Program-made: the position numbers and the translations under genes
Shown: positions 1-64,000 of the stretch, piece by piece
Numbering within the stretch: position 1 is the stretch's first letter
Layout: each line of letters opens with the position of its first letter
DNA from: Oscillospiraceae bacterium
GTDB lineage: Bacteria > Bacillota > Clostridia > Oscillospirales > Oscillospiraceae
Assembly (NCBI GenBank): GCA_017428565.1
Contig: JAFRQP010000083.1
Span: forward strand, 1 to 64,000
Length of the DNA stretch: 64,000 nucleotides
Reading direction: 5' to 3'
The notes under the pieces: model-generated
What the model saw: the letters and a program-made list of their open reading frames with translations, nothing else
Told to the model about the DNA's origin: nothing
Database searches by the model: none

Positions 1-2
1 CG

Positions 3-218
3 GAGACGCACAGAAAACTGGCACAATTAGAATCCGTAGGAAAACTCCAAGGCATCATTACAACAAATATTGACTGTCTGCACAGCATAGCCGGATCTGA
101 AAATGTGGCTGAGATTCAGGGCAGTTTTGCGAAAAACACTTTCTTGTCTTTCAGCTTCATGCCGCTGCCCCCTTTCAAATCGCGGTTGTATATTCGTTGT
201 AATGCTCATATATTGTAG
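3..218 (+). pseudogene. C-terminally broken sirtuin (Sir2) fragment, 5' end outside window
   Basis: The open frame entering from the left edge reads ETHRKLAQLESVGKLQGI, then TTNIDCLHSIAGSENVAEIQGS, which matches the NAD-binding core of Sir2 NAD-dependent deacylases (usual form TQNIDGLH...AGS.NV.ELHGS). After GS the expected zinc-ribbon cysteines are absent: the frame continues as FAKNTFLSFSF and stops 71 codons into the window, so the zinc module and the rest of the Rossmann fold are missing. The catalytic histidine of ELHGS is glutamine here. This is probably a decayed gene, because the remaining sequence has no sirtuin features. The upstream half lies outside the window and cannot be judged. 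Confidence 0.6.
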
Positions 219-555
219 TTAGTTGGGTATCGTGGAATATCGTTTTATTTGAATATACTCTGAAGAGGATGATACTCCTATTCCAGAAAGAGATTCTTCG
301 ATACTGTTTGAATAAACCGGGCACCGTTTGGTTCATTAACCCTGCCTCCAGGCACCGTTTGGCGCATTACAAACAGGTAAATCTCCAACTTTGTCTGCTG
401 GCAAAGTTGGAGATTTATCGCGTTTATGAGACAAAAAAACCTGATTTCCTTCTAATGTCAACGTAAATCGCTCCTGTTGGACCGTTTGGATCCGATAGGA
501 GCGATTATTTGCACTTTTCGGCTTGAAAAACCAGACACCTTTTCTGCCTTTCCGG
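219..555. other. Intergenic region with repeat and two hairpins, no gene seen
   Basis: No convincing gene was found between the sirtuin fragment and the LysR stop. The stretch holds a 58-bp repeat also found near 6.7 kb (319-376), a perfect 14-bp hairpin (arms 379-392 and 403-416) and a second hairpin (arms 466-475 and 497-506) whose loop again contains GGACCGTTTGG. The hairpins could terminate transcription from either side, but neither is followed by a clear T run. Confidence 0.6.
319..376 (+). repeat. Intergenic repeat, copy 1
   Basis: This 58-bp segment is nearly identical to 6675-6733. It contains the unit GGCACCGTTTGG twice around the core TTCATTAACCCTGCCTCCA, and ends in GCATTACAAACAG. 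Directly after it comes a hairpin beginning AAATC whose stem sequence differs from the one that follows copy 2. The two copies flank the LysR/aconitase-like/PrpF/transporter module. The type of element is unknown. Confidence 0.75.
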
Positions 556-1491
556 CTACTCTGCAGAAACAATCCCGCTTTCCTCCTGCTGCCGGACGAT
601 TTCGATGAAGTCGCGGGTATAGCGGGAGATATAGCTTCCCTTGCGCGTGGCCGCGACGAAATCCGTCACTACGCGCGGCTCACCGAAGCTGAAGCAGTCG
701 ATCGGCCGGGTTTCGGCGCGGTGGCGCAGATGAGACTCGTGGATGAACGAGACGCCGTAGCCCAACGCGACCAGTTCCATGATGGCGGGCAGGTTTCCGG
801 TGCAGAGCACTTTGTCATATTTGATCTTCTCTTCCCGCAAAATGGCGTCCATGATCTGCCGCGTGCGCTGCTGGGGCCGCATCATGATGATCTGCTCGTT
901 TTTCAGCAGGGCCAGATCCAGCTTCGGATAGCGGCTGGCGGGGTTGGGGCGGGCAAAACGTCCCAGCGGATGACCCGCGCATGTGCAGATCAACAGCTCG
1001 TCCCCGCCCAGCGTCTCATAACTGATCTGCGGGTTCAGCTCACTTGGCTTGGAGTAAAAAGCCACCTCCACCTGCCCGTCCAGCAGTCTCCGGTCGTTTT
1101 CATCGGAATTGCCCTCGAACACGTTGACCTTTACATTGGGATGCATCCGGTGAAAGGCCGGCAGCGTGCAGGGCAGCATATAGGTGCAGCGCATGCTGGC
1201 GAAGGCCACGCTGATCTCGCCGACCTCCCGCTTGATGATATCCGCCATTTCCGCGTCCAGATCCCCCTTGAGGGCCAGGATCTGCGACGCTTTTTCCATA
1301 TATCGCTCCCCGGCGTGGGAGAGCAGATAGCGGTTGCCTACCCGGCGGAAAAGCTTCAGTCCCAGCTCGTCCTCCAGAGCTATTAAGAATTTGCTCAGCG
1401 TCGGCTGGCCCACATAGAGAGACTCCGCCGCTTTTGTGATATTCCCTTGCTTGGCGATTGCCAGAACGTAGGTCAGTTCCCGGAAATCCAT
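556..1491 (-). CDS. LysR-family transcriptional regulator
   Basis: A 311-residue protein with the N-terminal LysR winged helix-turn-helix (starts MDFRELTYVLAIAKQGNIT, with AAESLYVGQPTLSKFL as the recognition segment) and a C-terminal substrate-binding fold of about 220 residues. I chose the start at 1491, not an upstream ATG at 1620, because the helix-turn-helix begins there and GAAGGAGAAG precedes it. It is divergent from the aconitase-like gene at 1740, the usual arrangement for a LysR regulator sensing a substrate of the neighbouring pathway. In E. coli the similar cluster has the LysR gene ybhD. The ligand, probably a tri- or dicarboxylate, is an inference. Confidence 0.93.
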   Translation of the reverse strand: MDFRELTYVLAIAKQGNITKAAESLYVGQPTLSKFLIALEDELGLKLFRRVGNRYLLSHAGERYMEKASQILALKGDLDAEMADIIKREVGEISVAFASMRCTYMLPCTLPAFHRMHPNVKVNVFEGNSDENDRRLLDGQVEVAFYSKPSELNPQISYETLGGDELLICTCAGHPLGRFARPNPASRYPKLDLALLKNEQIIMMRPQQRTRQIMDAILREEKIKYDKVLCTGNLPAIMELVALGYGVSFIHESHLRHRAETRPIDCFSFGEPRVVTDFVAATRKGSYISRYTRDFIEIVRQQEESGIVSAE

Positions 1492-1623
1492 TCGTTCTTC
1501 TCCTTCATGAAAACCATTCATTATTTGAATAGCTTTAAAATTTTTAATTACTATCCAGTTTTTTGATTTTATTGGTGAAAGTGCATAGCTTTCCCGTTTT
1601 TTGCTATTCATTCTCCACAAAAC

Positions 1624-1640
1624 TATTCTAACACGGAATA
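1624..1640. promoter_or_regulatory. Candidate LysR operator in the divergent promoter region
   Basis: The inverted repeat TATTC-N7-GAATA fits the T-N11-A pattern bound by LysR proteins and lies between the divergent LysR and aconitase-like starts. A second palindrome, CAAGACGTCTTG (1672-1683), lies closer to the target gene and may be part of the same control region. No footprint is implied. Confidence 0.4.
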
Positions 1641-1739
1641 ATTCAAATGAAAAGCATGAATTTCACATTTTCAAGACGTCTTGGTATGCTATGGATGGAA
1701 GCAAAATACATTTTGATCTGAAAAGGAAGGATGAAGCAC

Positions 1740-4001
1740 ATGGTCAAGCTCTACGACTCCGGCGTATTTCTCCTCAACGGAAAGACCCTCATTCCCGAAG
1801 CGGAAGCGGTCGCTCTTGACAAAGAGGCGGCGAAAAAAGGCACCATCTCCTACGGCATCCTCCAGGCGCACAACCAGAGCGGCGATCCGAAGAATCTGAA
1901 GATCAAGTACGACGCCATCACCAGCCACGACCTCACCTACGTGGGCATCATCCAGACGGCCAGGGCCTCCGGCCTCGACAAGTTCCCCCTGCCCTACATT
2001 CTGACCTGCTGCCACAACAGCCTCTGCGCGGTCGGCGGCACCATCAACGAGGACGACCACCTCTTCGGTCTCACCGCCTGCAAGAAGTACGGCGGCATCT
2101 TCGTCCCGCCCCACATCGGCGTCATCCACCAGTACATGCGCGAGATGCACGCCGGCTGCGGCAAGATGATCCTGGGCTCCGATTCCCACACCCGCTACGG
2201 CGCTCTGGGCACCATGGCCGTGGGCGAGGGCGGCGGCGAGCTGGTCAAGCAGATCCTGGAGCAGACCTGGGACACCGCCTATCCCGAGGTGGTGGCCGTG
2301 TATCTGGACGGCAAGCCCCGTCCGGGCGTGGGCCCCCAGGACATCGCCATCGCCATCATCACCGCCGTGTTCAAAAACGGCTACGTGAAGAACAAGGTCA
2401 TGGAGTTCGTGGGCCCCGGCGTGAGCTCCATGAGCACCGACTACCGCAACGGCATCGACGTGATGACCACCGAGACCACCTGCCTCAGCTCCATCTGGCG
2501 CACGGACGAGGACACCCGCGCCTTCCTGACCGACCACGGCCGGGGCGAGGAGTACAAGGAGCTCAACCCCGCCGACACCGCCTGGTACGACGGCTGCATC
2601 TATATCGACCTCTCCACGATTCACAGCATGATCGCCCTGCCCTTCCATCCCTCCAACGGCTTTGAGATCCGGGAGCTGAACGCGAATCTGGACGACATCC
2701 TCCACGGCGTGGAGAAGGACGTCCAGAAGCTCATCAAGAAGCCGAACCTGCATCTGAACCTCTGGGAGAAGGTGCGCGACGGCGCCCTCTGGGCGGACCA
2801 GGGCACCATCGGCGGCTGCGCCGGCGGCAACTACTCCAACATCATGGAGGCCGCCTACCTGCTGAAAGGAAAGAGCACCGGTACCGACGCCTTCTCCCTG
2901 GGCGTGTACCCCAGCAGCCAGGCCGTCATGCTGGACCTGATGCGCAAGGGCGCGCTGACCGACCTCATCGCCGCGGGCGCCACCGTGCGCACCGCCTTCT
3001 GCGGCCCCTGCTTCGGCGCGGGCGACACCCCGGCCCACGGGCAGCTGGCCATCCGCCATACCACCCGCAACTTCCCGAACCGCGAGGGTTCCAAGCCCGG
3101 CAACGGCCAGATCGCTTCCGTCGCGCTGATGGACGCCCGCTCCGTGGCGGCCTCGGCGGCCAACGGCGGCCGCATCACCGCGGCGGACGAGCTGGGCTAC
3201 GAATTTGACTGCCCCGCCTTCTCCTTCGATCCCACCGCCTACGAGCACCGGGTCTATCAGGGCTTCGGCAAGGCCGACGAGGCTGAGCCCCTGGTCTGCG
3301 GCCCGAACATCAAGGACTGGCCCGAGCTGCCCGCCCTGAACGAGAACATGCTCCTGCGGGTCTGCGCCTACATCACCGACCCCGTCACCACCACCGACGA
3401 GCTGATCCCCTCCGGCGAGACCGGCTCCTTCCGTTCCAACCCCATGGGCCTGGCGGAGTTCACCCTCAGCCGCCGGGTGCCCGAGTACGTGGGCAAGGCC
3501 AAGGCCGTCATGGCCAATGAAAAGGCCCGCAAGGCCGGCGCCTGCCCCGCCGAGGTGCAGGCCAGGCTGGACCAGATCCGCACGATCCCCGGCTTCGAGG
3601 GTCTGAAGGACGAGACGGTGGACCTGTCCAGCACCATCTACGCGGTGAAGCCCGGCGACGGCTCCGCCCGCGAGCAGGCCGCCTCCTGCCAGCGCGTGCT
3701 GCTGGGCGGCGCCAACATCACCGCGGAATACGCCACCAAGCGCTATCGCTCGAACCTCATCAACTGGGGCATGGTGCCCTTCGTGCTGGCCTCCGAGCCC
3801 GACTTTGCCGACGACGACTACATCTTCGTCCCCAATATCCGCGCGGCGCTGGACGGCGACATGACCAAGATCCCGGCCTACGTCCTGGGCGAGACGGTGA
3901 AGCCCCTGACCCTCGCCATCGCCCCGCTGACCGACGAGGAGAAGGAGATCATCCGCTGCGGCAGCCTCATCAACTACAACCGCAAGCAGAAGAACGGCTG
4001 A
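1740..4001 (+). CDS. Aconitase-family hydratase (YbhJ-like)
   Basis: A 753-residue protein of the aconitase/isopropylmalate isomerase superfamily. The signature [20 protein letters not shown] lies in the first third. Three cysteines of a [4Fe-4S] site occur as [10 protein letters not shown] and [13 protein letters not shown]. The C-terminal third should hold the swivel domain. The start at 1740 has AAGGAAGG nine bases upstream; the ATG at 1731 abuts that site directly and is less likely. It is followed 15 bases later by a PrpF-family gene. In the 2-methylcitrate pathway an aconitase-like dehydratase and PrpF act together, so this enzyme probably hydrates or dehydrates a tricarboxylate. The exact substrate is unknown. 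Confidence 0.92.
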
Positions 4002-4016
4002 GAAAGGAGACCGAAC

Positions 4017-5162
4017 ATGGCGAAAAACGTGACCAAACTCCCCGTGACCATCCTCCGCGGCGGCACGAGCAAGGGCGTTTACATTCTGGAAACCGACCTG
4101 CCCGCCGACAAGGCTGAGTGGGAACCCCTGCTGCTCCGTCTGATGGGCAGCCCCGACAAAAAGCAGATCGACGGCCTGGGCGGCTCCCAGTCCGTGACCA
4201 GCAAGGTGGCCATCATCAAGAAGTCCGACCGGCCCGACGCCGACGTGGACTACACCTTCGCCCAGGTCTCCGTGGACAAGCCCCTGGTCAGCTACAAGGG
4301 CAACTGCGGCAACATCTCCTCCGGCGTGGGCCCCTTCGCCATTGAGAAGGGCCTGGTGGAGCCGAAGGAGGGCCTGACCTCCGTGCGCATCTACAACACC
4401 AACACCGACAAGATCATCGAGGCGGACGTGGTCACCACGGCCGACGGCGTGGAATACGAGGGCGACTTTGCCATCGCGGGCGTGCCGGGCACGGCCTCCC
4501 CCGTGAAGCTGAAGTTCGTGGATCCCGCCGGCACCCTGGGCCACGGCCTGCTGCCCACCGGCAACGCCGTCGACGTGCTGGACGTGCCCGGCTACGGCCC
4601 GGTGGAGGTCTCGATCGTCGACGCGGCGAATCCCCTGGTCTTCGCCCGCGCGAAGGATCTGGGCCTCACCGGCAAGGAGCTGCCCGACGAGCTGAACGCG
4701 AACGCGGAGAAGCTTGAGCTGCTGGAAAAGGTGCGCGGCCTCGCGGCCGTGAAGCTCGGCCTGATCGAAGACTACACCCGCTCCGCCTGGGACACCCCGG
4801 GCATCCCGAAGATGACCTTTGTGGCCGAGGCCGACGACTACGTCACCCCCGACGGCAAGGAGATCAAGAAGGAGCAGATCGACCTGCTGAGCCACATGAT
4901 GAGTATGCAGAAGACCCATCCCAGCTACGCGATGACCGGTGCCATGTGCACCGCCGCCGCGGCTGTCGTGCCCGGCAGCATCGTGCAGCAGGTGCTTCCG
5001 AAGGACGTGGACACGCAGTTCATCCGCATCGGCCATCCGGCCGGAGTGCTGGAATGCGGCGTCGACTTCAAGGAAAACGGCGCGATCCCCGCGATCGACG
5101 ACACCTTCGGCTTCCGCACGGCCAACCTCCTGATGGAGGGCGTCGCGGTGATCAGAAAGTAA
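4017..5162 (+). CDS. PrpF-family isomerase/tautomerase (YbhH-like)
   Basis: A 381-residue protein of the PrpF family, which isomerises double bonds in tricarboxylic acids (2-methylaconitate, 4-oxalomesaconate) using a diaminopimelate epimerase-like double fold. Family features include VTILRGGTSKGVY near residue 9, LMGSPD...DGLGGSQSVTSKVAII, and the YKGNCGNISSGVGPFAIE cysteine motif of the first half, with PSYAMTGAMCTAAAA in the second half. AAAGGAGA precedes the ATG by six bases. It lies in one unit with the aconitase-like hydratase and the transporter, consistent with import and breakdown of an unusual tricarboxylate. Assignment to the family is firm; the substrate is inferred. Confidence 0.93.
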   Translation: MAKNVTKLPVTILRGGTSKGVYILETDLPADKAEWEPLLLRLMGSPDKKQIDGLGGSQSVTSKVAIIKKSDRPDADVDYTFAQVSVDKPLVSYKGNCGNISSGVGPFAIEKGLVEPKEGLTSVRIYNTNTDKIIEADVVTTADGVEYEGDFAIAGVPGTASPVKLKFVDPAGTLGHGLLPTGNAVDVLDVPGYGPVEVSIVDAANPLVFARAKDLGLTGKELPDELNANAEKLELLEKVRGLAAVKLGLIEDYTRSAWDTPGIPKMTFVAEADDYVTPDGKEIKKEQIDLLSHMMSMQKTHPSYAMTGAMCTAAAAVVPGSIVQQVLPKDVDTQFIRIGHPAGVLECGVDFKENGAIPAIDDTFGFRTANLLMEGVAVIRK

Positions 5163-5181
5163 AAGATAAAGGAGAAAAAAC

Positions 5182-6513
5182 ATGTCTGAAACAGCTCTTG
5201 CGATTCTTTCGCTGGTCGTCCTGGCCGTCGTTGTGGCCATCGGCTTCATCAAGAAGGTCAACCTGGGCTTCCTGGCCCTCGGCGCGGCTTTCATTCTCGG
5301 CACCATCGGCGGCATGAAGGCCAAGGCCATCACTGCCGGCTTTGACAGCTCCATGTTCGTCACCCTCGTCGGCGTGACCTTCCTCTTCGGCATGGCCTCC
5401 CAGAACGGCACGCTGGACCTCTTCTCCAAAAAGGTCGTCGCGCTGGTCGGCAAGAAGACCGTGCTGATCCCGGTGCTGATGTTCTTCCTCTCCGCCTTCA
5501 TCTCCGCCATCGGCCCCGGCCACATCGCCGCCGGCATCCTGATGACCACCTTCGCGGTGTACCTGGCCTTCGAGATGAAGATCAACCCCGTCACCACGGC
5601 GCTCTTTGCCAAGCTCGGCGCGAACGCGGGCTGCGCCTCGCCCCTGTCGCTGACGGGCGTGCTCGCCAAGTCTCTCACCGAGAAAGAGCTCAGCCGCGTG
5701 ACCTCCGGCGAGATCGCCGACAGCACCGGCACCCTGCTCAGCCAGCTGCAGAACTACAACACCGCCCATATCTTCTTCTCCACCCTGCTGTCCGGCTTTA
5801 TCTTCACGCTGATCATCTATGTCGCCACCAAGAGCTACAAGGTCAAGGCTGACAACCCCCTCAAGCTCAAGGACATCCCCAAGTTCAACAAGGCCCAGAC
5901 CCTCACCATCATCGCCATCGTCGCGATGGTCGTGCTCTGCATCGGCTTCCAGTTCGACACCGGTCTGACCGCCTTTGTCGCGGCTTCCATCCTGATCCTC
6001 CTGGGCGCGGCCGACGAGAAGAAGGCCATCAAGGGCATCCCCTGGGGCACGCTGGTGTTCATCTGCGGCGTCGGCACCCTGATCAACGTCATCAACAAGC
6101 TCGGCGGCATCTCCATGGTTTCCGACTTCCTCACCGGCATGATGGGACCCAAGAGCGCCACCCCGATCCTGGCTGCCACCTCCGGCATCCTGAGCTGGGT
6201 CAGCTCCACCACCGGCGTGGTCATGCCCGCCCTGTTCCCGATCTGCTCTGAGGTCGTTGCCAAGTTCGCCCCGAACCTCCACTATCAGGAGATCATCGCC
6301 GCCGTGACCGCCACTTCCTTTGCCGCGGCCATCAGCCCTCTGTCCACCGGCGGAGCCATCATCATGTCTTCTATCGGTGCATCCAAGGAGGTCAGCAACG
6401 AGGAGAACAACAAGATGTTCAAGGACCTGTTCCTGCTGTCTGTGGCGAACGTCGCCATCAACATTGTGCTGGCCGCCCTCGGTGTCTTCAGCCTCGGCGG
6501 GATCTTCTACTGA
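5182..6513 (+). CDS. MatC/SLC13-like carboxylate transporter
   Basis: A 443-residue, very hydrophobic protein with about 11-12 predicted membrane segments. The N-terminal half resembles the MatC dicarboxylate carrier domain: re-entrant type segments such as FISAIGPGHIAAGIL and GANAGCASPLSLTGVLAKSL, with the related SWVSSTTGVVMPALFPI in the second half, fit the ion transporter superfamily. It has a good site (AAAGGAG) and follows the PrpF gene by 19 bases, so it is the last gene of the operon and ends just before a strong terminator. Its likely job is uptake of the carboxylate processed by the two upstream enzymes. The coupling ion cannot be read from the sequence. Confidence 0.87.
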   Translation: MSETALAILSLVVLAVVVAIGFIKKVNLGFLALGAAFILGTIGGMKAKAITAGFDSSMFVTLVGVTFLFGMASQNGTLDLFSKKVVALVGKKTVLIPVLMFFLSAFISAIGPGHIAAGILMTTFAVYLAFEMKINPVTTALFAKLGANAGCASPLSLTGVLAKSLTEKELSRVTSGEIADSTGTLLSQLQNYNTAHIFFSTLLSGFIFTLIIYVATKSYKVKADNPLKLKDIPKFNKAQTLTIIAIVAMVVLCIGFQFDTGLTAFVAASILILLGAADEKKAIKGIPWGTLVFICGVGTLINVINKLGGISMVSDFLTGMMGPKSATPILAATSGILSWVSSTTGVVMPALFPICSEVVAKFAPNLHYQEIIAAVTATSFAAAISPLSTGGAIIMSSIGASKEVSNEENNKMFKDLFLLSVANVAINIVLAALGVFSLGGIFY

Positions 6514-6523
6514 TTGTTTCTGC

Positions 6524-6562
6524 AAAAACGCGGAGCGCTGTTCAGAGCGCTCCGCGTTTTCC
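6524..6562 (+). terminator. Intrinsic terminator after the carboxylate operon
   Basis: A perfect 15-bp inverted repeat AAAACGCGGAGCGCT / AGCGCTCCGCGTTTT with a six-base loop, starting 11 bases after the transporter stop codon. Confidence 0.9.
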
Positions 6563-6674
6563 GCTGAAGAGATCCGCAGATGCGGAAGCAAGGAATGTCT
6601 CTTTGATGAGTTTAAGGCTGCGATGAATACGGACGAAATATTTGTTCTTGGACGGTAATATCAACGAGTATCCG

Positions 6675-6733
6675 CAGGCACCGGTTGCTTCATTAACCCT
6701 GCCTCCAGGCACCGTTTGGTGCATTACAGACAG
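6675..6733 (+). repeat. Intergenic repeat, copy 2
   Basis: Nearly identical to 319-376, sharing TTCATTAACCCTGCCTCCA, GGCACCGTTTGG and GCATTACA.ACAG. It is followed at once by a hairpin AAATCGTCTTGAAA / TTTCAAGGCGATTT whose stem is unrelated to the hairpin after copy 1 except for its AAATC start. Confidence 0.75.
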
Positions 6734-6816
6734 AAATCGTCTTGAAATGTTTCGTTTCAAGGCGATTTTTGTATTTGCGGAAAATTGTTTTTTTATTCCT
6801 ATTCTTGCTTTTTCAT

Positions 6817-6824
6817 GTTATACT
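6817..6824 (+). promoter_or_regulatory. Extended -10 promoter for def
   Basis: TGTTATACT is an extended -10 element about 30 bases before the deformylase start. The -35 position (TTCCTA) is weak, as is common with extended -10 promoters. Confidence 0.45.
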
Positions 6825-6853
6825 GTCTTCATCCTGGACATAGAGGTTTCGTT

Positions 6854-7264
6854 ATGATTAAGGCCATTATGAAAGACCCGATCTTCCTTTCGCAGAAGTC
6901 CGCGCCGGCCACGGTAATGGATCTTCCTGTGGCGCAGGATTTGCGGGACACGTTCGAAGCGCACCGGGACGGCTGCGTGGGCATGGCGGCGAACATGATT
7001 GGCGTGGCCAAGCGGATCATCATCTTCGACGACAACGACACAGCGACGGTGATGTTCAACCCGGAGATCGTCAAGTGCTCCGGGCCTTACGAGGCCGAGG
7101 AGGGCTGCCTGTCCCTTCCCGGAACGCGAAAGGCCAAGCGCTACCGCTTGATCAAGGTGCAGTACCAGAATGAGCGCTTTGAAACGCGCCTCAAAACTTA
7201 CTCCGGCTTTACGGCGCAGATCATCCAGCACGAGCTCGATCATTGCAACGGCGTGCTGATATAG
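6854..7264 (+). CDS. def: Peptide deformylase
   Basis: A 136-residue peptide deformylase, which removes the N-formyl group from new proteins using a metal ion. The three family motifs are present: GMAANMIG (residues 43-50, for GxGxAAxQ), EEGCLSLPG (the metal cysteine in EGCLS, residues 83-87) and QHELDH (the two metal histidines and catalytic glutamate, residues 126-130). The protein ends soon after the last motif, typical of the short clostridial form. The glutamine of motif 1 is asparagine-methionine here. The start follows AGAGGT by six bases. Downstream genes follow closely, so it may head a small operon. Confidence 0.93.
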   Translation: MIKAIMKDPIFLSQKSAPATVMDLPVAQDLRDTFEAHRDGCVGMAANMIGVAKRIIIFDDNDTATVMFNPEIVKCSGPYEAEEGCLSLPGTRKAKRYRLIKVQYQNERFETRLKTYSGFTAQIIQHELDHCNGVLI

Positions 7265-7272
7265 GAGATCAT

Positions 7273-7470
7273 ATGAAACAAGCTCAATGGACACTGCGAA
7301 CACATCTTTTCCGGGCGGATGCGTACATCTGCTCCGCGTGCGGGGCTTCCTGCCAAAAGCCAAGCCCAAGCTGTCCGGCCTGCGGTGCAACCATGAAGAA
7401 GACGAAATACGATCCCTCCTGGGTGGACGAGGCCGAGGGCCTGTCTGTTATTCTGGATCAGGACTGGTAA
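7273..7470 (+). CDS. Small zinc-ribbon-like protein
   Basis: A 65-residue protein with two cysteine pairs, YICSACGAS and CPACGATM, as in zinc ribbons or rubredoxin-like knuckles. It begins nine bases after the deformylase stop with GGAGA four bases upstream. An acidic, aromatic C-terminus (VDEAEGLSVILDQDW) follows. The function is not recognised. It could bind zinc or act in nucleic-acid binding; the sequence alone does not decide. Confidence 0.75.
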   Translation: MKQAQWTLRTHLFRADAYICSACGASCQKPSPSCPACGATMKKTKYDPSWVDEAEGLSVILDQDW

Positions 7471-7483
7471 ACGGGGGGCAAAT

Positions 7484-8149
7484 ATGCTGTATCGCTATCA
7501 AAACAAACAGGTTCGGATCACGACCGAAGACGGGGCCGTGTTTACCGGGATCGCGGAGGTCTTGCCCTCCGGTTATGGCCTCCATGAGTTTGGAAGGGAA
7601 GAAGAGGGCATCCAGCTGGACGACGTGATCCTGTTCAAATCCGATATCCAAAGGATCGAAGAGCTTTCAGAGCCCCCAACCGAAGTCGTGGATCCGCGCA
7701 GATTCGACGACATGATGGGCGCTCTGCTGGAAAGCCCGTATTGGATCGTGGATATCCTGCCCGAGCAGGTGAGCGCAGACGCCGCCGGACAGTACTTCGC
7801 CGTGGAACGCTACTTCCTGCAGCGGTCGCGGATCGTCCCCCTGCGCCGCAAATACGCCGAGCTCCTTCTGCGGCTGAACTGCTATACTGACATGGCGGTG
7901 TCCTTCGACTCCTGCGCGTCCTGGGAGACGAATCCCGACCCGGAGACCTTCGCGGAGCGTGTGGCCGGGCTTTCCGGGAACGAGTTCCTCCGGGCGGTGT
8001 TTGCCGAACAGAATGCGATGATCGACTACGACCACAACGACACGTATCTGACGGTATATGATCCGGGTGCTGCGCTGCTGGACAAGGTCCGGGCACTCGC
8101 TGCCGGGGCGGGGCTTTTCGTGTGGAGCCCGCCGCAAGAAGAAGCATAA
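7484..8149 (+). CDS. Protein with N-terminal Sm-like (LSM) segment, function unknown
   Basis: A 221-residue protein. Residues 1-60 (VRITTEDGAVFTGIAEVL followed by a beta-rich stretch ending DVILFKSDIQRIEEL) resemble a single LSM/Sm barrel, the fold of RNA-binding Hfq-like proteins. The remaining 160 residues are mostly helical and acidic with no family I recognise. It has a GGGGGG ribosome site and lies 13 bases after the zinc-ribbon gene, so the genes are probably co-transcribed. The LSM assignment is based on pattern only. Confidence 0.7.
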   Translation: MLYRYQNKQVRITTEDGAVFTGIAEVLPSGYGLHEFGREEEGIQLDDVILFKSDIQRIEELSEPPTEVVDPRRFDDMMGALLESPYWIVDILPEQVSADAAGQYFAVERYFLQRSRIVPLRRKYAELLLRLNCYTDMAVSFDSCASWETNPDPETFAERVAGLSGNEFLRAVFAEQNAMIDYDHNDTYLTVYDPGAALLDKVRALAAGAGLFVWSPPQEEA

Positions 8150-8168
8150 AGAAAGGTTGAGCTGATTC

Positions 8169-8909
8169 ATGATCTTTTATTTCACCGGAACCGGAAACTC
8201 CCTGTTTGCAGCCAAGACGCTCGCCCACGAGGGCGAAGAAGTGATCTCGATGATCGAGGCCGTGCGCAGCAAGGCGTTTCACTACACGCTGAAGGATAAC
8301 GAGCCGCTCGGCTTTGTGTTTCCCGTCTATTTCTACACGGTGAGCGATCCCGTGCTTGAGTTTGTCTCCAACCTGACCGTAGAGAACGCGGGCTTCGTCT
8401 ACGCGGTCATCCCATGTGGGGCGAGCATCGGCGCTGCGGGCGGCTTTTTGAAGAGCGAGCTGAAAAAGCGCGGCCTGGAGCTGCAGCGGGTCGACGCGCT
8501 GGTCGTGCCGGACGGCGCGCTGATCTTCTACGACATCGACTCCCCGGAGAAAATGGGAAAGCGGCTGGAGACGGCGACAAAGGAGCTTGCGTCCATCAAG
8601 CAGGCCATCGACAGACGCGAGGGCAACAGCATCAAGGGCAGCCCCGTGCTGGGGAAAATGGGGCTCGCCGCCTACCACGCCTGCATGAGCACGAAAGCGT
8701 TTCATGCCGACGAGAAGTGCGTCGGCTGCGGAACATGCGCCTCGATCTGCCCGTCCGGGGCAATCAGCATGGTCGACGGCCGCCCGGCCTGGACGAAAAG
8801 CAAATGCCTCAAATGCTGCGGCTGCCTGGGCCGCTGCCCGGTCTCCGCGATCCAGTATGGGAAGAAGACAGCCTCCCGCGGGCGTTACGTGAATCCGGTT
8901 CTGAAATGA
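8169..8909 (+). CDS. EFR1-type flavodoxin/ferredoxin fusion protein
   Basis: A 246-residue protein typical of the EFR1 family of anaerobic Firmicutes. It starts with the flavodoxin-like phosphate loop MIFYFTGTGNSLFAAKTLA, continues through a flavodoxin-like domain to about residue 170, and ends in two [4Fe-4S] motifs, CVGCGTCASICPSGAI and CLKCCGCLGRCPVSAI. It should shuttle electrons in the cytoplasm between FMN and iron-sulfur centres. A second ferredoxin-like gene follows 49 bases later, suggesting a shared redox function. Confidence 0.9.
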   Translation: MIFYFTGTGNSLFAAKTLAHEGEEVISMIEAVRSKAFHYTLKDNEPLGFVFPVYFYTVSDPVLEFVSNLTVENAGFVYAVIPCGASIGAAGGFLKSELKKRGLELQRVDALVVPDGALIFYDIDSPEKMGKRLETATKELASIKQAIDRREGNSIKGSPVLGKMGLAAYHACMSTKAFHADEKCVGCGTCASICPSGAISMVDGRPAWTKSKCLKCCGCLGRCPVSAIQYGKKTASRGRYVNPVLK

Positions 8910-8958
8910 CACCGGGGAAAACACGGAAGAGAAAAAGACAAATAAGGAGATTAGGTTC

Positions 8959-9684
8959 ATGATCCGTAAGATTATCCATATTGATGAGGAAAAGTGCAAT
9001 GGCTGCGGCCTGTGTGCCAGCGCGTGCCACGAGGGCGCGATCGATATCGTGGGCGGCAAGGCGAAGCTGGTGCGGGAGCATTTCTGCGACGGCTTTGGCG
9101 ACTGCCTGCCGAACTGCCCCGCCGGCGCGATCAGCTTTGAAGAGAGAGAAGCCCCGGCTTATGACGAGGCGGCGGTGAAGGCGGCTCAGAAGAAGAAAGC
9201 CATGGAGAAGCTCATGCGCGAGGTACAGGCCGGAGGCGGCTGCCCCGGCTCGCGGACAATGGAGCTGCGCAGGGAAGCCGCGCCGGAACAGGAGACCGCG
9301 CCGGTGAGCGTTCGCCCTGTGTCCCGCCTGAATCAGTGGCCCTGCCAGATCAAGCTCCTGCCGACGCAGGCGCATTTCTTTGACGGCGCGAAGCTGCTGA
9401 TCGCGGCGGACTGCACAGCCTACGCCTATGCCAACATGCACGAGGACTTCATGAAGGGCAAGATCACCGGCATCGGCTGCCCGAAGCTGGACGCGGTGGA
9501 CTATTCCGAGAAGCTGACGGCGATCATCCGCGACAACGACGTCAAGAGCGTGACTATCGTGCGCATGGATGTGCCCTGCTGCGGCGGGCTGCAGCGCGCC
9601 GCGGAGACAGCCCTCAGAAACAGCGGCAAGTTCATCCCCTGGCAGATCGTGACGATCTCCCGGGATGGAAGGATCCTGGATTAA
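8959..9684 (+). CDS. Ferredoxin-domain iron-sulfur protein
   Basis: A 241-residue protein. The N-terminal 60 residues form a ferredoxin-like domain: CNGCGLCASACHEGAI is complete, while the second motif CDGFGDCLPNCPAGAI has only three of the usual four cysteines. A helical linker is followed by a C-terminal domain with CPGSR, ADCTAY, GIGCPKLD and DVPCCGGLQ, which may bind another metal site. Similar proteins occur near electron-transfer genes in anaerobes, but no precise reaction is known. The start has AAGGAGATT upstream. Confidence 0.87.
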   Translation: MIRKIIHIDEEKCNGCGLCASACHEGAIDIVGGKAKLVREHFCDGFGDCLPNCPAGAISFEEREAPAYDEAAVKAAQKKKAMEKLMREVQAGGGCPGSRTMELRREAAPEQETAPVSVRPVSRLNQWPCQIKLLPTQAHFFDGAKLLIAADCTAYAYANMHEDFMKGKITGIGCPKLDAVDYSEKLTAIIRDNDVKSVTIVRMDVPCCGGLQRAAETALRNSGKFIPWQIVTISRDGRILD

Positions 9685-9816
9685 AAGACGGCATATGAGG
9701 GCTCCCGGTGGGCCTCATCATTCTTGAAATCTTCCTCGCAGAATGGATACAATCACACGATAGCTCTGGAAATGCACCCCCTATTTGCACCCCCTGCACC
9801 CCCTATAAAGCGGCAT

Positions 9817-9842
9817 GAGCGCCTCCGTTGATGGAGGCGCTC
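9817..9842. terminator. Bidirectional terminator between convergent genes
   Basis: A perfect 10-bp stem GAGCGCCTCC / GGAGGCGCTC with a six-base loop lies between the ferredoxin gene and the end of the minus-strand SirTM gene. Just to its left are three closely spaced copies of GCACCCCCT (9775-9805). Confidence 0.7.
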
Positions 9843-9857
9843 AAAGCATATTCCGGG

Positions 9858-10844
9858 CTATCTGAACTTCTTTATTACTTCTCCGCTGTCGCCATCGATG
9901 CAGATGGACTGGCTCTCGATCTGCTTCGGGCAGATCGCCTCATCGTAATTTAGGCAAGCGTATACGGCTTTAGGATTCTCCGCCGTCATAGCCCAGAAGG
10001 GATATTTGATGATGACCGGGGTGTTGGCTCCCACGCCGATTTCCAAATACAAAACATGCCGGCTTTCGACGCTTTTCAGAAAAGACGCATATCTTGCGGA
10101 TGACTCCTGCCAACCTGCGTCCTCCACAAAGGTATCGTCGCTGCGCAGGTTCATTGCGGCCTTACCGCCCTCCGGGATCTCCGGGAGCAGGTCGTGCGGG
10201 ACGCGCATCGAGATCTTCCGATCCTGCGGCACATGAAAGATGCCGTTGTCATCCCGGACAAAGCCTTGCGCTTCCATGGCCAGCATGACCCAAGCCTCGT
10301 TGTCCCAGGTCTTTTTGATCCTGCCGGACGCGCTTTGAAACAGGCCGTAATCGCCCTGCGTATAGAACAGGCGCTTTTTGTCAAAGCCTGCCCTCTGGAA
10401 CTGGTGATCCACGTTCGTGGTGATGACGAAGTAGTTCTTATCCTGCACCATCGCAAGCAGATCCTTGTAAACGGGCTTCGGCGGGTCGATATAGCGGTTA
10501 AAGTAGATATGCCGCGCCCACCAGGCCCAGCGCGTCTCCTCATCCGGGAAGGGCCAGAAACCGCCGGAATACATATCCGGGATGTGGAATCCGTCAATAA
10601 AATCGAAGAAATACCGCTCAAACCGCTCTCCACTGTAGGTGAGGCCCGCCGCAGTGGAGAGGCCCGCGCCCGCGCCAATCACGACGGCTTCGGCGCTGTC
10701 CAGTTCCCGTTTCAGCCGCTCGGTGTTCTCCTCGCGCGTTCCCGTCCCATAGGACAGCCCGCTTCGGAAGCTCCTCACGGCGCTCAGCCCCTTCTGGATC
10801 GAAGAGGTATATCCGTTTTCTTTTTTAATATAATAGTCTCTCAT
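9858..10844 (-). CDS. SirTM class M sirtuin, protein ADP-ribosyltransferase
   Basis: A 328-residue sirtuin of the macrodomain-linked SirTM class, which transfers ADP-ribose from NAD to a protein rather than deacetylating it. The NAD loop is VIGAGAGLSTAAGL (residues 55-68). The catalytic-site signature TTNVDHQFQRAGF gives Asn144, and YTQGDYG gives Gln163 in place of the sirtuin histidine, as known for SirTM. The zinc-ribbon cysteines of canonical sirtuins are missing. Its start overlaps the end of the macrodomain gene by 20 bases, so the two are coupled. The usual lipoylated GcvH-like carrier and lipoate ligase genes are not present here, so the target is unknown. Confidence 0.9.
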   Translation of the reverse strand: MRDYYIKKENGYTSSIQKGLSAVRSFRSGLSYGTGTREENTERLKRELDSAEAVVIGAGAGLSTAAGLTYSGERFERYFFDFIDGFHIPDMYSGGFWPFPDEETRWAWWARHIYFNRYIDPPKPVYKDLLAMVQDKNYFVITTNVDHQFQRAGFDKKRLFYTQGDYGLFQSASGRIKKTWDNEAWVMLAMEAQGFVRDDNGIFHVPQDRKISMRVPHDLLPEIPEGGKAAMNLRSDDTFVEDAGWQESSARYASFLKSVESRHVLYLEIGVGANTPVIIKYPFWAMTAENPKAVYACLNYDEAICPKQIESQSICIDGDSGEVIKKFR

Positions 10845-11658
10845 ACAGCTTCCTGTCCTTATCCGAGAACACGTTGAAGATCACGCGATCCATGCGCTCT
10901 CCGTGCTCGTCCAGCCATTCCGCGACCGTCCTGACCGCAATCTCTGCGGCCCTGTCTGCCGGGAAATGAAATACGCCTGTGGAGATGCAGCAGAAAGCCA
11001 CGGACCGCAGACCGTTCTCCGCGCATAAATCCAGCGTGTTGCGATAACAATCGGCAAGCTGCCGTTCATGCTCTTCTGTCAGCGGTCCCTCCACGATCGG
11101 CCCTACAATGTGGATGACCTTTTTCGCCGGGAGATTGTAGCCCTCCGTCAGCATGGGTACGGCAGTGGGCTGTTCATAGTCCCTGCCGTACTTTGCCCGA
11201 AGCAGCTTCATCTGCCGATCGCACTCCGAGCGGAGCTGCACCCCGGCGAAGGTGTGGATGCAGTTGTCGATGCAGGTGTGCATCGGGACGAAGCAGCCCA
11301 GCATCTGCGAGTTGGCCGCGTTGACAATGGCGTCCACGGCAAGCCGCGTGATATCGCCCTGCCAGAGAGAAAGCTGCAAGGCGTGAGCAACTGTGCTACC
11401 CTGCTCCGCGAGCGTGGGGATCTCCGCAAGAGGCACGGGCCCCTTTTCGGCGTTTCGTTCGCTCAGGTATTCATCCTGTACGGTGAGCACCTCATCCGGC
11501 AGCCTTCGCGGCATGCGGATGTTCATTAGGGATCGAAGGATCCGCCGTTTTCCATCCACATCTTGCGGTGTCTGCAGATCTCTATATTTTTCGGAGTCGG
11601 CCTTGAATTCCTCCACGAGATAATCCAGGCGCTGCTCCTGTGTCATTTTCTCTTTCAT
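10825..11658 (-). CDS. Zinc-containing macrodomain protein ADP-ribosyl hydrolase
   Basis: A 277-residue protein-ADP-ribose hydrolase. The macrodomain begins near residue 97 with WQGDITRL and the ADP-ribose loop IVNAANSQMLGCFVPMHTCI. Cys122, His127 and Cys129 fit the zinc-ligand set of the SirTM-linked macrodomains. A helical N-terminal extension of about 90 residues is normal for this group. It should remove the modification added by the overlapping SirTM. AGGAGGG precedes the chosen ATG by six bases; the longer frame upstream has no better site. Confidence 0.92.
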   Translation of the reverse strand: MKEKMTQEQRLDYLVEEFKADSEKYRDLQTPQDVDGKRRILRSLMNIRMPRRLPDEVLTVQDEYLSERNAEKGPVPLAEIPTLAEQGSTVAHALQLSLWQGDITRLAVDAIVNAANSQMLGCFVPMHTCIDNCIHTFAGVQLRSECDRQMKLLRAKYGRDYEQPTAVPMLTEGYNLPAKKVIHIVGPIVEGPLTEEHERQLADCYRNTLDLCAENGLRSVAFCCISTGVFHFPADRAAEIAVRTVAEWLDEHGERMDRVIFNVFSDKDRKLYERLLY

Positions 11659-11676
11659 GTTGAGCCCTCCTGCGAA

Positions 11677-11708
11677 CAAGGCTCCGGAGCAACTGTCCCG
11701 GAGCCTTG
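11677..11708 (-). other. Hairpin between Rrf2 and macrodomain genes
   Basis: An 11-bp inverted repeat CAAGGCTCCGG / CCGGAGCCTTG with a ten-base loop begins three bases after the Rrf2 stop. There is no T run after it on the minus strand, so partial read-through into the macrodomain gene is likely. It could act as an attenuator or RNA-stability element. Confidence 0.6.
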
Positions 11709-11710
11709 CA

Positions 11711-12148
11711 CTATTCATTTGCGATCAATTCCAGCGCGCCGGAGCGGAGATCTTCGACGGTATATCGCTTCATCTCGTCTTCCATGGCGCCCTGTATGGC
11801 CTGCAGCTTCTGATCGAGCAGAGCGTGAATGTTCCTTCCCACCGGGCATTCGGGATTTGGGTTCTCGTGGAAGTGGAACAGATCGCCGTTTTCGATCGGC
11901 TCGATCGCCTCGTACACGTCATAGAATGTGATCTCATTCAGCGGCTTTGTGATCGTGATGCCGCCTGTACCTCTGGCGACCTCGATCAGCCCAGCGGTTT
12001 TGAGCTGCGTTAGAATTTTACGAATGATCACAGGATTGGTGTTGATCGATCCGGCAAGGAAGTCGCTGGTTACCTTGTAATCGTCCTTGAACACCTCTAC
12101 GCAGGTGAAGATATGTAGCGCGACCGTAAATCTGCTGGAAATCTGCAT
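11711..12148 (-). CDS. Rrf2-family transcriptional regulator
   Basis: A 145-residue Rrf2 protein: N-terminal winged helix with the recognition segment NTNPVIIRKILTQLKTAGL and the wing GTGGITI. The three-cysteine cluster of [2Fe-2S] Rrf2 proteins is incomplete; only Cys in FTCVEVF and in NPECPVG are seen, so an iron-sulfur cluster is uncertain. AGGAGGTGG precedes the ATG. An operator of the form TGCTGTAA-N9-TTACATCA overlaps its -35 region, and the same site overlaps the -35 of the upstream SnoaL gene, so it probably represses itself and that gene. It may sense a redox or metabolite signal linked to the ADP-ribosylation pair downstream. Confidence 0.92.
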   Translation of the reverse strand: MQISSRFTVALHIFTCVEVFKDDYKVTSDFLAGSINTNPVIIRKILTQLKTAGLIEVARGTGGITITKPLNEITFYDVYEAIEPIENGDLFHFHENPNPECPVGRNIHALLDQKLQAIQGAMEDEMKRYTVEDLRSGALELIANE

Positions 12149-12169
12149 CCGACACCACCTCCTGCGACC

Positions 12170-12198
12170 ATTCTACTCGTTTTTTGCTGTAATTTCAA
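12170..12198 (-). promoter_or_regulatory. Promoter of the Rrf2 gene
   Basis: On the minus strand TTGAAA (12193-12198) and TAGAAT (12170-12175) are separated by 17 bases, 22 bases before the Rrf2 start codon. Confidence 0.7.
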
Positions 12199-12209
12199 TA
12201 CTTACATCA
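12185..12209. promoter_or_regulatory. Rrf2 operator, site 1
   Basis: The inverted repeat TGCTGTAA-N9-TTACATCA overlaps the -35 box of the Rrf2 promoter. It matches site 2 (13065-13089) in both arms apart from one base and in most of the spacer. Confidence 0.7.
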
Positions 12210-12980
12210 AAACTTGCCGTTCTGATTCTGCCAGGTGTCCTCCGCTGCGATGGTCTCCATCACGTCCCAGTGCTCGGCAATCTTGCCGTTCTCGACTCTC
12301 CACAGATCATAGTAAGAGGTGGGAGCGCCGCCGAAGGTACCCTCGGAAACCGCGAGAACGTAGTCGCCCTGCGCCAGCACCTGATGCACGGTGGTATAGA
12401 TCATCTGGATACCCGCTTCGGCAAGAGCCGCGAGAGCCGCGCCGAGACCGGAAAGGCCGTCTGCAATGCCGGTGTTGTGCTGAATGTAGGCATCGCCATC
12501 GAAGTAGTCGGGCTTCTTCTGAGGGTTGTTGCCCTGCATCACGTCATACAGGAAGTTCTTGACCAGCTCGCGGTTCGTTTCGGTCTTATCGACGTCCTTC
12601 ACGGGAGCGACGTTGTCGATCTGGGTGTGGCCGGAGGGGTTCGGCTCGGCCTTGGCAGTGAGATTGTCCCAATGCTCGGCGATCTTGCCGTCTTCATCGA
12701 AGCGGAAGATGTCGAACGCGACCTGCTCGCCCATACCGGCGAAGTTGTAAACGGTCTGCAGGAACACCTTGTCGCCGTCGGCATAGGCGCGGATGTTATG
12801 GACGGTGGTCTTCACGGCAGCGGAGCCGAGGTAGGCAACGCTGCCGATAAAAGCGTCAGCGCCTGTGCCGTAGGCGAGGTTGTGCTGGATGTAACCGGGA
12901 GCCAGAAGCCCCTTTGCAGTTTCGGTGTCGCCGGTAGCAAAAGTGTTGATGAGAGCCAGAGCCTTTTCAATGTTCGTCAT
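12207..12980 (-). CDS. Tandem SnoaL-like domain protein
   Basis: A 257-residue protein made of two SnoaL/NTF2-like halves (about residues 1-120 and 130-257). Each half has a histidine-containing YIQHN motif (GYIQHNLAYGTGADAF and AYIQHNTGIADGLSGL) and ends with the GKIAEHWD signature. These cone-shaped domains bind small hydrophobic ligands or act as cyclases and isomerases; the reaction is not known here. The stop lies 58 bases before the Rrf2 gene. A promoter with an overlapping Rrf2-type operator sits 70-110 bases upstream of the start, so it is probably the main regulated target. Confidence 0.88.
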   Translation of the reverse strand: MTNIEKALALINTFATGDTETAKGLLAPGYIQHNLAYGTGADAFIGSVAYLGSAAVKTTVHNIRAYADGDKVFLQTVYNFAGMGEQVAFDIFRFDEDGKIAEHWDNLTAKAEPNPSGHTQIDNVAPVKDVDKTETNRELVKNFLYDVMQGNNPQKKPDYFDGDAYIQHNTGIADGLSGLGAALAALAEAGIQMIYTTVHQVLAQGDYVLAVSEGTFGGAPTSYYDLWRVENGKIAEHWDVMETIAAEDTWQNQNGKF

Positions 12981-13049
12981 GATTGTATCCTCCTGAATTC
13001 ATGATAGTGTGTTCTTGTTGTAACCATTGTGGTTTCAACTGACGGGCGT

Positions 13050-13078
13050 AATATAGCACAACCGTGATGTAATGTCAA
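13050..13078 (-). promoter_or_regulatory. Promoter of the SnoaL-like gene
   Basis: On the minus strand a consensus TTGACA (13073-13078) and TATATT (13050-13055) are exactly 17 bases apart. Confidence 0.8.
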
Positions 13079-13089
13079 TAGTTACATCA
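13065..13089. promoter_or_regulatory. Rrf2 operator, site 2
   Basis: A perfect inverted repeat TGATGTAA-N9-TTACATCA covers the -35 box of the SnoaL-like gene, the expected position for repression. The same element occurs at the Rrf2 promoter. Confidence 0.75.
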
Positions 13090-13163
13090 AAAAATTTTCA
13101 CCTCTGATTAACAAGAAAAGCCCTGCCAGACCATCACATGATCTTGCAAGGCCACAGTTTTTC

Positions 13164-13404
13164 TTAGGCTTTGATCTCTGTTCCGCACGGCAGCGTGAAC
13201 CGCAGGTCATCCTTGCCGTAGACGGTGACGTAGGAAACCAGGCTTCCCCAGGCCCGCGAGGAACTCGGCATAGATGATCTCAATAGTCGCGGCTTCTTCC
13301 TCGTTGATCACCAGTTCGCCGTGCTCACCCCGGTCGTAGCCCAGGAAGCGGCTGAAAAAGAAATAGGGTTTGAAAACAGGAAAAGCCTCAGACTGTCTGC
13401 GCAT
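13164..13404 (-). pseudogene. Remnant of a large serine recombinase
   Basis: Read on the minus strand, the segment 13404-13207 contains FSRFLGYDRGEHGELVIN and EEEAATIEIIYAEFLAGLG, the typical recombinase-domain text of clostridial large serine recombinases. Shortly after, in another frame, VTVYGKDDLRFTLPCGTEIKA ends at a TAA (13164-13166), which is a common C-terminus of the same family. The catalytic N-terminus and most of the middle are missing and the two parts are out of frame. This is therefore a deletion relic of an old mobile element. No intact att site can be identified. Confidence 0.75.
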
Positions 13405-13786
13405 CGACTGCCCGGGGCTTTTCTTGATCTGTAATCCACGTAATCTCTTTTTGCGCTTTAGAAATGATGGCGCCTAAGGCCGTACTTCACGGAGCGCCTG
13501 ACTGACAAATAATCACGATACCAGTCGAAATACAGGGGAATTTTGCTGTCAATCATGCTCTCATTGTGATATAATCATCCCAAATAAGCATCTTCACCCA
13601 CGACCATGTACAAGGACTATTCCGAGGCCTGCACCTGTCTCAACACGGGAAACTCCGTGAAGCACGAGGGCGATAAGCCCATGAATAAAACCTGGCGGCG
13701 GGATGCGCCAAGCCCGGCGAAGATTTTGGAGAAGACGAACAAGCTGGCGGTGGGGGAATCTGGAAAACAGGAGAGGAGATCTGACC
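13405..13786. other. Region between recombinase relic and CmpB-like gene
   Basis: No gene is supported here. It holds a likely promoter (extended -10 at 13567-13575) and about 205 bases of leader before the CmpB-like start. A plus-strand frame beginning at 13606 (83 codons) lacks a good ribosome site and any family resemblance and is not called. Confidence 0.55.
13567..13575 (+). promoter_or_regulatory. Extended -10 promoter for the CmpB-like gene
   Basis: TGATATAAT is a perfect extended -10. The -35 position is poor. It lies about 210 bases upstream of the start codon, leaving a long leader. Confidence 0.5.
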
Positions 13787-14716
13787 ATGACTTCGGAAAA
13801 CCTGGTTCATCTCATATTGTTGTTCTTTGCATACGCGTTTCTCGGTTGGTGTATTGAGGTCACATTGAAGTATTTCCAGTTCCATCGGTTCATCAACCGC
13901 GGCTTTCTGACCGGGCCCTGGCTTCCGATCTATGGCTCCGGTGCGGCATTGATCACCGTCGCCGTCAAAGGACTTGCGCCATTGGAATCCTCAGTCGGTA
14001 CAACATTCCTTATCTCTTTCATCCTTTGCGGCATCGTGGAGTATATGACGAGCTTTGTTCTGGAGAAACGCTTCCACGCCCGCTGGTGGGATTACAGCCA
14101 AAAGCCGATGAACCTTCATGGCCGTGTATGGATCGGGAATCTGATTCTCTTCGGCCTGGGCGGCGTTTTGATTGTGGAGCTGTTCAATCCGCTGCTCTTT
14201 CGGATTTCCGCCCATATGAGCATTCGCCTTCGGGAGGTTTTGGCAATTGTTCTGTCATGTATCTTTGCGGCAGACTATGCCATGTCCCACTTTGTGCTGA
14301 AGCTGGTAAAAACCGGAGTTGAGAGCAGCGAAGCAGACAATACAGAGGCGATTAACAAAGAGATCCATCTGCTGCTGCACGACCGATCCTTCTTCCACCG
14401 CCGCTTTGCGGAGGCTTATCCGGAGGTCATCTTCAGAACGGAACGCATTACCGCCAGAATGGAAGCGATCAAAGCGGAGACCGAGCGACTTCGCATGGAG
14501 GCTGCGCGGCGCGCTGCTGAGATGAGGGAAGAACTTGCGGTGAATCTTGAGCCGACAGCCAAGGTCAAAAACACGATCATCGAAAAGCAGCAGGCGCTGA
14601 TTGCCCTGCTGTACCAGGAGGATACGGCAAGCGATGAGATGAAGACCCTTAAGCGCGAAGTGGAAGAGAAACAGGCCTTGCTTCAAAAGCGCCGGGACCT
14701 TCTGCCAAAGCTGTGA
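13787..14716 (+). CDS. CmpB-like putative ABC transporter permease, membrane protein
   Basis: A 309-residue protein of the family often labelled putative ABC-transporter permease (CmpB type). The first segment ILLFFAYAFLGWCIEV and the motif FINRGFLTGPWLPIYGSGA are characteristic; four or five membrane segments lie in residues 1-180. The C-terminal 120 residues are charged and helical (for example MEAIKAETERLRMEAARRAA), probably a cytoplasmic coiled coil. The start at 13787 has a GGAGAGGAG site. No ATPase gene is next to it, and the transport role is only a database-style label; the true function is unknown. Confidence 0.85.
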   Translation: MTSENLVHLILLFFAYAFLGWCIEVTLKYFQFHRFINRGFLTGPWLPIYGSGAALITVAVKGLAPLESSVGTTFLISFILCGIVEYMTSFVLEKRFHARWWDYSQKPMNLHGRVWIGNLILFGLGGVLIVELFNPLLFRISAHMSIRLREVLAIVLSCIFAADYAMSHFVLKLVKTGVESSEADNTEAINKEIHLLLHDRSFFHRRFAEAYPEVIFRTERITARMEAIKAETERLRMEAARRAAEMREELAVNLEPTAKVKNTIIEKQQALIALLYQEDTASDEMKTLKREVEEKQALLQKRRDLLPKL

Positions 14717-14829
14717 GCATGGCAGACAACACGCTCGCGCAGGAATAGACGACAGTCCCAATAGCATAGAAGAAAAGGACAGGAGGGTTCGCTGCGCGGA
14801 GAAGTTCTTTCCGCGACAGCTCAAACACC

Positions 14830-15948
14830 ATGCTTGACAGAGATTTTGCTGAAAAATTCATTGACCGTGTGACCCGCTACACCGAGTATAACGTGAATAT
14901 CATGGATGAGCGCGGCATTATCATTGCCAGTTGCGACAAAGCCCGCTTCGGACAGTACCATGAGGTCGCATACCGCCTTGTCACCGGGACTGAGGAAATC
15001 GCAGACACCACGGGGATGTCGTTCCCAAACGTGTTGCCGGGCATCAATATGGTCATCGCCACCGGCGGGGTGCGTGAGGGTGTGGTGGGGGTGACCGGGG
15101 TGCCCGATGAGGTGCGTCCGGTTGCCCTGATGGTGAAAATGGCCTTCGAGACCATGCTCAAGTATGAGCGCCAACAGGAGGAGCAGCGCAGACGCGCCAA
15201 CAAAAAGGAGCATTTTATCTATCTTCTGACGCAGGTGGAAAACGCCGATCCTGCTCTGCTGCGGGAAATGGCGCGCGATCTGGGCTATCCGGAAGAGATG
15301 GTGCGCGCCCCGATCCTGCTGAAAACGCATCCCTGCGAAGCAAGCGAGCTGCTGAAGCTTTTGAGGAATGGGCCGCTGCACACGAACCGGGATTTCAGCT
15401 TTGCCCTGGATGACAGCCATGTGCTGGTGTTCAAAGGCTTCCAGCAGCAGAACAAGACCATAAACGCCGCATACCGAGACTTTCTGACGGACTATCTTTC
15501 TCCTGTCAAAGGCCGTGCGCAGGCCTACATCGGCAGCTTTCAGGACACCTATCCCCAGTACTGCTACGGCTACCGCCACTGCCGCTGGCTGGAAGAACGC
15601 TTTCCGGAGGCCAACGAACCGGTGTTCTTCTATGGGAATCTGAGCGCTTATCTGCGCGAGGCGATCCCCCTGCGGGAGCTGCAGCATGCCTTCAGTGTCT
15701 GCCGCAGTCAGATGAGCCCCGAACGCAGACGCAGCTTCTGCGAGACTGTGGGCGCTCTCATCGAAACGAACTATCACTTTCCCGAGGCCGCAGAACGCCT
15801 GTTCATCCACAAAAACACTTTGGTTTACCGATACAACGCTATCAAACAGGATCTTGGCATCGATCCCTTGGCGTCCGCGGCTGATCGGGCTTTATTGGAG
15901 GCGTTTTACAGCTATCTGCTTCGGACAAGGAAACCGGAAAGCGATTGA
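14830..15948 (+). CDS. CdaR-family sugar-diacid/glycerate regulator
   Basis: A 372-residue CdaR-type activator. The N-terminal diacid recognition domain starts at LDRDFAEKFIDRVTRYTEYN and includes MDERGIIIASCDKARFG and NMVIATGGVREGVVGVTG. The C-terminal PucR-type helix-turn-helix contains NYHFPEAAERLFIHKNTLVY RYNAIKQ in two parts. It is directly upstream of glycerate kinase and a GntP permease, the classical targets of CdaR, so glycerate or a sugar diacid is the likely inducer. The start has no clear Shine-Dalgarno sequence; the nearest AGGAGGG is about 45 bases upstream, suggesting weak translation. Confidence 0.92.
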   Translation: MLDRDFAEKFIDRVTRYTEYNVNIMDERGIIIASCDKARFGQYHEVAYRLVTGTEEIADTTGMSFPNVLPGINMVIATGGVREGVVGVTGVPDEVRPVALMVKMAFETMLKYERQQEEQRRRANKKEHFIYLLTQVENADPALLREMARDLGYPEEMVRAPILLKTHPCEASELLKLLRNGPLHTNRDFSFALDDSHVLVFKGFQQQNKTINAAYRDFLTDYLSPVKGRAQAYIGSFQDTYPQYCYGYRHCRWLEERFPEANEPVFFYGNLSAYLREAIPLRELQHAFSVCRSQMSPERRRSFCETVGALIETNYHFPEAAERLFIHKNTLVYRYNAIKQDLGIDPLASAADRALLEAFYSYLLRTRKPESD

Positions 15949-15986
15949 GTTTTCTTGCTTATGGAAATCCGCTATCCCACTCGACC

Positions 15987-16026
15987 GTGATCTTTGTGCT
16001 GACGGCACAAAGATCACAGCTTTTTT
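15987..16026 (+). terminator. Terminator after the CdaR-type gene
   Basis: A perfect 13-bp stem GTGATCTTTGTGC / GCACAAAGATCAC with a five-base loop, followed by AGCTTTTTT. Confidence 0.9.
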
Positions 16027-16115
16027 CAGCTCTGCGCGACATTCGCAAAAAACTGCCCCTGTGCTACAATGCAGACAGCTTAAGGAAATACGAAAAAACG
16101 AAAGGAACCAGCAAT

Positions 16116-17258
16116 ATGAAAGCGATCATTGCCATTGACTCCTTCAAGGGAAGTCTCAGCTCTCTGCAGGCGGGCGACGCGGTGCGGGAAGGCATCCTTC
16201 GCGTATACAAAGACGCGGTGGTGCAGGTGCGGCCTCTGGCTGACGGCGGTGAGGGCACGGTCGAGGCTCTGACGATCGGCATGGGCGGCGAGCTCCAGAC
16301 CGTCACTGTTACCGGCCCGCTCGGGGAAAAGGCGGAAGCGCAGTACGGCATCCTGGCTGACGGCCTTACGGCCATTGTAGAGATGTCCGCCGCGGCCGGC
16401 ATCACCATGGTCCCGGAAGAGCAGCGCAACCCGCTCTGCACCACCACCTACGGCGTGGGCGAAATGGTCCGCGACGCCATCCGCAAGGGCTGCCGCCACT
16501 TCATCGTGGGCATCGGCGGCAGCGCCACAAACGACGGCGGCGTTGGCATGCTCCAGGCGCTGGGCTACGGGATGCTGGATGAAAACGGCAGGCAGGTGTC
16601 CTTTGGCGCGCAGGGCCTTCAGACGCTCAAGACCATCACCGATGACATGGTGATCCCGGAGCTCAAGGACTGCTCCTTCCGCATCGCCTGCGACGTGACC
16701 AACCCCCTCTGCGGCGAGAGCGGCTGCAGCGCGATCTACGGCCCGCAGAAGGGCGCGACTCCCTCCATGATCCTGCAGATGGACAAATGGCTGAGGAATT
16801 ACGCGGATCTGGCTGCTGCCTTCAATCCCAAGGCCGATCCGGACTACCCCGGCACCGGCGCGGCGGGCGGTCTCGGCTTTGCCTTTTTGAGCTTTACCAA
16901 CGCAGTGCTCGAATCCGGCATCAACATCGTCCTCGATGAGACGAAGCTGGAAGCGTACATCAAGGACGCGGATGTGGTCATCACCGGCGAAGGCCGCCTG
17001 GACGGCCAGACCGTCATGGGCAAGGCGCCCATCGGCGTGGCAAAGATCGCAAAGAAGTTCGGCAAGCCCGTCCTTGCCTTTGCCGGATGTGTGACGCCGG
17101 ATGCGGTCAAGTGCAACGAGCACGGCATCGACGCCTTTTTCCCCATCCTGCGCGGTGTCGTCACTCTGCAGAAGGCCATGGATCCCGCCAACGCCCGCAA
17201 GAATATGGCGGATACGGTGGAACAGGTCTTCCGGCTGATGCATCTATCAATCAAATAA
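16116..17258 (+). CDS. Glycerate kinase (GarK/GlxK family)
   Basis: A 380-residue glycerate kinase, which phosphorylates glycerate for entry into glycolysis. Family signatures are the start MKAIIAIDSFKGSLSSLQA, RPLADGGEGTVEAL, FIVGIGGSATNDGGVGMLQA and the C-terminal VITGEGRLDGQTVMGKAP. The start with AAAGGAACC upstream was chosen over a longer frame running back into the terminator. It forms a unit with the GntP permease 15 bases downstream, and the CdaR-type gene upstream is the likely activator. Confidence 0.95.
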   Translation: MKAIIAIDSFKGSLSSLQAGDAVREGILRVYKDAVVQVRPLADGGEGTVEALTIGMGGELQTVTVTGPLGEKAEAQYGILADGLTAIVEMSAAAGITMVPEEQRNPLCTTTYGVGEMVRDAIRKGCRHFIVGIGGSATNDGGVGMLQALGYGMLDENGRQVSFGAQGLQTLKTITDDMVIPELKDCSFRIACDVTNPLCGESGCSAIYGPQKGATPSMILQMDKWLRNYADLAAAFNPKADPDYPGTGAAGGLGFAFLSFTNAVLESGINIVLDETKLEAYIKDADVVITGEGRLDGQTVMGKAPIGVAKIAKKFGKPVLAFAGCVTPDAVKCNEHGIDAFFPILRGVVTLQKAMDPANARKNMADTVEQVFRLMHLSIK

Positions 17259-17273
17259 GAGAGGGTAAGAAGT

Positions 17274-18536
17274 ATGACAGCTCAATTTTCGACGCTCGGC
17301 GCCCTGATCGGACTTGCAATCGCTATCATTCTCATTATCCGCAAGGTCGCCCCGGCCTACTGCCTGGTCCTGGGTGCGTTCATCGGCGGCCTGATCGGCG
17401 GCGGCGGACTTGCCGACACGGTCAGCACCATGGTCAGCGGCGCGGGCTCCATGATGAGCTCGGTCCTGCGCATTCTTACCAGCGGCATTCTGGCCGGCGC
17501 CCTCATCAAGACCGGCTCCGCCCAGAAGATCGCCGAGACCATCGTGGACAAGCTGGGCCAGAAGCGGGCGATCATGGCCATCTCCATTGCCACCATGATC
17601 ATCTGCGCCGTCGGTGTGTTCATTGATATCTCTGTGATCACCGTGGCCCCCATCGCCCTCGCCATCGGCGAAAAGGCCGGTCTCAGCAAGAGCGGCGTGC
17701 TGCTGGCTATGATCGGCGGCGGCAAGGCCGGCAATATCGTTTCTCCGAACCCCAACACCATCGCCGTGTCCGAGGCTTTTGAACAGCCCCTGACCTCTGT
17801 CATGATGCGCAACATCGTTCCGGCCCTTTTCGCCCTCGTTGTGACCATCCTCCTTGCCAATATGCTGGCGAAGAAGAACAACGATCCCATCACCGCCGCC
17901 GACCTGGAGGGCAGCGACAAGCAGAATCTCCCCGGCTTCCTGTCCGCGATCCTCGGCCCGGTCGTCGTCATTGTGCTGCTGGCCCTGCGCCCCATCTGCG
18001 GCGTCAGCATCGATCCCCTGATCGCCCTGCCTGTGGGCGGCATCGTGAGCGTGCTCGCCACCGGCAACGCAAAGAATCTGGTTTCCTACACCGAGTATGG
18101 TCTCAGCAAGGTCATCGGCGTTTCCATCCTGCTGATCGGCACCGGCACCATCGCCGGCATCATCAAGGCTTCCGCCCTGCAGAGCGATGTGACCAATCTT
18201 TTGGCTGCCATGCACATGCCCGCCTTCATCCTCGCGCCTCTGTCCGGCTTGCTGATGGCCGCGGCAACGGCCTCCACCACCGCGGGCGCCACCGTTGCGG
18301 CCCAGACCTTCTCTTCGGCGCTGCTGTCCGCAGGCGTCCCTGCTCTGGCTGCCGCTGCCATGATCCACGCGGGCGCTACGGTCCTGGATTCTCTGCCCCA
18401 CGGCTCCTTCTTCCATGCCACCGGCGGCAGTGTCGGCATGAGCATCTCCAGGCGGATGAAGCTCATCCCCTATGAAGCCTTCGTCGGTCTCACAAGCACC
18501 GTCGTCGCCGTTGTGATCTATTTGATCGCCGGCTGA
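17274..18536 (+). CDS. GntP-family permease, probably glycerate importer
   Basis: A 420-residue membrane protein with about 12 segments belonging to the gluconate/glycerate GntP family. Conserved stretches include GVFIDISVITVAPIALAIG, LAMIGGGKAGNIVSPNPNT and SLPHGSFFHATGGSVGMSI. It follows glycerate kinase closely with GAGAGGGT as ribosome site. Uptake of glycerate or a related sugar acid follows from the operon context. It is followed by a strong terminator. Confidence 0.92.
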   Translation: MTAQFSTLGALIGLAIAIILIIRKVAPAYCLVLGAFIGGLIGGGGLADTVSTMVSGAGSMMSSVLRILTSGILAGALIKTGSAQKIAETIVDKLGQKRAIMAISIATMIICAVGVFIDISVITVAPIALAIGEKAGLSKSGVLLAMIGGGKAGNIVSPNPNTIAVSEAFEQPLTSVMMRNIVPALFALVVTILLANMLAKKNNDPITAADLEGSDKQNLPGFLSAILGPVVVIVLLALRPICGVSIDPLIALPVGGIVSVLATGNAKNLVSYTEYGLSKVIGVSILLIGTGTIAGIIKASALQSDVTNLLAAMHMPAFILAPLSGLLMAAATASTTAGATVAAQTFSSALLSAGVPALAAAAMIHAGATVLDSLPHGSFFHATGGSVGMSISRRMKLIPYEAFVGLTSTVVAVVIYLIAG

Positions 18537-18566
18537 TCAAGTTCATCAGGCAAGCGTTACGGAAAA

Positions 18567-18620
18567 GCACCCCGTTTGTCAGACAGTACGGGTTACCGCT
18601 GACAAATGGGGTGCTGTTTT
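18567..18620 (+). terminator. Terminator after the glycerate operon
   Basis: A 16-bp perfect stem GCACCCCGTTTGTCAG / CTGACAAATGGGGTGC (one G-T type mismatch aside) with a 16-base loop, followed by TGTTTT. Confidence 0.85.
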
Positions 18621-18748
18621 CAGCAAGAGAGGTACCTGGCAGGGATACACAGGGGGATGGAAGCGCAGCGGCGCGCAATTCGGAGGCTTCCTGCGCCTCG
18701 CTTCGATCCCGCTTCTGGATGCTCGCCATATCATTTTCCTGCCATGGC

Positions 18749-18777
18749 TTGACATTTTTTGCATTCGTGTGTAGGCT
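18749..18777 (+). promoter_or_regulatory. Candidate promoter of the SGNH hydrolase
   Basis: A consensus TTGACA is followed after 17 bases by TAGGCT, a weak -10. The start codon is about 87 bases further on. Confidence 0.4.
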
Positions 18778-18863
18778 TAGAGGAGAAAACAGCTGCAGTT
18801 TGGCATCCGACCCTGTGAATCAAGGGCCCTCCACAAGAGCGGCGGGAGAAAAGAGGAGAAAAA

Positions 18864-19502
18864 ATGCAGAAAAACATTCTTTGCTATGGCGATTCCAATA
18901 CCTGGGGCTATATCCCGGGTACCGGCGAGCGCTATGCGCCTGAGGTCCGCTGGCCCGGCGTTCTGGCCGCCGCGCTGGGGGAGGGGTATCATATCAGCGA
19001 GGACGGGCTGAACGGACGCACCACGAGCTTTGATTTCCCCTGGGCGGATTGCCGCAACGGGCAGACCGGCCTGCCGTATGCGCTCCTTTCGCAGCGTCCG
19101 CTGGACCTGCTGATCATCTCCCTGGGGATCAATGACCTGAATGTGGTAGACGCGGCCTTTTCGGCCAGGAGCGCTGCCGGACTCATCCGCAGGACACGGA
19201 TGCTCCAGGCGGTGCCGGATGCGTGTACACGGATCTTCCGGGATGAAACGAGAATCCTGATCGTTGCCCCGGCGCCGGTGCTCTCGGATTTTGACCAAAG
19301 GTTCAACCAGGTATATTATGCCGAGTCCTGCCTGTTGGCGGATCGCTATCGGGAGATGGCGGAGGAAAACGGAGTCGAATACCTGAACGCCGGAGACTAT
19401 GCCGTGGCTTCCCCTGTAGACTGCGTCCATTATACGCCGGAGTCCCACCGGAACCTGGGCCTCGCCATAGCCCGGAAGGTCCGGGAGATGCTGGGCGACT
19501 GA
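18864..19502 (+). CDS. SGNH/GDSL-type esterase
   Basis: A 212-residue SGNH hydrolase. All four blocks are visible: ILCYGDSNTWGY (nucleophile serine, block I), GLNGRTTSFD (glycine, block II), ISLGINDL (asparagine, block III) and DCVHYTPESHRN (Asp-x-x-His, block V). There is no signal peptide, so it acts in the cytoplasm, probably as an arylesterase-like carbohydrate or acyl esterase. The start has AAAGAGGAG upstream. It stands alone between terminators, so context does not reveal a substrate. Confidence 0.92.
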   Translation: MQKNILCYGDSNTWGYIPGTGERYAPEVRWPGVLAAALGEGYHISEDGLNGRTTSFDFPWADCRNGQTGLPYALLSQRPLDLLIISLGINDLNVVDAAFSARSAAGLIRRTRMLQAVPDACTRIFRDETRILIVAPAPVLSDFDQRFNQVYYAESCLLADRYREMAEENGVEYLNAGDYAVASPVDCVHYTPESHRNLGLAIARKVREMLGD

Positions 19503-19529
19503 TCGGATCACCCGGAAGTGAAAAAGAGA

Positions 19530-19569
19530 AAACAGCCGAAGCCGGGAGAGTTCCCGGCTTCGGCTGTTT
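19530..19569. terminator. Terminator after the SGNH hydrolase
   Basis: An 18-bp perfect stem AAACAGCCGAAGCCGGGA / TCCCGGCTTCGGCTGTTT with a four-base loop; A and T tracts on both ends let it work in both directions. Confidence 0.9.
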
Positions 19570-19599
19570 GGCGCTTTCGGCTGTGTCCTTCTCGTCCGA

Positions 19600-19683
19600 T
19601 CATCGCTGATTCGTTTTTCGGTATTCTCCCGGGGTCAGGCCGGTCTGACGGCGAAAGACCGCGGTGAAATAGCTCTGGTCGCG
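19600..19683 (-). pseudogene. C-terminal remnant of an AraC-family regulator
   Basis: On the minus strand the last 27 codons read DQSYFTAVFRRQTGLTPGEY then RKTNQR and a stop. This is the second helix-turn-helix end of AraC/XylS regulators (SYFTKVFKK..G.TP.EYR). The frame upstream turns into antisense of the GH3 remnant, so everything before DQSYF has been lost. Together with the GH3 remnant it marks a deletion in a formerly divergent AraC/GH3 pair. Confidence 0.75.
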
Positions 19684-20911
19684 GTGCTGACCGGGCAGCG
19701 CACGCCCTCCGGCAAGCTGGCCGTGACCTGGCCGAAGTGCTATGCGGATATCCCCTTTGGCAGCGAATTCGGCCCTTATGCGCCCGATGCCGATCACGCC
19801 CTCTATCGCGAGGGGATCTATGTGGGCTATCGCTATTTTGACAGCTTCGGCGTCACGCCGCGTTATGCCTTCGGCTACGGCAAAAGCTATACGGACTTCT
19901 CGCTGGAAACCAAGGCCGTTGAGCTTATTGGGACAGATGTACAGCTCTCCGTTACGGTCGCGAATACAGGAATGACTTTCTGTGGGATAGAAGTCGTGCA
20001 GGTCTACGTCAGCTGCCCGCAGGGCGATCTGGTCAAGGAGTTCCAGCGTCTCGCCGCTTTCGGCAAGACGCAGCTGCTGGCCCCCGGCGCGTCGGAGACG
20101 CTAACCCTGCGCTTCCCCCTTTCGACGCTATCCAGCTACGACGAAAAGACTGCGGAGACCTGTCTGGAAGTCGGAAACTACATCCTCCGTGTGGGCGATT
20201 CCTCCCGGAATACCGTCCCCGCGGCCAGACTGAGGCTTGCGGAGCGGGTGGCGCTCAGCCGTCACAGGAATCTCTGCGCGGCCGTCAAGACCGTGCAGGA
20301 GCTGCAGGCTGCTGCACCCAGAGAGGAACCCCTTCCCGCGGATTTGACCGTTCTGACCATCGACCCCAAGCTGTTCCGGACGGTGGAATACAGCCATGCG
20401 CCGAAGCAAGAAGCCCTGTCGGAGAAGACAAGGGCTACTCTTGACAGCTTCACCGCCGAGGACATGGTCAAGTTCTGCGCGGGCACGGGCCTTTTCGGAG
20501 AGAGCAGAGGCTTTCGCGTCCCCGGCGCGGTGGGGCACACGACCCCGGACTATCTGGACCGGGGGATCCCCAATCGTGAGCTCTGCGACAGCCCGGCCGA
20601 AAGCTGTTATGTCCGCCTACAATAAGATCAACGGGGTCTACTGCGCCAACAACCGGGAGCTCTGCACCCACATCCTCCGCGGCGAGTGGGGCTTTGACGG
20701 CCTCGTGATGACCGACTGGCTCTCCACCGGGGAAGACCGGGCCGACGAGGCGGGCTGCCTCAACGCGGGCGTGGATCTCATCATGCCCGGCGGCAAGAAG
20801 GTGGTGAAGGCGCTGCTGAATGCGGTCAAAGACGGCCGCCTCAGGCTTGAGACCCTTCGCCTGAGCTGCGGCAGGGTGCTGGAGCAGCTTTTGGAAAAGG
20901 ACCGGGGATAA
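19684..20911 (+). pseudogene. Broken GH3 beta-glycosidase with permuted domains
   Basis: The first part (frame to 20625) reads RTPSGKLAVTWPKCYADIPF, GIYVGYRYFDSFGVTPRYAFGYG and a fibronectin-III-like domain, then reaches the start of the barrel (GIPNRELCDSPAE). The frame then breaks and a second part continues in another frame with AVMSAYNKINGVYCANNREL, WGFDGLVMTDWLSTGEDRAD and DLIMPGG to a stop at 20911. About 200 residues of barrel between the two parts and all of the protein before RTPSG are missing. The intact homologue with the same domain order is at 44387-46810. The catalytic aspartate (MTDW) remains but the gene cannot make an active enzyme. Confidence 0.88.
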
Positions 20912-20980
20912 GGCGCGGACGCCCCTTGCCGACAAAACAGCCGCAGCGAAAGCCGCCCGCGTGCTGCAATAATCGGACGA

Positions 20981-21026
20981 ATACCCTATTATCCCTCTCG
21001 CTTTTTCCGGGATAATAGGGTATAAT
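20981..21026 (+). promoter_or_regulatory. Palindromic operator with promoter
   Basis: A perfect 15-bp inverted repeat ATACCCTATTATCCC / GGGATAATAGGGTAT with a 13-base spacer. Its right arm runs into a consensus TATAAT (21021-21026), about 75 bases before the PNPOx-like start. The overlap with the -10 box suggests a repressor site, or it may be a hairpin serving the upstream relic. No matching regulator is obvious. Confidence 0.6.
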
Positions 21027-21101
21027 CATGTCAGAATCCGGAGAAGAGGACGGAGAACGGAAAAAGGCGCAAAACAAATTGAAATACAAGGAGAGCGCAT
21101 C

Positions 21102-21503
21102 ATGGAAAACGTGGAAAAGGTCTATCAGTTTCTCGACAGCGCGCAAACCTATTACCTGGCGACAGTAGAAGGCGATCAACCCCGGGTGAGACCCTTCGGC
21201 ACGGCTCTGCTTTTCGACGGGAAGCTCTACATTCAAACCGGTAAGGTCAAGAACGTGTCCAGGCAGCTTGCGGCGAATCCCAAAGCGGAGATTTGCGCGT
21301 TCCAGGGCGGCAAGTGGCTGCGCGTGGCCGGCGAACTCGTCAACGACGACAATCACGAGGCGAAGGTCGCCATGCTGGAAAAGCTGCCCAGCCTGAAGGC
21401 CATGTACAGCGCCGACGATGACAATATGCAGATGCTGTATTTCAAGAATGCGGAGGCGACCTTCAGTTCCTTTGCCGAAGCGCCCGAAACGCTCCGGTTT
21501 TAG
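21102..21503 (+). CDS. Pyridoxamine 5'-phosphate oxidase-like flavin-binding protein
   Basis: A 133-residue split-barrel protein of the PNPOx-like family. It starts ENVEKVYQFLDSAQTYYLAT and has QPRVRPFGTALLFDGKLYIQT and NPKAEICAFQGGKWLRVAG, typical of small FMN- or F420-binding reductases of anaerobes. True PdxH features are absent. The start follows AAGGAGAG. It is flanked by a palindromic promoter and a strong terminator, so it is a single-gene unit. The substrate is unknown. Confidence 0.9.
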   Translation: MENVEKVYQFLDSAQTYYLATVEGDQPRVRPFGTALLFDGKLYIQTGKVKNVSRQLAANPKAEICAFQGGKWLRVAGELVNDDNHEAKVAMLEKLPSLKAMYSADDDNMQMLYFKNAEATFSSFAEAPETLRF

Positions 21504-21555
21504 AAAGTACGAACCAGGTCTTCTCTTGGAGAAGCCTGTGGCTCACGCAGCGCCG

Positions 21556-21608
21556 AAACTGCCCCGGGAGAGTGGAACCCCTTTTGTTCCGCCCTCCCGG
21601 GGCAGTTT
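21556..21608 (+). terminator. Terminator after the PNPOx-like gene
   Basis: A 15-bp perfect stem AAACTGCCCCGGGAG / CTCCCGGGGCAGTTT with a 23-base loop, followed by TCTTTTT. Confidence 0.85.
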
Positions 21609-21622
21609 TCTTTTTCCAATCG

Positions 21623-21816
21623 CTATTTCTTTTTCGCGGCCCGGCACAGCATATAGCCTGCCCACCCGATCCCTTCATTCACAAGCAGCAGAAGCAGCAG
21701 CAAGGCTCCAAGATCATCGTCGATCTGCACGGTGGCGTCAATGAGCCGGATTAAGAGCGGGAAACGATCAGCATGATCGCAAGGGTCGAGAGAAGATAGA
21801 CGGTCTTTTTCATCAT
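21623..21816 (-). pseudogene. Small two-segment membrane protein with a frameshift
   Basis: On the minus strand MMKKTVYLLSTLAIMLIVSRS ends in a stop, but shifting the frame near codon 18 continues as FPLLIRLIDATVQIDDDLGA, LLLLLLLVNEG and IGWAGYMLCRAAKKK to a stop at 21623. The 194-nt length is one base short of 65 codons. The two halves together look like a credible double-membrane-segment protein with a basic tail. It starts 11 bases after corA ends, so it was probably translated with it. A sequencing error is possible. Confidence 0.55.
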
Positions 21817-21826
21817 GATGCCATCA

Positions 21827-22750
21827 TCAAAGCCACTTTTTCTTTTTGAACAGGATCAGGCAATATGCGACGATCGCAACGCTCAAGACAATGACAGCGG
21901 GGTAGCCGAAACGCCATTCCAATTCCGGCATATAGCGGAAATTCATCCCGTACCAGCCGGCGATGAGCGTAAGCGGCATGAAAATCGTGGTGACGACCGT
22001 GAGCAGCGTCATGATCCGGTTCTGACGTACCTCCAGCTGGGCGTCATAAAGATCCCGTACCTGCATCGTGTAATCGCGCAGGGAAGCCGCGGTGCTGTGC
22101 CGCCGGGTCATATAGTTCATAAACAGGTGGATATAGCGCAGATTCTCCTCCCGGAAGAAGCCGTTTTCGTTCTCCTCCAGCTCCTGGGTCATGTCGATGA
22201 TCTGCTCATAGTGCACCAGCAGCCTGCGGAGATTACTGCGGATCTCGTTGACACGCGCCAGATCCCCCTGGCCCTGCGAGGACAGGATCGTATCCTCGAT
22301 CTGATTCAGCTCGTCCTCATAGCGCTCCATGATCGCGAGGTCTCGGACCACGATCTGCTCCAGAAAATCGTGCAGGAAGCGTTCCAGACTCGGCTCCCGC
22401 CAGCGCTTCGTGCGGCGGATGGATTGGACCATCTGTTCCGCCTTGCCGCTGTCATCGATGAAAACGATGCCCTTTTCATCCAGGGCATAGGCGAAGCAGA
22501 ATTCGTTTTCTTCCAGATTCTCCCGGTCGGGGATCTGAAAAGTCCCGGTCAGCGAGTCGAAGTTGACCTCGGCCTTCGTGTTGTGAATGTTCCGGGCGTC
22601 CAGATCCAGCTCGATGCCCATATCGAAGCTCTCCCGCTCCCGTTCCCATTCCGGCGTTGTCAAAATCGCAGCATACTGCATGTCCTTTCTGTCAAGAATG
22701 TCAGCCCTGGAACAGGGCTGCACCGTTTCTGCCAAAAGATAATAGCTCAT
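21827..22750 (-). CDS. corA: CorA-family magnesium/metal channel
   Basis: A 307-residue CorA-type divalent metal channel of the inner membrane. The long cytoplasmic alpha-helical domain (about residues 80-245) is followed by two C-terminal membrane segments separated by WYGMNF, which contains the GMN selectivity motif. The C-terminus is strongly basic (FKKKKWL). The start with GAAAGGAAG upstream was chosen over a frame extending 15 codons further. Mg2+ is the most likely ion; Co2+ or Zn2+ export cannot be excluded. Confidence 0.93.
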   Translation of the reverse strand: MSYYLLAETVQPCSRADILDRKDMQYAAILTTPEWERERESFDMGIELDLDARNIHNTKAEVNFDSLTGTFQIPDRENLEENEFCFAYALDEKGIVFIDDSGKAEQMVQSIRRTKRWREPSLERFLHDFLEQIVVRDLAIMERYEDELNQIEDTILSSQGQGDLARVNEIRSNLRRLLVHYEQIIDMTQELEENENGFFREENLRYIHLFMNYMTRRHSTAASLRDYTMQVRDLYDAQLEVRQNRIMTLLTVVTTIFMPLTLIAGWYGMNFRYMPELEWRFGYPAVIVLSVAIVAYCLILFKKKKWL

Positions 22751-22870
22751 GGATCCATCTTCCTTTCTTGATTTTCCCGGAGCAGAATAACACAAACCGG
22801 ATCGTCTGACCAGCCCGGATTTGGATTCTTCCTGCCGGCCGGCGGCTGCTTGTCTGTTCTGAGCGGCCCC

Positions 22871-23395
22871 TTACAGGCCGTAGATCTGCCGCAGGCTCTC
22901 CGGCATGGAAGCGAACATCATCCGAACGATGCTCTCGGCGGGGCTGATGTTGTCCTGCAGCACCCACTCCCGCGTCATGCCAACCGTGCCATAGCAGTAC
23001 AAGCGAATGCTGTATCTCAATTGGGTGTCCAGCTGTTCGACGCCCAGCTTTTCCTTTGCCAGCCGGGTATAGCGGTCAACAAAATACTCCAGCATGTACT
23101 GCCAGAGCGCGTTCTGGGAGGAATCCTCATAGGCCCGGCGATAAAACAGCATCTCCTGCCGCATTTTGTTCATGCCCGCCGCGGCGGACTCCACCGAGAG
23201 AATATCCGTGCTGTCCGCGTCCTGGAAGAAGATCCAGGCCACCAGATCGTATTTGTCCTGAAAATGGTAGTAGAAAGTGGGCCGCTCGATCTCCGCCTCC
23301 CGGCAGATCTCCGTTACCCGGATCTTGTCCAGAGGCTTTTTCACCAGCAATCGCTTCATCGCCGCCGCAATCCACAGCTTTGTCCGCTCCGCCAT
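22871..23395 (-). CDS. TetR/AcrR-family regulator
   Basis: A 174-residue TetR-type repressor. The N-terminal helix-turn-helix reads KIRVTEICREAEIERPTFYYHF with the usual DKYDL continuation. The C-terminal ligand domain is short and resembles the TetR_C_8/YxaF-like group often seen in Firmicutes. The ATG at 23395 has GGAG six bases upstream; an in-frame TTG four codons earlier is less likely. It is divergent from the nitroreductase at 23524 and probably controls it together with the radical SAM gene. Confidence 0.92.
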   Translation of the reverse strand: MAERTKLWIAAAMKRLLVKKPLDKIRVTEICREAEIERPTFYYHFQDKYDLVAWIFFQDADSTDILSVESAAAGMNKMRQEMLFYRRAYEDSSQNALWQYMLEYFVDRYTRLAKEKLGVEQLDTQLRYSIRLYCYGTVGMTREWVLQDNISPAESIVRMMFASMPESLRQIYGL

Positions 23396-23523
23396 ACGCC
23401 GCTCCAATCTAACAAAAAGTAAAATCTGTATGGTTTTCTTACTGAATTATACTTCTGTATGTGGAAAAGTGCAAGCCTTTTTGATAGGATAAAGCCAGAA
23501 AAACAAGAAAGGAAGTTTTGTTG

Positions 23524-24048
23524 ATGACATTTATGGAACTGGCCCAAAACCGCTACTCTGAGCGCTTCTTTGACTCCCGCCCGGTGGAGGACGAAAAGCT
23601 GCGGCAGATCCTGGAGGCGGGGCGCATCGTGCCCACCGCCTGCAACTATCAGCCTCAGCGCTTCTACGTGATGCGCAGCCCCGAAGCCCTTGAAAAGGTG
23701 AAGAGCGTGACGCCCTTTCACTACAACGCCCCGCTGGTGCTGCTGGTCTGCTACGATTTAAATACGGTCTGGAAGCAGCCGCGGGATCGGATGTTCCGCA
23801 ACTACAATTCCGGCGAGCAGGACGCCAGCATCGCCGCCACCACCATGATGTACGAGGCGGAGGAGCTGGGCGTGCACAGCGTGTGGCTCCGGGGCTTTGA
23901 CGCCCAAACGGTGGCGGAGACCTTTGAACTGCCGGAGCATATCATCCCGGTGATGATGTTCGCCATGGGCTACCCGTCCGAGCGCAGCAAGCCCAACGCC
24001 TGGCACTTTAAGCGCATGCCGTTGGACGCCTTCGTCACGGAGCTGTAG
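23524..24048 (+). CDS. Nitroreductase-family FMN oxidoreductase
   Basis: A 174-residue nitroreductase. It begins with the FMN-binding text NRYSERFFDSRPVEDEKLRQILEAGRIVPTA (shown here as NRYSERFFDSRPVEDEK and the following helix) and has the family C-terminal HIIPVMMFAMGYPSE. These enzymes reduce nitro compounds, quinones or enones with NAD(P)H. The start at 23524 follows AGGAAG by eight bases. The radical SAM gene begins 12 bases after its stop, so both are likely one unit under the divergent TetR. Confidence 0.92.
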   Translation: MTFMELAQNRYSERFFDSRPVEDEKLRQILEAGRIVPTACNYQPQRFYVMRSPEALEKVKSVTPFHYNAPLVLLVCYDLNTVWKQPRDRMFRNYNSGEQDASIAATTMMYEAEELGVHSVWLRGFDAQTVAETFELPEHIIPVMMFAMGYPSERSKPNAWHFKRMPLDAFVTEL

Positions 24049-24059
24049 GGGGAAGAGGC

Positions 24060-24941
24060 GTGCATTACACCGGAACCCTGTATCGAAACCCCTATGAGCC
24101 GCCCTCTCCCATGCTGGAGATCACCCAGGGCTGCACCCACAACGCCTGCAAGTTCTGCACCATGTACAAGGACGTGCCCTTTCGTATGTCTCCGCTGGAA
24201 TGGGTAGAGGAGGATCTGCGGGAGATCGCCTCCTGGGCGCCCGATACCCGGCGGCTGCAGCTGATCGGGGCGGACCCCTTCTGCATGAGCTTTTCCCGGC
24301 TGGACCGCATCTGCGATCTGGTGCATCAATATCTGCCCCAAGTAAAGATCATGACCATGGCCGCGCGGGTGGACAACGTGAAGAACAAGACCGTGGAGGA
24401 GCTGCGCATCCTGCGGGAAAAAGGCATGGCGGAGGTCAACCTGGGCGTGGAGAGCGGCGACGACTGGACCTTGGAGCGCATCAACAAGGGCTATCACGCC
24501 GCCGACATTCTGGAGCAGACCCGCAAGCTGGACCAGGCGGGCATCGCCTACTGGATGACCTTCCTCAACGGCGTGGCCGGGCGGGAGCACAGCCGCGAAC
24601 ACGCCCTGCACTCCGCCGAGATCTTCAGCCAATGCCATCCCACTGTCGTGGGCACGGGCGGCCTGACGCTCTTCCCCGGCACCCCGCTGCTGGAAGAGGC
24701 GCGGCGCGGCGAGTTTGAACCGCTGACTGAGAAGGAAATGCTGGAAGAGCTGAAGCTCTTCGCGGAGAACCTAAACTGCGACTGCGCCTTTATCACGCAC
24801 CATACGATCTCCGGCGCCAATCTCACCGGGCCGGACTTCCTGGGCCGGAAAGAGAAGATCGTGGCCGCCCTGCAAAACAGCATCGACCACGGCGATCTGG
24901 AGCGCATGGCCGCCATCCGCAGAGGCAAGCGGACGCTGTAA
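24060..24941 (+). CDS. Radical SAM protein of unknown substrate
   Basis: A 293-residue radical SAM enzyme. The cluster motif is GCTHNACKFCTMY near residue 24, with spacing Cx4Cx2C that is typical of the COG1032-like subgroup with the text C.HN.C.FC.MYKD.PFR. Other family features are VNLGVESGDD (SAM binding) and GTGGLTLFPGTPLL. There is no B12-binding or extra cluster domain. The start is GTG with GGGGGAAGAGG upstream, overlapping a unit with the nitroreductase. It ends before a strong terminator. The substrate is unknown. Confidence 0.92.
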   Translation: MHYTGTLYRNPYEPPSPMLEITQGCTHNACKFCTMYKDVPFRMSPLEWVEEDLREIASWAPDTRRLQLIGADPFCMSFSRLDRICDLVHQYLPQVKIMTMAARVDNVKNKTVEELRILREKGMAEVNLGVESGDDWTLERINKGYHAADILEQTRKLDQAGIAYWMTFLNGVAGREHSREHALHSAEIFSQCHPTVVGTGGLTLFPGTPLLEEARRGEFEPLTEKEMLEELKLFAENLNCDCAFITHHTISGANLTGPDFLGRKEKIVAALQNSIDHGDLERMAAIRRGKRTL

Positions 24942-24971
24942 AGCATCTTCCGCCTGAAGGCGCAACAAAGC

Positions 24972-25010
24972 AAAAGAGCAGAGCTGTATTGGATACAGCT
25001 CTGCTCTTTT
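24972..25010. terminator. Terminator after the radical SAM gene
   Basis: An 18-bp perfect stem AAAAGAGCAGAGCTGTAT / ATACAGCTCTGCTCTTTT with a three-base loop. Confidence 0.92.
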
Positions 25011-25342
25011 GATGGGGGCTTTAGCGACGAACAACCCCCGGTTCTACCGGGGGGAATTCAAATGCTTTAGCAAAAGTATCCTCCTGTGATAGAGTGGTAA
25101 AGCTTTGGCGACCGCATTACTGCATGAACAAAGAGAGTTTTAGCTAACAGAAAAAGAAAATGCAGGATTGAGAAATAACATCGCCCGTTTACTGGCTGCA
25201 GGGCATGAAATGCTATAGTAGTTATTCGATACCCTTTGAGGGGTAAAGCCTGTATTATGCCCTTTCAGGACGCATGCAAACCACCAGTTCACTGATTGTT
25301 ATGATTTTTCAAAATAGCAGTTTCACAAATACGAAAAAACAC
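25011..25342. other. Intergenic region with hairpin resembling an IS200/IS605 end
   Basis: No intact gene was found. The hairpin CCCCCGGTTCTACCGGGGG (25036-25054) lies near GCTTTAGC twice (25019-25026 and 25064-25071). Conserved hairpins of this kind bound IS200/IS605 and TnpB-type elements, but no transposase remains, so this is at most a relic. The short plus-strand peptide LTEKENAGLRNNIARLLAAG before a stop at about 25220 may be part of it. Confidence 0.35.
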
Positions 25343-25373
25343 TTGACTCTATAGCCGCAATAGACGCTACAGT
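25343..25373 (+). promoter_or_regulatory. MerR-type promoter of the deacylase/PLP operon
   Basis: TTGACT (25343-25348) and TACAGT (25368-25373) are separated by 19 bases, the overlong spacing that MerR activators correct. The spacer begins CTATAG, as in the promoter at 28767-28797. The start codon is only about 33 bases downstream. Confidence 0.7.
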
Positions 25374-25405
25374 AAATGCAACAAAGAACAGTTTAGGAGG
25401 TGTTT

Positions 25406-26365
25406 ATGAAAACTGGCGAAATATGCTTTGGCGATGTACGTGCAGAGGCAGGGAAAAAAGCAGAGGGCTATGCACCCGTCCTGGACACAGGCTACCGCAT
25501 GCCCATTACGGTAATTAACGGCGCCCATGAGGGACCGACGGTGTTAATCACCAGCGGTGTCCACGGCGGCGAATATCCCGGCATCCAAACAGCCATTGAG
25601 CTCTCCAGGGAGCTGGATCCTCAAAAGATCCATGGGCAGATCGTGCTCATCCATCCGATAAACCTGCACGCTTTCTATCAGCGCGTATCTTACTGCGTCC
25701 CGGAGGATGGGAAAAACATCAACCGCGTCTTCCCCGGGAAGCCTGACGGCACCCTGGCCGAACAGATCGCTTATGTGGTCTCCGAGCAGTTCCAGGCCCG
25801 CGCGGACTATCACCTGGACCTGCACGGCGGAGACCTGCACGAGCAGCTTCCCAGCTATGTTTACTATCCAAACGTGGAGGATCCCTACGTCGTCAATCGC
25901 TCCCGGGAGATCGCCGACATGCTGGAAGCTACCTTCCAGGTCAAAACCAAGAACTTCGGCGGCGCGGTGGGTTCCGCAGGATTGCGCCATCACATCCCTG
26001 CACTGCTGATCGAGCGCGGCGGACGCGGGCTCTGGAGCAGGGAAGAGGTGGAGGACTACAAGGCGAATATCCGCAACGTTCTGCGCTTTCTGCAGGTCTG
26101 CGAGGGTGAGGCGGTGCGCCCGGAGAAGCAGGCGATCACTGTGGTGGACGACGCCACGCTGGCTGCCTCCCGGAGCAGCGCTTGGTATCCCTGCGTCTCC
26201 CTGGGCGACGCCGTCAAAGAAGGGCAACAGATCGGCGAGCTGCGGGATCTTTTCGGCAATGTGCTGGAGACGATCCGGGCACCCTTCGACGGGCTTGTCA
26301 TTTACATGGTCGTATCGTTGGCTGTGGCGGAGGGCGATCCGCTGATCACCATCGGTATGATATAA
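25406..26365 (+). CDS. Succinylglutamate desuccinylase/aspartoacylase-family deacylase
   Basis: A 319-residue zinc-dependent carboxypeptidase-like enzyme of the AstE/AspA group. The zinc motif HxxE occurs as SGVHGGEYPG (His53, Glu56); later zinc and substrate residues lie in NINRVFPG and DYHLDLHGGD. The C-terminal third (from about residue 235) has the beta-rich domain with the pattern VSLGDAVKEGQQIGEL, similar to biotinyl-like lobes of bacterial AspA homologues. Such enzymes cleave the amide of N-acyl amino acids. It is the first gene behind the MerR-type promoter and precedes the PLP enzyme by 35 bases. AGGAGG precedes the start. Confidence 0.9.
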   Translation: MKTGEICFGDVRAEAGKKAEGYAPVLDTGYRMPITVINGAHEGPTVLITSGVHGGEYPGIQTAIELSRELDPQKIHGQIVLIHPINLHAFYQRVSYCVPEDGKNINRVFPGKPDGTLAEQIAYVVSEQFQARADYHLDLHGGDLHEQLPSYVYYPNVEDPYVVNRSREIADMLEATFQVKTKNFGGAVGSAGLRHHIPALLIERGGRGLWSREEVEDYKANIRNVLRFLQVCEGEAVRPEKQAITVVDDATLAASRSSAWYPCVSLGDAVKEGQQIGELRDLFGNVLETIRAPFDGLVIYMVVSLAVAEGDPLITIGMI

Positions 26366-26400
26366 AAACTGTGTTTCATTCTTTTAAGGAGGATCATTGC

Positions 26401-27600
26401 ATGGAAAAAAAGTACTCATCTGCGTCGGAGCTGCTCCATTGCGGAGATTCGGTCCAGACTCTGAAGGTTTCCACCGAGGCGATGCCCCTGTATGCGACTA
26501 CTGCGTTTACCTGGAAGACCCTGTCTGAGGCAGAGGCGACCTACCAGCGCGTAGAACAGGGCTATGATTACACCTATATCCGCACCTGCAACCCCAACCG
26601 TGATGCGCTTTCAGAAGTGCTCACCTTCCTGGAGCACGGCGAAAAGTCGCAGATATTCTCCTCAGGCATGGGCGCTATCAGCAGCACGCTGCTGACCCTG
26701 GTCCACCCGGGCGATCATATCATTTACTCCAACTGCTGCTACGGCGAGACTTTGGACATCATCCGGGAACTGCTAACCGGCTACGGTGTTGAGACCTCCT
26801 GCGTGGACTTCAACGACAACCAGAATATTCTGAACGCCGTGCGGCCCAACACCAAGATGATCTACACCGAGACCGTCGCCAACCCCGCCATCGGCCTGGC
26901 CGACATCCCCACCCTGGCGAAGATCGCCCATGAAAACGGCGCGCTGCTGGTGGTGGACAACACCTTCACCACGCCCATCGCGTACAAGCCCCTGGACCAC
27001 GGCGCGGACCTGGTCATCAACAGCCTGACCAAGTTCATCAATGGTCACAGCGACGCTATCGCAGGCTCCGTGACCGGGCCCAAAGATATGATCAACAAGA
27101 TCTATCATGTGGGCATGTTCCTGGGCACACCCAGCACGCCCATGGATTCCTGGCTGGTGCTGCGCGGCGTCAAGACCATTGAGCTCCGCCTGCCCAAGCA
27201 GATGGCCAATGCCGCCAAGCTGGCCGCGGCCTTGGAGAAGGATCCACACGTGGAAAAGGTCATGCATCCCAGTCTGGAAAGCCATCCCCGTCATAAGCTG
27301 GCTCTGGAGATGTTCGGCAGCAACGACCGGATGGGCGCCATGATGAGCATCGTTCTCCCTGAGGACGTGAAGAAGATGGATGATTTCATGTCCAGACTAC
27401 ATCTGTCTCATTACGCACCTACCCTGGGCGGGATCCGCACAACCTTCCAGAATCCCTGCACCTCGTCCCACCGCCACAATTCCGACGCCGAGCGCCGCGC
27501 CGCCGGCATCACCCCAGGCATGATCCGCATCTCTGTGGGCTGCGAGGACGCAGATGACCTGATTGCGGACTTCACTCAGGCGCTGAAAGCTTTCGACTGA
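26401..27600 (+). CDS. Cys/Met metabolism-type PLP-dependent enzyme
   Basis: A 399-residue fold-type I PLP enzyme of the cystathionine gamma-synthase/lyase family. PLP-binding features: SSGMGAISSTLLTL, VVDNTFTTP and INSLTKFINGHSD with the Schiff-base lysine Lys211. The cysteine that marks methionine gamma-lyase in LYGCT is replaced by NCCYGET. It could eliminate or replace a gamma- or beta-substituent of an amino acid released by the upstream deacylase; the sequence does not define which. GGAGG lies eight bases before the start. It ends before a terminator shared with the MerR gene. Confidence 0.93.
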   Translation: MEKKYSSASELLHCGDSVQTLKVSTEAMPLYATTAFTWKTLSEAEATYQRVEQGYDYTYIRTCNPNRDALSEVLTFLEHGEKSQIFSSGMGAISSTLLTLVHPGDHIIYSNCCYGETLDIIRELLTGYGVETSCVDFNDNQNILNAVRPNTKMIYTETVANPAIGLADIPTLAKIAHENGALLVVDNTFTTPIAYKPLDHGADLVINSLTKFINGHSDAIAGSVTGPKDMINKIYHVGMFLGTPSTPMDSWLVLRGVKTIELRLPKQMANAAKLAAALEKDPHVEKVMHPSLESHPRHKLALEMFGSNDRMGAMMSIVLPEDVKKMDDFMSRLHLSHYAPTLGGIRTTFQNPCTSSHRHNSDAERRAAGITPGMIRISVGCEDADDLIADFTQALKAFD

Positions 27601-27654
27601 TTCCTTTCTCTCTTTTCACTCCGCGTTTTTCGCACTCCTCTCATCACTCCAGCA

Positions 27655-27690
27655 CAAGAGGGAGGCCGGTTTGCCCCGGCCTCCCTCTTG
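27655..27690. terminator. Bidirectional terminator between PLP enzyme and MerR gene
   Basis: A 15-bp perfect stem CAAGAGGGAGGCCGG / CCGGCCTCCCTCTTG with a six-base loop lies between the convergent gene ends. Confidence 0.85.
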
Positions 27691-27735
27691 CGTCATGTTG
27701 AACTGCCATGATCCTGCGGGAAAGAGGAGGCGACC

Positions 27736-28554
27736 TCAGTCGCCCAGGTAGAACTGTACAATAAAAATGGAATCGTCGAAGTCTGAGATACTGGTCTCGA
27801 TTTCCTCAGCGATGGCAAGCCTGGGCGCGGGGCGGTTCCGGAAAATCTCCCGCACCAGGGAGGGATCCCAGATGCCGCGGCGGAGTTTGGACTGGGTACA
27901 GAGATACTCACCAGCTGGAAGGGTCAGCACATTCTTGTGATTGACCTCAGGCTTGGTGGAAAGAAGCATCCCACAGCCGGTAGGGGAATAGTCTATCCTG
28001 CAGAAATCCTCGAAATCAATGGGAAAGACAAATTGAAACTGGCAGGGGAGCGTTCTGTATTCGGGCAGGTTTTTCATTCGGAGAAGGCGGCGGTATATCT
28101 GGTTTGTGGTCTCGCCCTTTTTGCCGGACTCCAACAGAACATAGCGTTCTTCAAAGTACTGGCGCATGGGGATGTCGGGATAGTCCGTGGAGATCGGGTG
28201 GAAGGAATCGCAATAGGAACTGATTTCCCGCAGCAGAGTATCATAGGTGTCCCGCTTTTCCCGGATGATCAGCTTTTGCCGTTCCAGACAATCCTTCAGG
28301 TAGCCAGTGCCCCCGTTTTTATAGACCGCCTGGATCTCCTCCAGGGAAAAGCCGAAGCGCTGCAGGTACTTTACCCGGTCGATGAGCTGAAATTGCTCCG
28401 GCAGATAATAACGGTATCCGGAGGAGTCGCTGATATAGGCGGGTGAGACCAGACCCATCTTGCTGTAATAGCGGAGCGTCTGCACAGATACGCCGCAGAT
28501 CTCGGCGGTCTCACCAATGGAGTAATACTGCTTTTCGTTGAAGTTCTTCATCAT
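27736..28554 (-). CDS. MerR-family regulator with effector-binding C-terminus
   Basis: A 272-residue MerR regulator. The winged helix reads YYSIGETAEICGVSVQTLRYYSKMGLVSPAY, of which YYSIGETAEICGVSV and TLRYYSKMGL are the recognition parts, then a coiled-coil dimerisation helix (residues about 80-125), then a GyrI/BmrR-like effector domain of about 140 residues. The effector domain suggests a small organic inducer rather than a metal. It sits between two transcription units whose promoters share TTGACT, CTATAG and a 19-bp spacer. These are textbook MerR targets, so it very likely activates both. Two adjacent ATG codons could serve as start. Confidence 0.93.
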   Translation of the reverse strand: MMKNFNEKQYYSIGETAEICGVSVQTLRYYSKMGLVSPAYISDSSGYRYYLPEQFQLIDRVKYLQRFGFSLEEIQAVYKNGGTGYLKDCLERQKLIIREKRDTYDTLLREISSYCDSFHPISTDYPDIPMRQYFEERYVLLESGKKGETTNQIYRRLLRMKNLPEYRTLPCQFQFVFPIDFEDFCRIDYSPTGCGMLLSTKPEVNHKNVLTLPAGEYLCTQSKLRRGIWDPSLVREIFRNRPAPRLAIAEEIETSISDFDDSIFIVQFYLGD

Positions 28555-28766
28555 GCTCCCCCCGGAATCAACTATCTATCGCAGCAGGAACAATAGCTGG
28601 CTGCCGACTTTATTATCTCATTATATCAAAGATCCGAAAAACATGCAAGCCGAAGGGAAGCACACCGGAGTTGTTTTCGCAGAGTCGGGGAAAATACGGG
28701 CATATCCCCTAAATTTTTGTGCTCATTTTTGGTGATTTTTTTCGACAATAATCAATAAATCCTCGC
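28555..28766. other. Upstream region of the MerR gene
   Basis: No gene is visible in the 212 bases between the MerR start and the promoter at 28767. It must hold the MerR promoter on the minus strand, which I could not define clearly. Confidence 0.5.
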
Positions 28767-28797
28767 TTGACTCTATAGTTGCTACAGACAGTATAAT
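28767..28797 (+). promoter_or_regulatory. MerR-type promoter of the NhaC/LarA-like operon
   Basis: TTGACT (28767-28772) and a consensus TATAAT (28792-28797) are 19 bases apart. The spacer carries the inverted repeat CTATAG-TTG-CTACAG, a MerR operator. TTGACTCTATAG is identical to the promoter at 25343. Confidence 0.85.
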
Positions 28798-29102
28798 GCA
28801 TTTGAATAAACACTGAAGGGCAAATGAAGCATTTTCCGGCATTTCTGCCAAAACGGCCGTCCTCTTCGGCGGCGCTGAAACAGGGAGCAAGGGAGATCCT
28901 TTCCTTGCAGGAAAAGGCAAGCCGGCCGATTGCCTTTACCGGCAAGGGATCCGTCTCCGTTGAACAATACACAGCAGCCTTCGCAATCCGTATCCAAAAC
29001 AAGCATGGAGAAAAGAAAAGGGCCGGCGGGAAAGGAACGAGGCGCCCGCATACGGTGCATTCGGCAACTATTTCAGCCTGCTCTGGAAAGGGAATGAGGA
29101 AA
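28798..29102 (+). other. Long leader of the NhaC/LarA-like operon
   Basis: About 300 bases separate the promoter from the likely antiporter start. The frame is open throughout (from an ATG at 28824) but the encoded text is proline-, lysine- and serine-rich, unlike an NhaC N-terminus, so I treat it as untranslated leader. Inverted segments such as GGCAAGCCGGC and TTGCCTTTACCGGC (28916-28950) suggest RNA structure. Confidence 0.5.
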
Positions 29103-30584
29103 ATGTTCAAATTCAAGAAAGCTGAAAAACGCGCGCCAACCTTTATTGAGTCCATCCTGACGGTCGGCGTTCTGGTCGTCCTCATCGCGCTCGGCTTCCT
29201 GGTGTTCAACTGGCCTGTGGCCATGATGATGATCGCGGCTGCGATTTTTGCCGCCCTCATGGCCATGCGCTGCGGCTACACCTGGAAAGAGCTGGAGAAG
29301 GCGATCAGCACAAAATTCGCATCCATCAACTCCATCATACTGATCCTCTTTTTCCTCGGCGCGGTGGTGGCGTCCTTCGTATACAGCGGCACCATCCCCT
29401 ACATCGTATCCATCGCCATCAAGATCCTGAACCCGAAGCTGCTCTACGTGGTGACCTTCCTGGCCTGCGCGCTGATGTCCTCCGCCACCGGCGGCTCCTG
29501 GTCCACGGCGGCTACGATGGGCATGGCGATGTTCGGCGTGGCCGTGGGCATGAACGCCAACCTGACCGTCACGGCGGCCGCCGCGATCTGCGGCTCCTTC
29601 TTCGGCGACAAGATGTCCCCGATCTCCGAGACCACCAACCTGGCTCCGCTGTGCGCCGGCTCCAACCTGTATGAGCACATCGGCTCCATGCTTTGGACTA
29701 CCGTTCCCACTGCGGTGGTCTGCATCGTGGTCTACCTGCTCTACGGCACCAGCATGACCGGCGGCGAGACGCCCGAGACCGCCGTCAAGATGCTGGAGAG
29801 CCTGAACAGCATGTTCAAGTTCAATATCATCCTGCTGATTCCCTTCGTGATCATCATCGTCGCAGCCATCGTCAAGGCGCCGGCGCTGCCCACCATGGTT
29901 CTGGCCACCATCAGCGCGCTGCTTCTCGGCGCCTGGTACCAGGGCTTCTCCTTCGCGGACGGCCTGAACGCCTGCCTCGGCGGCTGCACGCCCGCCTCCC
30001 TGGGCATCAGCGATACTTCCGGGTATGCGCCTGAGGCCGTCAGCCTGGTGACGAAGGGCGGCATGAAGGGCATGGCCGGCACCATCATCACCGTGTTCTC
30101 CGGCTACGTCTTCGCGTCCATCGTCAGCCACGTGGGCTTCATGCAGAAGGCGGTGTCGCCGATCCTGAAGATCTGCCGCAAGAACCGCTTCACCCTGGTG
30201 CTCGGCACCCTGGTCACGGACGGTGCCCTGATGGCGCTGGGCGGATCCTCTTATCCCGCCCACATCATCTCTGGCGAGATGTTCCGCAAGGAGTATGCCG
30301 AGATGGGCATCGACGCCCGCGTCCTCTCCCGTACGATGGAGGACTTCGGCACCGTCGGCAGCCCGCTGATCCCCTGGACCGGCTCCGGCGCGTACATGGC
30401 GGGCCTCTTCGGCATTGCGGCCTACGGCGCCGGCGGCTTTGCGCCGCTGGCCATTCAGTGCTGGCTGACCTCGATCGTGGCCCTGATCCTGGCCGCCACC
30501 GGCATCGGCATGTATCCCATGTCCGAGGAGAAGAAGAAGGAGGTCCTCGAGGCTCTGGAGAAGGAGAATTCCACAGAGCAGTAA
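29103..30584 (+). CDS. NhaC-family Na+/H+ (or substrate/cation) antiporter
   Basis: A 493-residue membrane protein with about 12 segments of the NhaC family, whose members exchange Na+ for H+ or for organic acids such as malate and lactate (MleN type). Family text includes FMALMSSATGGSWSTAATMG (here ACALMSSATGGSWSTAATMG) and SFFGDKMSPISETTNLAPL. The start is ambiguous: ATG at 29103 has GAGGA two bases away, and ATG at 29094 is also possible. It is the first gene of the second MerR-type unit, so it most likely brings in or exports a metabolite of this pathway. Confidence 0.88.
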   Translation: MFKFKKAEKRAPTFIESILTVGVLVVLIALGFLVFNWPVAMMMIAAAIFAALMAMRCGYTWKELEKAISTKFASINSIILILFFLGAVVASFVYSGTIPYIVSIAIKILNPKLLYVVTFLACALMSSATGGSWSTAATMGMAMFGVAVGMNANLTVTAAAAICGSFFGDKMSPISETTNLAPLCAGSNLYEHIGSMLWTTVPTAVVCIVVYLLYGTSMTGGETPETAVKMLESLNSMFKFNIILLIPFVIIIVAAIVKAPALPTMVLATISALLLGAWYQGFSFADGLNACLGGCTPASLGISDTSGYAPEAVSLVTKGGMKGMAGTIITVFSGYVFASIVSHVGFMQKAVSPILKICRKNRFTLVLGTLVTDGALMALGGSSYPAHIISGEMFRKEYAEMGIDARVLSRTMEDFGTVGSPLIPWTGSGAYMAGLFGIAAYGAGGFAPLAIQCWLTSIVALILAATGIGMYPMSEEKKKEVLEALEKENSTEQ

Positions 30585-30617
30585 ACGAAATCCATTGAGA
30601 CAGAAAGGCGGAACGAT

Positions 30618-31007
30618 ATGAGATTGATGCACACCAGATTTCCGGACTTCATCGCCAAGATGAAGGCTGCCGCAAGGCTGAACCGTCCGGATACAGAGGT
30701 CACGATCGAGGGCATGGAGAACATCAAGACCGGCAAGGTCGCCTCCCTGCGCGTTGGCAGAGTGGAATGCGACCTGGTGGACCTGACCTCCGATCCCGAG
30801 ATCAAGAAGGTTCAGATCATCGTGGTTCCCAGGATGCCGGAGACTGCCCACACGGTCATCATGAAGGGCATCCGGGAGGACGGAACGGCGAAACGGGCCA
30901 TTTTGGAAAACATCATTCTGACGACGCCGGCGGCGGAGTGCGAGCTGTACGACGTGGACGAAGTCATTGATCGCCGCACGCCCTTCCGTGTGGCGGAGCC
31001 GAAATAG
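30618..31007 (+). CDS. Conserved-looking protein of unknown function (operon gene 2)
   Basis: A 129-residue soluble protein that I do not recognise. It alternates beta-strands and short helices (ASLRVGRVECDLVDLTSD, VQIIVVPRMPETAHTVIMKG) and ends in a basic tail. There is no signal peptide or membrane segment and only one cysteine. It follows the antiporter by 33 bases and precedes the 342-residue protein by 37 bases, so the pair may form one enzyme or complex. AAAGGCGG lies before the start. Confidence 0.75.
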   Translation: MRLMHTRFPDFIAKMKAAARLNRPDTEVTIEGMENIKTGKVASLRVGRVECDLVDLTSDPEIKKVQIIVVPRMPETAHTVIMKGIREDGTAKRAILENIILTTPAAECELYDVDEVIDRRTPFRVAEPK

Positions 31008-31044
31008 GCCGGATCAGAACGGAATGGCGAAAGAGGATGAAAAA

Positions 31045-32073
31045 ATGGCTGAACTGAAGTATAAGGTGATCCCCAAGGGAGCGGCAGAAGGGCGTATCCC
31101 CATTAATCTCATTTATATCGACAAGGCGGACGTGGCCAAGGCCGGGATCCTGATGAAAGAGGCGTGCACCATCGTCGCGAAGGATTTTCACGACGCGGCC
31201 TCCATCGACGTGATCGACACCAGCGCGATCACCGTCACCAGCGACGGCATCGTGGCCGACTGCGCCGTGGTCGCCTTCGCCTCGGTGGACAACGGCAAGA
31301 TCGACCGGGAATTCGGCTTCATCGGCGTGTCCGAGATCCCCTATACCCGCAAGCTGATCGAGGAGGAGCCTCACATGCGGCAATGGGATCTGCTGCACAG
31401 CGGAAAGCGGCTGTACCGCGGTCCCTCCTATGAGGACATGATCCCCCGCGCCGCCTTCAACGAGACCCAGACCTACACCGGCCGCATCGCCAACAACAAC
31501 ACGGGCTCCGAGGTCATGGACGTGATCGACATGACCGAGATCCTGACGCCCATTTTCGGCCTGCAGGAGATCATGCAGGACGGCGAGGTCACCATCGGCG
31601 TCGCCGGTCCGGAGATCTCCGTCGGCATCGGCATGGTGGTGCGGGAGCGGCAGGGACGGATCTTCAACTGGGCCTACGGCGCCGGCAAGACGGCCCACGC
31701 CTCCGGCGTGTTTGCCAAAACCGTCAAGAGCGACTACCCGGCCATCATGGCGCCCAAGCCGGTGCTGGCGAAGAAGATCCTGGAGGCCCTGGACATCGAC
31801 ATGGTTCCCGGACGGGACATCGCCTGTTCGCCGGCGATCCTGTGCGTGGCGAAGGCGGGCGGCTATCCCATCGACCTGGAAAACATCGAGGACAAGGCCT
31901 GGGTGGAGCTGGAGAGCATCGGCATCGACAGAGCGTTTCTGGAGGCCGAGACCCAGCCCATTAGCAGGGAGCAGATCCTGGCCGACGCTGACCGGATCAT
32001 TCCCGGCATCGTGGACCCCAAGACCTTCAAGGTCGCGGACATCTCGGAGATCCGTTACGCCCATTACGCGTGA
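31045..32073 (+). CDS. Unknown enzyme-like protein (operon gene 3)
   Basis: A 342-residue soluble protein with no family I can name. It has a strongly conserved-looking centre, GVAGPEISVGIGMVVRERQG then FNWAYGAGKTAHASGVFAK, and later DIDMVPGRDIACSPAILCVA, which look like active-site loops. GAGKT resembles a nucleotide loop, but the surrounding fold does not fit a P-loop ATPase. The chosen ATG follows AGAGG; an earlier in-frame ATG at 31024 is possible. A hairpin right after its stop separates it from the LarA-like gene. It probably acts with the 129-residue protein upstream. Confidence 0.8.
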   Translation: MAELKYKVIPKGAAEGRIPINLIYIDKADVAKAGILMKEACTIVAKDFHDAASIDVIDTSAITVTSDGIVADCAVVAFASVDNGKIDREFGFIGVSEIPYTRKLIEEEPHMRQWDLLHSGKRLYRGPSYEDMIPRAAFNETQTYTGRIANNNTGSEVMDVIDMTEILTPIFGLQEIMQDGEVTIGVAGPEISVGIGMVVRERQGRIFNWAYGAGKTAHASGVFAKTVKSDYPAIMAPKPVLAKKILEALDIDMVPGRDIACSPAILCVAKAGGYPIDLENIEDKAWVELESIGIDRAFLEAETQPISREQILADADRIIPGIVDPKTFKVADISEIRYAHYA

Positions 32074-32094
32074 TCCGAAGCAGAAACAAAGACG

Positions 32095-32127
32095 TCTCCC
32101 GTGCAGACTCCTGTTCTGCACGGGAGA
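32095..32127 (+). other. Intercistronic hairpin in the LarA-like operon
   Basis: A perfect 12-bp stem TCTCCCGTGCAG / CTGCACGGGAGA with a nine-base loop, starting 22 bases after one stop and ending six bases before an ATG. No T run follows, so it is probably an RNA-processing or stability element, not a terminator. It would hide the GGGAG that could serve the ATG at 32133. Confidence 0.75.
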
Positions 32128-32147
32128 TTCCTATGGAGGTAAAAAGG

Positions 32148-33437
32148 ATGCAGGAGCTTACCAAATTTTTGTCCGGGGTCCCGCTTCCGGATTTCGTCCG
32201 GGTGCGGCAGCGTTTTTCCCGGGAGGAGCTGAGCCCGGAGCAGATCGAGGAAAAGCTGATTCGGGAATTTCAGGCGCTCCGGCCCGTCAGCCCCGGGCAG
32301 CGGATCTGCATCACCTGCGGCAGCCGGGGCATCGCCAACATGCCCCTGGTCACGCGGCTTCTGGTCGAGCAGGTCCGTGCCGCCGGCGCCGAGCCCTTCC
32401 TGGTTACGGCCATGGGCAGCCACGGCGGCGCCTCTGCGGAGGGGCAGCTTCAGATGCTGCGTAGTCTGGGTATTTCCGAGGAGAGCATGGGCTGCCCGAT
32501 CCTTTCCTCTATGGAGACGGTAAAACTCACCGAGATCGAGGGTCTTCCGGTGTATATGGACCGCTTCGCGGAGGAGGCAGACGGCATTATTGTGCTGAAC
32601 CGGGTCAAAATGCACACATCTTTCCGGGGAGACTATGAGAGCGGCCTTCTGAAAATGCTCTCCGTCGGCTTGGGTAAGCAGCGGGGTGCGGACTTGGTCC
32701 ACGCCGGCGGAGAAGACGATATGGCGCGGCGGATTCGTTTGATCGGAGGCGCGGCGCTTCATGCGGCCCCGGTGGTGCTTGGCGTGGCACTTCTGGAAAA
32801 CGCCTTTGAAAAGACATTCGCCCTGGAACTGCTCCCCCCTGATCAGATCGAGGCACAGGAGCCTGCGCTGCTCAAGCGGGCCAAAGAGCGCATGGCGCAG
32901 ATCTATTTCCCAGACTGCGATATCCTAGTGGTGCACAGCATCGGAAAGAATTACAGCGGCGCCGGTGCGGATCCCAATATAGTGGGGCGTTGTGCAAATC
33001 CCAAGCTGAAGTCCGGTGTACGCTGCAAACGGATGGCCTTTTTTGATCTGAGCGATGAGTCCCACGGTAACGCTACGGGCATTGGCCGGGCGGACATCGT
33101 CTCTCGCAGGCTATATGAAAAAATGGAGTTCAACGAGACCTACTACAATTTCATCACCTGCAACACGCCGGATACCTTTAAGATCCCCGTGGTTCTGGAC
33201 AGTGACCGGACGGTTCTGCAGGGCTGCATTCAGACCTGCGTTGGCATTGACCGGGACCGCCCCCGTATCCTCATGATGGACAACTCCCTGGAGACGGAGT
33301 ATCTTCTAATCTCCGAGGCTATGCTGCCGGAGGCGGAGAAGCTCGAGAACGTTGAGATCGTTAGCAATGCCTTTCCCCTCGTTTTCGACGCGGAGGGCAC
33401 ACTTCTCACCCCGATAAAGCCTGTGCTTGCAATTTAG
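32148..33437 (+). CDS. LarA-like (nickel-pincer nucleotide) racemase/epimerase
   Basis: A 429-residue protein of the lactate-racemase-like (DUF2088/Lar_N) superfamily. Conserved text: RICITCGSRGIANMPLVTRL, FLVTAMGSHGGASAEGQ, EADGIIVLNRVKMHTSFRGD then YESGLLKMLSVGLGKQ. These regions hold the histidines and lysine that in LarA carry the nickel-pincer cofactor and substrate. The sequence resembles a LarA homologue group of clostridia rather than true lactate racemase. It would invert or isomerise a 2-hydroxy acid. The start at 32148 has GGAGG eight bases upstream; the ATG at 32133 is possible. NadD in the same operon makes the cofactor precursor. larB, larC and larE are not in this window. Confidence 0.82.
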   Translation: MQELTKFLSGVPLPDFVRVRQRFSREELSPEQIEEKLIREFQALRPVSPGQRICITCGSRGIANMPLVTRLLVEQVRAAGAEPFLVTAMGSHGGASAEGQLQMLRSLGISEESMGCPILSSMETVKLTEIEGLPVYMDRFAEEADGIIVLNRVKMHTSFRGDYESGLLKMLSVGLGKQRGADLVHAGGEDDMARRIRLIGGAALHAAPVVLGVALLENAFEKTFALELLPPDQIEAQEPALLKRAKERMAQIYFPDCDILVVHSIGKNYSGAGADPNIVGRCANPKLKSGVRCKRMAFFDLSDESHGNATGIGRADIVSRRLYEKMEFNETYYNFITCNTPDTFKIPVVLDSDRTVLQGCIQTCVGIDRDRPRILMMDNSLETEYLLISEAMLPEAEKLENVEIVSNAFPLVFDAEGTLLTPIKPVLAI

Positions 33438-33477
33438 GTGTTTTTTCGGTATTCTGAAGAAAAGGAAGGTGTGGTCC

Positions 33478-33840
33478 ATGCAATCTCAATTTGTGATCGC
33501 TCACGCAGACAAGACGGTGCTGCGGATTTCCGGCCTAAGCGTCAAAGGTATGAATACCCGCCAGCTGGAGCAGCTTCTGGAGGTCCGGCTTCTGTCCCGC
33601 GTGCGCGTCATCGGCGTCACGGGGGACGCGGTGGAGATGGACGTCTACGGACTCTCCCCGGAGCAGATCCGACAGGATGAGCGTGGGATTATCCAGGCTC
33701 TGGCCCTGGCCGACGGGATCACCGTCACGGACCTGGCGAAGATTTGCGACAACAGGAAGATCGTGGACGTGCGCTATGAGGATATCCCCGAGGAGCCCAG
33801 CTCCATGTGCATGAGAGAAAGGTGGATCAAGCGGACATGA
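33478..33840 (+). CDS. Small protein of unknown function (operon gene 5)
   Basis: A 120-residue protein that I do not recognise. It has a beta-alpha alternating pattern (FVIAHADKTVLRISGLSVKG, RVRVIGVTGDAVEMDVYGL) and an acidic-to-basic C-terminus. The start has GGAAGG and the chosen ATG gives a 40-base gap from the LarA-like gene. Its last four bases overlap the start of the MoaB-like gene (ATGA), so the two are translationally coupled. Confidence 0.75.
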   Translation: MQSQFVIAHADKTVLRISGLSVKGMNTRQLEQLLEVRLLSRVRVIGVTGDAVEMDVYGLSPEQIRQDERGIIQALALADGITVTDLAKICDNRKIVDVRYEDIPEEPSSMCMRERWIKRT

Positions 33841-34400
33841 AGCGTGTTTTTCTTCTCCCTACCGGGGACGAGATCCGAAACGGGCTGGTGCTGGATACTG
33901 ATTCCCCGGCCATCCTGGAGCGGATCCTGCATTCGTACCCGGAAGCACAGGTCTGCAGATTGCCGCCGGAGTTGGACGATGAGGACGCTATTTTGAGGCG
34001 GATCGTGACGCTTGCTGCGGAAGCACCAGATCTGATCCTGCTCATTGGCGGCAGCGGCGGCGGCCACCGCCACAGCAGTACCCTGGGGAAGGACTACACC
34101 CACTCGGCGCTGGAGCAATGCCTGCGTCCCGCCTTTTCCAGCGAGATCTACGGGAAGAACGGGCATCTTTGGACCCGTCTGATCTGCGGTAAGTGGGAGA
34201 ATACCCTGGTGGTGAATGTGCCGGGACCCTATGTGGAGGCCTGTGCAGCTGCGGACGCTTTTCTGGCCGCCTACGGAGCCGGGAAAGGTCTGCGGGAGAT
34301 CAACCATGCCATGGCAGAGGCGGTATATGCCCAATACCCTGCCGGAGGTGCAGAAGGGAAAAGAAGATGGGACGATACGGTGGAGTTTGCGAAAAATTGA
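33837..34400 (+). CDS. MoaB/MogA-like molybdopterin-binding fold protein
   Basis: A 187-residue protein with the MoCF_biosynth fold: start MKRVFLLPTGDEIRNGLVLD, loop DLILLIGGSGGGHRHSS and late VVNVPGPYVEACAAADAFL. In MogA and MoaB this fold binds molybdopterin; CinA-type proteins use it for nucleotide-like ligands. The usual TTGGTG motif of MoaB is IGGSGGG here, so molybdenum cofactor work is not proven. It overlaps the preceding gene by four bases and the next gene by 34 bases. In an operon with a nickel-pincer enzyme it may handle a nucleotide-like cofactor. Confidence 0.75.
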   Translation: MKRVFLLPTGDEIRNGLVLDTDSPAILERILHSYPEAQVCRLPPELDDEDAILRRIVTLAAEAPDLILLIGGSGGGHRHSSTLGKDYTHSALEQCLRPAFSSEIYGKNGHLWTRLICGKWENTLVVNVPGPYVEACAAADAFLAAYGAGKGLREINHAMAEAVYAQYPAGGAEGKRRWDDTVEFAKN

Positions 34401-34957
34401 CAACGAAACAGGGCTTCCCGCTTTCCTTGGGCCTGCTGTGCCGGAAAGAAGACGAGAAGAACTGGGAAGCGCGCTGTGCGGCCCTGAGAGAACTGAGGAT
34501 CGAGGATGCGGAGCTCTACGATGTAGACTATCTGTTGGCAGCAGCGCTGAGGGATCTGCTTGACGAGTCGATTCCTGTTGCCGGAGCGGCGATCTGCGTT
34601 CCGGCGCTTCCCTCCGGAGCAACTGGAGGCGTGATCGGCTGCCCCCGCCGACCCATTCTTGCGTCCGAAGGAGAGGCGGAGCGCCTTGCGGACGATTTTC
34701 TTCTTCTGACAAGACCGGGAGGGCCAGGCCTTGCCGCCAAGGGTGAAACAGAGGAGCTTGTCTGGCTGTGGAAGAAACTATGTTCGTTTCATCTTCCAGA
34801 GGACAGAGAGCGGGTCTGCGCGTTGCTTTCCAAACTGGGGACAGGCTGTGCTTTGGCTGTCTATGACGGCAGCGGCGAGGCTTGCGGAGGCGTGTTTGTG
34901 CTGACAGAGAGCTGCGTCCGTTGGGCGCTTACGTGCGAGGAGGAGAGCCATGACTGA
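34367..34957 (+). CDS. Unknown protein coupled to NadD (operon gene 7)
   Basis: A 196-residue protein without a family I can name. It is rich in leucine, alanine and acidic residues, with seven or more cysteines scattered (for example LLCRKED, ARCAALREL, AAICVPALP, VIGCPRRP, GCALAVYD). It overlaps the MoaB-like gene by 34 bases and NadD by eight bases. A lipoyl- or metal-related role is possible but not supported. The ATG at 34367 was picked because AAGGG precedes it; a longer frame upstream covers the MoaB-like gene in another frame. Confidence 0.7.
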   Translation: MGRYGGVCEKLTTKQGFPLSLGLLCRKEDEKNWEARCAALRELRIEDAELYDVDYLLAAALRDLLDESIPVAGAAICVPALPSGATGGVIGCPRRPILASEGEAERLADDFLLLTRPGGPGLAAKGETEELVWLWKKLCSFHLPEDRERVCALLSKLGTGCALAVYDGSGEACGGVFVLTESCVRWALTCEEESHD

Positions 34958-35567
34958 AGCCGCGGGCAGGATGAGAATCGGCCTCCTGGGCGGCGCATTC
35001 GACCCCATTCACAGGGGTCACCTGGCGCTGGCAAGAGCGGCGCTGGAGCTTGAGAACTTGGATCAAGTGCTCTTCGTCGTGGCGGCGGAGCCGCTCCACA
35101 AGCGGCCTGAGGCTTCGGCTACGGATCGCCTTGCCATGGTGAGCGCTGCGCTGGAGAAGGAGCCAGGGATGGCCAGTTGTGATGTTGAGTTCGGTATGCA
35201 AGGCCCGGTGTACACGGTGGACGCTGTTCAGATGCTTCGTCGGCAACTCCCAAACGCGGAATTTGTGCTGATTTTGGGCGGTGACGCTGCGGTCTCATTT
35301 CCGTTCTGGTACGGGAGCGAGCGACTTGCGTCGATGCTGCGCCTGGCCTGTTTCCCACGAGGGGGGGAAGATCTTTTTCCGCCGCTCCGAGATGAATGCG
35401 GAGTAGGGGAGGCAACGCTTTTTGCCTGTTATTCCGTGAAGCTCCCTGCCATTTCTTCTTCCCAAATCCGGGAAAGACTGCGCGCAGGAGAGGCCGCATC
35501 AGAGCTTCTGCCGCCGGCGGCGGCAGCATTTATCCGCGCAAAAGGCCTTTATCAAGAGCATACATAA
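34950..35567 (+). CDS. nadD: Nicotinate mononucleotide adenylyltransferase
   Basis: A 205-residue NadD, which joins nicotinate mononucleotide and ATP to nicotinate adenine dinucleotide (NaAD). The nucleotide-binding motif is GGAFDPIHRGHLALARAAL (residues 14-32) and the C-terminal ISSSQIRERLRAGE matches the ISST.IR motif. HKxR is seen as LHKRPEASATDRL. AGGAGGAGAG lies just before the ATG. It overlaps the previous gene, so it belongs to this operon. Because NaAD is the starting point for the nickel-pincer nucleotide, a role in supplying the LarA-like enzyme is likely. A normal NAD biosynthesis role is the alternative. Confidence 0.93.
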   Translation: MTEAAGRMRIGLLGGAFDPIHRGHLALARAALELENLDQVLFVVAAEPLHKRPEASATDRLAMVSAALEKEPGMASCDVEFGMQGPVYTVDAVQMLRRQLPNAEFVLILGGDAAVSFPFWYGSERLASMLRLACFPRGGEDLFPPLRDECGVGEATLFACYSVKLPAISSSQIRERLRAGEAASELLPPAAAAFIRAKGLYQEHT

Positions 35568-35583
35568 AAATAAAAAGATAGAA

Positions 35584-35609
35584 AAACGAGCGCCCATGGG
35601 CGCTCGTTT
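35584..35609. terminator. Bidirectional terminator after NadD
   Basis: A perfect palindrome AAACGAGCGCCC / GGGCGCTCGTTT with a two-base loop between the convergent NadD and STAS gene ends. Confidence 0.9.
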
Positions 35610-35633
35610 GCTTTGCTTCCGTCAAAAGACGGA

Positions 35634-35933
35634 TCATTCGATGTCCAGGATGTCCTGAAATCCGGTGACCTCGAAGATCTCCATGATGATCTCGCCGACC
35701 TTGCGGATCTTCATGCTGCCCTGGGTGCTGTTCATGGTTTTCTGAGCGAACAGGAGGACGCGCAGACCTGCGGAAGAAATATAATCCAGCTTCTCAAAAT
35801 CCAGGATCAGCTTGCTCACCTTGGGCAGCTCTTCCTTCAGGACCTGTTCAAGCTCCGGGGAGGTGCTGGTGTCCAGCCGCCCCTCCAGCGCGATGGTCAA
35901 TTCGTTCTCGTTTGCGATTTTCTTGATCGTCAT
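35634..35933 (-). CDS. STAS-domain anti-anti-sigma-like protein
   Basis: A 99-residue STAS-domain protein, similar to anti-sigma factor antagonists (SpoIIAA/RsbV type). The start is MTIKKIANENELTIALEGRL and the phosphorylation site lies in LDYISSAGLRVLLF (serine in ISSAGLR). Such proteins bind and release anti-sigma factor kinases depending on serine phosphorylation. No partner kinase or sigma gene is nearby. It has an AGGAGG site (GAGGAAGCACC upstream). It could also regulate a membrane transporter. Confidence 0.93.
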   Translation of the reverse strand: MTIKKIANENELTIALEGRLDTSTSPELEQVLKEELPKVSKLILDFEKLDYISSAGLRVLLFAQKTMNSTQGSMKIRKVGEIIMEIFEVTGFQDILDIE

Positions 35934-36183
35934 GGTGCTTCCTCCTTTGTTCCTTGACCCGTGTCGAGCCCGATGCTGGCGGCTTGCGGGGAAGGCCGCG
36001 CCGCGTGATTTCCGTTCAAAAATACTTTATCATACAGGGAACAAAATAGCAATACTGTTTCATTTTTGTTTTCTCTTGTGGTATAATGATCTAAAATTGC
36101 CTGTTCCGGGATGGAAGTCAAGGCGGATCTGAAGCGGGACGAGATCGGCCGACAGATCATAGAAACAAGGGGAAGAGCGCCGA

Positions 36184-36480
36184 ATGAACAAGGAGAAGAG
36201 ATTTGAATACGACGCCCTGCTCCGGGAGGACCCGGAGAGCGGCGGCGCCTGGGTGCCCTTCCCCTGGGATCTCCGAAAGGAGTTCGGCAAGGGCCGGCTG
36301 AAAGTGCGCGCCAGCTTCGACGGCGTGCCCTATGAGGGCAGCGTCGTCAACATGGGTGTGAAGAACCCGGACGGCAGCGTTTGCTATGTGATCGGCGTGC
36401 GGAAAGCGATCCGTATGGCGCTGAACAAGCGCGAGGGAGACCGGATCCGCGTTGTGATCGAGCCGAAGGAGGGGGACTGA
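36184..36480 (+). CDS. DUF1905-like protein
   Basis: A 98-residue protein of the DUF1905 family: FEYDALLREDPESGGAWVPFP then DGVPYEGSVVNMGVKNPDG and CYVIGVRKAIRMALN with a terminal acidic tail. These domains have a beta-barrel fold and occur alone or fused to YdeI-like domains. The start is preceded by AAGGGGAAG. It begins a run of four small closely spaced genes with the next gene three bases after its stop. The biochemical role is unknown. Confidence 0.85.
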   Translation: MNKEKRFEYDALLREDPESGGAWVPFPWDLRKEFGKGRLKVRASFDGVPYEGSVVNMGVKNPDGSVCYVIGVRKAIRMALNKREGDRIRVVIEPKEGD

Positions 36481-36482
36481 GC

Positions 36483-36869
36483 GTGCGGGAGACAGATAAC
36501 GATACCCTGCTGTTTTTCGGCGGACATTTGGACGCGCTGGACCTGTATCTGCGCCTGGAGGCGCTTCTGTACGCGAGCTTTCCCGACCTGGAAAAGCGGG
36601 TTCAGAAGACCCAGATCAGCTTTTATGCCCGGCATATGTTTGCCTGCGTCTCTTTCGCGCGGGTCCGGAAGAAGGCGGAACTGCCCCGGGGCTTCCTGAC
36701 GCTGACGCTGGGGCTCCCTGCGCCGCTGGACTCTCCCCGCGTCGCGGTCAAAACAGAGCCCTATCCCGGGCGCTGGACCCAGCATATCGTGCTTTCCGCG
36801 CCGGAGGAGCTGGATGAAGAGCTGCTCTCCTGGCTGCGGGAGGCCTATGATTTCGCCAGGCGGAAATGA
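36483..36869 (+). CDS. DUF5655-like protein
   Basis: A 128-residue protein. It starts at GTG after AAGGAGGGGG, and the body (LLFFGGHLDALDLYLRLEAL, TQISFYARHMFACVSFARVR) matches the DUF5655 pattern seen in small stress-response-like proteins. There is no signal peptide or metal motif. It lies two bases after the DUF1905-like gene and overlaps the next gene's upstream frame, so it is co-transcribed. A role in stress or DNA repair is a guess. Confidence 0.8.
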   Translation: MRETDNDTLLFFGGHLDALDLYLRLEALLYASFPDLEKRVQKTQISFYARHMFACVSFARVRKKAELPRGFLTLTLGLPAPLDSPRVAVKTEPYPGRWTQHIVLSAPEELDEELLSWLREAYDFARRK

Positions 36870-36877
36870 GGGATAAT

Positions 36878-37213
36878 ATGACGATCCGGGAATACATAGC
36901 AGGACAGGACGAGGCGATCCGCCCCCGTCTGACGGAGATTTATGATACCATCCGCGCCGCCATCCCCCAGGCGGAGGAGCGTCTGTCCTGGGGAATGCCG
37001 ACCTTCTGGAAGGGGCGGAACATCATCCATTTTGCCCCGGCCAAAAGGCACATCGGTATCTATCCCGGCAATGACGCGGTGGAAGCCTTTGCGGAGCGGC
37101 TGACAGCCTTCAAAACCAGCAAAGGCGCCATCCAGCTGCCCCATGACCGGGAGCTGCCCCTCGCGCTGCTGTCGGAGATGGCCGCCTGGTGCTATGCCCA
37201 TTACGCGAAATGA
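36878..37213 (+). CDS. DUF1801/YdhG-like protein
   Basis: A 111-residue protein of the DUF1801 group: REYIAGQDEAIRPRLTEIYD, then IPQAEERLSWGMPTFWKGRN and FAPAKRHIGIYPGNDAVEAF. These proteins are small, FrdA/DinB-neighbour type soluble proteins of unknown activity; a related YdhG is linked to nucleotide or DNA binding. The ATG at 36878 has GAGGG five bases before it; an in-frame ATG 12 bases earlier has no such site. It overlaps nothing but follows the DUF5655 gene by nine bases. Confidence 0.85.
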   Translation: MTIREYIAGQDEAIRPRLTEIYDTIRAAIPQAEERLSWGMPTFWKGRNIIHFAPAKRHIGIYPGNDAVEAFAERLTAFKTSKGAIQLPHDRELPLALLSEMAAWCYAHYAK

Positions 37214-37220
37214 GCCCGCC

Positions 37221-37970
37221 ATGAGACAGACCGATCGGGAAATCTGCGCCGTGATTTGCCGCCATGCGGGGATCAAGGCGAAGGACATTGCCAGGGAACT
37301 GAACATCGACCGGCAGGAGGTCAACCATATCCTTTATTCCTCGCCCCTGATGAAGGAGCTCTGCTGGCAGGACAGAGACTACTGCTGGCACGGGATCGTG
37401 CGGCAGGAGCGGCCCCATGTGGGCCTGCAGGAGTTTGCCGCCTACTACGACCGGGTGGGGAGCTTTCTGCTCCTCAGCGAGGAGGAGTGGATGGCGCGCA
37501 TGACCGAGGGCTGCGCCAATATCGGCCGGAGTCTCAGCGATACCCGGGGTCTGCTCCACTCCTTCCGGGACTGCCGGGCGCAGATCCTGCGGCTTTTTGA
37601 GGATCTGCGGAGCATGGCGGGGGAGCGCTGCCTGGACTGGGAGATCGCCTTTGAGCTGCGGCTGAAGCGCTCCCGCCATGTGCGCATCTACGCGGACGTG
37701 CTGATCATCACGGAGGACAAGCTGTTCTCGCTGGAATTCAAGATGAAAAACCGCGTGGAGCCGGAGGAGGTCCTGCAGGCGGCGAAATACGCCCCCTATC
37801 TGGAGATCCTGTTCGGCCCGGATTATGAGGTCATCCCGGTGCTGGTGCTGACCGGGGCCAGGGAGGCCTTCGACTTCGAGCAGATCGGGCAGACGGACGC
37901 AGTGCTGCCCGTCTGCTCCGGGGACATGCTTTTCAACGTCTTTGACGAATATCTGGGCTTTCTCAACTGA
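37221..37970 (+). CDS. HTH plus PD-(D/E)XK-like nuclease-type protein
   Basis: A 249-residue protein. Residues 1-45 form a helix-turn-helix (AGIKAKDIARELNIDRQEVN). The C-terminal half shows the spacing of a PD-(D/E)XK nuclease core: Glu141 in WEIAFEL, Asp159 in RIYADVLII, Glu172 and Lys174 in LEFKMK, and Gln186 in LQAAKYA. The middle is helical. It starts eight bases after the DUF1801-like gene, so it is in the same small-gene run, though the start has no strong ribosome site. It may be a DNA-cleaving or restriction-type enzyme; activity is not proven. Confidence 0.72.
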   Translation: MRQTDREICAVICRHAGIKAKDIARELNIDRQEVNHILYSSPLMKELCWQDRDYCWHGIVRQERPHVGLQEFAAYYDRVGSFLLLSEEEWMARMTEGCANIGRSLSDTRGLLHSFRDCRAQILRLFEDLRSMAGERCLDWEIAFELRLKRSRHVRIYADVLIITEDKLFSLEFKMKNRVEPEEVLQAAKYAPYLEILFGPDYEVIPVLVLTGAREAFDFEQIGQTDAVLPVCSGDMLFNVFDEYLGFLN

Positions 37971-38003
37971 GGAGGGACAACGGGCCCGGACGCTCATTTT
38001 GAA

Positions 38004-38606
38004 TCAGTTTGCGTTTTCGGGGACCGCCGTCTCGGCCTGCATGACGCCGCGCAGGGAGTCTCGCAGGATCGTGATGATGGATTCCTGGGCAAAGGCCCGG
38101 TCTTCGCCTTTTCGGTTGCGGATCCAGGAGACGATCATCCCGGAAATAGCTTCGCAGTAGAATTCCGCAAGAAAGCTGCGATACGCGTCGGACAGAGGAT
38201 GATGATACTTCTCCTCCATGCCGCGGATCACGGAATTTGCGATCCCCATAAAATCAGCGTAGAAAAAGCGGCTGAGAAAGTCTCTTCCGATCGCGTCTAT
38301 GGCACAGTTGATGATGTGCTTGTTGGACTCGATATAATCCATGATGAAGGAGACCGCGTCGCGATAGTCGGTCAGCAGATCGAAATGCTTCAGGATCTCT
38401 ACGGATTCCTGCTCCAGCATCCAGTGCAAAAGAGCGTAAATGTCTTCGAAATGATAGTAAAAGGTCTTGCGGTTGACGCCGCAGTCCGCGATGATTTCAC
38501 TGACGGTGATTTTGGAAAAAGACTTGCGAGTCATGATGCGCCGCAGAGAGGCCGCCAGGGCCCGCTTTGTCTGCAGGGAAATCTCTTCGTGCTTCAATTG
38601 TTTCAC
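38004..38606 (-). CDS. TetR/AcrR-family regulator
   Basis: A 200-residue TetR-type regulator. The helix-turn-helix is KITVSEIIADCGVNRKTFYY followed by HFEDIYALLHWML, a pattern common in Firmicutes TetR proteins with a C-terminal TetR_C_8-like dimer domain. It is read from a GTG (or a TTG three codons later with GAGGTG upstream). It is divergent from the MMPL/RND gene at 38769 and is the likely repressor of that transporter. Confidence 0.92.
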   Translation of the reverse strand: MKQLKHEEISLQTKRALAASLRRIMTRKSFSKITVSEIIADCGVNRKTFYYHFEDIYALLHWMLEQESVEILKHFDLLTDYRDAVSFIMDYIESNKHIINCAIDAIGRDFLSRFFYADFMGIANSVIRGMEEKYHHPLSDAYRSFLAEFYCEAISGMIVSWIRNRKGEDRAFAQESIITILRDSLRGVMQAETAVPENAN

Positions 38607-38768
38607 CTCACTTGACCATTATAATGGAATCCGGCGTTTTTGCAAGGAGCAAACGGCGCATTTACCGGACAAATGTGGTGAAATGTGGGAAGATGCCACG
38701 AAGAGCGCGTTTTGACCGTTTGCAAGGGTCTCTCGTTCTGCTACAGTAGCAGCAAAGGGGGCGGAAGA

Positions 38769-41700
38769 ATGGAACAGAATTTTATGATGAAACTTGCGGC
38801 CTTTATCGTGGAGCGCAGGCGATGGTTCCTTGCCCTTTTTGTGGCTATGATCGTCTTTTCGGTGTTTTCCATCCGCTGGATCCAGGTGGAAGAGGACATC
38901 ACCAACTACCTACCCGAGGAAGCCGAGGCCAAGCGGGGCCTCTTCATCATGGAGCAGGAGTTCACCACCTACGGCACGGCCAAGGTCATGGTGAAGGGGA
39001 TCAGCCCGGAGGAGGCGAGCCGGCTTTCCGAGGAGCTTTCCGGCGTGGAGGACGTGGTCCTCGTCCAGTATGACGAGAGCCCTTCCCACTACGCCGAGGG
39101 CAGCGCTCTGTTTGACCTGACCTTTGCGGACACCGCCGTGTCGGAGCGCAGCGAGCGGGCGCTGGAGCGGGTGGAGGAGCTGCTGCAGGATCGGGATACC
39201 ACCATCTACACCGAAGTGGGCTTCAGCCTGTCCAAGCTGCTGGCGGAGCAAATGCTGACGGTGCTGATCTTCGTGGTCATCGTGGTGCTGTCCGTGCTGC
39301 TCTTCACCTCCAGCACCTATGCCGAGATCCCGGTGATGGTGCTGACCTTCCTGGTGGCCGCGGTCGTCAACATCGGCACCCACTTTATGATGGGCACCAT
39401 CTCCTTCGTCTCCAATTCCGTAGGGATCGTGCTGCAGCTTGCTCTGTCGGTGGACTATGCCATCATCTTCTGCAACCGCTACAAGGAGGAGCATGAGCGC
39501 CTGGGCGTCCGCGACGCGGTGGTGAAGGCGCTGGCAGCCTCCATCCCGGAGATCTCCGCCAGCAGTCTGACCACCATCGCCGGCCTCACCGCCATGACCA
39601 TGATGAAGTTCAGCCTTGGCGCGGATCTGGGACTGACGCTGATCAAGGCCATCGTCTGCAGCCTGCTGACGGTGTTTCTCTTCATGCCCGCGCTGCTGAT
39701 GCTTTTCGGCAAGGCCATGGACAAGACCCGGCACCGCCGCTTTGTCCCCAAGATCAACTTTGTGGGCCGCTTTGCCTATGCCACCCGCTATGTGATGCCG
39801 ATCTTCTTCGTGCTCCTGGTGGCGGGGGGCTACTATATGGTCCAGCGGGTGAACTACGCTTACGGCATGGACATGGTGCCCGCCTTCCGGCAGACGGAGA
39901 TGGAGGAGGCCAAGGAGGAGATCCGGGACCGCTTCGGCACCAGCAACGCCGTGGCGTTGATCGTTCCCTCCGGCAGCTTCGGCGCGGAGCGGGCGCTGCT
40001 GGAGGAGCTGTCTGCCTGCCCGGAGGTGAAAAGCGCAACAGGGCTTGCGTCCATCCCGGCGATGGACGGCTACTGCATCGGCGACGAGGTGGATTATGCC
40101 GAGTTTGCCGCCATTGCCGGCGTGGACGAGACCAGCGCCCAGGCGCTCTTTGCTTACTACGCGGCGGAAAACGGGGATCACCGCGCCGTGCGGGAGGATC
40201 TTTCCGGTTACAGGGTCTCGCTGCTGGACATGTTTCTCTTCCTCCATGACCGCATGGAGGCCGGGGACGTGGAGCTGGACGAGAGCCAGGCCCGGATGGT
40301 CCGGGAGCTCTACGAGCAGCTCAGCATGGTCCGCTCCCAGCTCACCAGCGAAAACTACAGCCGCATGATCCTGGATCTGAACCTGCCCGTCCAGTCCGAG
40401 GAGACCTTCCGCTTCCTGGATCGGATCCACCGGATCGCCGCCCGGTACTATCCCCAGGGCGTGGTCCTCACCGGCGACTCGGTGAGCGCCCTGGGCTTCA
40501 AGGACTCCTTCTCCGAGGACAACACCGTGGTGGGCCTCATGAGCCTGGGCCTTGTGATGCTGATCCTGTTTTTCACCTTCCGCTCCTTCGGGATGCCCCT
40601 GCTGCTGATCCTGGTGATCCAGGGCAGCATCTGGCTGAATTTCGCTGTCGCCGCGCTGAAGGGCGATTACGTGTTTTTCCTCTGCTACATCATCGTGGGC
40701 GCCATTCAGATGGGCGCCAACATCGACTATGCCATCGTGGTATCCTCCCGGTATCGGGAGCTGCGGGAGAGCATGGAAAAAAAAGAAGCCATGATCGAGA
40801 CGCTGAACCTGGCCTTTCCCACGGTGATCACCTCGGGCCTCATGATGGTCTGCGCCGGGCTTCTGGTGGGCTTCGGCGTGTCCCAGTGCATCGTGGCCGG
40901 AATGGGCTACTATGTGGGCACCGGCACCAGCATCTCCCTGGTGCTGATCCTGTTCGCGCTGCCCCAGGTGCTTCTGCTGGGCGAGCAATTTGTGTCCGCC
41001 ACCACGCTGCAGCCTGAAAAGTCCCGCCTGCTGGGCTTCCTGTCCCGGAACCGGCGGCGTCTTACGGGTGCGCTTCTGGCGGGAGCCTGCCTGTTCGCGC
41101 TGCTTGTGGGGCCCGGCTCCGTCAAGCAGGGGGCGGCGCTTCTGAACCAGTCGAGGGAGCAGGTGGATCTGCTCCTGCAGGAGACCGGGGAGCTGCGCAG
41201 CCTTGCCCAAAAGCTGGAGGACGAGGGCGCGGATCTGGACGCGCTGAAATATGATTTTGCCCAGCAGCTTGTCACCGACGAGCTGGGCTCCGCCCAGCTT
41301 GCCGAGGGAGAACAGCTGCTGCAGGAGGGCGAGGAGCTCTACAACAGCGGTCTGGAAGAGTACAACGAGGGCGCTGCCCAACTGGAAGCAGCGGAGGCCC
41401 AGTACTACGCCGGCGCCTCCCAACTTGCCGACGCCCAGGCCAAGTACGATGCGGGCCTTGCCGCCTACAACGAGGGCGTTGCCCAGTACGAGGCGGCGCA
41501 GCAGGAGCTGGCGGAGGGCCAGGCGGCCTACGACGCGGGCCTCGCGGCCTATGAGGAGGGCCAGCAGGCGCTGGCGGAGGGCCAGGCGGCCTATGACGCG
41601 GGTCTGGCCGAGTATAACCGGGCCCAGGCCGCGCTGAACGCGGTTGCGCCGCTCTACTGGGCGGCTCTCGGCCTGCAGCAGCGAGTAGAGGAGCTGCAGC

Positions 41701-42671
41701 GCCAGTATGACGAGGCCATCGCCCAGGAGGACTACGGCCGTGCGACGATCCTGGCCGGGCAGCTGAGTCTGGCCCGCGCCGCTCTGGAGACCCAGCTGGG
41801 GGGCATGAGCCTTGCGACGCTGATCACCAGATATGAGGAGGCCCAGGCCCAGCTTGCCGAGGCGGAGCAGCAGCTTGCCGAGGGCAAGCAGGCCCTGGAC
41901 GAGGGCTACGCCCAGGCGGCGGAGGCGGAGCAGCAGCTTGCCGAGGGCAAGCAGGCCCTGGACGAGGGCTACGCCCAGCTGGCGGAGGCGGAGCAGCAGC
42001 TGGCCGATGCCGAACGGCAGCTGGAGGAGGGCAAGCGCGCCCTGGACGAGGGCTATGCCCAGCTTGCCCAGGGCGGCTGGCAGATCTACCAGGGCCGCGA
42101 GCAGCTGGACGAGGCCCAGCAGCAGCTGGCCGAAGGCAGCGCCGAGCTGGAGGAGAACCGGGAGAAGCTGGAGGAAGGCCGGGAGCTGCTGGAGGAGAAT
42201 CTGGAGGCGCTGAACGGGAGCCTGGCGGCTCTGGACCAGTACAGCGACGAAATGGAGCGCCTGCAGCAGGGGCTCCGCATCCTGAAGGAGGAAAAGGGGA
42301 TCCGGGAGCTGCTGCCGCCCCATCCCGGCGCTTTTGAGGTGCTGGACGCGGCGGAGAGCTATTATCGCGGCCGGCTGCAGGAGATGGAGACCCAGGAGAA
42401 CGCTGCCCGCATCGCAGGCGCCCTGCTGCTGATCGCGGTGCTGCTTGCGGCAGCGGCGCTGATCCTCTCTCCCAGACGGGACAAAGCGCTGCTGGCCGGC
42501 GCGCTGGCCGGCGCCATGGCGGGGCTGTTGAGTCTGGCGGCGCTGCTCTTCTGGCGCAGCCGCTGCGGCGCGCTGGAGGGCCTGCTGCCCCTGGCGGCGC
42601 TGCTGCTTGCGATCTTTTCCGCCCTGTTTTCCGAGTTCTTGTTTCGAAAACGGCGTGCCGAGAGAGCGTGA
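38769..42671 (+). CDS. MMPL/RND-superfamily transporter with long coiled coil
   Basis: A 1300-residue membrane protein. The N-terminal half is an MMPL/RND transporter with one segment near residue 20, a periplasm-facing domain and a cluster of six segments (about 150-345); the pattern repeats at about 590-760. Between residues 784 and 1175 lies an unusual alanine-, glutamate- and glutamine-rich coiled coil with near-identical repeats (LAEGKQALDEGYAQ three times near 1021-1095), then three C-terminal segments (1207-1290). YhgE/Pip-like insertions of this kind occur in Firmicutes lipid or peptide exporters. It is preceded by a divergent TetR gene. The substrate is unknown. Confidence 0.9.
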   Translation: MEQNFMMKLAAFIVERRRWFLALFVAMIVFSVFSIRWIQVEEDITNYLPEEAEAKRGLFIMEQEFTTYGTAKVMVKGISPEEASRLSEELSGVEDVVLVQYDESPSHYAEGSALFDLTFADTAVSERSERALERVEELLQDRDTTIYTEVGFSLSKLLAEQMLTVLIFVVIVVLSVLLFTSSTYAEIPVMVLTFLVAAVVNIGTHFMMGTISFVSNSVGIVLQLALSVDYAIIFCNRYKEEHERLGVRDAVVKALAASIPEISASSLTTIAGLTAMTMMKFSLGADLGLTLIKAIVCSLLTVFLFMPALLMLFGKAMDKTRHRRFVPKINFVGRFAYATRYVMPIFFVLLVAGGYYMVQRVNYAYGMDMVPAFRQTEMEEAKEEIRDRFGTSNAVALIVPSGSFGAERALLEELSACPEVKSATGLASIPAMDGYCIGDEVDYAEFAAIAGVDETSAQALFAYYAAENGDHRAVREDLSGYRVSLLDMFLFLHDRMEAGDVELDESQARMVRELYEQLSMVRSQLTSENYSRMILDLNLPVQSEETFRFLDRIHRIAARYYPQGVVLTGDSVSALGFKDSFSEDNTVVGLMSLGLVMLILFFTFRSFGMPLLLILVIQGSIWLNFAVAALKGDYVFFLCYIIVGAIQMGANIDYAIVVSSRYRELRESMEKKEAMIETLNLAFPTVITSGLMMVCAGLLVGFGVSQCIVAGMGYYVGTGTSISLVLILFALPQVLLLGEQFVSATTLQPEKSRLLGFLSRNRRRLTGALLAGACLFALLVGPGSVKQGAALLNQSREQVDLLLQETGELRSLAQKLEDEGADLDALKYDFAQQLVTDELGSAQLAEGEQLLQEGEELYNSGLEEYNEGAAQLEAAEAQYYAGASQLADAQAKYDAGLAAYNEGVAQYEAAQQELAEGQAAYDAGLAAYEEGQQALAEGQAAYDAGLAEYNRAQAALNAVAPLYWAALGLQQRVEELQRQYDEAIAQEDYGRATILAGQLSLARAALETQLGGMSLATLITRYEEAQAQLAEAEQQLAEGKQALDEGYAQAAEAEQQLAEGKQALDEGYAQLAEAEQQLADAERQLEEGKRALDEGYAQLAQGGWQIYQGREQLDEAQQQLAEGSAELEENREKLEEGRELLEENLEALNGSLAALDQYSDEMERLQQGLRILKEEKGIRELLPPHPGAFEVLDAAESYYRGRLQEMETQENAARIAGALLLIAVLLAAAALILSPRRDKALLAGALAGAMAGLLSLAALLFWRSRCGALEGLLPLAALLLAIFSALFSEFLFRKRRAERA

Positions 42672-42713
42672 TGCTTTCGCGGCGACAGGATCCAGAATAA
42701 AGGAGGAACCACC

Positions 42714-43367
42714 ATGAGAACGATTCGCGTAACGGGAAAGGGACAGCTCAGCCTTGCTCCGGATCTGACCAGGATCACCATGACCCTGGAGGGGCTCTGC
42801 CCCGAGTACAGCGAGACCCTGCGCCGCTCCTCCGAGGATACGGAGGCCCTGCGGGAGCTGCTCAGCCGCTTCGGCTTTGCCCGCAGCGACCTGAAAACCC
42901 TGAATTTCAGCGTGGACGCGGAGTATGAGAGCATCCAGGAGCGGGGCAGCTACAAGCAGCGCTTTGTCGGCTATCGCTTTCACCACAGCATGAAGGTGGA
43001 GTTTGATTCCGATAACCAGCGCCTCGGAAAGCTGCTGTACGCCCTGGCCAACGCCCCCGTCAAGACCGAGTTTCGCATCACATATACCGTCAAGGATCCG
43101 GAGTCTGCCAAGAACGAGCTGCTGGGCCGGGCGGTAAAGGACGCAGCGGCCAAGGCCGCGGTGCTGGCGGAAGCGGCGGGGCTCAGCCTGGGAGCGATCC
43201 AGAGCATCGACTACTCCTTCGGCGAACTCATCTTTGACGTGCAGCCCATGAACCGCATGCTGATGGCGGATCGGAGCCTCTCCGCCAAGGAGAGCTATGA
43301 TCTGAACATCGAGCCGGATTGCATCCAGGTCTCCGACACGGTGACCCTCGTGTGGGAGATCTGCTGA
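42714..43367 (+). CDS. SIMPL-domain (DUF541) protein
   Basis: A 217-residue protein of the SIMPL family: RTIRVTGKGQLSLAPDLTRI at the start and YSFGELIFDVQPMN near the end, with two repeated beta-alpha halves. SIMPL proteins form cytosolic or secreted oligomers; no signal peptide is present here, so it is probably cytosolic. It has a strong AAAGGAGG site and lies 43 bases behind the MMPL gene, so they are likely co-transcribed. Confidence 0.92.
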   Translation: MRTIRVTGKGQLSLAPDLTRITMTLEGLCPEYSETLRRSSEDTEALRELLSRFGFARSDLKTLNFSVDAEYESIQERGSYKQRFVGYRFHHSMKVEFDSDNQRLGKLLYALANAPVKTEFRITYTVKDPESAKNELLGRAVKDAAAKAAVLAEAAGLSLGAIQSIDYSFGELIFDVQPMNRMLMADRSLSAKESYDLNIEPDCIQVSDTVTLVWEIC

Positions 43368-43403
43368 AGAAAAGCCCGAACCTCGGGAAAGCAGGAGGAT
43401 GAC

Positions 43404-44306
43404 ATGGCAAGGATCCTTGTTTCCGGGCTTTTGAATACGGAGACCACGGCCAGAGTGCGCGGTTTTCCCATCTCCTACTATCCGATCGACTATCCCTTCT
43501 TTGGCGTCGGCACAGACGTGTCCGGCGTGGCGCTGAATTTGTCCAAGGCGCTGAAAACCCTGGGGGACGAGGTGCGCCTGACGTCTCTGATCGGCACGGA
43601 CCCGGCTGCCCGCCTGGTGCTGGAGGAATTGGAGAGGATCGGTCTTTCCCGCGAGGGGGTTCTGCCTGCCCTGCGGGAGACGCCGGCGTCCGTGGTGCTC
43701 TTCGAGGAGGGCGGCCGCAGGCAGATCTATTGCGACCTGAAGGATATTCAGGAGAGCGCCTATCCCTTCACGGCGCAGATGCTGGACGGCTGTGAGGCTG
43801 TGGCGGCCTGCAACATCAACTTCAATCGCCCGCTCCTGCGTCTGGCGCGGGAGAGGCAGCTGCTCATCGCCAGCGACGTCCATGTGCTCTCCGACCCCGA
43901 CGACGCCTATAACCGGGACTTTCTGGCGGCAGCGGATCTTCTCTTTTTGAGCGACGAAGGGATCGAGGGGGACAAGGCCGGCTTCCTGCGGGCCCTTGGT
44001 GAGCGCTATCACAACCGGGTCCTGGTGCTGGGCATGGGCGCTTCTGGCGCGCTGCTCCACCTCCCGGCGGAGGGCGTGATGCTGGAGCGTCCGGCCTGGA
44101 GGATCGGCGGCGCGGTCAACACCGTCGGCGCGGGGGACGCGCTGTTTTCCGCATTTCTGCATTATACACTGAAAGGACTGCCGCCTGCCCGGGCGCTGGA
44201 TCTTGCCCAGCTTTTCGCCGCGCTGAAGATCCGGCACAGCGGCGCAGCCCGGGGCTTTCCCGACGAAGGAGAGCTCGCGGACGCGCTTTTGCGCTACAGC
44301 CAGTGA
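43404..44306 (+). CDS. PfkB-family carbohydrate kinase
   Basis: A 300-residue PfkB (ribokinase-like) sugar or nucleoside kinase. The first PfkB glycine motif region is FGVGTDVSGVALNLSKALKTLG and the C-terminal catalytic motif is VNTVGAGDALFSAFL with the catalytic aspartate. DEVRLTSLIGTD and the lid region are as expected. AGGAGGATGAC precedes the start. The downstream GH3 glycosidase starts 81 bases later, so it may phosphorylate a sugar released by that enzyme. Confidence 0.92.
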   Translation: MARILVSGLLNTETTARVRGFPISYYPIDYPFFGVGTDVSGVALNLSKALKTLGDEVRLTSLIGTDPAARLVLEELERIGLSREGVLPALRETPASVVLFEEGGRRQIYCDLKDIQESAYPFTAQMLDGCEAVAACNINFNRPLLRLARERQLLIASDVHVLSDPDDAYNRDFLAAADLLFLSDEGIEGDKAGFLRALGERYHNRVLVLGMGASGALLHLPAEGVMLERPAWRIGGAVNTVGAGDALFSAFLHYTLKGLPPARALDLAQLFAALKIRHSGAARGFPDEGELADALLRYSQ

Positions 44307-44386
44307 AAGAGGCTTGACGGCGCGCCGGGATAGCGGGTAAGATAAAGGCAGCCTTCCATTGAGACGCCATGAGGGGAGAGAGGAAC

Positions 44387-46810
44387 ATGCAACTGCAGGA
44401 TTATGAACGGGAACACGCCCAGACCGTCCGCAGACTGGGGGCGGAGTGCACGGTGCTCTTGAAGCGGAACGGGGACTTCCCTCTGGAAAAGCCGGGTGAC
44501 ATCGCCCTGTTCGGCAGCGGCGCCCGGCTCACCGTCAAGGGCGGCACCGGCTCGGGAGAGGTGAATTCCCGCTATTTCGTGACGGTGGAAGAAGGGCTGG
44601 AGAACGCGGGCTTTACCGTGACCAGCAAGTACTGGCTGGAGACCTACGCCCTTCTCCGCGCCGCGGCCCGGGAACGCTATCTGCAGCAGCTCCGCGCCGA
44701 GGCCAGGAAAAAGCATAAGATTGTCGCCCTGGAGTTTATGGGCGCGGTGATGCCGGAGCCGGAGTACAACATCCCCCTCTACGGGGAGGGCGACACCGCC
44801 GTCTATGTGCTCTCCCGCATCTCCGGCGAGGGCTCGGACCGCGCGCCCGTCCCCGGGGATATCCTGCTGACGGAGACGGAGATCCGGGACATCCTTTGCC
44901 TGCAGAAAAAGTATAAACGCTTCCTCCTGGTGCTGAACGTAGGCGGCGTGGTGGATCTGAGCCCGGTGATGGCTGTGGACAACATCCTGCTGCTGAGCCA
45001 GCTGGGGGCGGAGACCGGCAACATCCTGGCGGACCTTCTGCTGGGCAGGGCCTATCCCTCCGGGAAGCTGGCCACCACCTGGGCGGCCTGGGAGGACTAT
45101 CCCAGCATCGGTGAATTCGGCGGCCGGGATGAGACGCGCTATAAGGAGGGCGTTTTCGTCGGCTACCGCTATTTTGATACAGTCGGGAAGAAGCCCCTGT
45201 TTCCCTTCGGCTTCGGCCTGGGCTATACGGACTTCGCCCTCAAGGCCGGCTCGATCCGCCGGGAGGGGGAGACCGTGCGGGTGACCACCAGGGTCCGCAA
45301 CACCGGCGCATTTCCCGGGAAAGAGACGGTGCAGCTCTATGTCTCCCAGCCAGGCGAGCTGCTGGACCAGCCCGAGCAGGTGCTGGCCGCCTTTGCCAAG
45401 ACTCCGGAGCTGCAGCCGGGGGAGAGCTGCGAGCTCACCCTGCAGTTTGATCTGAGAGAGCTTGCCTACTACGACGAGGAGGACAGCGCCTGGAGCCTGG
45501 AGCGGGGAAGCTATGTGCTGCGTCTGGGCAGCAGCAGCGCCTCCGCGGCGCAGATCGGAGTCCTGCAGCTGCGCAGGGACGCGGTGACGCTCCAGTGCAG
45601 AGCCTGCTGCGGCAAGCCGGATTTCAAGGACTGGAGACCGGTCACCAAAACGAGGAAAAAGCCGCGGTCCCTGCACACCCTGCGCCTGAACGCCAAATCC
45701 ATCGAGAAACGCAAGGTGTCCTACCGCCGGGAGGAGGAGATCGACTCTCGCGTGGAGGAGCTGAGCGATGAGGAGCTGAGTCTGCTGGGCGTGGGCGCCT
45801 TTGAGGGCGGCGGCATGCTGAGCATCATCGGCAACGCCGGCAAATCCGTGGCCGGCGCCGCCGGAGAGACGACCCGCGCCCTGGGGGAGAAGGGGATCCC
45901 CTCCCTGGTGATGGCGGACGGGCCGGCGGGCCTGCGGCTCAGCAAGCTGTACACCGTGGACGAGAAAGGGGTCCATCCGGTGGGGGAGACCCTGCCGGAG
46001 AGCGTGGGGGAGCTGCTGCCCGCGCCTGCCGCCTGGCTGCTGCGCAGACTGGGCGCAAAGCCCCCGAAGGGGGAGCTGCATACCCAGTATGCCACGGCCA
46101 TCCCCATCGGCACGGCCCTTGCCCAGAGCTGGAATCTCGAACTGGCCCGCTCCTGCGGCGACATCGTGGGTGCGGAGATGGAGCGCTTCGGCGTGCATCT
46201 GTGGCTCGCCCCGGCGCTGAACCTGCACCGGGACATCCGCTGCGGCCGGAATTTTGAGTATTTCTCCGAGGACCCGCTGATCTCGGGCAAAATGGCGGCG
46301 GCCCTGACCCTGGGGGTCCAGGGCCATCCCGGCTGCGGGGTGACCATCAAGCACTTCGCCGCCAACAACCAGGAGTACAACCGCTACAACAATAACAGCC
46401 AGGTCAGCGAGCGCGCGCTGCGGGAGCTGTATCTCCGTGGCTTCGGCATCTGCGTGCGGGAGAGCCAGCCCCTTGCCGTCATGACCTCGTATAACCTGCT
46501 CAACGGCGTCCACACCGCGGAGCAGCGGGATCTGATCGAGCGGATCCTGCGCTGCGAGTTCGGGTTTCAGGGCATTGTGATGACGGACTGGATCATCGGC
46601 TCGATGCAGGGCAAATCCAAAAAGCACAAGGCTCCCAACGCCGGGCGCATCGCCGCCGGGGGGGGAGATTTGACCATGCCCGGTTCCGCGGGCGACCAGA
46701 AGGCCATTTTGAAGGCGCTGAAGAAGAAAAAGCTCAGCCGGAAGCAGCTGCAGATCAATGCCAGCCGAGTGCTGCGCATGGCCGGCAGACTGCATGCGGA
46801 GCGGGAATAA
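44387..46810 (+). CDS. GH3 beta-glycosidase with swapped domain order
   Basis: An 807-residue glycoside hydrolase family 3 enzyme in which the order is inverted: the (alpha/beta)6 domain and fibronectin-III-like domain come first (FPFGFGLGYTDFALKAGS), the N-terminal-type TIM barrel last (RCGRNFEYFSEDP, VTIKHFAANNQEYNRYNNN). The nucleophile is the aspartate in IVMTDWIIG (about residue 734). This permuted arrangement is known from some rumen and gut Firmicutes beta-glucosidases. No signal peptide, so it acts on imported oligosaccharides. The ATG at 44387 follows GGGGAGAGAGG; an earlier ATG at 44369 is possible. A kinase for the product may be the gene before it. Confidence 0.93.
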   Translation: MQLQDYEREHAQTVRRLGAECTVLLKRNGDFPLEKPGDIALFGSGARLTVKGGTGSGEVNSRYFVTVEEGLENAGFTVTSKYWLETYALLRAAARERYLQQLRAEARKKHKIVALEFMGAVMPEPEYNIPLYGEGDTAVYVLSRISGEGSDRAPVPGDILLTETEIRDILCLQKKYKRFLLVLNVGGVVDLSPVMAVDNILLLSQLGAETGNILADLLLGRAYPSGKLATTWAAWEDYPSIGEFGGRDETRYKEGVFVGYRYFDTVGKKPLFPFGFGLGYTDFALKAGSIRREGETVRVTTRVRNTGAFPGKETVQLYVSQPGELLDQPEQVLAAFAKTPELQPGESCELTLQFDLRELAYYDEEDSAWSLERGSYVLRLGSSSASAAQIGVLQLRRDAVTLQCRACCGKPDFKDWRPVTKTRKKPRSLHTLRLNAKSIEKRKVSYRREEEIDSRVEELSDEELSLLGVGAFEGGGMLSIIGNAGKSVAGAAGETTRALGEKGIPSLVMADGPAGLRLSKLYTVDEKGVHPVGETLPESVGELLPAPAAWLLRRLGAKPPKGELHTQYATAIPIGTALAQSWNLELARSCGDIVGAEMERFGVHLWLAPALNLHRDIRCGRNFEYFSEDPLISGKMAAALTLGVQGHPGCGVTIKHFAANNQEYNRYNNNSQVSERALRELYLRGFGICVRESQPLAVMTSYNLLNGVHTAEQRDLIERILRCEFGFQGIVMTDWIIGSMQGKSKKHKAPNAGRIAAGGGDLTMPGSAGDQKAILKALKKKKLSRKQLQINASRVLRMAGRLHAERE

Positions 46811-46820
46811 AGCGAATCGG

Positions 46821-46875
46821 GCGTCCCCGACGGAAAGGATCGTTTCAGCGGCCTTTTCCGCCGGGGACGCTTTGG
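46821..46875 (+). terminator. Terminator after the GH3 gene
   Basis: GCGTCCCCGACGGAAAGG pairs with CCTTTTCCGCCGGGGACGC across a 13-base loop (one bulge and one mismatch), followed by TTT. Confidence 0.75.
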
Positions 46876-46933
46876 CTTCGACAGAAAAATTGCGAGCCCA
46901 AGCGCAGCTGCCGCACTTTCATTCTCTGCGGCG

Positions 46934-46962
46934 TTGACTTTCAAAAGAAGAAATGGTACCAT
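46934..46962 (+). promoter_or_regulatory. Promoter of the pullulanase gene
   Basis: TTGACT (46934-46939) and TACCAT (46957-46962) are 17 bases apart, about 42 bases before the start codon. Confidence 0.5.
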
Positions 46963-47003
46963 AAAACCAAAGAATCTGAAACACTGCGATAGGAGGAATA
47001 AAC

Positions 47004-49649
47004 ATGAAAACAAAGCGTTTGTTGTCCCTGCTCCTGGCGCTGTTGATGCTGGTTTCCCTGCTTGCGGCCTGCGGAGAAAGTCCGAAGGAAGAGCCCGCGG
47101 CGCAGGAGGAGGCCGAAGCGGCGCAGGAACCTGCCGCCGAAGACGCGGCTCCCGCGGAGGAGGCGCCGGCGGAGGAAGAGTATTTCCTGGAAAAAGAGCC
47201 CGGCTGCAATCAGCTGACGCTCTACTGGAACCACCCGACGGCGGACTATTCCAAGTGCGACGTGTGGGTCTGGTACCCCGGGGGAGACGGAGGCGGCCAG
47301 CCCTTTTATCCCTGCGCTTACGGCGTGAAGTGCATGATCAACGTGCCTGAGGATGTGACCGAGGTGGGCTTCATCGTCCGGCGCGACTGCTCCAATCCCG
47401 GCGGCAAGTCCTGGGGCGACGCCACCAAGGATGTGGAGGAGGACCGCTTTGTGACCATGACCGGCGCGAACACCGTGATCTATCTGAAGCCGGGCGATTC
47501 CATGCAGTACACCAGCCCGGACGGCGGCGCGACGCTGAATCCGATCCGCTCCTTTACTCTGGCGGGCATCATCTCCTCGAATCAGATCCACTATGTGGTC
47601 AGCCCCGCCACCATGATCGAGAGTCTGGACCAGATCCACGTGCGGCAGGACGGACGGGAGATCGAGATCGCGGAGCTCTCCAGTCTGAACAACCGCGTCA
47701 CGGTGGGCAACATCACCCTCAAGGAGGATCTGGACGTGTCCAAGACCTATACGGTGGAGATCGAGGGCTACGGCGAGATCGCGGCCATCCCTACGGACAT
47801 CTTTGACAGCGAGGACTTTATCGCAAACTATACCTATGACGGCGACGATCTTGGCGCCGTGATCCACGGAGATCATACCACCTTCAAGGTCTGGGCTCCC
47901 ACGGCCAGCGCCGTGACCTTGAATCTCTTTGAGGCCGGCGACGGGGTGGACGCCTACGAGACCGTGGAGATGACCCGGGAGGACAAGGGTGTGTGGAGCG
48001 CCGAGGTCGCCTGCGGCCACGGCACCTATTACACCTACTCTGTCACCCACGCCCTGGGCACCCAGGAGGCGGTGGACCCCTACGCCCGCGCGGTGGGCGT
48101 GAACGGCGACCGGGGCATGGTGGTGGACCTGTCCCTCACCGATCCGGAGGGCTTCCGGGCCAGCGGCTATTATGACGGCCTGGGCTGCTATGGGGACGCG
48201 GTGATCTGGGAGGTCCATGTGCGCGACTTCTCCAACACCATCGCCTCTTCCCAGTACCCCGGCAAGTACCTGGCCTTTACCGAGACCGGCCTTACCAATT
48301 CCAGCGGCCTGCCCGTGGGCGTGGACTATCTGAGAGAGCTGGGGATCACCCACGTGCATCTCCAGCCGGTGTACGACTATGCCACCGTGGACGAGAGCAG
48401 CGATGAGCCGCAGTTCAACTGGGGCTACGATCCCAAGAACTACAACGCCCCGGAGGGCAGCTATTCCACCGACCCCTACCACGGGGAAGTCCGCATCCTG
48501 GAGTTCAAGCGCATGGTGCAGAGCCTGCATGAGAACGGCATGGGCGTGGTCATGGACGTGGTGTACAACCACACCTATTCCATGGACTCCAATCTGAACC
48601 GCATCGTGCCCTATTACTACTACCGCGTGAACTACGACGGCACGCCCTCCAACGGCAGCGGCTGCGGCAACGAGACGGCCTCCGACCGGTTGATGTTCCG
48701 CAAGTACATGGTGGACAGCGTCCGCTACTGGGCGGAGGAGTATAAGCTGGACGGCTTCCGCTTCGACCTGATGGCCCTGCACGATGTAGAGACCATGCAG
48801 GCCATCGAGCAGGCTGTGCACGAGGTCAACCCCCAGGCACTCATTTACGGTGAGGGCTGGACCGGCGGCACCACCCCGCTGCGGGAGAACCTGCGGGCCA
48901 ACCAGGCCAATATCAGCCAGATCCACGCCAGCGGCGAGGGGATCGGCGCGGTGGCCGTCTTCAATGACGCCATCCGCGACGGGCTGAAGGGCAGCGTGTT
49001 CGACCAGAAGGACGGCGGCTATGCCAACGGCAATGTCAACAAGAGCACTGCCGCCAGCGTCGCCTTCGGCATCCAGGGCGGCGTGCGTACCGGTGCGACC
49101 ACCTGGGCCGTGGACGACGCCATGGTCGTCAACTACGTCTCCTGCCACGACAACAATACCCTGTGGGACAAGCTCCTGGCCACCAATCCCGACGCCTCTA
49201 CAGAGGAGCTGCTGGCCATGAACCGCTTCTGCGCGGAGATCGTGATGCTCTCCCGCGGCACGCCCTTCTTCCTGGCCGGCGAGGAGATGCTGCGCACCAA
49301 GGACGGCGACCACAACAGCTATGCTTCCTCCGACGCGGTCAACAACCTGGATTGGGAGGCTCTGACCCCCGACAGCGACCAGTGGCAGATGGTGCAGTAC
49401 TATCGCCAGCTCATCTCCATGCGCCGGGAGAACGATTTCTTCACCCAGGCGGAGGTAACCGCGGAGGTGCAGGAGGATCTGAGCATCAAGGTCACCTGGA
49501 CCATGGAGGGCGAGATCGTGGCCTTCGCGCTCATCAACCCCAACGACGGCGAGCTGCAGGCGGAGCTGCCCGAGGGCGAATGGACGCTGCTGCTGGGCGA
49601 GAGCATGGAGACCGTTCCCTCCCGCGGCGTGCTGATCGTAAAGCGCTGA
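47004..49649 (+). CDS. pulA: Type I pullulanase lipoprotein
   Basis: An 881-residue secreted lipoprotein. The signal peptide ends in the lipobox LLAACGES (Cys23), followed by an acidic proline-alanine linker. A CBM41-like starch-binding domain ([20 protein letters not shown]) and an N-terminal pullulanase domain lead to the GH13 barrel with [31 protein letters not shown] (nucleophile about residue 588), YGEGWTGG (acid) and [13 protein letters not shown]. It cuts alpha-1,6 branch points of starch or glycogen at the cell surface. It has AGGAGG before the start. It is a single gene ending before a strong terminator. Confidence 0.94.
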
Positions 49650-49668
49650 TCGAAACAGACATTGCCAA

Positions 49669-49705
49669 AAAAGGACGCTGTGCGGAAAATGCACAGCGTC
49701 CTTTT
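49669..49705. terminator. Terminator between pullulanase and the small membrane protein
   Basis: A 15-bp perfect stem AAAAGGACGCTGTGC / GCACAGCGTCCTTTT with a seven-base loop; it can serve both convergent genes. Confidence 0.92.
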
Positions 49706-49717
49706 CAGCGGCGGCGT

Positions 49718-49954
49718 TCACAGAATTTTATCTTGAACGATACTGCTCACAATGGCGACCACGGCGGCGGCGATCATCGCCACAACGCCCAGCGTCGGCT
49801 TGACCAGCAGGATGACGATGCCGACCACGGAGCCGATCACCGTGGACAGCAGGGGATGGAAGCCCACGCCAAAAAGCTTGTCCAACAGAAAAGAGGCGAG
49901 CCAGGCGGCGGCGATCACGCCGAGGATCAAAACATAGGCCAGCGATTCAAGCAT
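49718..49954 (-). CDS. Small membrane protein
   Basis: A 78-residue protein with two or three hydrophobic segments (YVLILGVIAAAWLASFLL, LLSTVIGSVVGIVILL and VVAMIAAAVVAIVSSIV). It resembles small phage-holin-like or GlsB/YeaQ-type membrane proteins but no firm family match is possible. AAGGGTG lies before the start and a clear promoter is upstream. It is a single-gene unit. Confidence 0.75.
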   Translation of the reverse strand: MLESLAYVLILGVIAAAWLASFLLDKLFGVGFHPLLSTVIGSVVGIVILLVKPTLGVVAMIAAAVVAIVSSIVQDKIL

Positions 49955-50012
49955 GTGTCAACACCCTTTCAGAGACAGATAATTCGTGCGCGTTTGGCAG
50001 CACGACGCGGAT

Positions 50013-50041
50013 ATTATAGTCTGTTCCCCCTGTTTATTCAA
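50013..50041 (-). promoter_or_regulatory. Promoter of the small membrane protein gene
   Basis: On the minus strand TTGAAT (50036-50041) and a consensus TATAAT (50013-50018) are exactly 17 bases apart. Confidence 0.7.
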
Positions 50042-50083
50042 GTTGTTTTTGAAGAAAAGGGACTTTGTATCCGGAAAGATGGC

Positions 50084-50112
50084 TTGTAAGCCTGCAGCCT
50101 TTCATGTACAAT
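50084..50112 (+). promoter_or_regulatory. Promoter of the second LysR gene
   Basis: TTGTAA (50084-50089) and TACAAT (50107-50112) are 17 bases apart, about 22 bases before the LysR start. Confidence 0.65.
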
Positions 50113-50134
50113 AGAGCAAGAGGTGATAAGACCC

Positions 50135-51049
50135 ATGACCCTTCTGCAGATGTACTATATCCTGGAGATCGACCGCAGCGGCTCCATGAACAAGGCGGCC
50201 CAGCGGCTTTTTCTGTCCCAGTCCGCCCTGTCCAGCGCGATCCTGGAGGTGGAGAGGGAGCTTGGCATCACGGTGTTCCATCGCTCCAACCGGGGCATCA
50301 GTCTGACGGAGGACGGCAAGGAGCTGGTCGCGCAGATCACGCCCCTGGTGGAGCAGAGCCGGAAGCTGAGCCGCTACTACTCTCGCCGGAAGGGAAAGGA
50401 CTGGCAGCGCCTTTCCGTCGCGGCCCAGCGCTATCCCTTCTGCGCCAGGGCCTTTGTGGAGCTGCTGCAGGATCTGGGCCCCGGGCCCATGCAGATGAGC
50501 CTCAAGGAGCTGGACATGTCCGCCGTGATCCGGGAGGTCGCCCTGGGGGAGAGCGAGCTGGGCGTGCTGTTCGTGTCGGATCTGACGGAGCACGCGGTGT
50601 TTCGCACCCTGGAGGAGAGCGGCCTGAGCTTTCAGCCCCTGGTCCGTCTGAAGCCCCGCGTCTTCATGCGGAAGGGACACCCCCTGGCGGGGGAGCCTTC
50701 CGTGACGATGGAGCAGCTGAAGGCCTATCCCCACGTGGTTTTTGCCCAGTCGGAAGGCGATCTGAATTTTGCCGAGGAGGCGGTGCCCGGCTCCGGATCG
50801 GATTTTGAGCGGATGGTGACCGTCAGCGACCGGGCTACGATCTACAATGTGATGGCCCACACGGACTGCGTCTCCACCGGCAGCGGCGTGCTCCCGCCGG
50901 GCTATGCGGACGAAAATCTGGTTTCCGTCCCGCTGGAGGGGCAGCAGGACATGCGCCTTGGCTGCATCCACCGGCGCTCCGTCCCTTTGACGGAGCTGGA
51001 GCGGGCCTTCGTGGAGCGCCTGAAAGCGATCACAAAAGAGATGAAATAA
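50135..51049 (+). CDS. LysR-family transcriptional regulator
   Basis: A 304-residue LysR regulator: MTLLQMYYILEIDRSGSMNK, AAQRLFLSQSALSSAILEVE and LGITVFHRSNRG at the N-terminal helix-turn-helix and a standard ligand-binding domain. The ATG at 50135 has AGAGGTGAT upstream. It stands convergent to the methionine gamma-lyase gene, which it may control, but its neighbours on the left are unrelated. The inducer is unknown. Confidence 0.92.
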   Translation: MTLLQMYYILEIDRSGSMNKAAQRLFLSQSALSSAILEVERELGITVFHRSNRGISLTEDGKELVAQITPLVEQSRKLSRYYSRRKGKDWQRLSVAAQRYPFCARAFVELLQDLGPGPMQMSLKELDMSAVIREVALGESELGVLFVSDLTEHAVFRTLEESGLSFQPLVRLKPRVFMRKGHPLAGEPSVTMEQLKAYPHVVFAQSEGDLNFAEEAVPGSGSDFERMVTVSDRATIYNVMAHTDCVSTGSGVLPPGYADENLVSVPLEGQQDMRLGCIHRRSVPLTELERAFVERLKAITKEMK

Positions 51050-51054
51050 GAACG

Positions 51055-51078
51055 GAGGCCGCCTTTTGGGGCGGCCTC
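51055..51078. terminator. Terminator after the LysR gene
   Basis: A 9-bp perfect stem GAGGCCGCC / GGCGGCCTC with a six-base loop; T-rich sequence follows after a few bases. Confidence 0.65.
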
Positions 51079-51129
51079 GCGATCATTTTGTCCTTTTGCG
51101 CCTTTTTCGGCGCAGACCGCAAAGCAGCC

Positions 51130-52323
51130 TCAGAGCCCGGCCATGGCCTGCTCCAGATCCGCGATCAGATCCTCTGCGTTCTCCAGTCCCGCGGATAGGC
51201 GGATCAGGCCCGGAGCGATGCCCGCCGCACGCAGTTCCTCCTCGTTGTAGGTGGAGTGAGTCATGGAGGCGGGGTGCTCAATGAGACTCTCCGCGTCGCC
51301 CAGGGAGACGGCCACGGTGATGAGCTCGAGGGCGTTCACCAGCTTCATGCCGGCAGCCTTGCCGCCGCGGACCTCAAAGCTCAGCATCCCGCCGAAATCC
51401 TTCATCTGCCGGGCTGCCACCTCATGCCCCTTGTGGCTGGAAAGCCCCGGGTAGTTCACCTTCTCCACAGCGGGGTGCCCGACCAGAAAAGCCGAGATCT
51501 TCGCCGCGTTTTCGCAGTGCCGCGCCATGCGCAGCTCCAGAGTTTTCAGCCCGCGCAGCAGCAGCCAGGCCGCAAAGGGATCCAGCACCGCGCCGGTCAT
51601 GTCCTTCAGACCGAAGAGCCGCACCTGCTGGATGAAGTCCGCCTTGCCCACCACAAAGCCCGCGACCACGTCGCCGTGTCCGTTCAGATACTTGGTGGCG
51701 GAGTGCACCACCACGTCCGCGCCCAGCGCCAGCGGATTCTGCAGAGCGGGGGAGGCGAAGGTGTTGTCGCAGATCACCTTGATATCGGGATTGAAGGCGT
51801 GGGCCTCTTGCGCCACGGCGGCGATGTCGGTGATTTTCAGCGTGGGGTTGGCCGGAGTCTCCAGATAGACGGCCACGGTGTTCTCCTTCAGATGGGCGCG
51901 CAGCGCCTGCAGATCCGAGGTGTCGATAAAGTCCACCTCCACGCCGTAGCGGCTGATGCCGTGGTTCAGCAGCGCAAAGGTGCAGCCGTAGAGCGTGCCG
52001 TCCGCGATGATGTGCTTGCCGGCCCCCGCGACGGTCCACAGGGTGGAGGAGATGGCGCCCATGCCGGAGGCCGTTGCCAGGCAGGCCTCGCCTCCCTCCA
52101 GCGCGGCGACCTTGTTTTCCAGCACCGCGGTGGTGGGATTGCCCAGGCGGGTATAGATATAGCCGTTTTCCGCTCCCGCAAAGCGGCGGCCGCCCTGCTC
52201 GCAGCTGTCAAAAACAAAGGTGGAGCTCTGATAAATCGGAGTGGAAAGCGCGCCGTACTGCGCGTCCTTGACATTGCCTGCGTGGATGGCCTTGGTACCG
52301 AAACCGCATGCTTCCTGCTTCAT
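51130..52323 (-). CDS. Methionine gamma-lyase-like PLP enzyme
   Basis: A 397-residue PLP enzyme of the Cys/Met family. The tyrosine-loop cysteine of methionine gamma-lyase is present in GTLYGCTFALLNHG (Cys114), and the PLP lysine is Lys211 in VVHSATKYLNGHGD. The start ACGFGTKAIHAG is also typical. It should cleave methionine to methanethiol, ammonia and 2-oxobutyrate, an energy-yielding step in anaerobes. It has AGGAGG before the ATG and a palindrome AAGGGAG-GAT-CTCCCTT (52367-52384) further upstream in the leader. Confidence 0.9.
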   Translation of the reverse strand: MKQEACGFGTKAIHAGNVKDAQYGALSTPIYQSSTFVFDSCEQGGRRFAGAENGYIYTRLGNPTTAVLENKVAALEGGEACLATASGMGAISSTLWTVAGAGKHIIADGTLYGCTFALLNHGISRYGVEVDFIDTSDLQALRAHLKENTVAVYLETPANPTLKITDIAAVAQEAHAFNPDIKVICDNTFASPALQNPLALGADVVVHSATKYLNGHGDVVAGFVVGKADFIQQVRLFGLKDMTGAVLDPFAAWLLLRGLKTLELRMARHCENAAKISAFLVGHPAVEKVNYPGLSSHKGHEVAARQMKDFGGMLSFEVRGGKAAGMKLVNALELITVAVSLGDAESLIEHPASMTHSTYNEEELRAAGIAPGLIRLSAGLENAEDLIADLEQAMAGL

Positions 52324-52483
52324 AAGAACGCCTCCTGCTTCGCAATTATTTGTTTTGCCCAAAAATCAAGGGAGATCCTCCCTTAAAAATCTACCATATT
52401 TCACAAAACCTGGGTAACGCTCAAATATCGGAACCCGCCATAGATTTAATTTATAACAAGTCGGGAAAGCTGTCGGCAGCCCC

Positions 52484-52512
52484 TTGCTCCCGGGAGATTC
52501 CTGTGATACACT
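52484..52512 (+). promoter_or_regulatory. Promoter of the Card1-like gene
   Basis: TTGCTC (52484-52489) and TACACT (52507-52512) are 17 bases apart, 27 bases before the start codon. Confidence 0.5.
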
Positions 52513-52539
52513 GAAGAAAAAAGGGGAGGGGAAGGGAAC

Positions 52540-53721
52540 ATGCACACCCTGATCGAGCTGTATGACGAGAGACCCCTGGAAAACGTCCTGGGCGTCGAGG
52601 TGTTTCACCCCCAAAGGGTGATTTACGTGTGTCCGGACACGATCGCCGCGGAGCAGCGCGTCCAGCGCCAGCTGCGGGACTATTTCCGCCACCGGGGACT
52701 GGAGCCGGAGATCAGCTTTGTCCGCGCCGATATCTATGATACGGAGGCCATGCTGCGCACGCTGCGCCGCACGGTAGGACAGGAGGCGGACTGCGCCCTG
52801 GACATCACCGGCGGCACGGACGCGGTGCTCTTCGCGGCGGGACTTCTCTGCGCCGAGCGGGCCGTCCCGGTGTTCACCTACAGCCGCCGGCGGAACAAGT
52901 TTTACGATATCCGCAACGCGCCCTTTGCCTCCAAGCTGCCCTGCGAGGTGCGCTTCAGCGTGGAGGACTGCTTCCGCATGGCCGGCGGCTCTATGCGCAC
53001 CGGCCGGGTGGACAACGGGATCCTGAGCCGCTATCTGCCGGACTTTGATCCCTTCTTTGATCTCTATCTCCGCCATCGGCGGGAGTGGACCCAGACCGTC
53101 ACCTATCTGCAGCGCGTGTCCCAGAACGCCCCTGACGCGCCGGTGGCGCTGGACGTGAACGCGCCCTACACCGTCAAGGGGGAGCGCGCCGCCCGCATCA
53201 GCGCCCCGGAGGAGACGCTGCGGGAGCTGGAGGAGCTGGGCTTCCTGCATGATCTGCGGATCGTGACGGGGGAGAGCGTCAGCTTTACCTTCCGGGACGA
53301 GCAGATCCGCACCTGGCTGCGCGACGTGGGCAGCGTTCTGGAGCTCTATGTCTACAAGGCCTGCCTGGATACGGCGCTTTTTGACGATGTGCGCACCAGC
53401 GCGGTGGTGGACTGGGAAGGGGACCGGCGGGACAATGCGGTCTCCAACGAGCTGGACGTGATGTGCACCCGCGGCGTGACGCCGGTCTTTATCAGCTGCA
53501 AGACCTGCGACGTGAAGACCGAGGCGCTCAACGAGCTGGCCGTGCTGCGGGACCGCTTCGGCGGTCAGATCGCCCGGGCGGCCATCGTCACCGCTGAGCG
53601 GGTCCGCGCCGTGACCCGGAACCGGGCGGCGGAGCTGAACATCCAGGTCATCGATCTGAACGACCTGCAGGCCGGGCGCATCCAAAGCCGGATCCGCAGT
53701 CTGATGCGCGAGCAGCGTTGA
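52540..53721 (+). CDS. Card1/Can2-like CARF-domain nuclease (DUF1887 family)
   Basis: A 393-residue protein of the Card1 type. The N-terminal CARF fold (residues 1-130) has the ligand loop ALDITGGTDAVLFAAGLL (DITGGTD at 88-94). A middle winged-helix-like linker leads to a C-terminal PD-(D/E)XK domain with SNELDVMC (Glu304, Asp306) and VFISCKTC (Lys321). Such nucleases are activated by cyclic oligoadenylate made by type III CRISPR Cas10. No cas gene or CRISPR array is in the window, so this is an orphan. A strong GGGGAGGGG site precedes the start. Confidence 0.85.
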   Translation: MHTLIELYDERPLENVLGVEVFHPQRVIYVCPDTIAAEQRVQRQLRDYFRHRGLEPEISFVRADIYDTEAMLRTLRRTVGQEADCALDITGGTDAVLFAAGLLCAERAVPVFTYSRRRNKFYDIRNAPFASKLPCEVRFSVEDCFRMAGGSMRTGRVDNGILSRYLPDFDPFFDLYLRHRREWTQTVTYLQRVSQNAPDAPVALDVNAPYTVKGERAARISAPEETLRELEELGFLHDLRIVTGESVSFTFRDEQIRTWLRDVGSVLELYVYKACLDTALFDDVRTSAVVDWEGDRRDNAVSNELDVMCTRGVTPVFISCKTCDVKTEALNELAVLRDRFGGQIARAAIVTAERVRAVTRNRAAELNIQVIDLNDLQAGRIQSRIRSLMREQR

Positions 53722-53729
53722 CAACAAAA

Positions 53730-53763
53730 AAACGCTCCTCCGGGAAAACCTGGAGGGGCGTTT
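53730..53763 (+). terminator. Terminator after the Card1-like gene
   Basis: ACGCTCCTCC / GGAGGGGCGT form a 10-bp stem (one G-T pair) with a ten-base loop; an A tract before and T tract after also fit termination of the minus-strand lipoprotein gene. Confidence 0.8.
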
Positions 53764-53776
53764 CATATGGATTTGT

Positions 53777-54412
53777 TCAGCCGTTCAGCGCGCCCGGATC
53801 CAGCTGGACCGTCCCGGTAACCTGGCAGGCACCGTCCGGCGCTTCGTAGACGAAGACCAGCTGAGCGCCCTTGCAGAGCACGCAGTGATTGGTGCCGTTC
53901 ACGACCTGGGAGGCCAGGTGCAGCAGGCCGTCTTCCAGCTCAACGGAGGACTCCCGGTCCACAGACCAGCCGCCCAGCAGGGCCCCGGGGGCGTTTTCGG
54001 CGGCTTTGACTTCGCCGCTTTCGGCGATATCGCCGATGTCCAGCGTCACGATGTTCCGGATCTCCGCGCCGCCCTGCAGGTCGGCGTAGACGTAGACCAG
54101 CGCGTAATAGGGAACGGCGTCGGGATAGACCACCGCCGCCTCGCAGAGGATGCAGTAGTTGGTGCCGGAGACCAGCTGGGTGCCGATCAGCGCAACGGGC
54201 GTGTAGTTGACGCCCACAAGGCCCTCCATGGCCTTGTCAAAAGCGGCTTGGGCCTCGTCGGTCACGGCGGCGTCCGCAGGGATCGTCCAGCCGCCCACCA
54301 GGGCGGGCGCGTCCCCTTCGTCATTTCCGGTCTCTTCCGTCTCGGCCTGTCCGCAGGCGGACAGGGCCAGGAGCAGGATCAGAGCAAGCAGCAGCGCAAA
54401 CAGTTTCTTCAT
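53777..54412 (-). CDS. Lipoprotein with two cystatin-like QxVxG repeats
   Basis: A 211-residue secreted lipoprotein with the lipobox ALSACGQ (Cys20). After an acidic linker it has two similar domains. Each has GGW (residues 40-42 and 147-149) and then TQLVSGTNYCILC (78-90) or SQVVNGTNHCVLC (168-180). QLVSGTNY and QVVNGTNH match the QxVxG hairpin of cystatins (cysteine protease inhibitors). The CxLC that follows is unusual. It could inhibit host or bacterial cysteine proteases at the cell surface, but cystatin activity is inferred from motif only. Confidence 0.75.
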   Translation of the reverse strand: MKKLFALLLALILLLALSACGQAETEETGNDEGDAPALVGGWTIPADAAVTDEAQAAFDKAMEGLVGVNYTPVALIGTQLVSGTNYCILCEAAVVYPDAVPYYALVYVYADLQGGAEIRNIVTLDIGDIAESGEVKAAENAPGALLGGWSVDRESSVELEDGLLHLASQVVNGTNHCVLCKGAQLVFVYEAPDGACQVTGTVQLDPGALNG

Positions 54413-54536
54413 TTTTTTCTACCTTCTTTCATCTTCATGTACCGACGCTATAGACGACGGAGGACGGAAATTGTTCCTGCGATTTTCAACAATATTTCAA
54501 AATTTTCTAATATGACACATCGCCGGAAAAAAGAGC

Positions 54537-54586
54537 AGCAGCCCATTCGTCAGGAGCATTCCCTGCGGCCTGACAAACGGGCTGCT
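54537..54586. terminator. Terminator of the NUDIX gene
   Basis: AGCAGCCCATTCGTCAGG pairs with CCTGACAAACGGGCTGCT (two mismatches) across a 14-base loop; on the minus strand TCTTTTTT follows. Confidence 0.8.
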
Positions 54587-54611
54587 GTTCCATCCGATCA
54601 ACAATTCCGCG

Positions 54612-55127
54612 CTAAATCAGTCCTTCTGAAAGCAGCATTTCCACGACCCGCGCCTCCCGTTCGAACATCATCCGGTTATAAGGGCTTTCCTTCACCCTGC
54701 GGTTCTTTTCCATGGCGGAAGCAGGATCTATGTACTCCAGCTCATAGGATTCCGCCTTTTCGTAATCATCGAGATTTTGGGATACCAGGCCGTCCACAGC
54801 GTCGCAGAGATAGTAGTAATTGTCCTGAACAAAGCATTCGGAAGGATTATGATCGCTTTTTTGGATCCGATGCACATATCCGTATTCTTTTACGGTCTCC
54901 GGAATGACGATCAGTCCTGCTTCTTCCTGCGTTTCCCGGATCATGGCTTCAATGGGACTTTCTCCGTCTTTTATTCCGCCGCCCGGGAATTTGTAGTAAT
55001 CATATTTCTGACTGTGAATCATGGCGAGCTTCCCGTTTCGGATCATGATGCTTCTGGCAGAATCCCGCGTAAAAATCTGCGTGCATGCATCATAATCCTT
55101 TTTGTCCATTTCAAACAGCAGTCTCAT
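54612..55127 (-). CDS. NUDIX hydrolase
   Basis: A 171-residue NUDIX enzyme. The NUDIX box GGGIKDGESPIEAMIRET followed by QEEAGL fits GX5EX7REUXEEXGU exactly, with metal-binding glutamates. The rest matches small nucleoside diphosphate-linked hydrolases. The start at 55127 was chosen since the family begins shortly before RDSARSIMIR; a longer upstream frame has no homology. It is the last chromosomal gene before the integrated element, with no operon partner. Confidence 0.92.
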   Translation of the reverse strand: MRLLFEMDKKDYDACTQIFTRDSARSIMIRNGKLAMIHSQKYDYYKFPGGGIKDGESPIEAMIRETQEEAGLIVIPETVKEYGYVHRIQKSDHNPSECFVQDNYYYLCDAVDGLVSQNLDDYEKAESYELEYIDPASAMEKNRRVKESPYNRMMFEREARVVEMLLSEGLI

Positions 55128-55315
55128 ATGCCATCGCCCCACGCTATCGGATTGATCGATCTGAGTATACCATACGCCGGCAGAAATAACAACGAAGAAA
55201 GCCCTTTTGCCCTGAGGACAGAAGAGCTTTCTTTGATGGCAGAGACGGAGGGATTCGCATGCATATTTCGCAGGGTAGGGGGTCGTGCAAAACAAAGGTG
55301 ACAGCGTGCGAAAAA

Positions 55316-56929
55316 TCAAGGTATTCGCCAGTGTTCGCACTGGCTCATGCACAGCCCACCGGGCTGTGCGTACATGATTCGAATCCCTCGTCTTTTCCTA
55401 CCAAAAAGAAGGACAGGCACATGGCCTGTCCTTCTTTTTGGTGGAGCAAATGCATTCAAATCCGAACTATTATCTTCGGCGGGGAGATCGGAGGAAGCCA
55501 GGTCGATGAAGGAGACCTGCTTGCCGCCGCGGATGTTGTAGAATATAATCACGCGATCATCATAGAGGTAGATGGAGTTGATAAAGACATCTATGATCCG
55601 TTTGCGGAATTCCGGGTCGAGAGGGTCGCCGGTGCAGATTTTTTTCAGCCAAGCGCGCACCTCTGTTTCTGTAAGCTGGATCCCCTGGGCGATGCGGAGG
55701 CGGGCGAGCTCGCCCTCCATTTCCTGCTTCTGCGCTTCCAGCGCCTCCATGCGGTCATAGATCTTTTTGTGGGCGATCTTGGGTGCATCCACCAGGGCGT
55801 CCAGGAGCTTGTCGGTCTCACGGTCGATCTGATTCAGCGCCTTTTCCAGATCCGTCACGCGGGTATCGGAGAATTCTTTTTTGTACTCCTCCACAACAGC
55901 CTTTGCAACGAGACTTGCGCGCGCGGGCGTCAGGACATATTGAATCGTCTGTTCGACCACATACCACTCGATGAAATCCTTGCGCTCGTTTTTCTTCTTG
56001 CAGGTATGCTTTTTCTTTTTGTTTGCGCAGGCATAATAGTAATGCACGGCGCCGGTTTTGGATTTGCCGGATTCGCCCACCATCGGGGCGCCGCAGACAC
56101 CGCAAAAGGCTTTCCCCTGGAGAAGATAATCCACATGAGCCTTGGAGGCTGCCGGCGCGTGGGAGACAGCTTTCAGGCGTGCCTGCACCTTGTCGAAAAG
56201 CTCCTGGCTGATCATCGGCTCAGCCAGATCCGGCACGACCTCGCCGCTGTATTTATACTGGCCGATGTAGACGGTATTGGAAAGAGCTGCCTGGAAGCTG
56301 GTGACGGAGAGAGGCCGACCACGCGCACCGACGTAGCCCCTGCGACTGAGCTCGGCGATGATTTCCTTTTTGGGAACGCCTTCCGCGTATTGCTCAAAGA
56401 GGTATCGAATAGCGGGGGCGGTTTTATCGTCAATCACGAGCTTTCCGTCCAGCACCCGGTATCCGTATGGGATGCTGCCGCCGCAAAACTTTCCCTTGGA
56501 AATGCTCTCACGCTGGCCGCGGCGGATATTCTGAGAGAGGTTGGCAGAGTAGTATTCCGCCATGGATTCCAGCAAGCCCTCCAGAATGATGCCCTCGGGG
56601 CTGTCCGTGATGTTCTCCTTGACAGAGACCACCTTGACACCGAACTTTTTCAGGCGGGCTTTATAGATGGCGCTGTCATAGCGATTGCGGGCGAAGCGAT
56701 CCAGCTTCCAGACGATGACCATCTCGAACTGCTTCTTGGCGGCGTCGTCAATCATGCGCTGGAAGTCCGGGCGCTGATCCTTGGTGCCGGTCAAGGCACG
56801 GTCGATATATTCCCCGACTACATGGATGCCCTGCTGCTCCGCCCAGGCGTAGTTGTCGTGCAGCTGGCCCTCTATGGATTGCTCTGTCTGTCCATGGGAG
56901 GAATAGCGGGCATAAATCACTGCGTTCAT
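55316..56929 (-). CDS. Large serine recombinase (integrase)
   Basis: A 537-residue recombinase. The catalytic domain starts MNAVIYARYSSHGQTEQSIE (catalytic serine at residue 10 or 11) with WKLDRFARNRYD, a recombinase domain (GSIPYGYRVLDGKLVID) and a zinc-ribbon CGVCGAPMVGESG (with later CKKK). A coiled coil follows. It stands at the end of the element, pointing outward, which fits the integrase of a phage or integrative element. The last 45 codons cover three perfect hairpins and are probably not part of the native enzyme. Confidence 0.93.
   Translation of the reverse strand: MNAVIYARYSSHGQTEQSIEGQLHDNYAWAEQQGIHVVGEYIDRALTGTKDQRPDFQRMIDDAAKKQFEMVIVWKLDRFARNRYDSAIYKARLKKFGVKVVSVKENITDSPEGIILEGLLESMAEYYSANLSQNIRRGQRESISKGKFCGGSIPYGYRVLDGKLVIDDKTAPAIRYLFEQYAEGVPKKEIIAELSRRGYVGARGRPLSVTSFQAALSNTVYIGQYKYSGEVVPDLAEPMISQELFDKVQARLKAVSHAPAASKAHVDYLLQGKAFCGVCGAPMVGESGKSKTGAVHYYYACANKKKKHTCKKKNERKDFIEWYVVEQTIQYVLTPARASLVAKAVVEEYKKEFSDTRVTDLEKALNQIDRETDKLLDALVDAPKIAHKKIYDRMEALEAQKQEMEGELARLRIAQGIQLTETEVRAWLKKICTGDPLDPEFRKRIIDVFINSIYLYDDRVIIFYNIRGGKQVSFIDLASSDLPAEDNSSDLNAFAPPKRRTGHVPVLLFGRKRRGIRIMYAQPGGLCMSQCEHWRIP
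55327..55369. other. Two hairpins at the element's left end
   Basis: GCCAGTG-TTCG-CACTGGC (55327-55344) and GCACAGCCC-ACC-GGGCTGTGC (55349-55369) are perfect stems. They lie between the end of the recombinase frame and a T-loop-like palindrome GATTCGAATC (55376-55385). The segment may mark the attachment junction. Confidence 0.6.
55401..55441. terminator. Strong hairpin inside the recombinase C-terminal frame
   Basis: A perfect 18-bp stem CCAAAAAGAAGGACAGGC / GCCTGTCCTTCTTTTTGG with a five-base loop; T and A tracts at both ends fit a bidirectional terminator. Confidence 0.8.
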
Positions 56930-57039
56930 GCATTTCTCCTTGATTTTTCAGCCAAAACGCAGTATACTATAACTGCGATTTGGACAAGTGGTGTTGGCTC
57001 ATTTCGCAGCCCGTTCCGGGAAACCGGGGCGGGCATTTT

Positions 57040-57666
57040 TTATTTGTATATAATCCCGTCACCATCCCCGAGTATCAGATCTGTGCCGTCAAAATCGCAC
57101 CAGAATGTTGCTGCATAAAGGGATTGGTCATCAATAGCCGGGATCTTCCAGCAGATGTTTACAGTATCAATCTCCACATCAGGGTAAACCGCAAGAAGGC
57201 ATTGCAAAATCGTCTCCGAGTATTCCTCAACTGCTGTTCGCGCCTCTGCTTTTGTGCAATCTCCATAGTAAGTAAGATAAAGCCTGACAAAGCTGAGTTC
57301 TTGCCGGTTCTCATCAAATGAGATTTCCGGGTTATGGTTCTGTGTTACATTCCATCCAGCTTTACGGGATAGGTTCTGAATCGTCGAATAAAGAGAAGAC
57401 AGAATCTCGTTTTCAGAAGAGAAAGGCTCAGAAGCTGTGGCCATGTCAAGACCCTGTATTCTGTCGTTCCTTGGGGTCGGAGCCGGAGTGGGAACGGGCG
57501 TGGGAGAGAGAGTTGGCTTGGGGGATGGAATCGGAGTGGGCTGCGATATACTGGATCCAGCAGGACGCGAAGTGGTTCTCGGCTGATTTGCGGATTCGGA
57601 GATGCGGCCACAAGCGCATAGAATGAAGGAAAGAAGCAAAAGCAGAAGAACAGAGATCCTTTTCAC
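57040..57666 (-). CDS. Element-encoded lipoprotein
   Basis: A 208-residue secreted lipoprotein. The signal peptide ends in the lipobox ILCACGR (Cys19). A proline/threonine/serine-rich spacer (SQPTPIPSPKPTLSPTPV) leads to a folded domain from about residue 80 with two cysteines (YGDCTKAEA, WKIPAIDD..FWCDFDG). It may be a superinfection-exclusion or surface protein of the element; no family is recognised. Its start overlaps the SWIM gene end by four bases. Confidence 0.8.
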   Translation of the reverse strand: MKRISVLLLLLLSFILCACGRISESANQPRTTSRPAGSSISQPTPIPSPKPTLSPTPVPTPAPTPRNDRIQGLDMATASEPFSSENEILSSLYSTIQNLSRKAGWNVTQNHNPEISFDENRQELSFVRLYLTYYGDCTKAEARTAVEEYSETILQCLLAVYPDVEIDTVNICWKIPAIDDQSLYAATFWCDFDGTDLILGDGDGIIYK

Positions 57667-58070
57667 AGCTTAGTCCTCCATATCATGTATTGCTTTTTCA
57701 AACCGTCATATTCCGCATCTGAGATCAGGGGAGTGCGCAGAACATAGTAATACCACGCGCATTTCGCAAGACGGCTTTCCAAATCCTGATAATCCTTCAA
57801 AAACTTGTCCCTCTCGGTCAGCCCGTCCTGGTTCAGAACACCGAGAGACATGGCAAGGCGCACCATATGCTTGCAGGCGGTAGGATTCGCTTTCTTGAGA
57901 TTGATATTGAAATCGGGGCAGGTGCAGCTTTCCAGCGTAGCATAATAGCGGGCACCGTCAGATCCTTCGCACTCAATAGACGGCTTTGCCCCATCATTTA
58001 TAGAAACAACTTTTACCTTTCCCGCACGAGCGGCACGGGGCGCATCGGTGGAACCCCATTTCCATTCCAT
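57663..58070 (-). CDS. SWIM zinc-finger protein
   Basis: A 135-residue protein with a SWIM zinc motif CTCPDFNINLKKANPTACKH (CxCx..CxH). It could bind DNA, RNA or protein. A helical tail follows. The ATG at 58070 has GGGAGG six bases upstream; an earlier frame start is 7 codons further without this site. It is between the element lipoprotein and the repressor in one minus-strand unit. Confidence 0.85.
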   Translation of the reverse strand: MEWKWGSTDAPRAARAGKVKVVSINDGAKPSIECEGSDGARYYATLESCTCPDFNINLKKANPTACKHMVRLAMSLGVLNQDGLTERDKFLKDYQDLESRLAKCAWYYYVLRTPLISDAEYDGLKKQYMIWRTKL

Positions 58071-58087
58071 TGTACAGCCTCCCTTAC

Positions 58088-58468
58088 TCACGCATTATCA
58101 GCCAACTGGCTCGGATCAGTTTTTTTATTGAATTTGTCCGAACGGACAAGGGTGTCCGCATCGTCCAGCAGCTTTTCCTGCCCTTCCTCGTTAAGCTGAT
58201 AAAACAGCGACAGAAGCGCTTCGTCTCTTTGAGCCGAGGCGCTTTTTTTATTATCGGAAGAAAAATAAAGATCACCGTGGGCGATGTTTTCGATGTCAAG
58301 GTTAAGAGCTTGAAAAACACGGATCATGGTGCTGACTCCGGCATTGGAAATGCCCCTCTTGAGCGCGGAATCAAGTGTGGAGTAGGAAATGCCAAGTTCC
58401 GTAGTAAAAGCGCGGACACTGCCGTACTGAGTTAGTATTTCGGATTTCAGCTGTTCTTCGATAGTCAT
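58088..58468 (-). CDS. Phage-type repressor (HTH)
   Basis: A 126-residue regulator. The N-terminal helix-turn-helix (EILTQYGSVRAFTTELGISY, STLDSALKRGISNAGVSTMIRV in two parts) is of the phage CI/SinR type. The C-terminal part is short and lacks a LexA-like protease motif. The ATG at 58468 has GGGAGG seven bases upstream. It is divergent from the Cro-like gene across an operator region, so it should maintain the lysogenic state or control the early genes. Confidence 0.9.
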   Translation of the reverse strand: MTIEEQLKSEILTQYGSVRAFTTELGISYSTLDSALKRGISNAGVSTMIRVFQALNLDIENIAHGDLYFSSDNKKSASAQRDEALLSLFYQLNEEGQEKLLDDADTLVRSDKFNKKTDPSQLADNA

Positions 58469-58490
58469 GTTCATTCCTCCCTTACTTGTA

Positions 58491-58519
58491 ATTTTATACG
58501 AAGAGGCGTGAGTAGTCAA
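58491..58519 (-). promoter_or_regulatory. Repressor promoter
   Basis: On the minus strand TTGACT (58514-58519) and TAAAAT (58491-58496) are 17 bases apart, 22 bases before the repressor start codon. Confidence 0.65.
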
Positions 58520-58524
58520 GAAAG

Positions 58525-58557
58525 AATTTCCGAAATTGCGTAAAAATTTTCCGAAAT
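58525..58557. promoter_or_regulatory. Repressor operators TTTCCGAAA x2
   Basis: The nonamer TTTCCGAAA occurs at 58527-58535 and 58548-58556, exactly 21 bases (two helix turns) apart. The first copy is a perfect palindrome AATTTCCGAAATT. Both lie between the divergent promoters. Confidence 0.7.
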
Positions 58558-58561
58558 CCCC

Positions 58562-58590
58562 TTGACAATTCACGCAAAAGCGGTTATTCT
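58562..58590 (+). promoter_or_regulatory. Early promoter for the Cro-like gene
   Basis: A consensus TTGACA (58562-58567) and TATTCT (58585-58590) are 17 bases apart. Confidence 0.75.
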
Positions 58591-58618
58591 GTCGAATAGA
58601 AAAACGCTTTTGCGTGAA
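58569..58618. promoter_or_regulatory. Inverted operator TTCACGCAAAAGCG / CGCTTTTGCGTGAA
   Basis: A perfect 14-bp inverted repeat with a 22-base spacer that covers the early promoter spacer and the transcript start. It is a likely second regulator-binding site, different in sequence from the TTTCCGAAA operators. Confidence 0.7.
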
Positions 58619-58632
58619 AGTGGGGTGAAGAC

Positions 58633-58842
58633 ATGAGTAACCTTGCAGCAGAGATGGCCCGGTACGGTGTTTCCGCCGCTGATATTCAGAACGTGCTTGG
58701 CTGCACGGACAAGACGGTAAAGAACAAGATGACCGGTGCAACGGAGTTTTCCGTCGGTGAGGCAATGAAGATTCGGGAAGCCTTTTTCCCGGGTATGCGG
58801 CTCGAATATCTCTTTGCGCAGCCGGAAAACAGAAGGGCTTGA
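58633..58842 (+). CDS. Cro-like HTH protein
   Basis: A 69-residue protein. The helix-turn-helix reads YGVSAADIQNVLGCTDKTVK NKMTGATEF in two parts, typical of small phage Cro/antirepressor proteins. It is the first gene on the rightward early unit and follows a promoter with operators. The gene is in a region with tightly packed genes. Confidence 0.85.
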   Translation: MSNLAAEMARYGVSAADIQNVLGCTDKTVKNKMTGATEFSVGEAMKIREAFFPGMRLEYLFAQPENRRA

Positions 58843-58848
58843 TGCAGT

Positions 58849-59058
58849 ATGGCGAAGGAAGAAAAGTACATCCAGGTTGGCGTGACGGCGCTGCGTGGGC
58901 CGGACGGGAATTTCCTGCCGGCGGTACCGCTTTATATCAAGGCGGAGGACGGCGCCGCGGAGGCCGAGGAGAAGCTGATCCAGGACATTGGGCACCTGCT
59001 GGCCCTGCGGATGAAAGCCTATATGGACGGCTGCAGAGAAGCGGGGGTGCCGGTGTGA
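58849..59058 (+). CDS. Small phage protein, unknown function
   Basis: A 69-residue acidic, helical protein (KEEKYIQVGVTALRGPDGNF, LPAVPLYIKAEDGAAEAEEK). There is no recognised family. It lies six bases after the Cro-like stop and overlaps the next gene's GTG by four bases, which fits a tightly coupled early operon. Confidence 0.7.
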   Translation: MAKEEKYIQVGVTALRGPDGNFLPAVPLYIKAEDGAAEAEEKLIQDIGHLLALRMKAYMDGCREAGVPV

Positions 59059-59879
59059 GCGAAGGGAAACCCCTCAGTCGCTGCGCGACAGCTCCCCTTT
59101 CAGGGGAGCCGAAGGCCAGCGTCGAGACCCCTATCGACCTGCGGCCACTTCCCCAGAAGAGGGAAGCAGGAGCGGTTGGCCGGTGGCCGACGGTGATCGC
59201 CTGCGATTTTGACGGGACGCTTTGCGAGAGAGCCTGGCCGGAGATCGGTGCGCCGCACTGGCCCATCATTCACGAGCTGATCCGGCGGCAGCGCGAGGGC
59301 GCCCGCATCATCCTGTGGACGTGCCGGGAGGGCGAGCTGCTGGAAAACGCGGTAATGTGGTGCCTGAACCACGGAATCAAATTCGACGCCATCAACAGCA
59401 ACGTGGCCGAGAGGATCGAACAGTACGGCGACGACCCGCGAAAGGTCAGCGCTGATGAATACTGGGACGATCGGAGCGTGCTGGTGAGCGGGGGCAATTC
59501 GCTCCTGCGGGCGGAGCCGGAGTGCTACTGGATGCAGACATGGGAAGAGACCACTTTGACCTGTGCCGGGCAGAAGGGAAAGAGCCGGTTCGGAGTTTGG
59601 ATCCGGGGTTTATGGAAGCGGATTGTCTCTAAAGGGACTAGGCGCACAGAGGGCTCGGGCTTACGCCCTCGGCAATGCGCCGTCGCCACGGGCGCACGGC
59701 GCCCTTGCAATGACACCCCTTTCGTCAGCCTGGAGGCTGACACCTCCCCCGAAGGGGGGAGGCAAGGGAGGAAAGCGGATTGCCACACTGTAGCGCCGAT
59801 CAGTGATCGGCGAACAATGGACGGCCGAGCAATGCTCGGCCCTACGGTTCGCAATGACAGGGAGAGTGGGAGACCATGA
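59055..59879 (+). CDS. HAD-like phosphatase with repeat-encoded ends
   Basis: A 274-residue frame. The HAD motif I is TVIACDFDGTLCERAWPEIG with the nucleophile aspartate, motif II is RIILWTCREGELL, and the acidic motif is near KVSADEYWDDRSVLV. The core (residues about 45-170) is a small phosphatase-like domain. The first 40 residues (GKPLSRCATAPLSGEPKAS) and the last 80 (from about TRRTEGSGL on) are translated from intergenic-type repeats, so the gene has been extended by insertions. The start is GTG, overlapping the previous stop. Native length is probably about 150 residues. Confidence 0.8.
   Translation: MSEGKPLSRCATAPLSGEPKASVETPIDLRPLPQKREAGAVGRWPTVIACDFDGTLCERAWPEIGAPHWPIIHELIRRQREGARIILWTCREGELLENAVMWCLNHGIKFDAINSNVAERIEQYGDDPRKVSADEYWDDRSVLVSGGNSLLRAEPECYWMQTWEETTLTCAGQKGKSRFGVWIRGLWKRIVSKGTRRTEGSGLRPRQCAVATGARRPCNDTPFVSLEADTSPEGGRQGRKADCHTVAPISDRRTMDGRAMLGPTVRNDRESGRP
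59069..59112 (+). repeat. Modular hairpin repeat R1
   Basis: Contains hairpins GTCGC-TGC-GCGAC (59077-59089) and CTCCCC-TTTCA-GGGGAG (59092-59108). The second resembles the last hairpin of R3. It lies inside the HAD-like coding frame. Confidence 0.6.
59641..59862 (+). repeat. Modular hairpin repeat cluster R2
   Basis: A run of palindromic modules: GGGCGCACGGCGCCC, GTCAGCC-TGGA-GGCTGAC, CCTCCCCC-GAA-GGGGGGAGG, CGCCGATCA-GTGATCGGCG and GGCCGAGCA-A-TGCTCGGCC. They are linked by conserved joints such as GCAATGACACCCC and GGATTGCCACAC. The cluster forms the 3' end of the HAD-like frame. Confidence 0.8.
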
Positions 59880-60049
59880 GAGAAATTGAAAGACACCTCT
59901 GCGCCCAGTGCGCACAGGAAATGAAGGGCGCTTTTCTCCATTACGAGGAGCTGAAGGCGCCTCCTGCGAAAAAGGAGGAGTGCGACTGGTGCCACCGGAT
60001 GTGCTACGGCACGAGGTACCGGATCTCCTACGGGAGGAAAGAGGGATGA
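59876..60049 (+). CDS. Small double zinc-knuckle phage protein
   Basis: A 57-residue protein with LCAQCA near the start and CDWCHRMC in the second half, four or five cysteines that fit a zinc ribbon. It starts within the ATGA overlap of the HAD-like stop and ends in an ATGA overlap with the next gene. The region just before its start codon is repeat R2, so its translation probably depends on coupling. Function unknown. Confidence 0.7.
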   Translation: MREIERHLCAQCAQEMKGAFLHYEELKAPPAKKEECDWCHRMCYGTRYRISYGRKEG

Positions 60050-60495
60050 AGGAAGAACGGATTGCCACACCAGTGACACGGTCACTGGTTCGCAATGACA
60101 CCCCTTCGTCACTGCCGCGGGCGGCAGCGACACCTCCCCTTTCAGGGGAGGCAAGGGCCGCCGAGGGCGTCGGCCTGGAGGAGTGCAACCTTGCGTCTCG
60201 ACCGGCGTTTCTTGCCGAATGCCTGAACAAGCCCTGGAGAATTAGTGACGAGGCGATGGAGCTTCTGGAGCGGGCGGACGAGGCTTTGGATGACCGGCCG
60301 CGCAGCTATGGAGAGACGATCCTGGAGCGGGAAGACCTGCTCGCGCGCCTGCTGCGGGCCTATGCAAAAGGGCACGACACATTTCAGGCTTGGGCAGGGG
60401 TGTTGTTTTCCTTCTGCATGGATGACGATAGCTTCGACTACTGGAAGGCTGTGCGTACCATCCTGTATATCTATGGGAAGCGAGCGATTCTGTGA
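60046..60495 (+). CDS. Phage protein of unknown function with repeat-derived N-terminus
   Basis: A 149-residue frame starting in a four-base overlap with the zinc-knuckle gene. The first 40 residues (ERIATPVTRSLVRNDTPSSL and following) are translated from repeat R3 and have no counterpart in the rest of the protein. The C-terminal 100 residues are helical and acidic (EAMELLERADEALDDRPRSY, FCMDDDSFDYWKAVRTILYI). The native gene probably started further downstream or before the repeat was inserted. Function not recognised. Confidence 0.65.
   Translation: MKEERIATPVTRSLVRNDTPSSLPRAAATPPLSGEARAAEGVGLEECNLASRPAFLAECLNKPWRISDEAMELLERADEALDDRPRSYGETILEREDLLARLLRAYAKGHDTFQAWAGVLFSFCMDDDSFDYWKAVRTILYIYGKRAIL
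60056..60165 (+). repeat. Modular hairpin repeat cluster R3
   Basis: Modules: CCAGTGAC-ACG-GTCACTGG, CTGCCGC-GG-GCGGCAG and CCTCCCC-TTTCA-GGGGAGG. It begins GGATTGCCACACC and has GCAATGACACCCCTT, both shared with R2. It lies inside the 60046 frame. Confidence 0.8.
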
Positions 60496-60691
60496 CGGAT
60501 GCCGGTATCTGAAAATCGAGAGACCGGTGAACGAATACGACGAGTGGGCGGCGCTCTGTCTGGATCCGGGAAAGCCGGCGTGGCTTGGGGCGCGGCGCAC
60601 TGTGGACACTGCACCATTCAGTTGGGAACGGGGGCCGTTCGGAATCGTCCGCCCGGTCTGGTGCCAGGGAAAGAAGGAGCCAACACCATGA
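60473..60691 (+). CDS. Small phage protein, unknown function
   Basis: A 72-residue protein. A cysteine pair CDGCRYL near the start and CLDPGKPAW and VWCQGKKEP later suggest metal binding. It overlaps the previous gene by 23 bases and the next gene's ATG by four bases. No family is recognised. The start ATG has no strong ribosome site, as is usual for coupled genes. Confidence 0.7.
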   Translation: MGSERFCDGCRYLKIERPVNEYDEWAALCLDPGKPAWLGARRTVDTAPFSWERGPFGIVRPVWCQGKKEPTP

Positions 60692-61041
60692 AAACGAGAG
60701 AAACGAAAACGAAAGCCGGCAAAAAAACGCCGGCTGTGTCTTTCGACGAAGGCAAAAAAAGCAATTCCATGTTGGGCGTCCTAGCCCGGGAGTGCGAGGA
60801 GCAAAAGCTCCAGTTGCTTGCGGATATATGTGATCTCTGCCACTATCCGTTCATCTTGAAAGATGATGGGGAGAAGGAAGAGAAGTGCTCCGAATGTACG
60901 ATCAGTGGAGATCTGGAGGCGCTGCTGAAAAAGCAGCGCACGGTTACCACCGGGGAAGTCATGGCCATTGTAGCGGAGGAAATGCACACGGTGGAGCTCG
61001 CTGCGGGAGGAACCCACGATGCCGGTACTGCACTGGTATGA
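60688..61041 (+). CDS. Phage protein with zinc-like cysteines
   Basis: A 117-residue protein. A basic N-terminus (KTRETKTKAGKKTPAVSFDE) precedes two cysteine pairs (DICDLCHYPF, KCSECTISGD). The start overlaps the previous stop (ATGA) and its end overlaps the next gene by 23 bases. Related genes in clostridial elements are also unnamed. Function unknown. Confidence 0.65.
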   Translation: MKTRETKTKAGKKTPAVSFDEGKKSNSMLGVLARECEEQKLQLLADICDLCHYPFILKDDGEKEEKCSECTISGDLEALLKKQRTVTTGEVMAIVAEEMHTVELAAGGTHDAGTALV

Positions 61042-61234
61042 GATCCCGTGCCCGGTATGCGGCGCGGAGGAGACCAACTCCTGGGACAAGCGCATTTCCC
61101 GCGCCCTGGGGTATAAGCATATCGTCTGCGAGAAGTGCATCGCAAAAGAGTACGACGTGACGCCGGAGGAGCTGCGGGAGACGATGCAAAAGCACTTCGG
61201 CCTGCTGCCCTGCCCCGGGCTGCCGGATTTATGA
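61019..61234 (+). CDS. Small zinc-ribbon phage protein
   Basis: A 71-residue protein with CPVCGAEE near residue 11 and VCEKCIAKEY near 36, a classical zinc-ribbon pattern, and a helical C-terminus ending LLPCPGLPDL. It overlaps the next gene's start by four bases. Function unknown. Confidence 0.75.
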   Translation: MPVLHWYEIPCPVCGAEETNSWDKRISRALGYKHIVCEKCIAKEYDVTPEELRETMQKHFGLLPCPGLPDL

Positions 61235-62394
61235 GCGAGATCAACAAGATCAGCCAAAAGCTGCTTGCCGAGGGCTGGACACAGGATCAGACGCCGCCGG
61301 GGATGAAGCCCTGGAACAAATGGAATGGCGGATGGGAATACCACCCACAGAGCCGACGAGATGTCGTATTTGAGACGCCATGCGGATTGCTGTACCGAAG
61401 AGACGAACTCTCCTACAGCGGGCACATGTCCTTTATGGGCGTGGAATGGACAGAAGAAAACGACTCTATCACCACATTTTGCCCCTATTACGGCAGGACG
61501 GAACCATGCCCGGATAACGACCCTTTGCTGGAAAGCGTACATGCCGGATGCCACTATGAAAACCTGCACTTTTGCGCCCTGCATGAGACGGACAAGCCTT
61601 TTTGCTATGAGCAGAGCGCACGGCGCATACTCGACGAGGCTGACAGGCTGAAGGAGGAGCGCTGGGAGGCTTTTTCCCAGGCGCGCGGCGGGCGGGTTTG
61701 CCAACAGCAAAGCCGCTACAACCGCTCGACGGGCGAATGGAGCGCGTTTTACGACCCCATGTACTGCACTCAAATGGGCTGCAGCACTTGCAAGATCTTG
61801 GGCAAGGAGCTATCTGACAAACGCGGGAATGTGTTTTACGATGTGCGGGTGGAATGGACGGTCAAGGGAGACGGATTTCTTCCCGACGAAAAGCGGGCGA
61901 GCATCACGAAGGGAATCAAGTTCTTGAAGAAACCCTGTTCCCTTACGCTTTGCGAGGTGATCGCCAAGACCTGCAGGGAGGACATCACCAGGCACGAAAC
62001 CATGCGACATCATATAGACCTTTTCTTTGGCAGGATCGACAGCGTAGAGGTTTTCAATATCCGCGCTGAGGCCAAGGCGGGGCGGGATCTGCAGCAGGAT
62101 CTGAAGGATCTGGCGGACGGCCTCGAAATCCACCACGCCGCCGACGATCTGGCCGCAGCAGCACAGGCCAAACGGGAGCACCGGAACGAGCTGAAAAAGC
62201 AGAACCGGGCGAAGGCGGAGAAGAAGATCCGCCAAGAAGGCTATCAAAACCTATCTGCCTTGGACAAACACCGAGTGAAAAAGCACCTGGAGCCGGAAGA
62301 GATCCGACGCATAGAGCGGGAACGCGCCGCCCAAGAGGCGGACGAGGCCGCCGGCGTGGGACAAAATATCAGCTTATTCGAGGATGGATTATGA
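61231..62394 (+). CDS. Cysteine-rich phage protein, unknown function
   Basis: A 387-residue protein with many cysteines (TTFCPYYGRTEPCPDNDP, SVHAGCHYENLHFCALHETD, CTQMGCSTCKILGKEL), a central segment and a highly charged coiled C-terminus (KKQNRAKAEKKIRQEGYQNL). The cysteines suggest several metal sites. It starts in an ATGA overlap with the preceding gene. I do not recognise it; similar proteins are found in clostridial prophages without assigned role. It is followed by a 15-codon mini-gene and the methyltransferase. Confidence 0.75.
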   Translation: MSEINKISQKLLAEGWTQDQTPPGMKPWNKWNGGWEYHPQSRRDVVFETPCGLLYRRDELSYSGHMSFMGVEWTEENDSITTFCPYYGRTEPCPDNDPLLESVHAGCHYENLHFCALHETDKPFCYEQSARRILDEADRLKEERWEAFSQARGGRVCQQQSRYNRSTGEWSAFYDPMYCTQMGCSTCKILGKELSDKRGNVFYDVRVEWTVKGDGFLPDEKRASITKGIKFLKKPCSLTLCEVIAKTCREDITRHETMRHHIDLFFGRIDSVEVFNIRAEAKAGRDLQQDLKDLADGLEIHHAADDLAAAAQAKREHRNELKKQNRAKAEKKIRQEGYQNLSALDKHRVKKHLEPEEIRRIERERAAQEADEAAGVGQNISLFEDGL

Positions 62395-62438
62395 CTGCAC
62401 AAATCAATCTTCATGAACGACAGGAGCCAATACCATGA
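62391..62438 (+). CDS. 15-codon coupling mini-gene
   Basis: MTAQINLHERQEPIP then a stop. Its ATG overlaps the stop of the preceding gene (ATGA) and its stop overlaps the methyltransferase start (ATGA). It contains CAGGAG nine bases before that start, so it may serve to keep ribosomes coupled. It may not be a functional peptide. Confidence 0.45.
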   Translation: MTAQINLHERQEPIP

Positions 62439-64000
62439 GAGGAATCAAAGCAGAATTTGTACAGGACGATGGGGCTACGTACTACAAGTTTTCAAGCAGC
62501 GATGAAATCGGCATCACACAACGAGCACAAATCAATCTCTTAGACGAGATCATCGTCGATAACTTCGCCGGGGGCGGTGGGGCCTCGACAGGCATTGAGC
62601 TTGCCACCGGGCGGCCGGTGACGATCGCCATCAACCACGACCCGGCGGCCATCCTGATGCACAAGACCAACCACCCGCACACGCTGCACCTGCAGGCGTC
62701 CGTCTGGGACGTGGACCCGGAGGAGGTCTGCGCCGGTCGGCCGGTGGGCCTGGCCTGGTTTTCCCCGGATTGCAAGCACTTTTCCAAGGCCAAGGGCAGC
62801 GCCCTTGTAGACCGCAATATCCGCGGCCTCGCGTGGATCGTGCTGCGCTGGGCGGGCACGGTGCGCCCGCGGGTGATCATCCTGGAAAATGTGGAGGAGT
62901 TCACGACCTGGGGGCCGGTGCGCAAGGGCAAGCCGATCAAGAGCAAGCAGGGTCAGACCTTCAAGAAATGGCTCAGTCAGCTCAAAGATCTGGGCTATCA
63001 CGTCGAATACCGGGAGCTTGTGGCCGCCGACTACGGCGCGCCGACCACGCGCAAGCGCTTTGTGCTGGTGGCTCGCTGCGACGGAAAGCCCATCGTCTGG
63101 CCCGCACGCACCAACGCGCCGAAGGACAGCGAGGAGGTCAAGAGCGGGAAGCTGCTGCCCTGGCGCGCTGCGGCGGAGATTATCGACTTCTCCCTGCCTA
63201 TGTACTCGATCTTTGCCACGAAGGAGGAGATCAAGGAGAAGTACGGCGTCACCGTGGTGCGGCCGCTGGCGGAGAACACCCAGCGCCGGGCGATCCGGGG
63301 CGTGGACAAGTACACCATCAAGAGCGGGGATCCATTCCTGATCCCCGTGGGCTACGGGGAGCGGGCCGGGCAGGCGCCGCGGGTGCACGACATCAACGCG
63401 CCGCTGCCGACGGTGGTCTCCACGGTCAAGCAGCATCTGGTGGAGCCGCTGGTGGCACCGTTCGTCGCGCAGGCAAAATTTCAGAACGCCGCGCAGGACA
63501 TTCAGAAGCCCCTCAGCACGATCACGTCGGTGGGCGCGCATGAGCTGGTGGAGCCGGTAATTTCCCCCTATCTTGCCGACTGCAATCACGCCGGAGAGGG
63601 GCATGTTGCCGCGGTAGATGATCCGCTTGGGGTAATCACGCAGAAATGCACCAAGGGGCTTGTTGGGCCTCTGCTGGCACCCTACACCTTCTCCAACACC
63701 GGCGGGTCTGTGGGCGCTCCTGCAGATCAGCCCATCGGAACCGTGCGGACGGCCGGCGGGCAGGTGCTGGCGGCGGCCAACCTGATGCAGTATCACACGG
63801 AGCAGGGCGAGGAAAACGCCCGGGTGAACAATCTGGACGATCCTCTCCCGACGGTGGACGCCTCCAACCGCTACGGCCTCGCGGCCGCGCATCTGACGGA
63901 GTATTACGGCAACGGCAATCCGCTGGATCCACGGGACCCGATGCACACCGTCACCGGTCACGACCGGGAGGCACTGGCTGCGGTACACCTGGACAAGTAT
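62435..64000 (+). CDS. C5-cytosine DNA methyltransferase, 3' end beyond the window
   Basis: At least 522 codons without a stop. Motif I is DNFAGGGGASTGIELATG. Motif IV is WFSPDCKHFSKAKG, with PDC in place of the usual PCQ and the catalytic cysteine present. Motif VI is IILENVEEF. Motif VIII is DYGAPTTRKRFVLVARC. The variable region after about residue 300 is a series of PL.T(V/I) repeats (NAPLPTVVSTVKQHLVEPLV, KPLSTITSVGAHELVEPVIS, DPLPTVDASNRYGLAAAHL) that is common in phage methyltransferases. It probably protects phage DNA. The C-terminal motifs IX-X must lie outside the window. Confidence 0.92.
   Translation, partial: MRGIKAEFVQDDGATYYKFSSSDEIGITQRAQINLLDEIIVDNFAGGGGASTGIELATGRPVTIAINHDPAAILMHKTNHPHTLHLQASVWDVDPEEVCAGRPVGLAWFSPDCKHFSKAKGSALVDRNIRGLAWIVLRWAGTVRPRVIILENVEEFTTWGPVRKGKPIKSKQGQTFKKWLSQLKDLGYHVEYRELVAADYGAPTTRKRFVLVARCDGKPIVWPARTNAPKDSEEVKSGKLLPWRAAAEIIDFSLPMYSIFATKEEIKEKYGVTVVRPLAENTQRRAIRGVDKYTIKSGDPFLIPVGYGERAGQAPRVHDINAPLPTVVSTVKQHLVEPLVAPFVAQAKFQNAAQDIQKPLSTITSVGAHELVEPVISPYLADCNHAGEGHVAAVDDPLGVITQKCTKGLVGPLLAPYTFSNTGGSVGAPADQPIGTVRTAGGQVLAAANLMQYHTEQGEENARVNNLDDPLPTVDASNRYGLAAAHLTEYYGNGNPLDPRDPMHTVTGHDREALAAVHLDKY

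Follow-up and report, generated by a model that had tools for sequence, protein, structure and literature searches.

A LarA-Containing Operon with a Second NadD and Four Protein Families: An Apparently Undescribed Metabolic Module

Introduction

Nickel-pincer enzymes are a young family whose roles are mostly unassigned. In the 64,000-nucleotide stretch of DNA analyzed here (the window), from a gut-type anaerobe of the Oscillospiraceae, the gene for a LarA-like enzyme shares an operon with nadD, a transporter gene, a gene for a MoaB-like protein and genes for proteins of 129, 342, 120 and 196 residues, here called u129, u342, u120 and u196. Several questions are raised by this arrangement. Do these genes belong together at all? 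Why does nadD stand at the end of the operon? Which of the products would act on a substrate and which on a cofactor? The original prediction was that no described pathway has this composition, and no description of it was found in the literature searched; the gene set is apparently an undescribed metabolic module. Our preferred reading, to which we assign a probability of about 0.6, is that anaerobes use the set as a catabolic module; at its center would be a nickel-pincer nucleotide (NPN) 2-hydroxyacid isomerase, served by a cofactor supply of its own and joined by a new enzyme made up of two proteins, u129 and u342.

Organization of the Operon

All of the genes named in the original prediction were found at this place on the plus strand, in the order nhaC-u129-u342-larA-u120-moaB-u196-nadD (29103–35567), where the gene starts are our choice among candidate start codons. 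The NhaC-family antiporter/transporter (29103–30584, 493 aa; PF03553, 147.7 bits versus a cut-off of 23) scores just under the cut-off of the NhaC Na+/H+ antiporter model TIGR00931 (339.6 versus 370 bits). It is followed by u129 (30618–31007), u342 (31045–32073), the LarA homolog (32133–33437, 434 aa), u120 (33478–33840), a MoaB/MogA-like protein (33837–34400, 187 aa; PF00994, 32.0 versus 26.6 bits), u196 (34367–34957) and NadD, nicotinate mononucleotide adenylyltransferase (34950–35567, 205 aa; TIGR00482, 136.5 versus 112.45 bits). Three unknowns had been announced; there are actually four families, and no credible Pfam family, only scattered insignificant matches, was found for u342 (44 members), u129 (37 members), u120 or u196 (18 aligned sequences). 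Since the intergenic gaps are small (33–59 nt) and are followed by three overlaps of 4, 34 and 8 nt, the last between u196 and nadD, the genes from nhaC to nadD are read as one transcript.

LarA and the Supply of Its Cofactor

The identification of the LarA-like enzyme was borne out by NF052515, the model for nickel-pincer isomerase group 22 (484.1 versus 400 bits). With the Pfam model Lar_N (PF09861) it scores 18.1 bits, under the gathering score of 23.3, and in a profile comparison it matched no solved LarA. Counted from 32148, R60, H156, K169 and H185 are kept in all 18 aligned LarAs and H92 in 17 of them; these are putative cofactor-site positions. Compared by spacing, they lie 32/64/13/16 residues apart, versus 33/66/10/16 for R75, H108, H174, K184 and H200 of LarA1, and so are spaced similarly to the cofactor and catalytic residues of LarA named in the excerpted text of PMC11770544. 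Provided that the NCBIfam number denotes the same group, the assays described in the excerpt of PMC7583248 cover 13 groups and do not include group 22, and on the same assumption the excerpt of PMC11770544 mentions no activity for it.

If LarA is a nickel-pincer enzyme, where does its cofactor come from? The original prediction presupposed lar genes elsewhere in the genome, and larB, larE and larC are all present, at one locus and over the curated cut-offs (LarB, 280.6 versus 175 bits; LarE, 224 versus 150; LarC1, 207.3 versus 90; LarC2, 148.2 versus 50). It also presupposed that the nadD of the operon is not the housekeeping copy. The genome indeed has another one, a NadD-YqeK fusion encoded between RsfS and a YhbY-like gene (the latter just under its cut-off, 75.6 versus 78.5 bits), which rules out the housekeeping role for the operon copy. 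The nucleotidyltransferase motifs of NadD, G-FDP-H-GH and SS--R, take the form GGAFDPIHRGH and ISSSQIR in the operon protein. Two nadD genes over the cut-off are found in 12 genomes (11 of the 38 surveyed, and G000), and in all 12 one copy is either 0.4–2.1 kb from MoaB (11 genomes) or located after larE-larB-larC (G480). This position supports the proposed link between NadD and nickel-pincer supply. Descent of the module copies from a single ancient paralog was also considered; the NadD tree does not resolve a single module clade.

Distribution of the Module

A profile of u342 built from three rows detected 46 loci in 37 other genomes; a search of genome contigs with the single sequence matched nothing. 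Two weak matches, in G427 and G100, fall within ORFs judged by eye to be RecG-like and were discounted as accidental. Directly upstream of u342 is u129 in 41 of the 46 loci. Within 9.5 kb of u342 in the 23 wide loci, u129 occurs in all 23, u120 in 21 and MoaB in 19; LarA is absent from this interval in 9 and NadD in 17. The co-occurrence anticipated for the operon genes thus holds, and the order LarA-u120-MoaB-u196-NadD is repeated in two genomes (G453, G457). Because the same genes are conserved elsewhere, the ORFs of the operon are not chance ORFs, and because dozens of other anaerobes, among them Clostridium luticellarii, Sedimentibacter hydroxybenzoicus, Fusibacter ferrireducens and Clostridium aestuarii, carry the same gene set, the module is regarded as real.

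Could the window nevertheless be a stretch of unrelated metabolic genes? The absence of u342 from all 59 other near relatives searched would suit such an accident, which has a negligible probability given that the set is conserved in 37 further genomes, that its gene order is repeated and that operator sites precede both operons, as described below; a chance operon is therefore rejected. The same absence indicates that the module is sporadic and may have come by transfer, and the plasmids and phages searched gave no u342 match.

How tightly is the module tied to nickel chemistry? Group-22 LarA occurs in 31 of the 37 module genomes versus 24 of 391 genomes of the class (Fisher p 3e-27, with 3 module genomes removed from the background), and larC in 29 of 37 versus 175 of 391 (p 1e-4), in statistics that treat related genomes as independent. 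Of the 8 module genomes in which larC was not found, most are MAGs. Some LarA-like match at E 0.01 is present in 36 of the 37; G463 (locus L102) is a module genome without a LarA match. larB lies in 5 of the 46 loci versus 0.25 expected, and on the LarA tree the link with the module was gained or lost at least 4 times. Since u342 is missing from 21 of the 24 genomes of the class that have group-22 LarA, the isomerase is not dependent on the module. Scans of the surroundings of group-22 LarA in the class genomes (37 stretches, LarA matched in 34) found no further operon gene next to it.

u129/u342 and the rest might form a catabolic set unrelated to nickel chemistry, with LarA and its supply genes contributing a single pathway step. 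This explanation accommodates the various transporters and enzymes that accompany u129/u342 as well as the nine wide loci with no LarA nearby, but it offers no reason why MoaB and u129/u342 have an extra NadD and lar genes as neighbors or why 31 of 37 genomes share one LarA group, and we consider it unlikely.

A Second Operon under a Shared Operator

Upstream in the window, an AstE/AspA-type, DoeB-like deacylase (25406–26365, plus strand; PF24827, 90.8 versus 25 bits) and a PLP enzyme of the Cys/Met-metabolism type (26401–27600, plus strand) form a second operon. The deacylase is under the cut-off of DoeB, N-acetyldiaminobutyrate deacetylase (TIGR02994, 108.8 versus 402.7 bits); the PLP enzyme has many NCBIfam matches, of which the 25 listed are all under cut-off, and reaches 323.9 versus 549.7 bits with methionine gamma-lyase (TIGR01328), also under cut-off. 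A MerR family regulator (27736–28554, minus strand; PF13411, 5.1e-17) lies between the two operons. Each operon is preceded on the plus strand by a MerR-type promoter/operator with TTGACT and a 19-bp spacer containing a dyad, followed by TACAGT before the deacylase-PLP operon (25343–25373) and by TATAAT before nhaC (28767–28797); TTGACTCTATAG and the dyad are common to both. With a search pattern drawn from the two sites themselves, these were the only two perfect matches in the genome (84% complete), in agreement with the co-regulation that had been proposed. A site with two mismatches precedes u129 in L102, and MerR homologs of 31–33% identity occur directly after the module in L102 and 6 kb upstream of it in L105.

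Deacylases near the module belong to two unrelated families, the AstE/AspA type in the window and, by clustering, the M20 type in L104, L105, L106, L118 and L122; of the M20-type proteins, those of L104 and L118 were scanned, the former scoring above the ArgE/DapE cut-off and the latter below it. A related PLP enzyme is near the module in L103, L105 and L107. This recurrence fits, without proving, the suggested route in which an N-acyl amino acid is the substrate of the module and a 2-hydroxy acid is formed from it. Judging from the shared operator, the MerR regulator would switch the nhaC-nadD operon together with the deacylase and PLP enzyme, which makes an N-acylated amino acid a possible starting compound.

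Possible Roles of the Individual Proteins

An outline of the proposed catabolic module is as follows. NhaC would import the substrate or a counter-ion. LarA, by analogy with its family, would invert C2 of a 2-hydroxy acid. Gene position shows the pairing of u129 with u342 and their frequent company with LarA; they are predicted to combine into a new enzyme that acts on LarA's substrate or product. Their AF2 models have pLDDT values of 86.4 (u129) and 92.5 (u342, pTM 0.92). A DapF/PrpF-like isomerase fold for u342 and a GHKL/HATPase fold for u129 were considered, and the matches were too weak to claim. Among three pairs compared (u129/u120, u342/u196 and u342/LarA), no homology was found. Because genes for 2-oxoacid:ferredoxin oxidoreductase are found close to the module in many loci, a 2-oxo acid is the probable end product; PorA-type matches are within 9.5 kb in 10 of the 23 wide loci. 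ABC binding proteins match a nickel-binding model best in L102 and L105 and second best in L107, all under cut-off, so nickel uptake is put forward only as a possibility.

On the cofactor side, the second NadD, tied to the lar genes by position, would provide extra nicotinate adenine dinucleotide (NaAD). Since LarB takes NaAD as its substrate, LarA could then be supplied with cofactor by the distant larB-larE-larC genes. The MoaB-like protein has a GGSG motif and invariant aspartates, which we take to be catalytic, and constitutes its own subfamily, present in 35 of 38 genomes. It may serve the cofactor, not one substrate, since its gene is single-copy in five genomes (G449, G452, G456, G460 and G461) with two or three u342 loci each; u120, unlike MoaB, recurs alongside u129/u342 in G456 and G461. 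G477 carries two copies of MoaB along with two u342 loci; in G447 and G480, MoaB is likewise present twice, with one u342 locus found. An invariant C-terminal C-x-x-E-R-W marks u120 (31 aligned sequences). In L118, u196 is fused to NadD; u196 probably belongs with the MoaB-like protein on the cofactor side.

MogA adds AMP to molybdopterin, and NadD adds it to nicotinate mononucleotide. Could the MoaB-like protein and the second NadD likewise adenylylate NPN or one of its precursors, to yield a dinucleotide cofactor used by u129/u342? Two families of the adenylyl-transfer type in one module, the u196-NadD fusion and the single MoaB of the five genomes above would agree with this, as would the arrangement larB-u120-moaB-s54-porGAB-u129-u342-u196-larC1 in C. 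luticellarii (L111), where no LarA is nearby. However, plain NaAD supply for LarB accounts for NadD equally. Moreover, group-22 LarA is encoded elsewhere in C. luticellarii (G374) and also in the related BL-3 (G470), so their lar genes need not serve u129/u342, and BL-3 has no MoaB of the module kind at E 1e-8. We regard such a cofactor as distinctly unlikely. Slightly more doubtful again is a further reading, in which u129/u342 form a nickel-pincer enzyme class of their own, unrelated to the first, and use an adenylylated pincer cofactor that the MoaB-like protein, u196 and the second NadD help to make. Were u129/u342 or the MoaB-like protein to act on the cofactor, 2-hydroxyacid isomerization would no longer mark the limit of pincer chemistry.

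Comparison with Known Systems

The LarA of the window resembles its superfamily in its group-22 score, its residue spacing and the presence of larB, larC and larE in the genome, and differs in sitting with four families without credible Pfam match; the module ties one LarA group to all four. Carriers with genome records, such as C. luticellarii and S. hydroxybenzoicus, are strains in which the module is testable. The lactate-racemase operon of Lactiplantibacillus plantarum is alike in that LarA comes with its own cofactor supply; it is not known to include u129, u342, u120, u196, MoaB or NadD. The MoaB-like protein shares the fold of the molybdopterin adenylyltransferases MogA/MoaB/Cnx1G, with PF00994 over cut-off, the GGSG motif and the invariant aspartates, whereas its subfamily is tied to u342 and it is far under the cut-off of TIGR00177 (25.2 versus 85.35 bits); by eye, no molybdenum genes were noticed next to it. 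NadD makes NaAD, and it is NaAD that LarB uses according to the excerpted text of PMC11796402, in which the words "NadD" and "MoaB" do not occur. The LarB-LarE-LarC pathway of NPN synthesis is matched here by all three genes, over cut-off; what differs is that a second, dedicated NadD is encoded within the cluster or close to it, which gives the module its own source of the cofactor precursor.

The Operon and Its Regulation

As the original prediction had claimed, an operon is present on the forward strand at 29103-35567, encoding an NhaC-type transporter, u129, u342, a LarA homolog, u120, a MoaB-like protein, u196 and NadD. The first genes are separated by small gaps, and the later ones overlap at three junctions. 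Profile scans matched the transporter to PF03553, the LarA homolog to NF052515 ("nickel pincer cofactor-dependent isomerase, group 22") at 484.1 bits, where 400 is the cut-off, the MoaB-like protein to PF00994 and NadD to TIGR00482 above its cut-off. The four proteins named by residue count gave no significant profile match in the window, and members of their families (37 for u129, 44 for u342, 31 for u120 and 18 for u196) gave only scattered insignificant Pfam matches. We regard the set as real and conserved, a module centred on a group-22 nickel-pincer isomerase that has a dedicated supply of cofactor. Both the isomerase step and the role in supply are predicted from family and position, and any substrate would be a guess.

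A second operon encodes an AstE/AspA-type deacylase (25406-26365) and a PLP enzyme (26401-27600), and a merR gene (27736-28554, reverse strand) lies between the two operons. The pattern GACTCTATAG-N3-CWAYAG has two mismatch-free sites in this genome, at 25345 and 28769, and no third; both are inside promoters with a 19-bp spacer, as is typical for MerR regulators. Because these two sites served to define the pattern, they match it by construction; what counts is that two sites share it, with 0.02 sites expected in the window at up to three mismatches, and that a third perfect site is absent. At up to two mismatches the genome has two forward sites and one reverse site, versus one of each for a backwards control. 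Because the operator is shared, the spacers are of MerR type and merR lies between the operons, the deacylase and PLP enzyme probably belong to the same response as the nhaC-nadD operon. At one other module locus, L102, a two-mismatch site lies about 120 bp upstream of u129, with a MerR homolog directly after the module; such sites also occur elsewhere among the 50 loci scanned, so that this one is supporting rather than decisive. Relatives of the PLP enzyme (46-54% identity) are found at loci L103, L105 and L107, in the last upstream of transporter and module on the same strand, and a more distant one (37%) at L102.

Distribution of the Module

The operon genes, which the original prediction had grouped into one pathway, do co-occur in other genomes. 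A three-row u342 profile found 46 loci in 37 of the GTDB species genomes searched, nearly all Clostridia or unplaced Firmicutes, with one Chitinivibrionales MAG. u342 occurs in one of 60 near relatives, namely the genome under study, which is included in the 60. Matches in five of 391 class genomes (own included) are real in this genome, G333 (58%) and Clostridium luticellarii (G374, 46%); the other two, located in RecG-like ORFs, were rejected as chance. Over the 46 loci, many of which end early at contig ends, phmmer (E 1e-4) matched u129 in 41, u120 in 34, MoaB in 30, LarA in 24, u196 in 18 (four below 50 bits) and NadD in 8; in 41 loci u342 has u129 as its immediate upstream neighbour. Within 9.5 kb at the 23 wide loci, which extend at least 4.5 kb on each side of u342, the counts are u129 23, u120 21, MoaB 19, u196 16, LarA 14, PorA-type 10, NadD 6, LarB 4, LarC 3 and LarE 2. 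The window order from LarA through u120, MoaB and u196 to NadD recurs in G453 and G457. In a variant at L097, L098, L099 and L108, a sigma54-activator-like gene comes after u342 (which has u129 with it where the contig extends far enough), and u120 and MoaB are absent from the locus; in L098, LarA is the near upstream neighbour, and downstream lies an L-serine ammonia-lyase-like protein that scores slightly below cut-off.

Group-22 LarA exceeds its cut-off in 31 of the 37 module genomes, compared with 24 of the 391 class genomes and 3 of the 60 near relatives, an enrichment with Fisher p = 3e-27 against the class genomes minus three module genomes, related genomes being counted as independent. 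The isomerase also occurs without the module, because u342 is missing from 21 of the 24 class genomes carrying it. In a tree of 53 LarAs, 23 of them near the module as judged by location alone, the window LarA belongs to a starred clade with 16 members, 15 of them module-linked; the sixteenth is from G333 (L067), whose module is on another contig. Further module-linked LarAs are on separate branches, and the tree requires at least four gains or losses. Several LarA subgroups are thus linked with the module, despite two doubtful members, L096 (opposite strand, 5 kb off, long branch) and L113 (opposite strand).

Neighbours of the module include pyruvate:ferredoxin oxidoreductase at L121 (1850 bits against 911), subunit-type 2-oxoacid oxidoreductases at L111 (C. 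luticellarii; the best match of its alpha subunit is PorA, 487 versus 550, under cut-off) and L115, M20 deacylases, transporters of TRAP, sodium/solute and Opp/Nik-type ABC families, and at L112 a threonate-type kinase and dehydrogenase (D-threonate kinase model below cut-off, PdxA above). Their common thread would be small hydroxy or oxo acids. Elsewhere, at L064, a group-22 LarA stands with larC1-larE-larB and, by eye, a 2-hydroxyacyl-CoA dehydratase, an acyl-CoA dehydrogenase and Etf, a context hinting that some group-22 LarAs may act on lactate-like acids.

Shared and Repeated Parts

Of 38 genomes (the 37 module genomes and our own), 35 have the module MoaB subfamily; those lacking it are G470, G472 and G478. 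Two strong copies are present in each of G447, G477 and G480, and a single copy in the others that have it. Whereas u342 loci number three each in G456, G460 and G461 and two each in G449 and G452, each of these five has a single MoaB, and therefore a shared part, MoaB, is separable from a repeated part. The latter comprises u129, u342, often LarA (six of the nine loci of the three-copy genomes; a contig end cuts L097 and L108 at u342) and u120 in G456 and G461, and is probably substrate-bound, while the shared part would serve the cofactor. G477, with two u342 loci and two MoaB, goes against a strict rule.

Cofactor Genes and the Second NadD

The lar cofactor genes on which the predicted pathway depended are present: larB, larE and larC form one locus on contig C16 of this genome (2.69 Mb, 105 contigs, 84% complete), each above its curated cut-off. 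larC is found in 29 of 37 module genomes versus 175 of 391 class genomes (p = 1e-4). LarB lies in five of 46 loci (L095, L109, L111, L115 and L116) against 0.25 expected, assuming one larB per 2.5 Mb (Poisson p = 7e-6; L111 and L115 are related). The fullest set, L109, spans about 12 kb, with NadD, u120, MoaB and u196 on one strand and u129, u342, LarA, a TRAP transporter, larE, larB and larC on the other. In G480, larE, larB, larC and nadD are consecutive on one strand (L150, C27:1-6000), and u129 of its module is about 12 kb beyond on the same contig (L151). LarC N-terminal halves stand alone at L081 (4490-5242) and in several genomes, with full-length LarC in the same genome (e.g., G374, G459); other genomes, G447 among them, have the two halves side by side, as a frameshifted larC would.

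This genome has two NadDs above cut-off, in the window and on C28. The latter is a NadD-YqeK fusion preceded by a YhbY-like gene and followed by RsfS, a setting usual for the housekeeping gene. The window NadD is therefore an extra copy. None of the three observations that would have refuted the original prediction (no lar cofactor genes, no other nadD, no co-occurrence in relatives) was made. Two NadDs above cut-off were also found in 11 of 38 module-bearing genomes (the 37 and G333, whose matches are identical to those of G462, the two being taken as one assembly): G447, G453, G457, G458, G459, G464, G466, G473, G477, G479 and G480. Including our own, one copy is 0.4-2.1 kb from the MoaB gene in 11 of 12; in the twelfth, G480, one follows larE-larB-larC on the same strand. 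u196 and NadD are fused into one 402-aa protein at L118, and the N-terminal motif looks intact among the module NadDs inspected.

Other Loci in the Window

At 1731-6513 (forward), an aconitase-family hydratase (PF00330), PrpF (PF04303) and a MatC/CitMHS transporter stand in a row beside a gene that is LysR-like by eye (556-1620, reverse); this looks like a tricarboxylate (aconitate-type) utilization operon. At 9858-11718 (reverse), a macro domain protein (PF01661) overlaps a 328-aa protein, sirtuin-like by eye and without a Pfam match at 1e-5; the pair resembles linked sirtuin-macrodomain pairs. An MMPL-type exporter (PF03176) with a long A/E/Q-rich repeat stretch lies at 38763-42671 (forward).

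Comparison with Known Lar Systems

Among the LarA papers that searches of the open literature brought up (including PMC7583248, PMC11770544, PMC12611868 and PMC11796402), none joined LarA or LarB with NadD or MoaB in the terms searched for, and the module has apparently not been described before. Five positions have a spacing like that of R75, H108, H174, K184 and H200 in LarA1 (PMC11770544); four of them are invariant and the fifth is kept in 17 of 18 aligned LarAs. According to PMC11796402, LarB adds CO2 to nicotinate adenine dinucleotide (NaAD), and its authors suggest more NadD as one route to boost NaAD for the nickel-pincer nucleotide; a dedicated NadD would thus make sense as supply.
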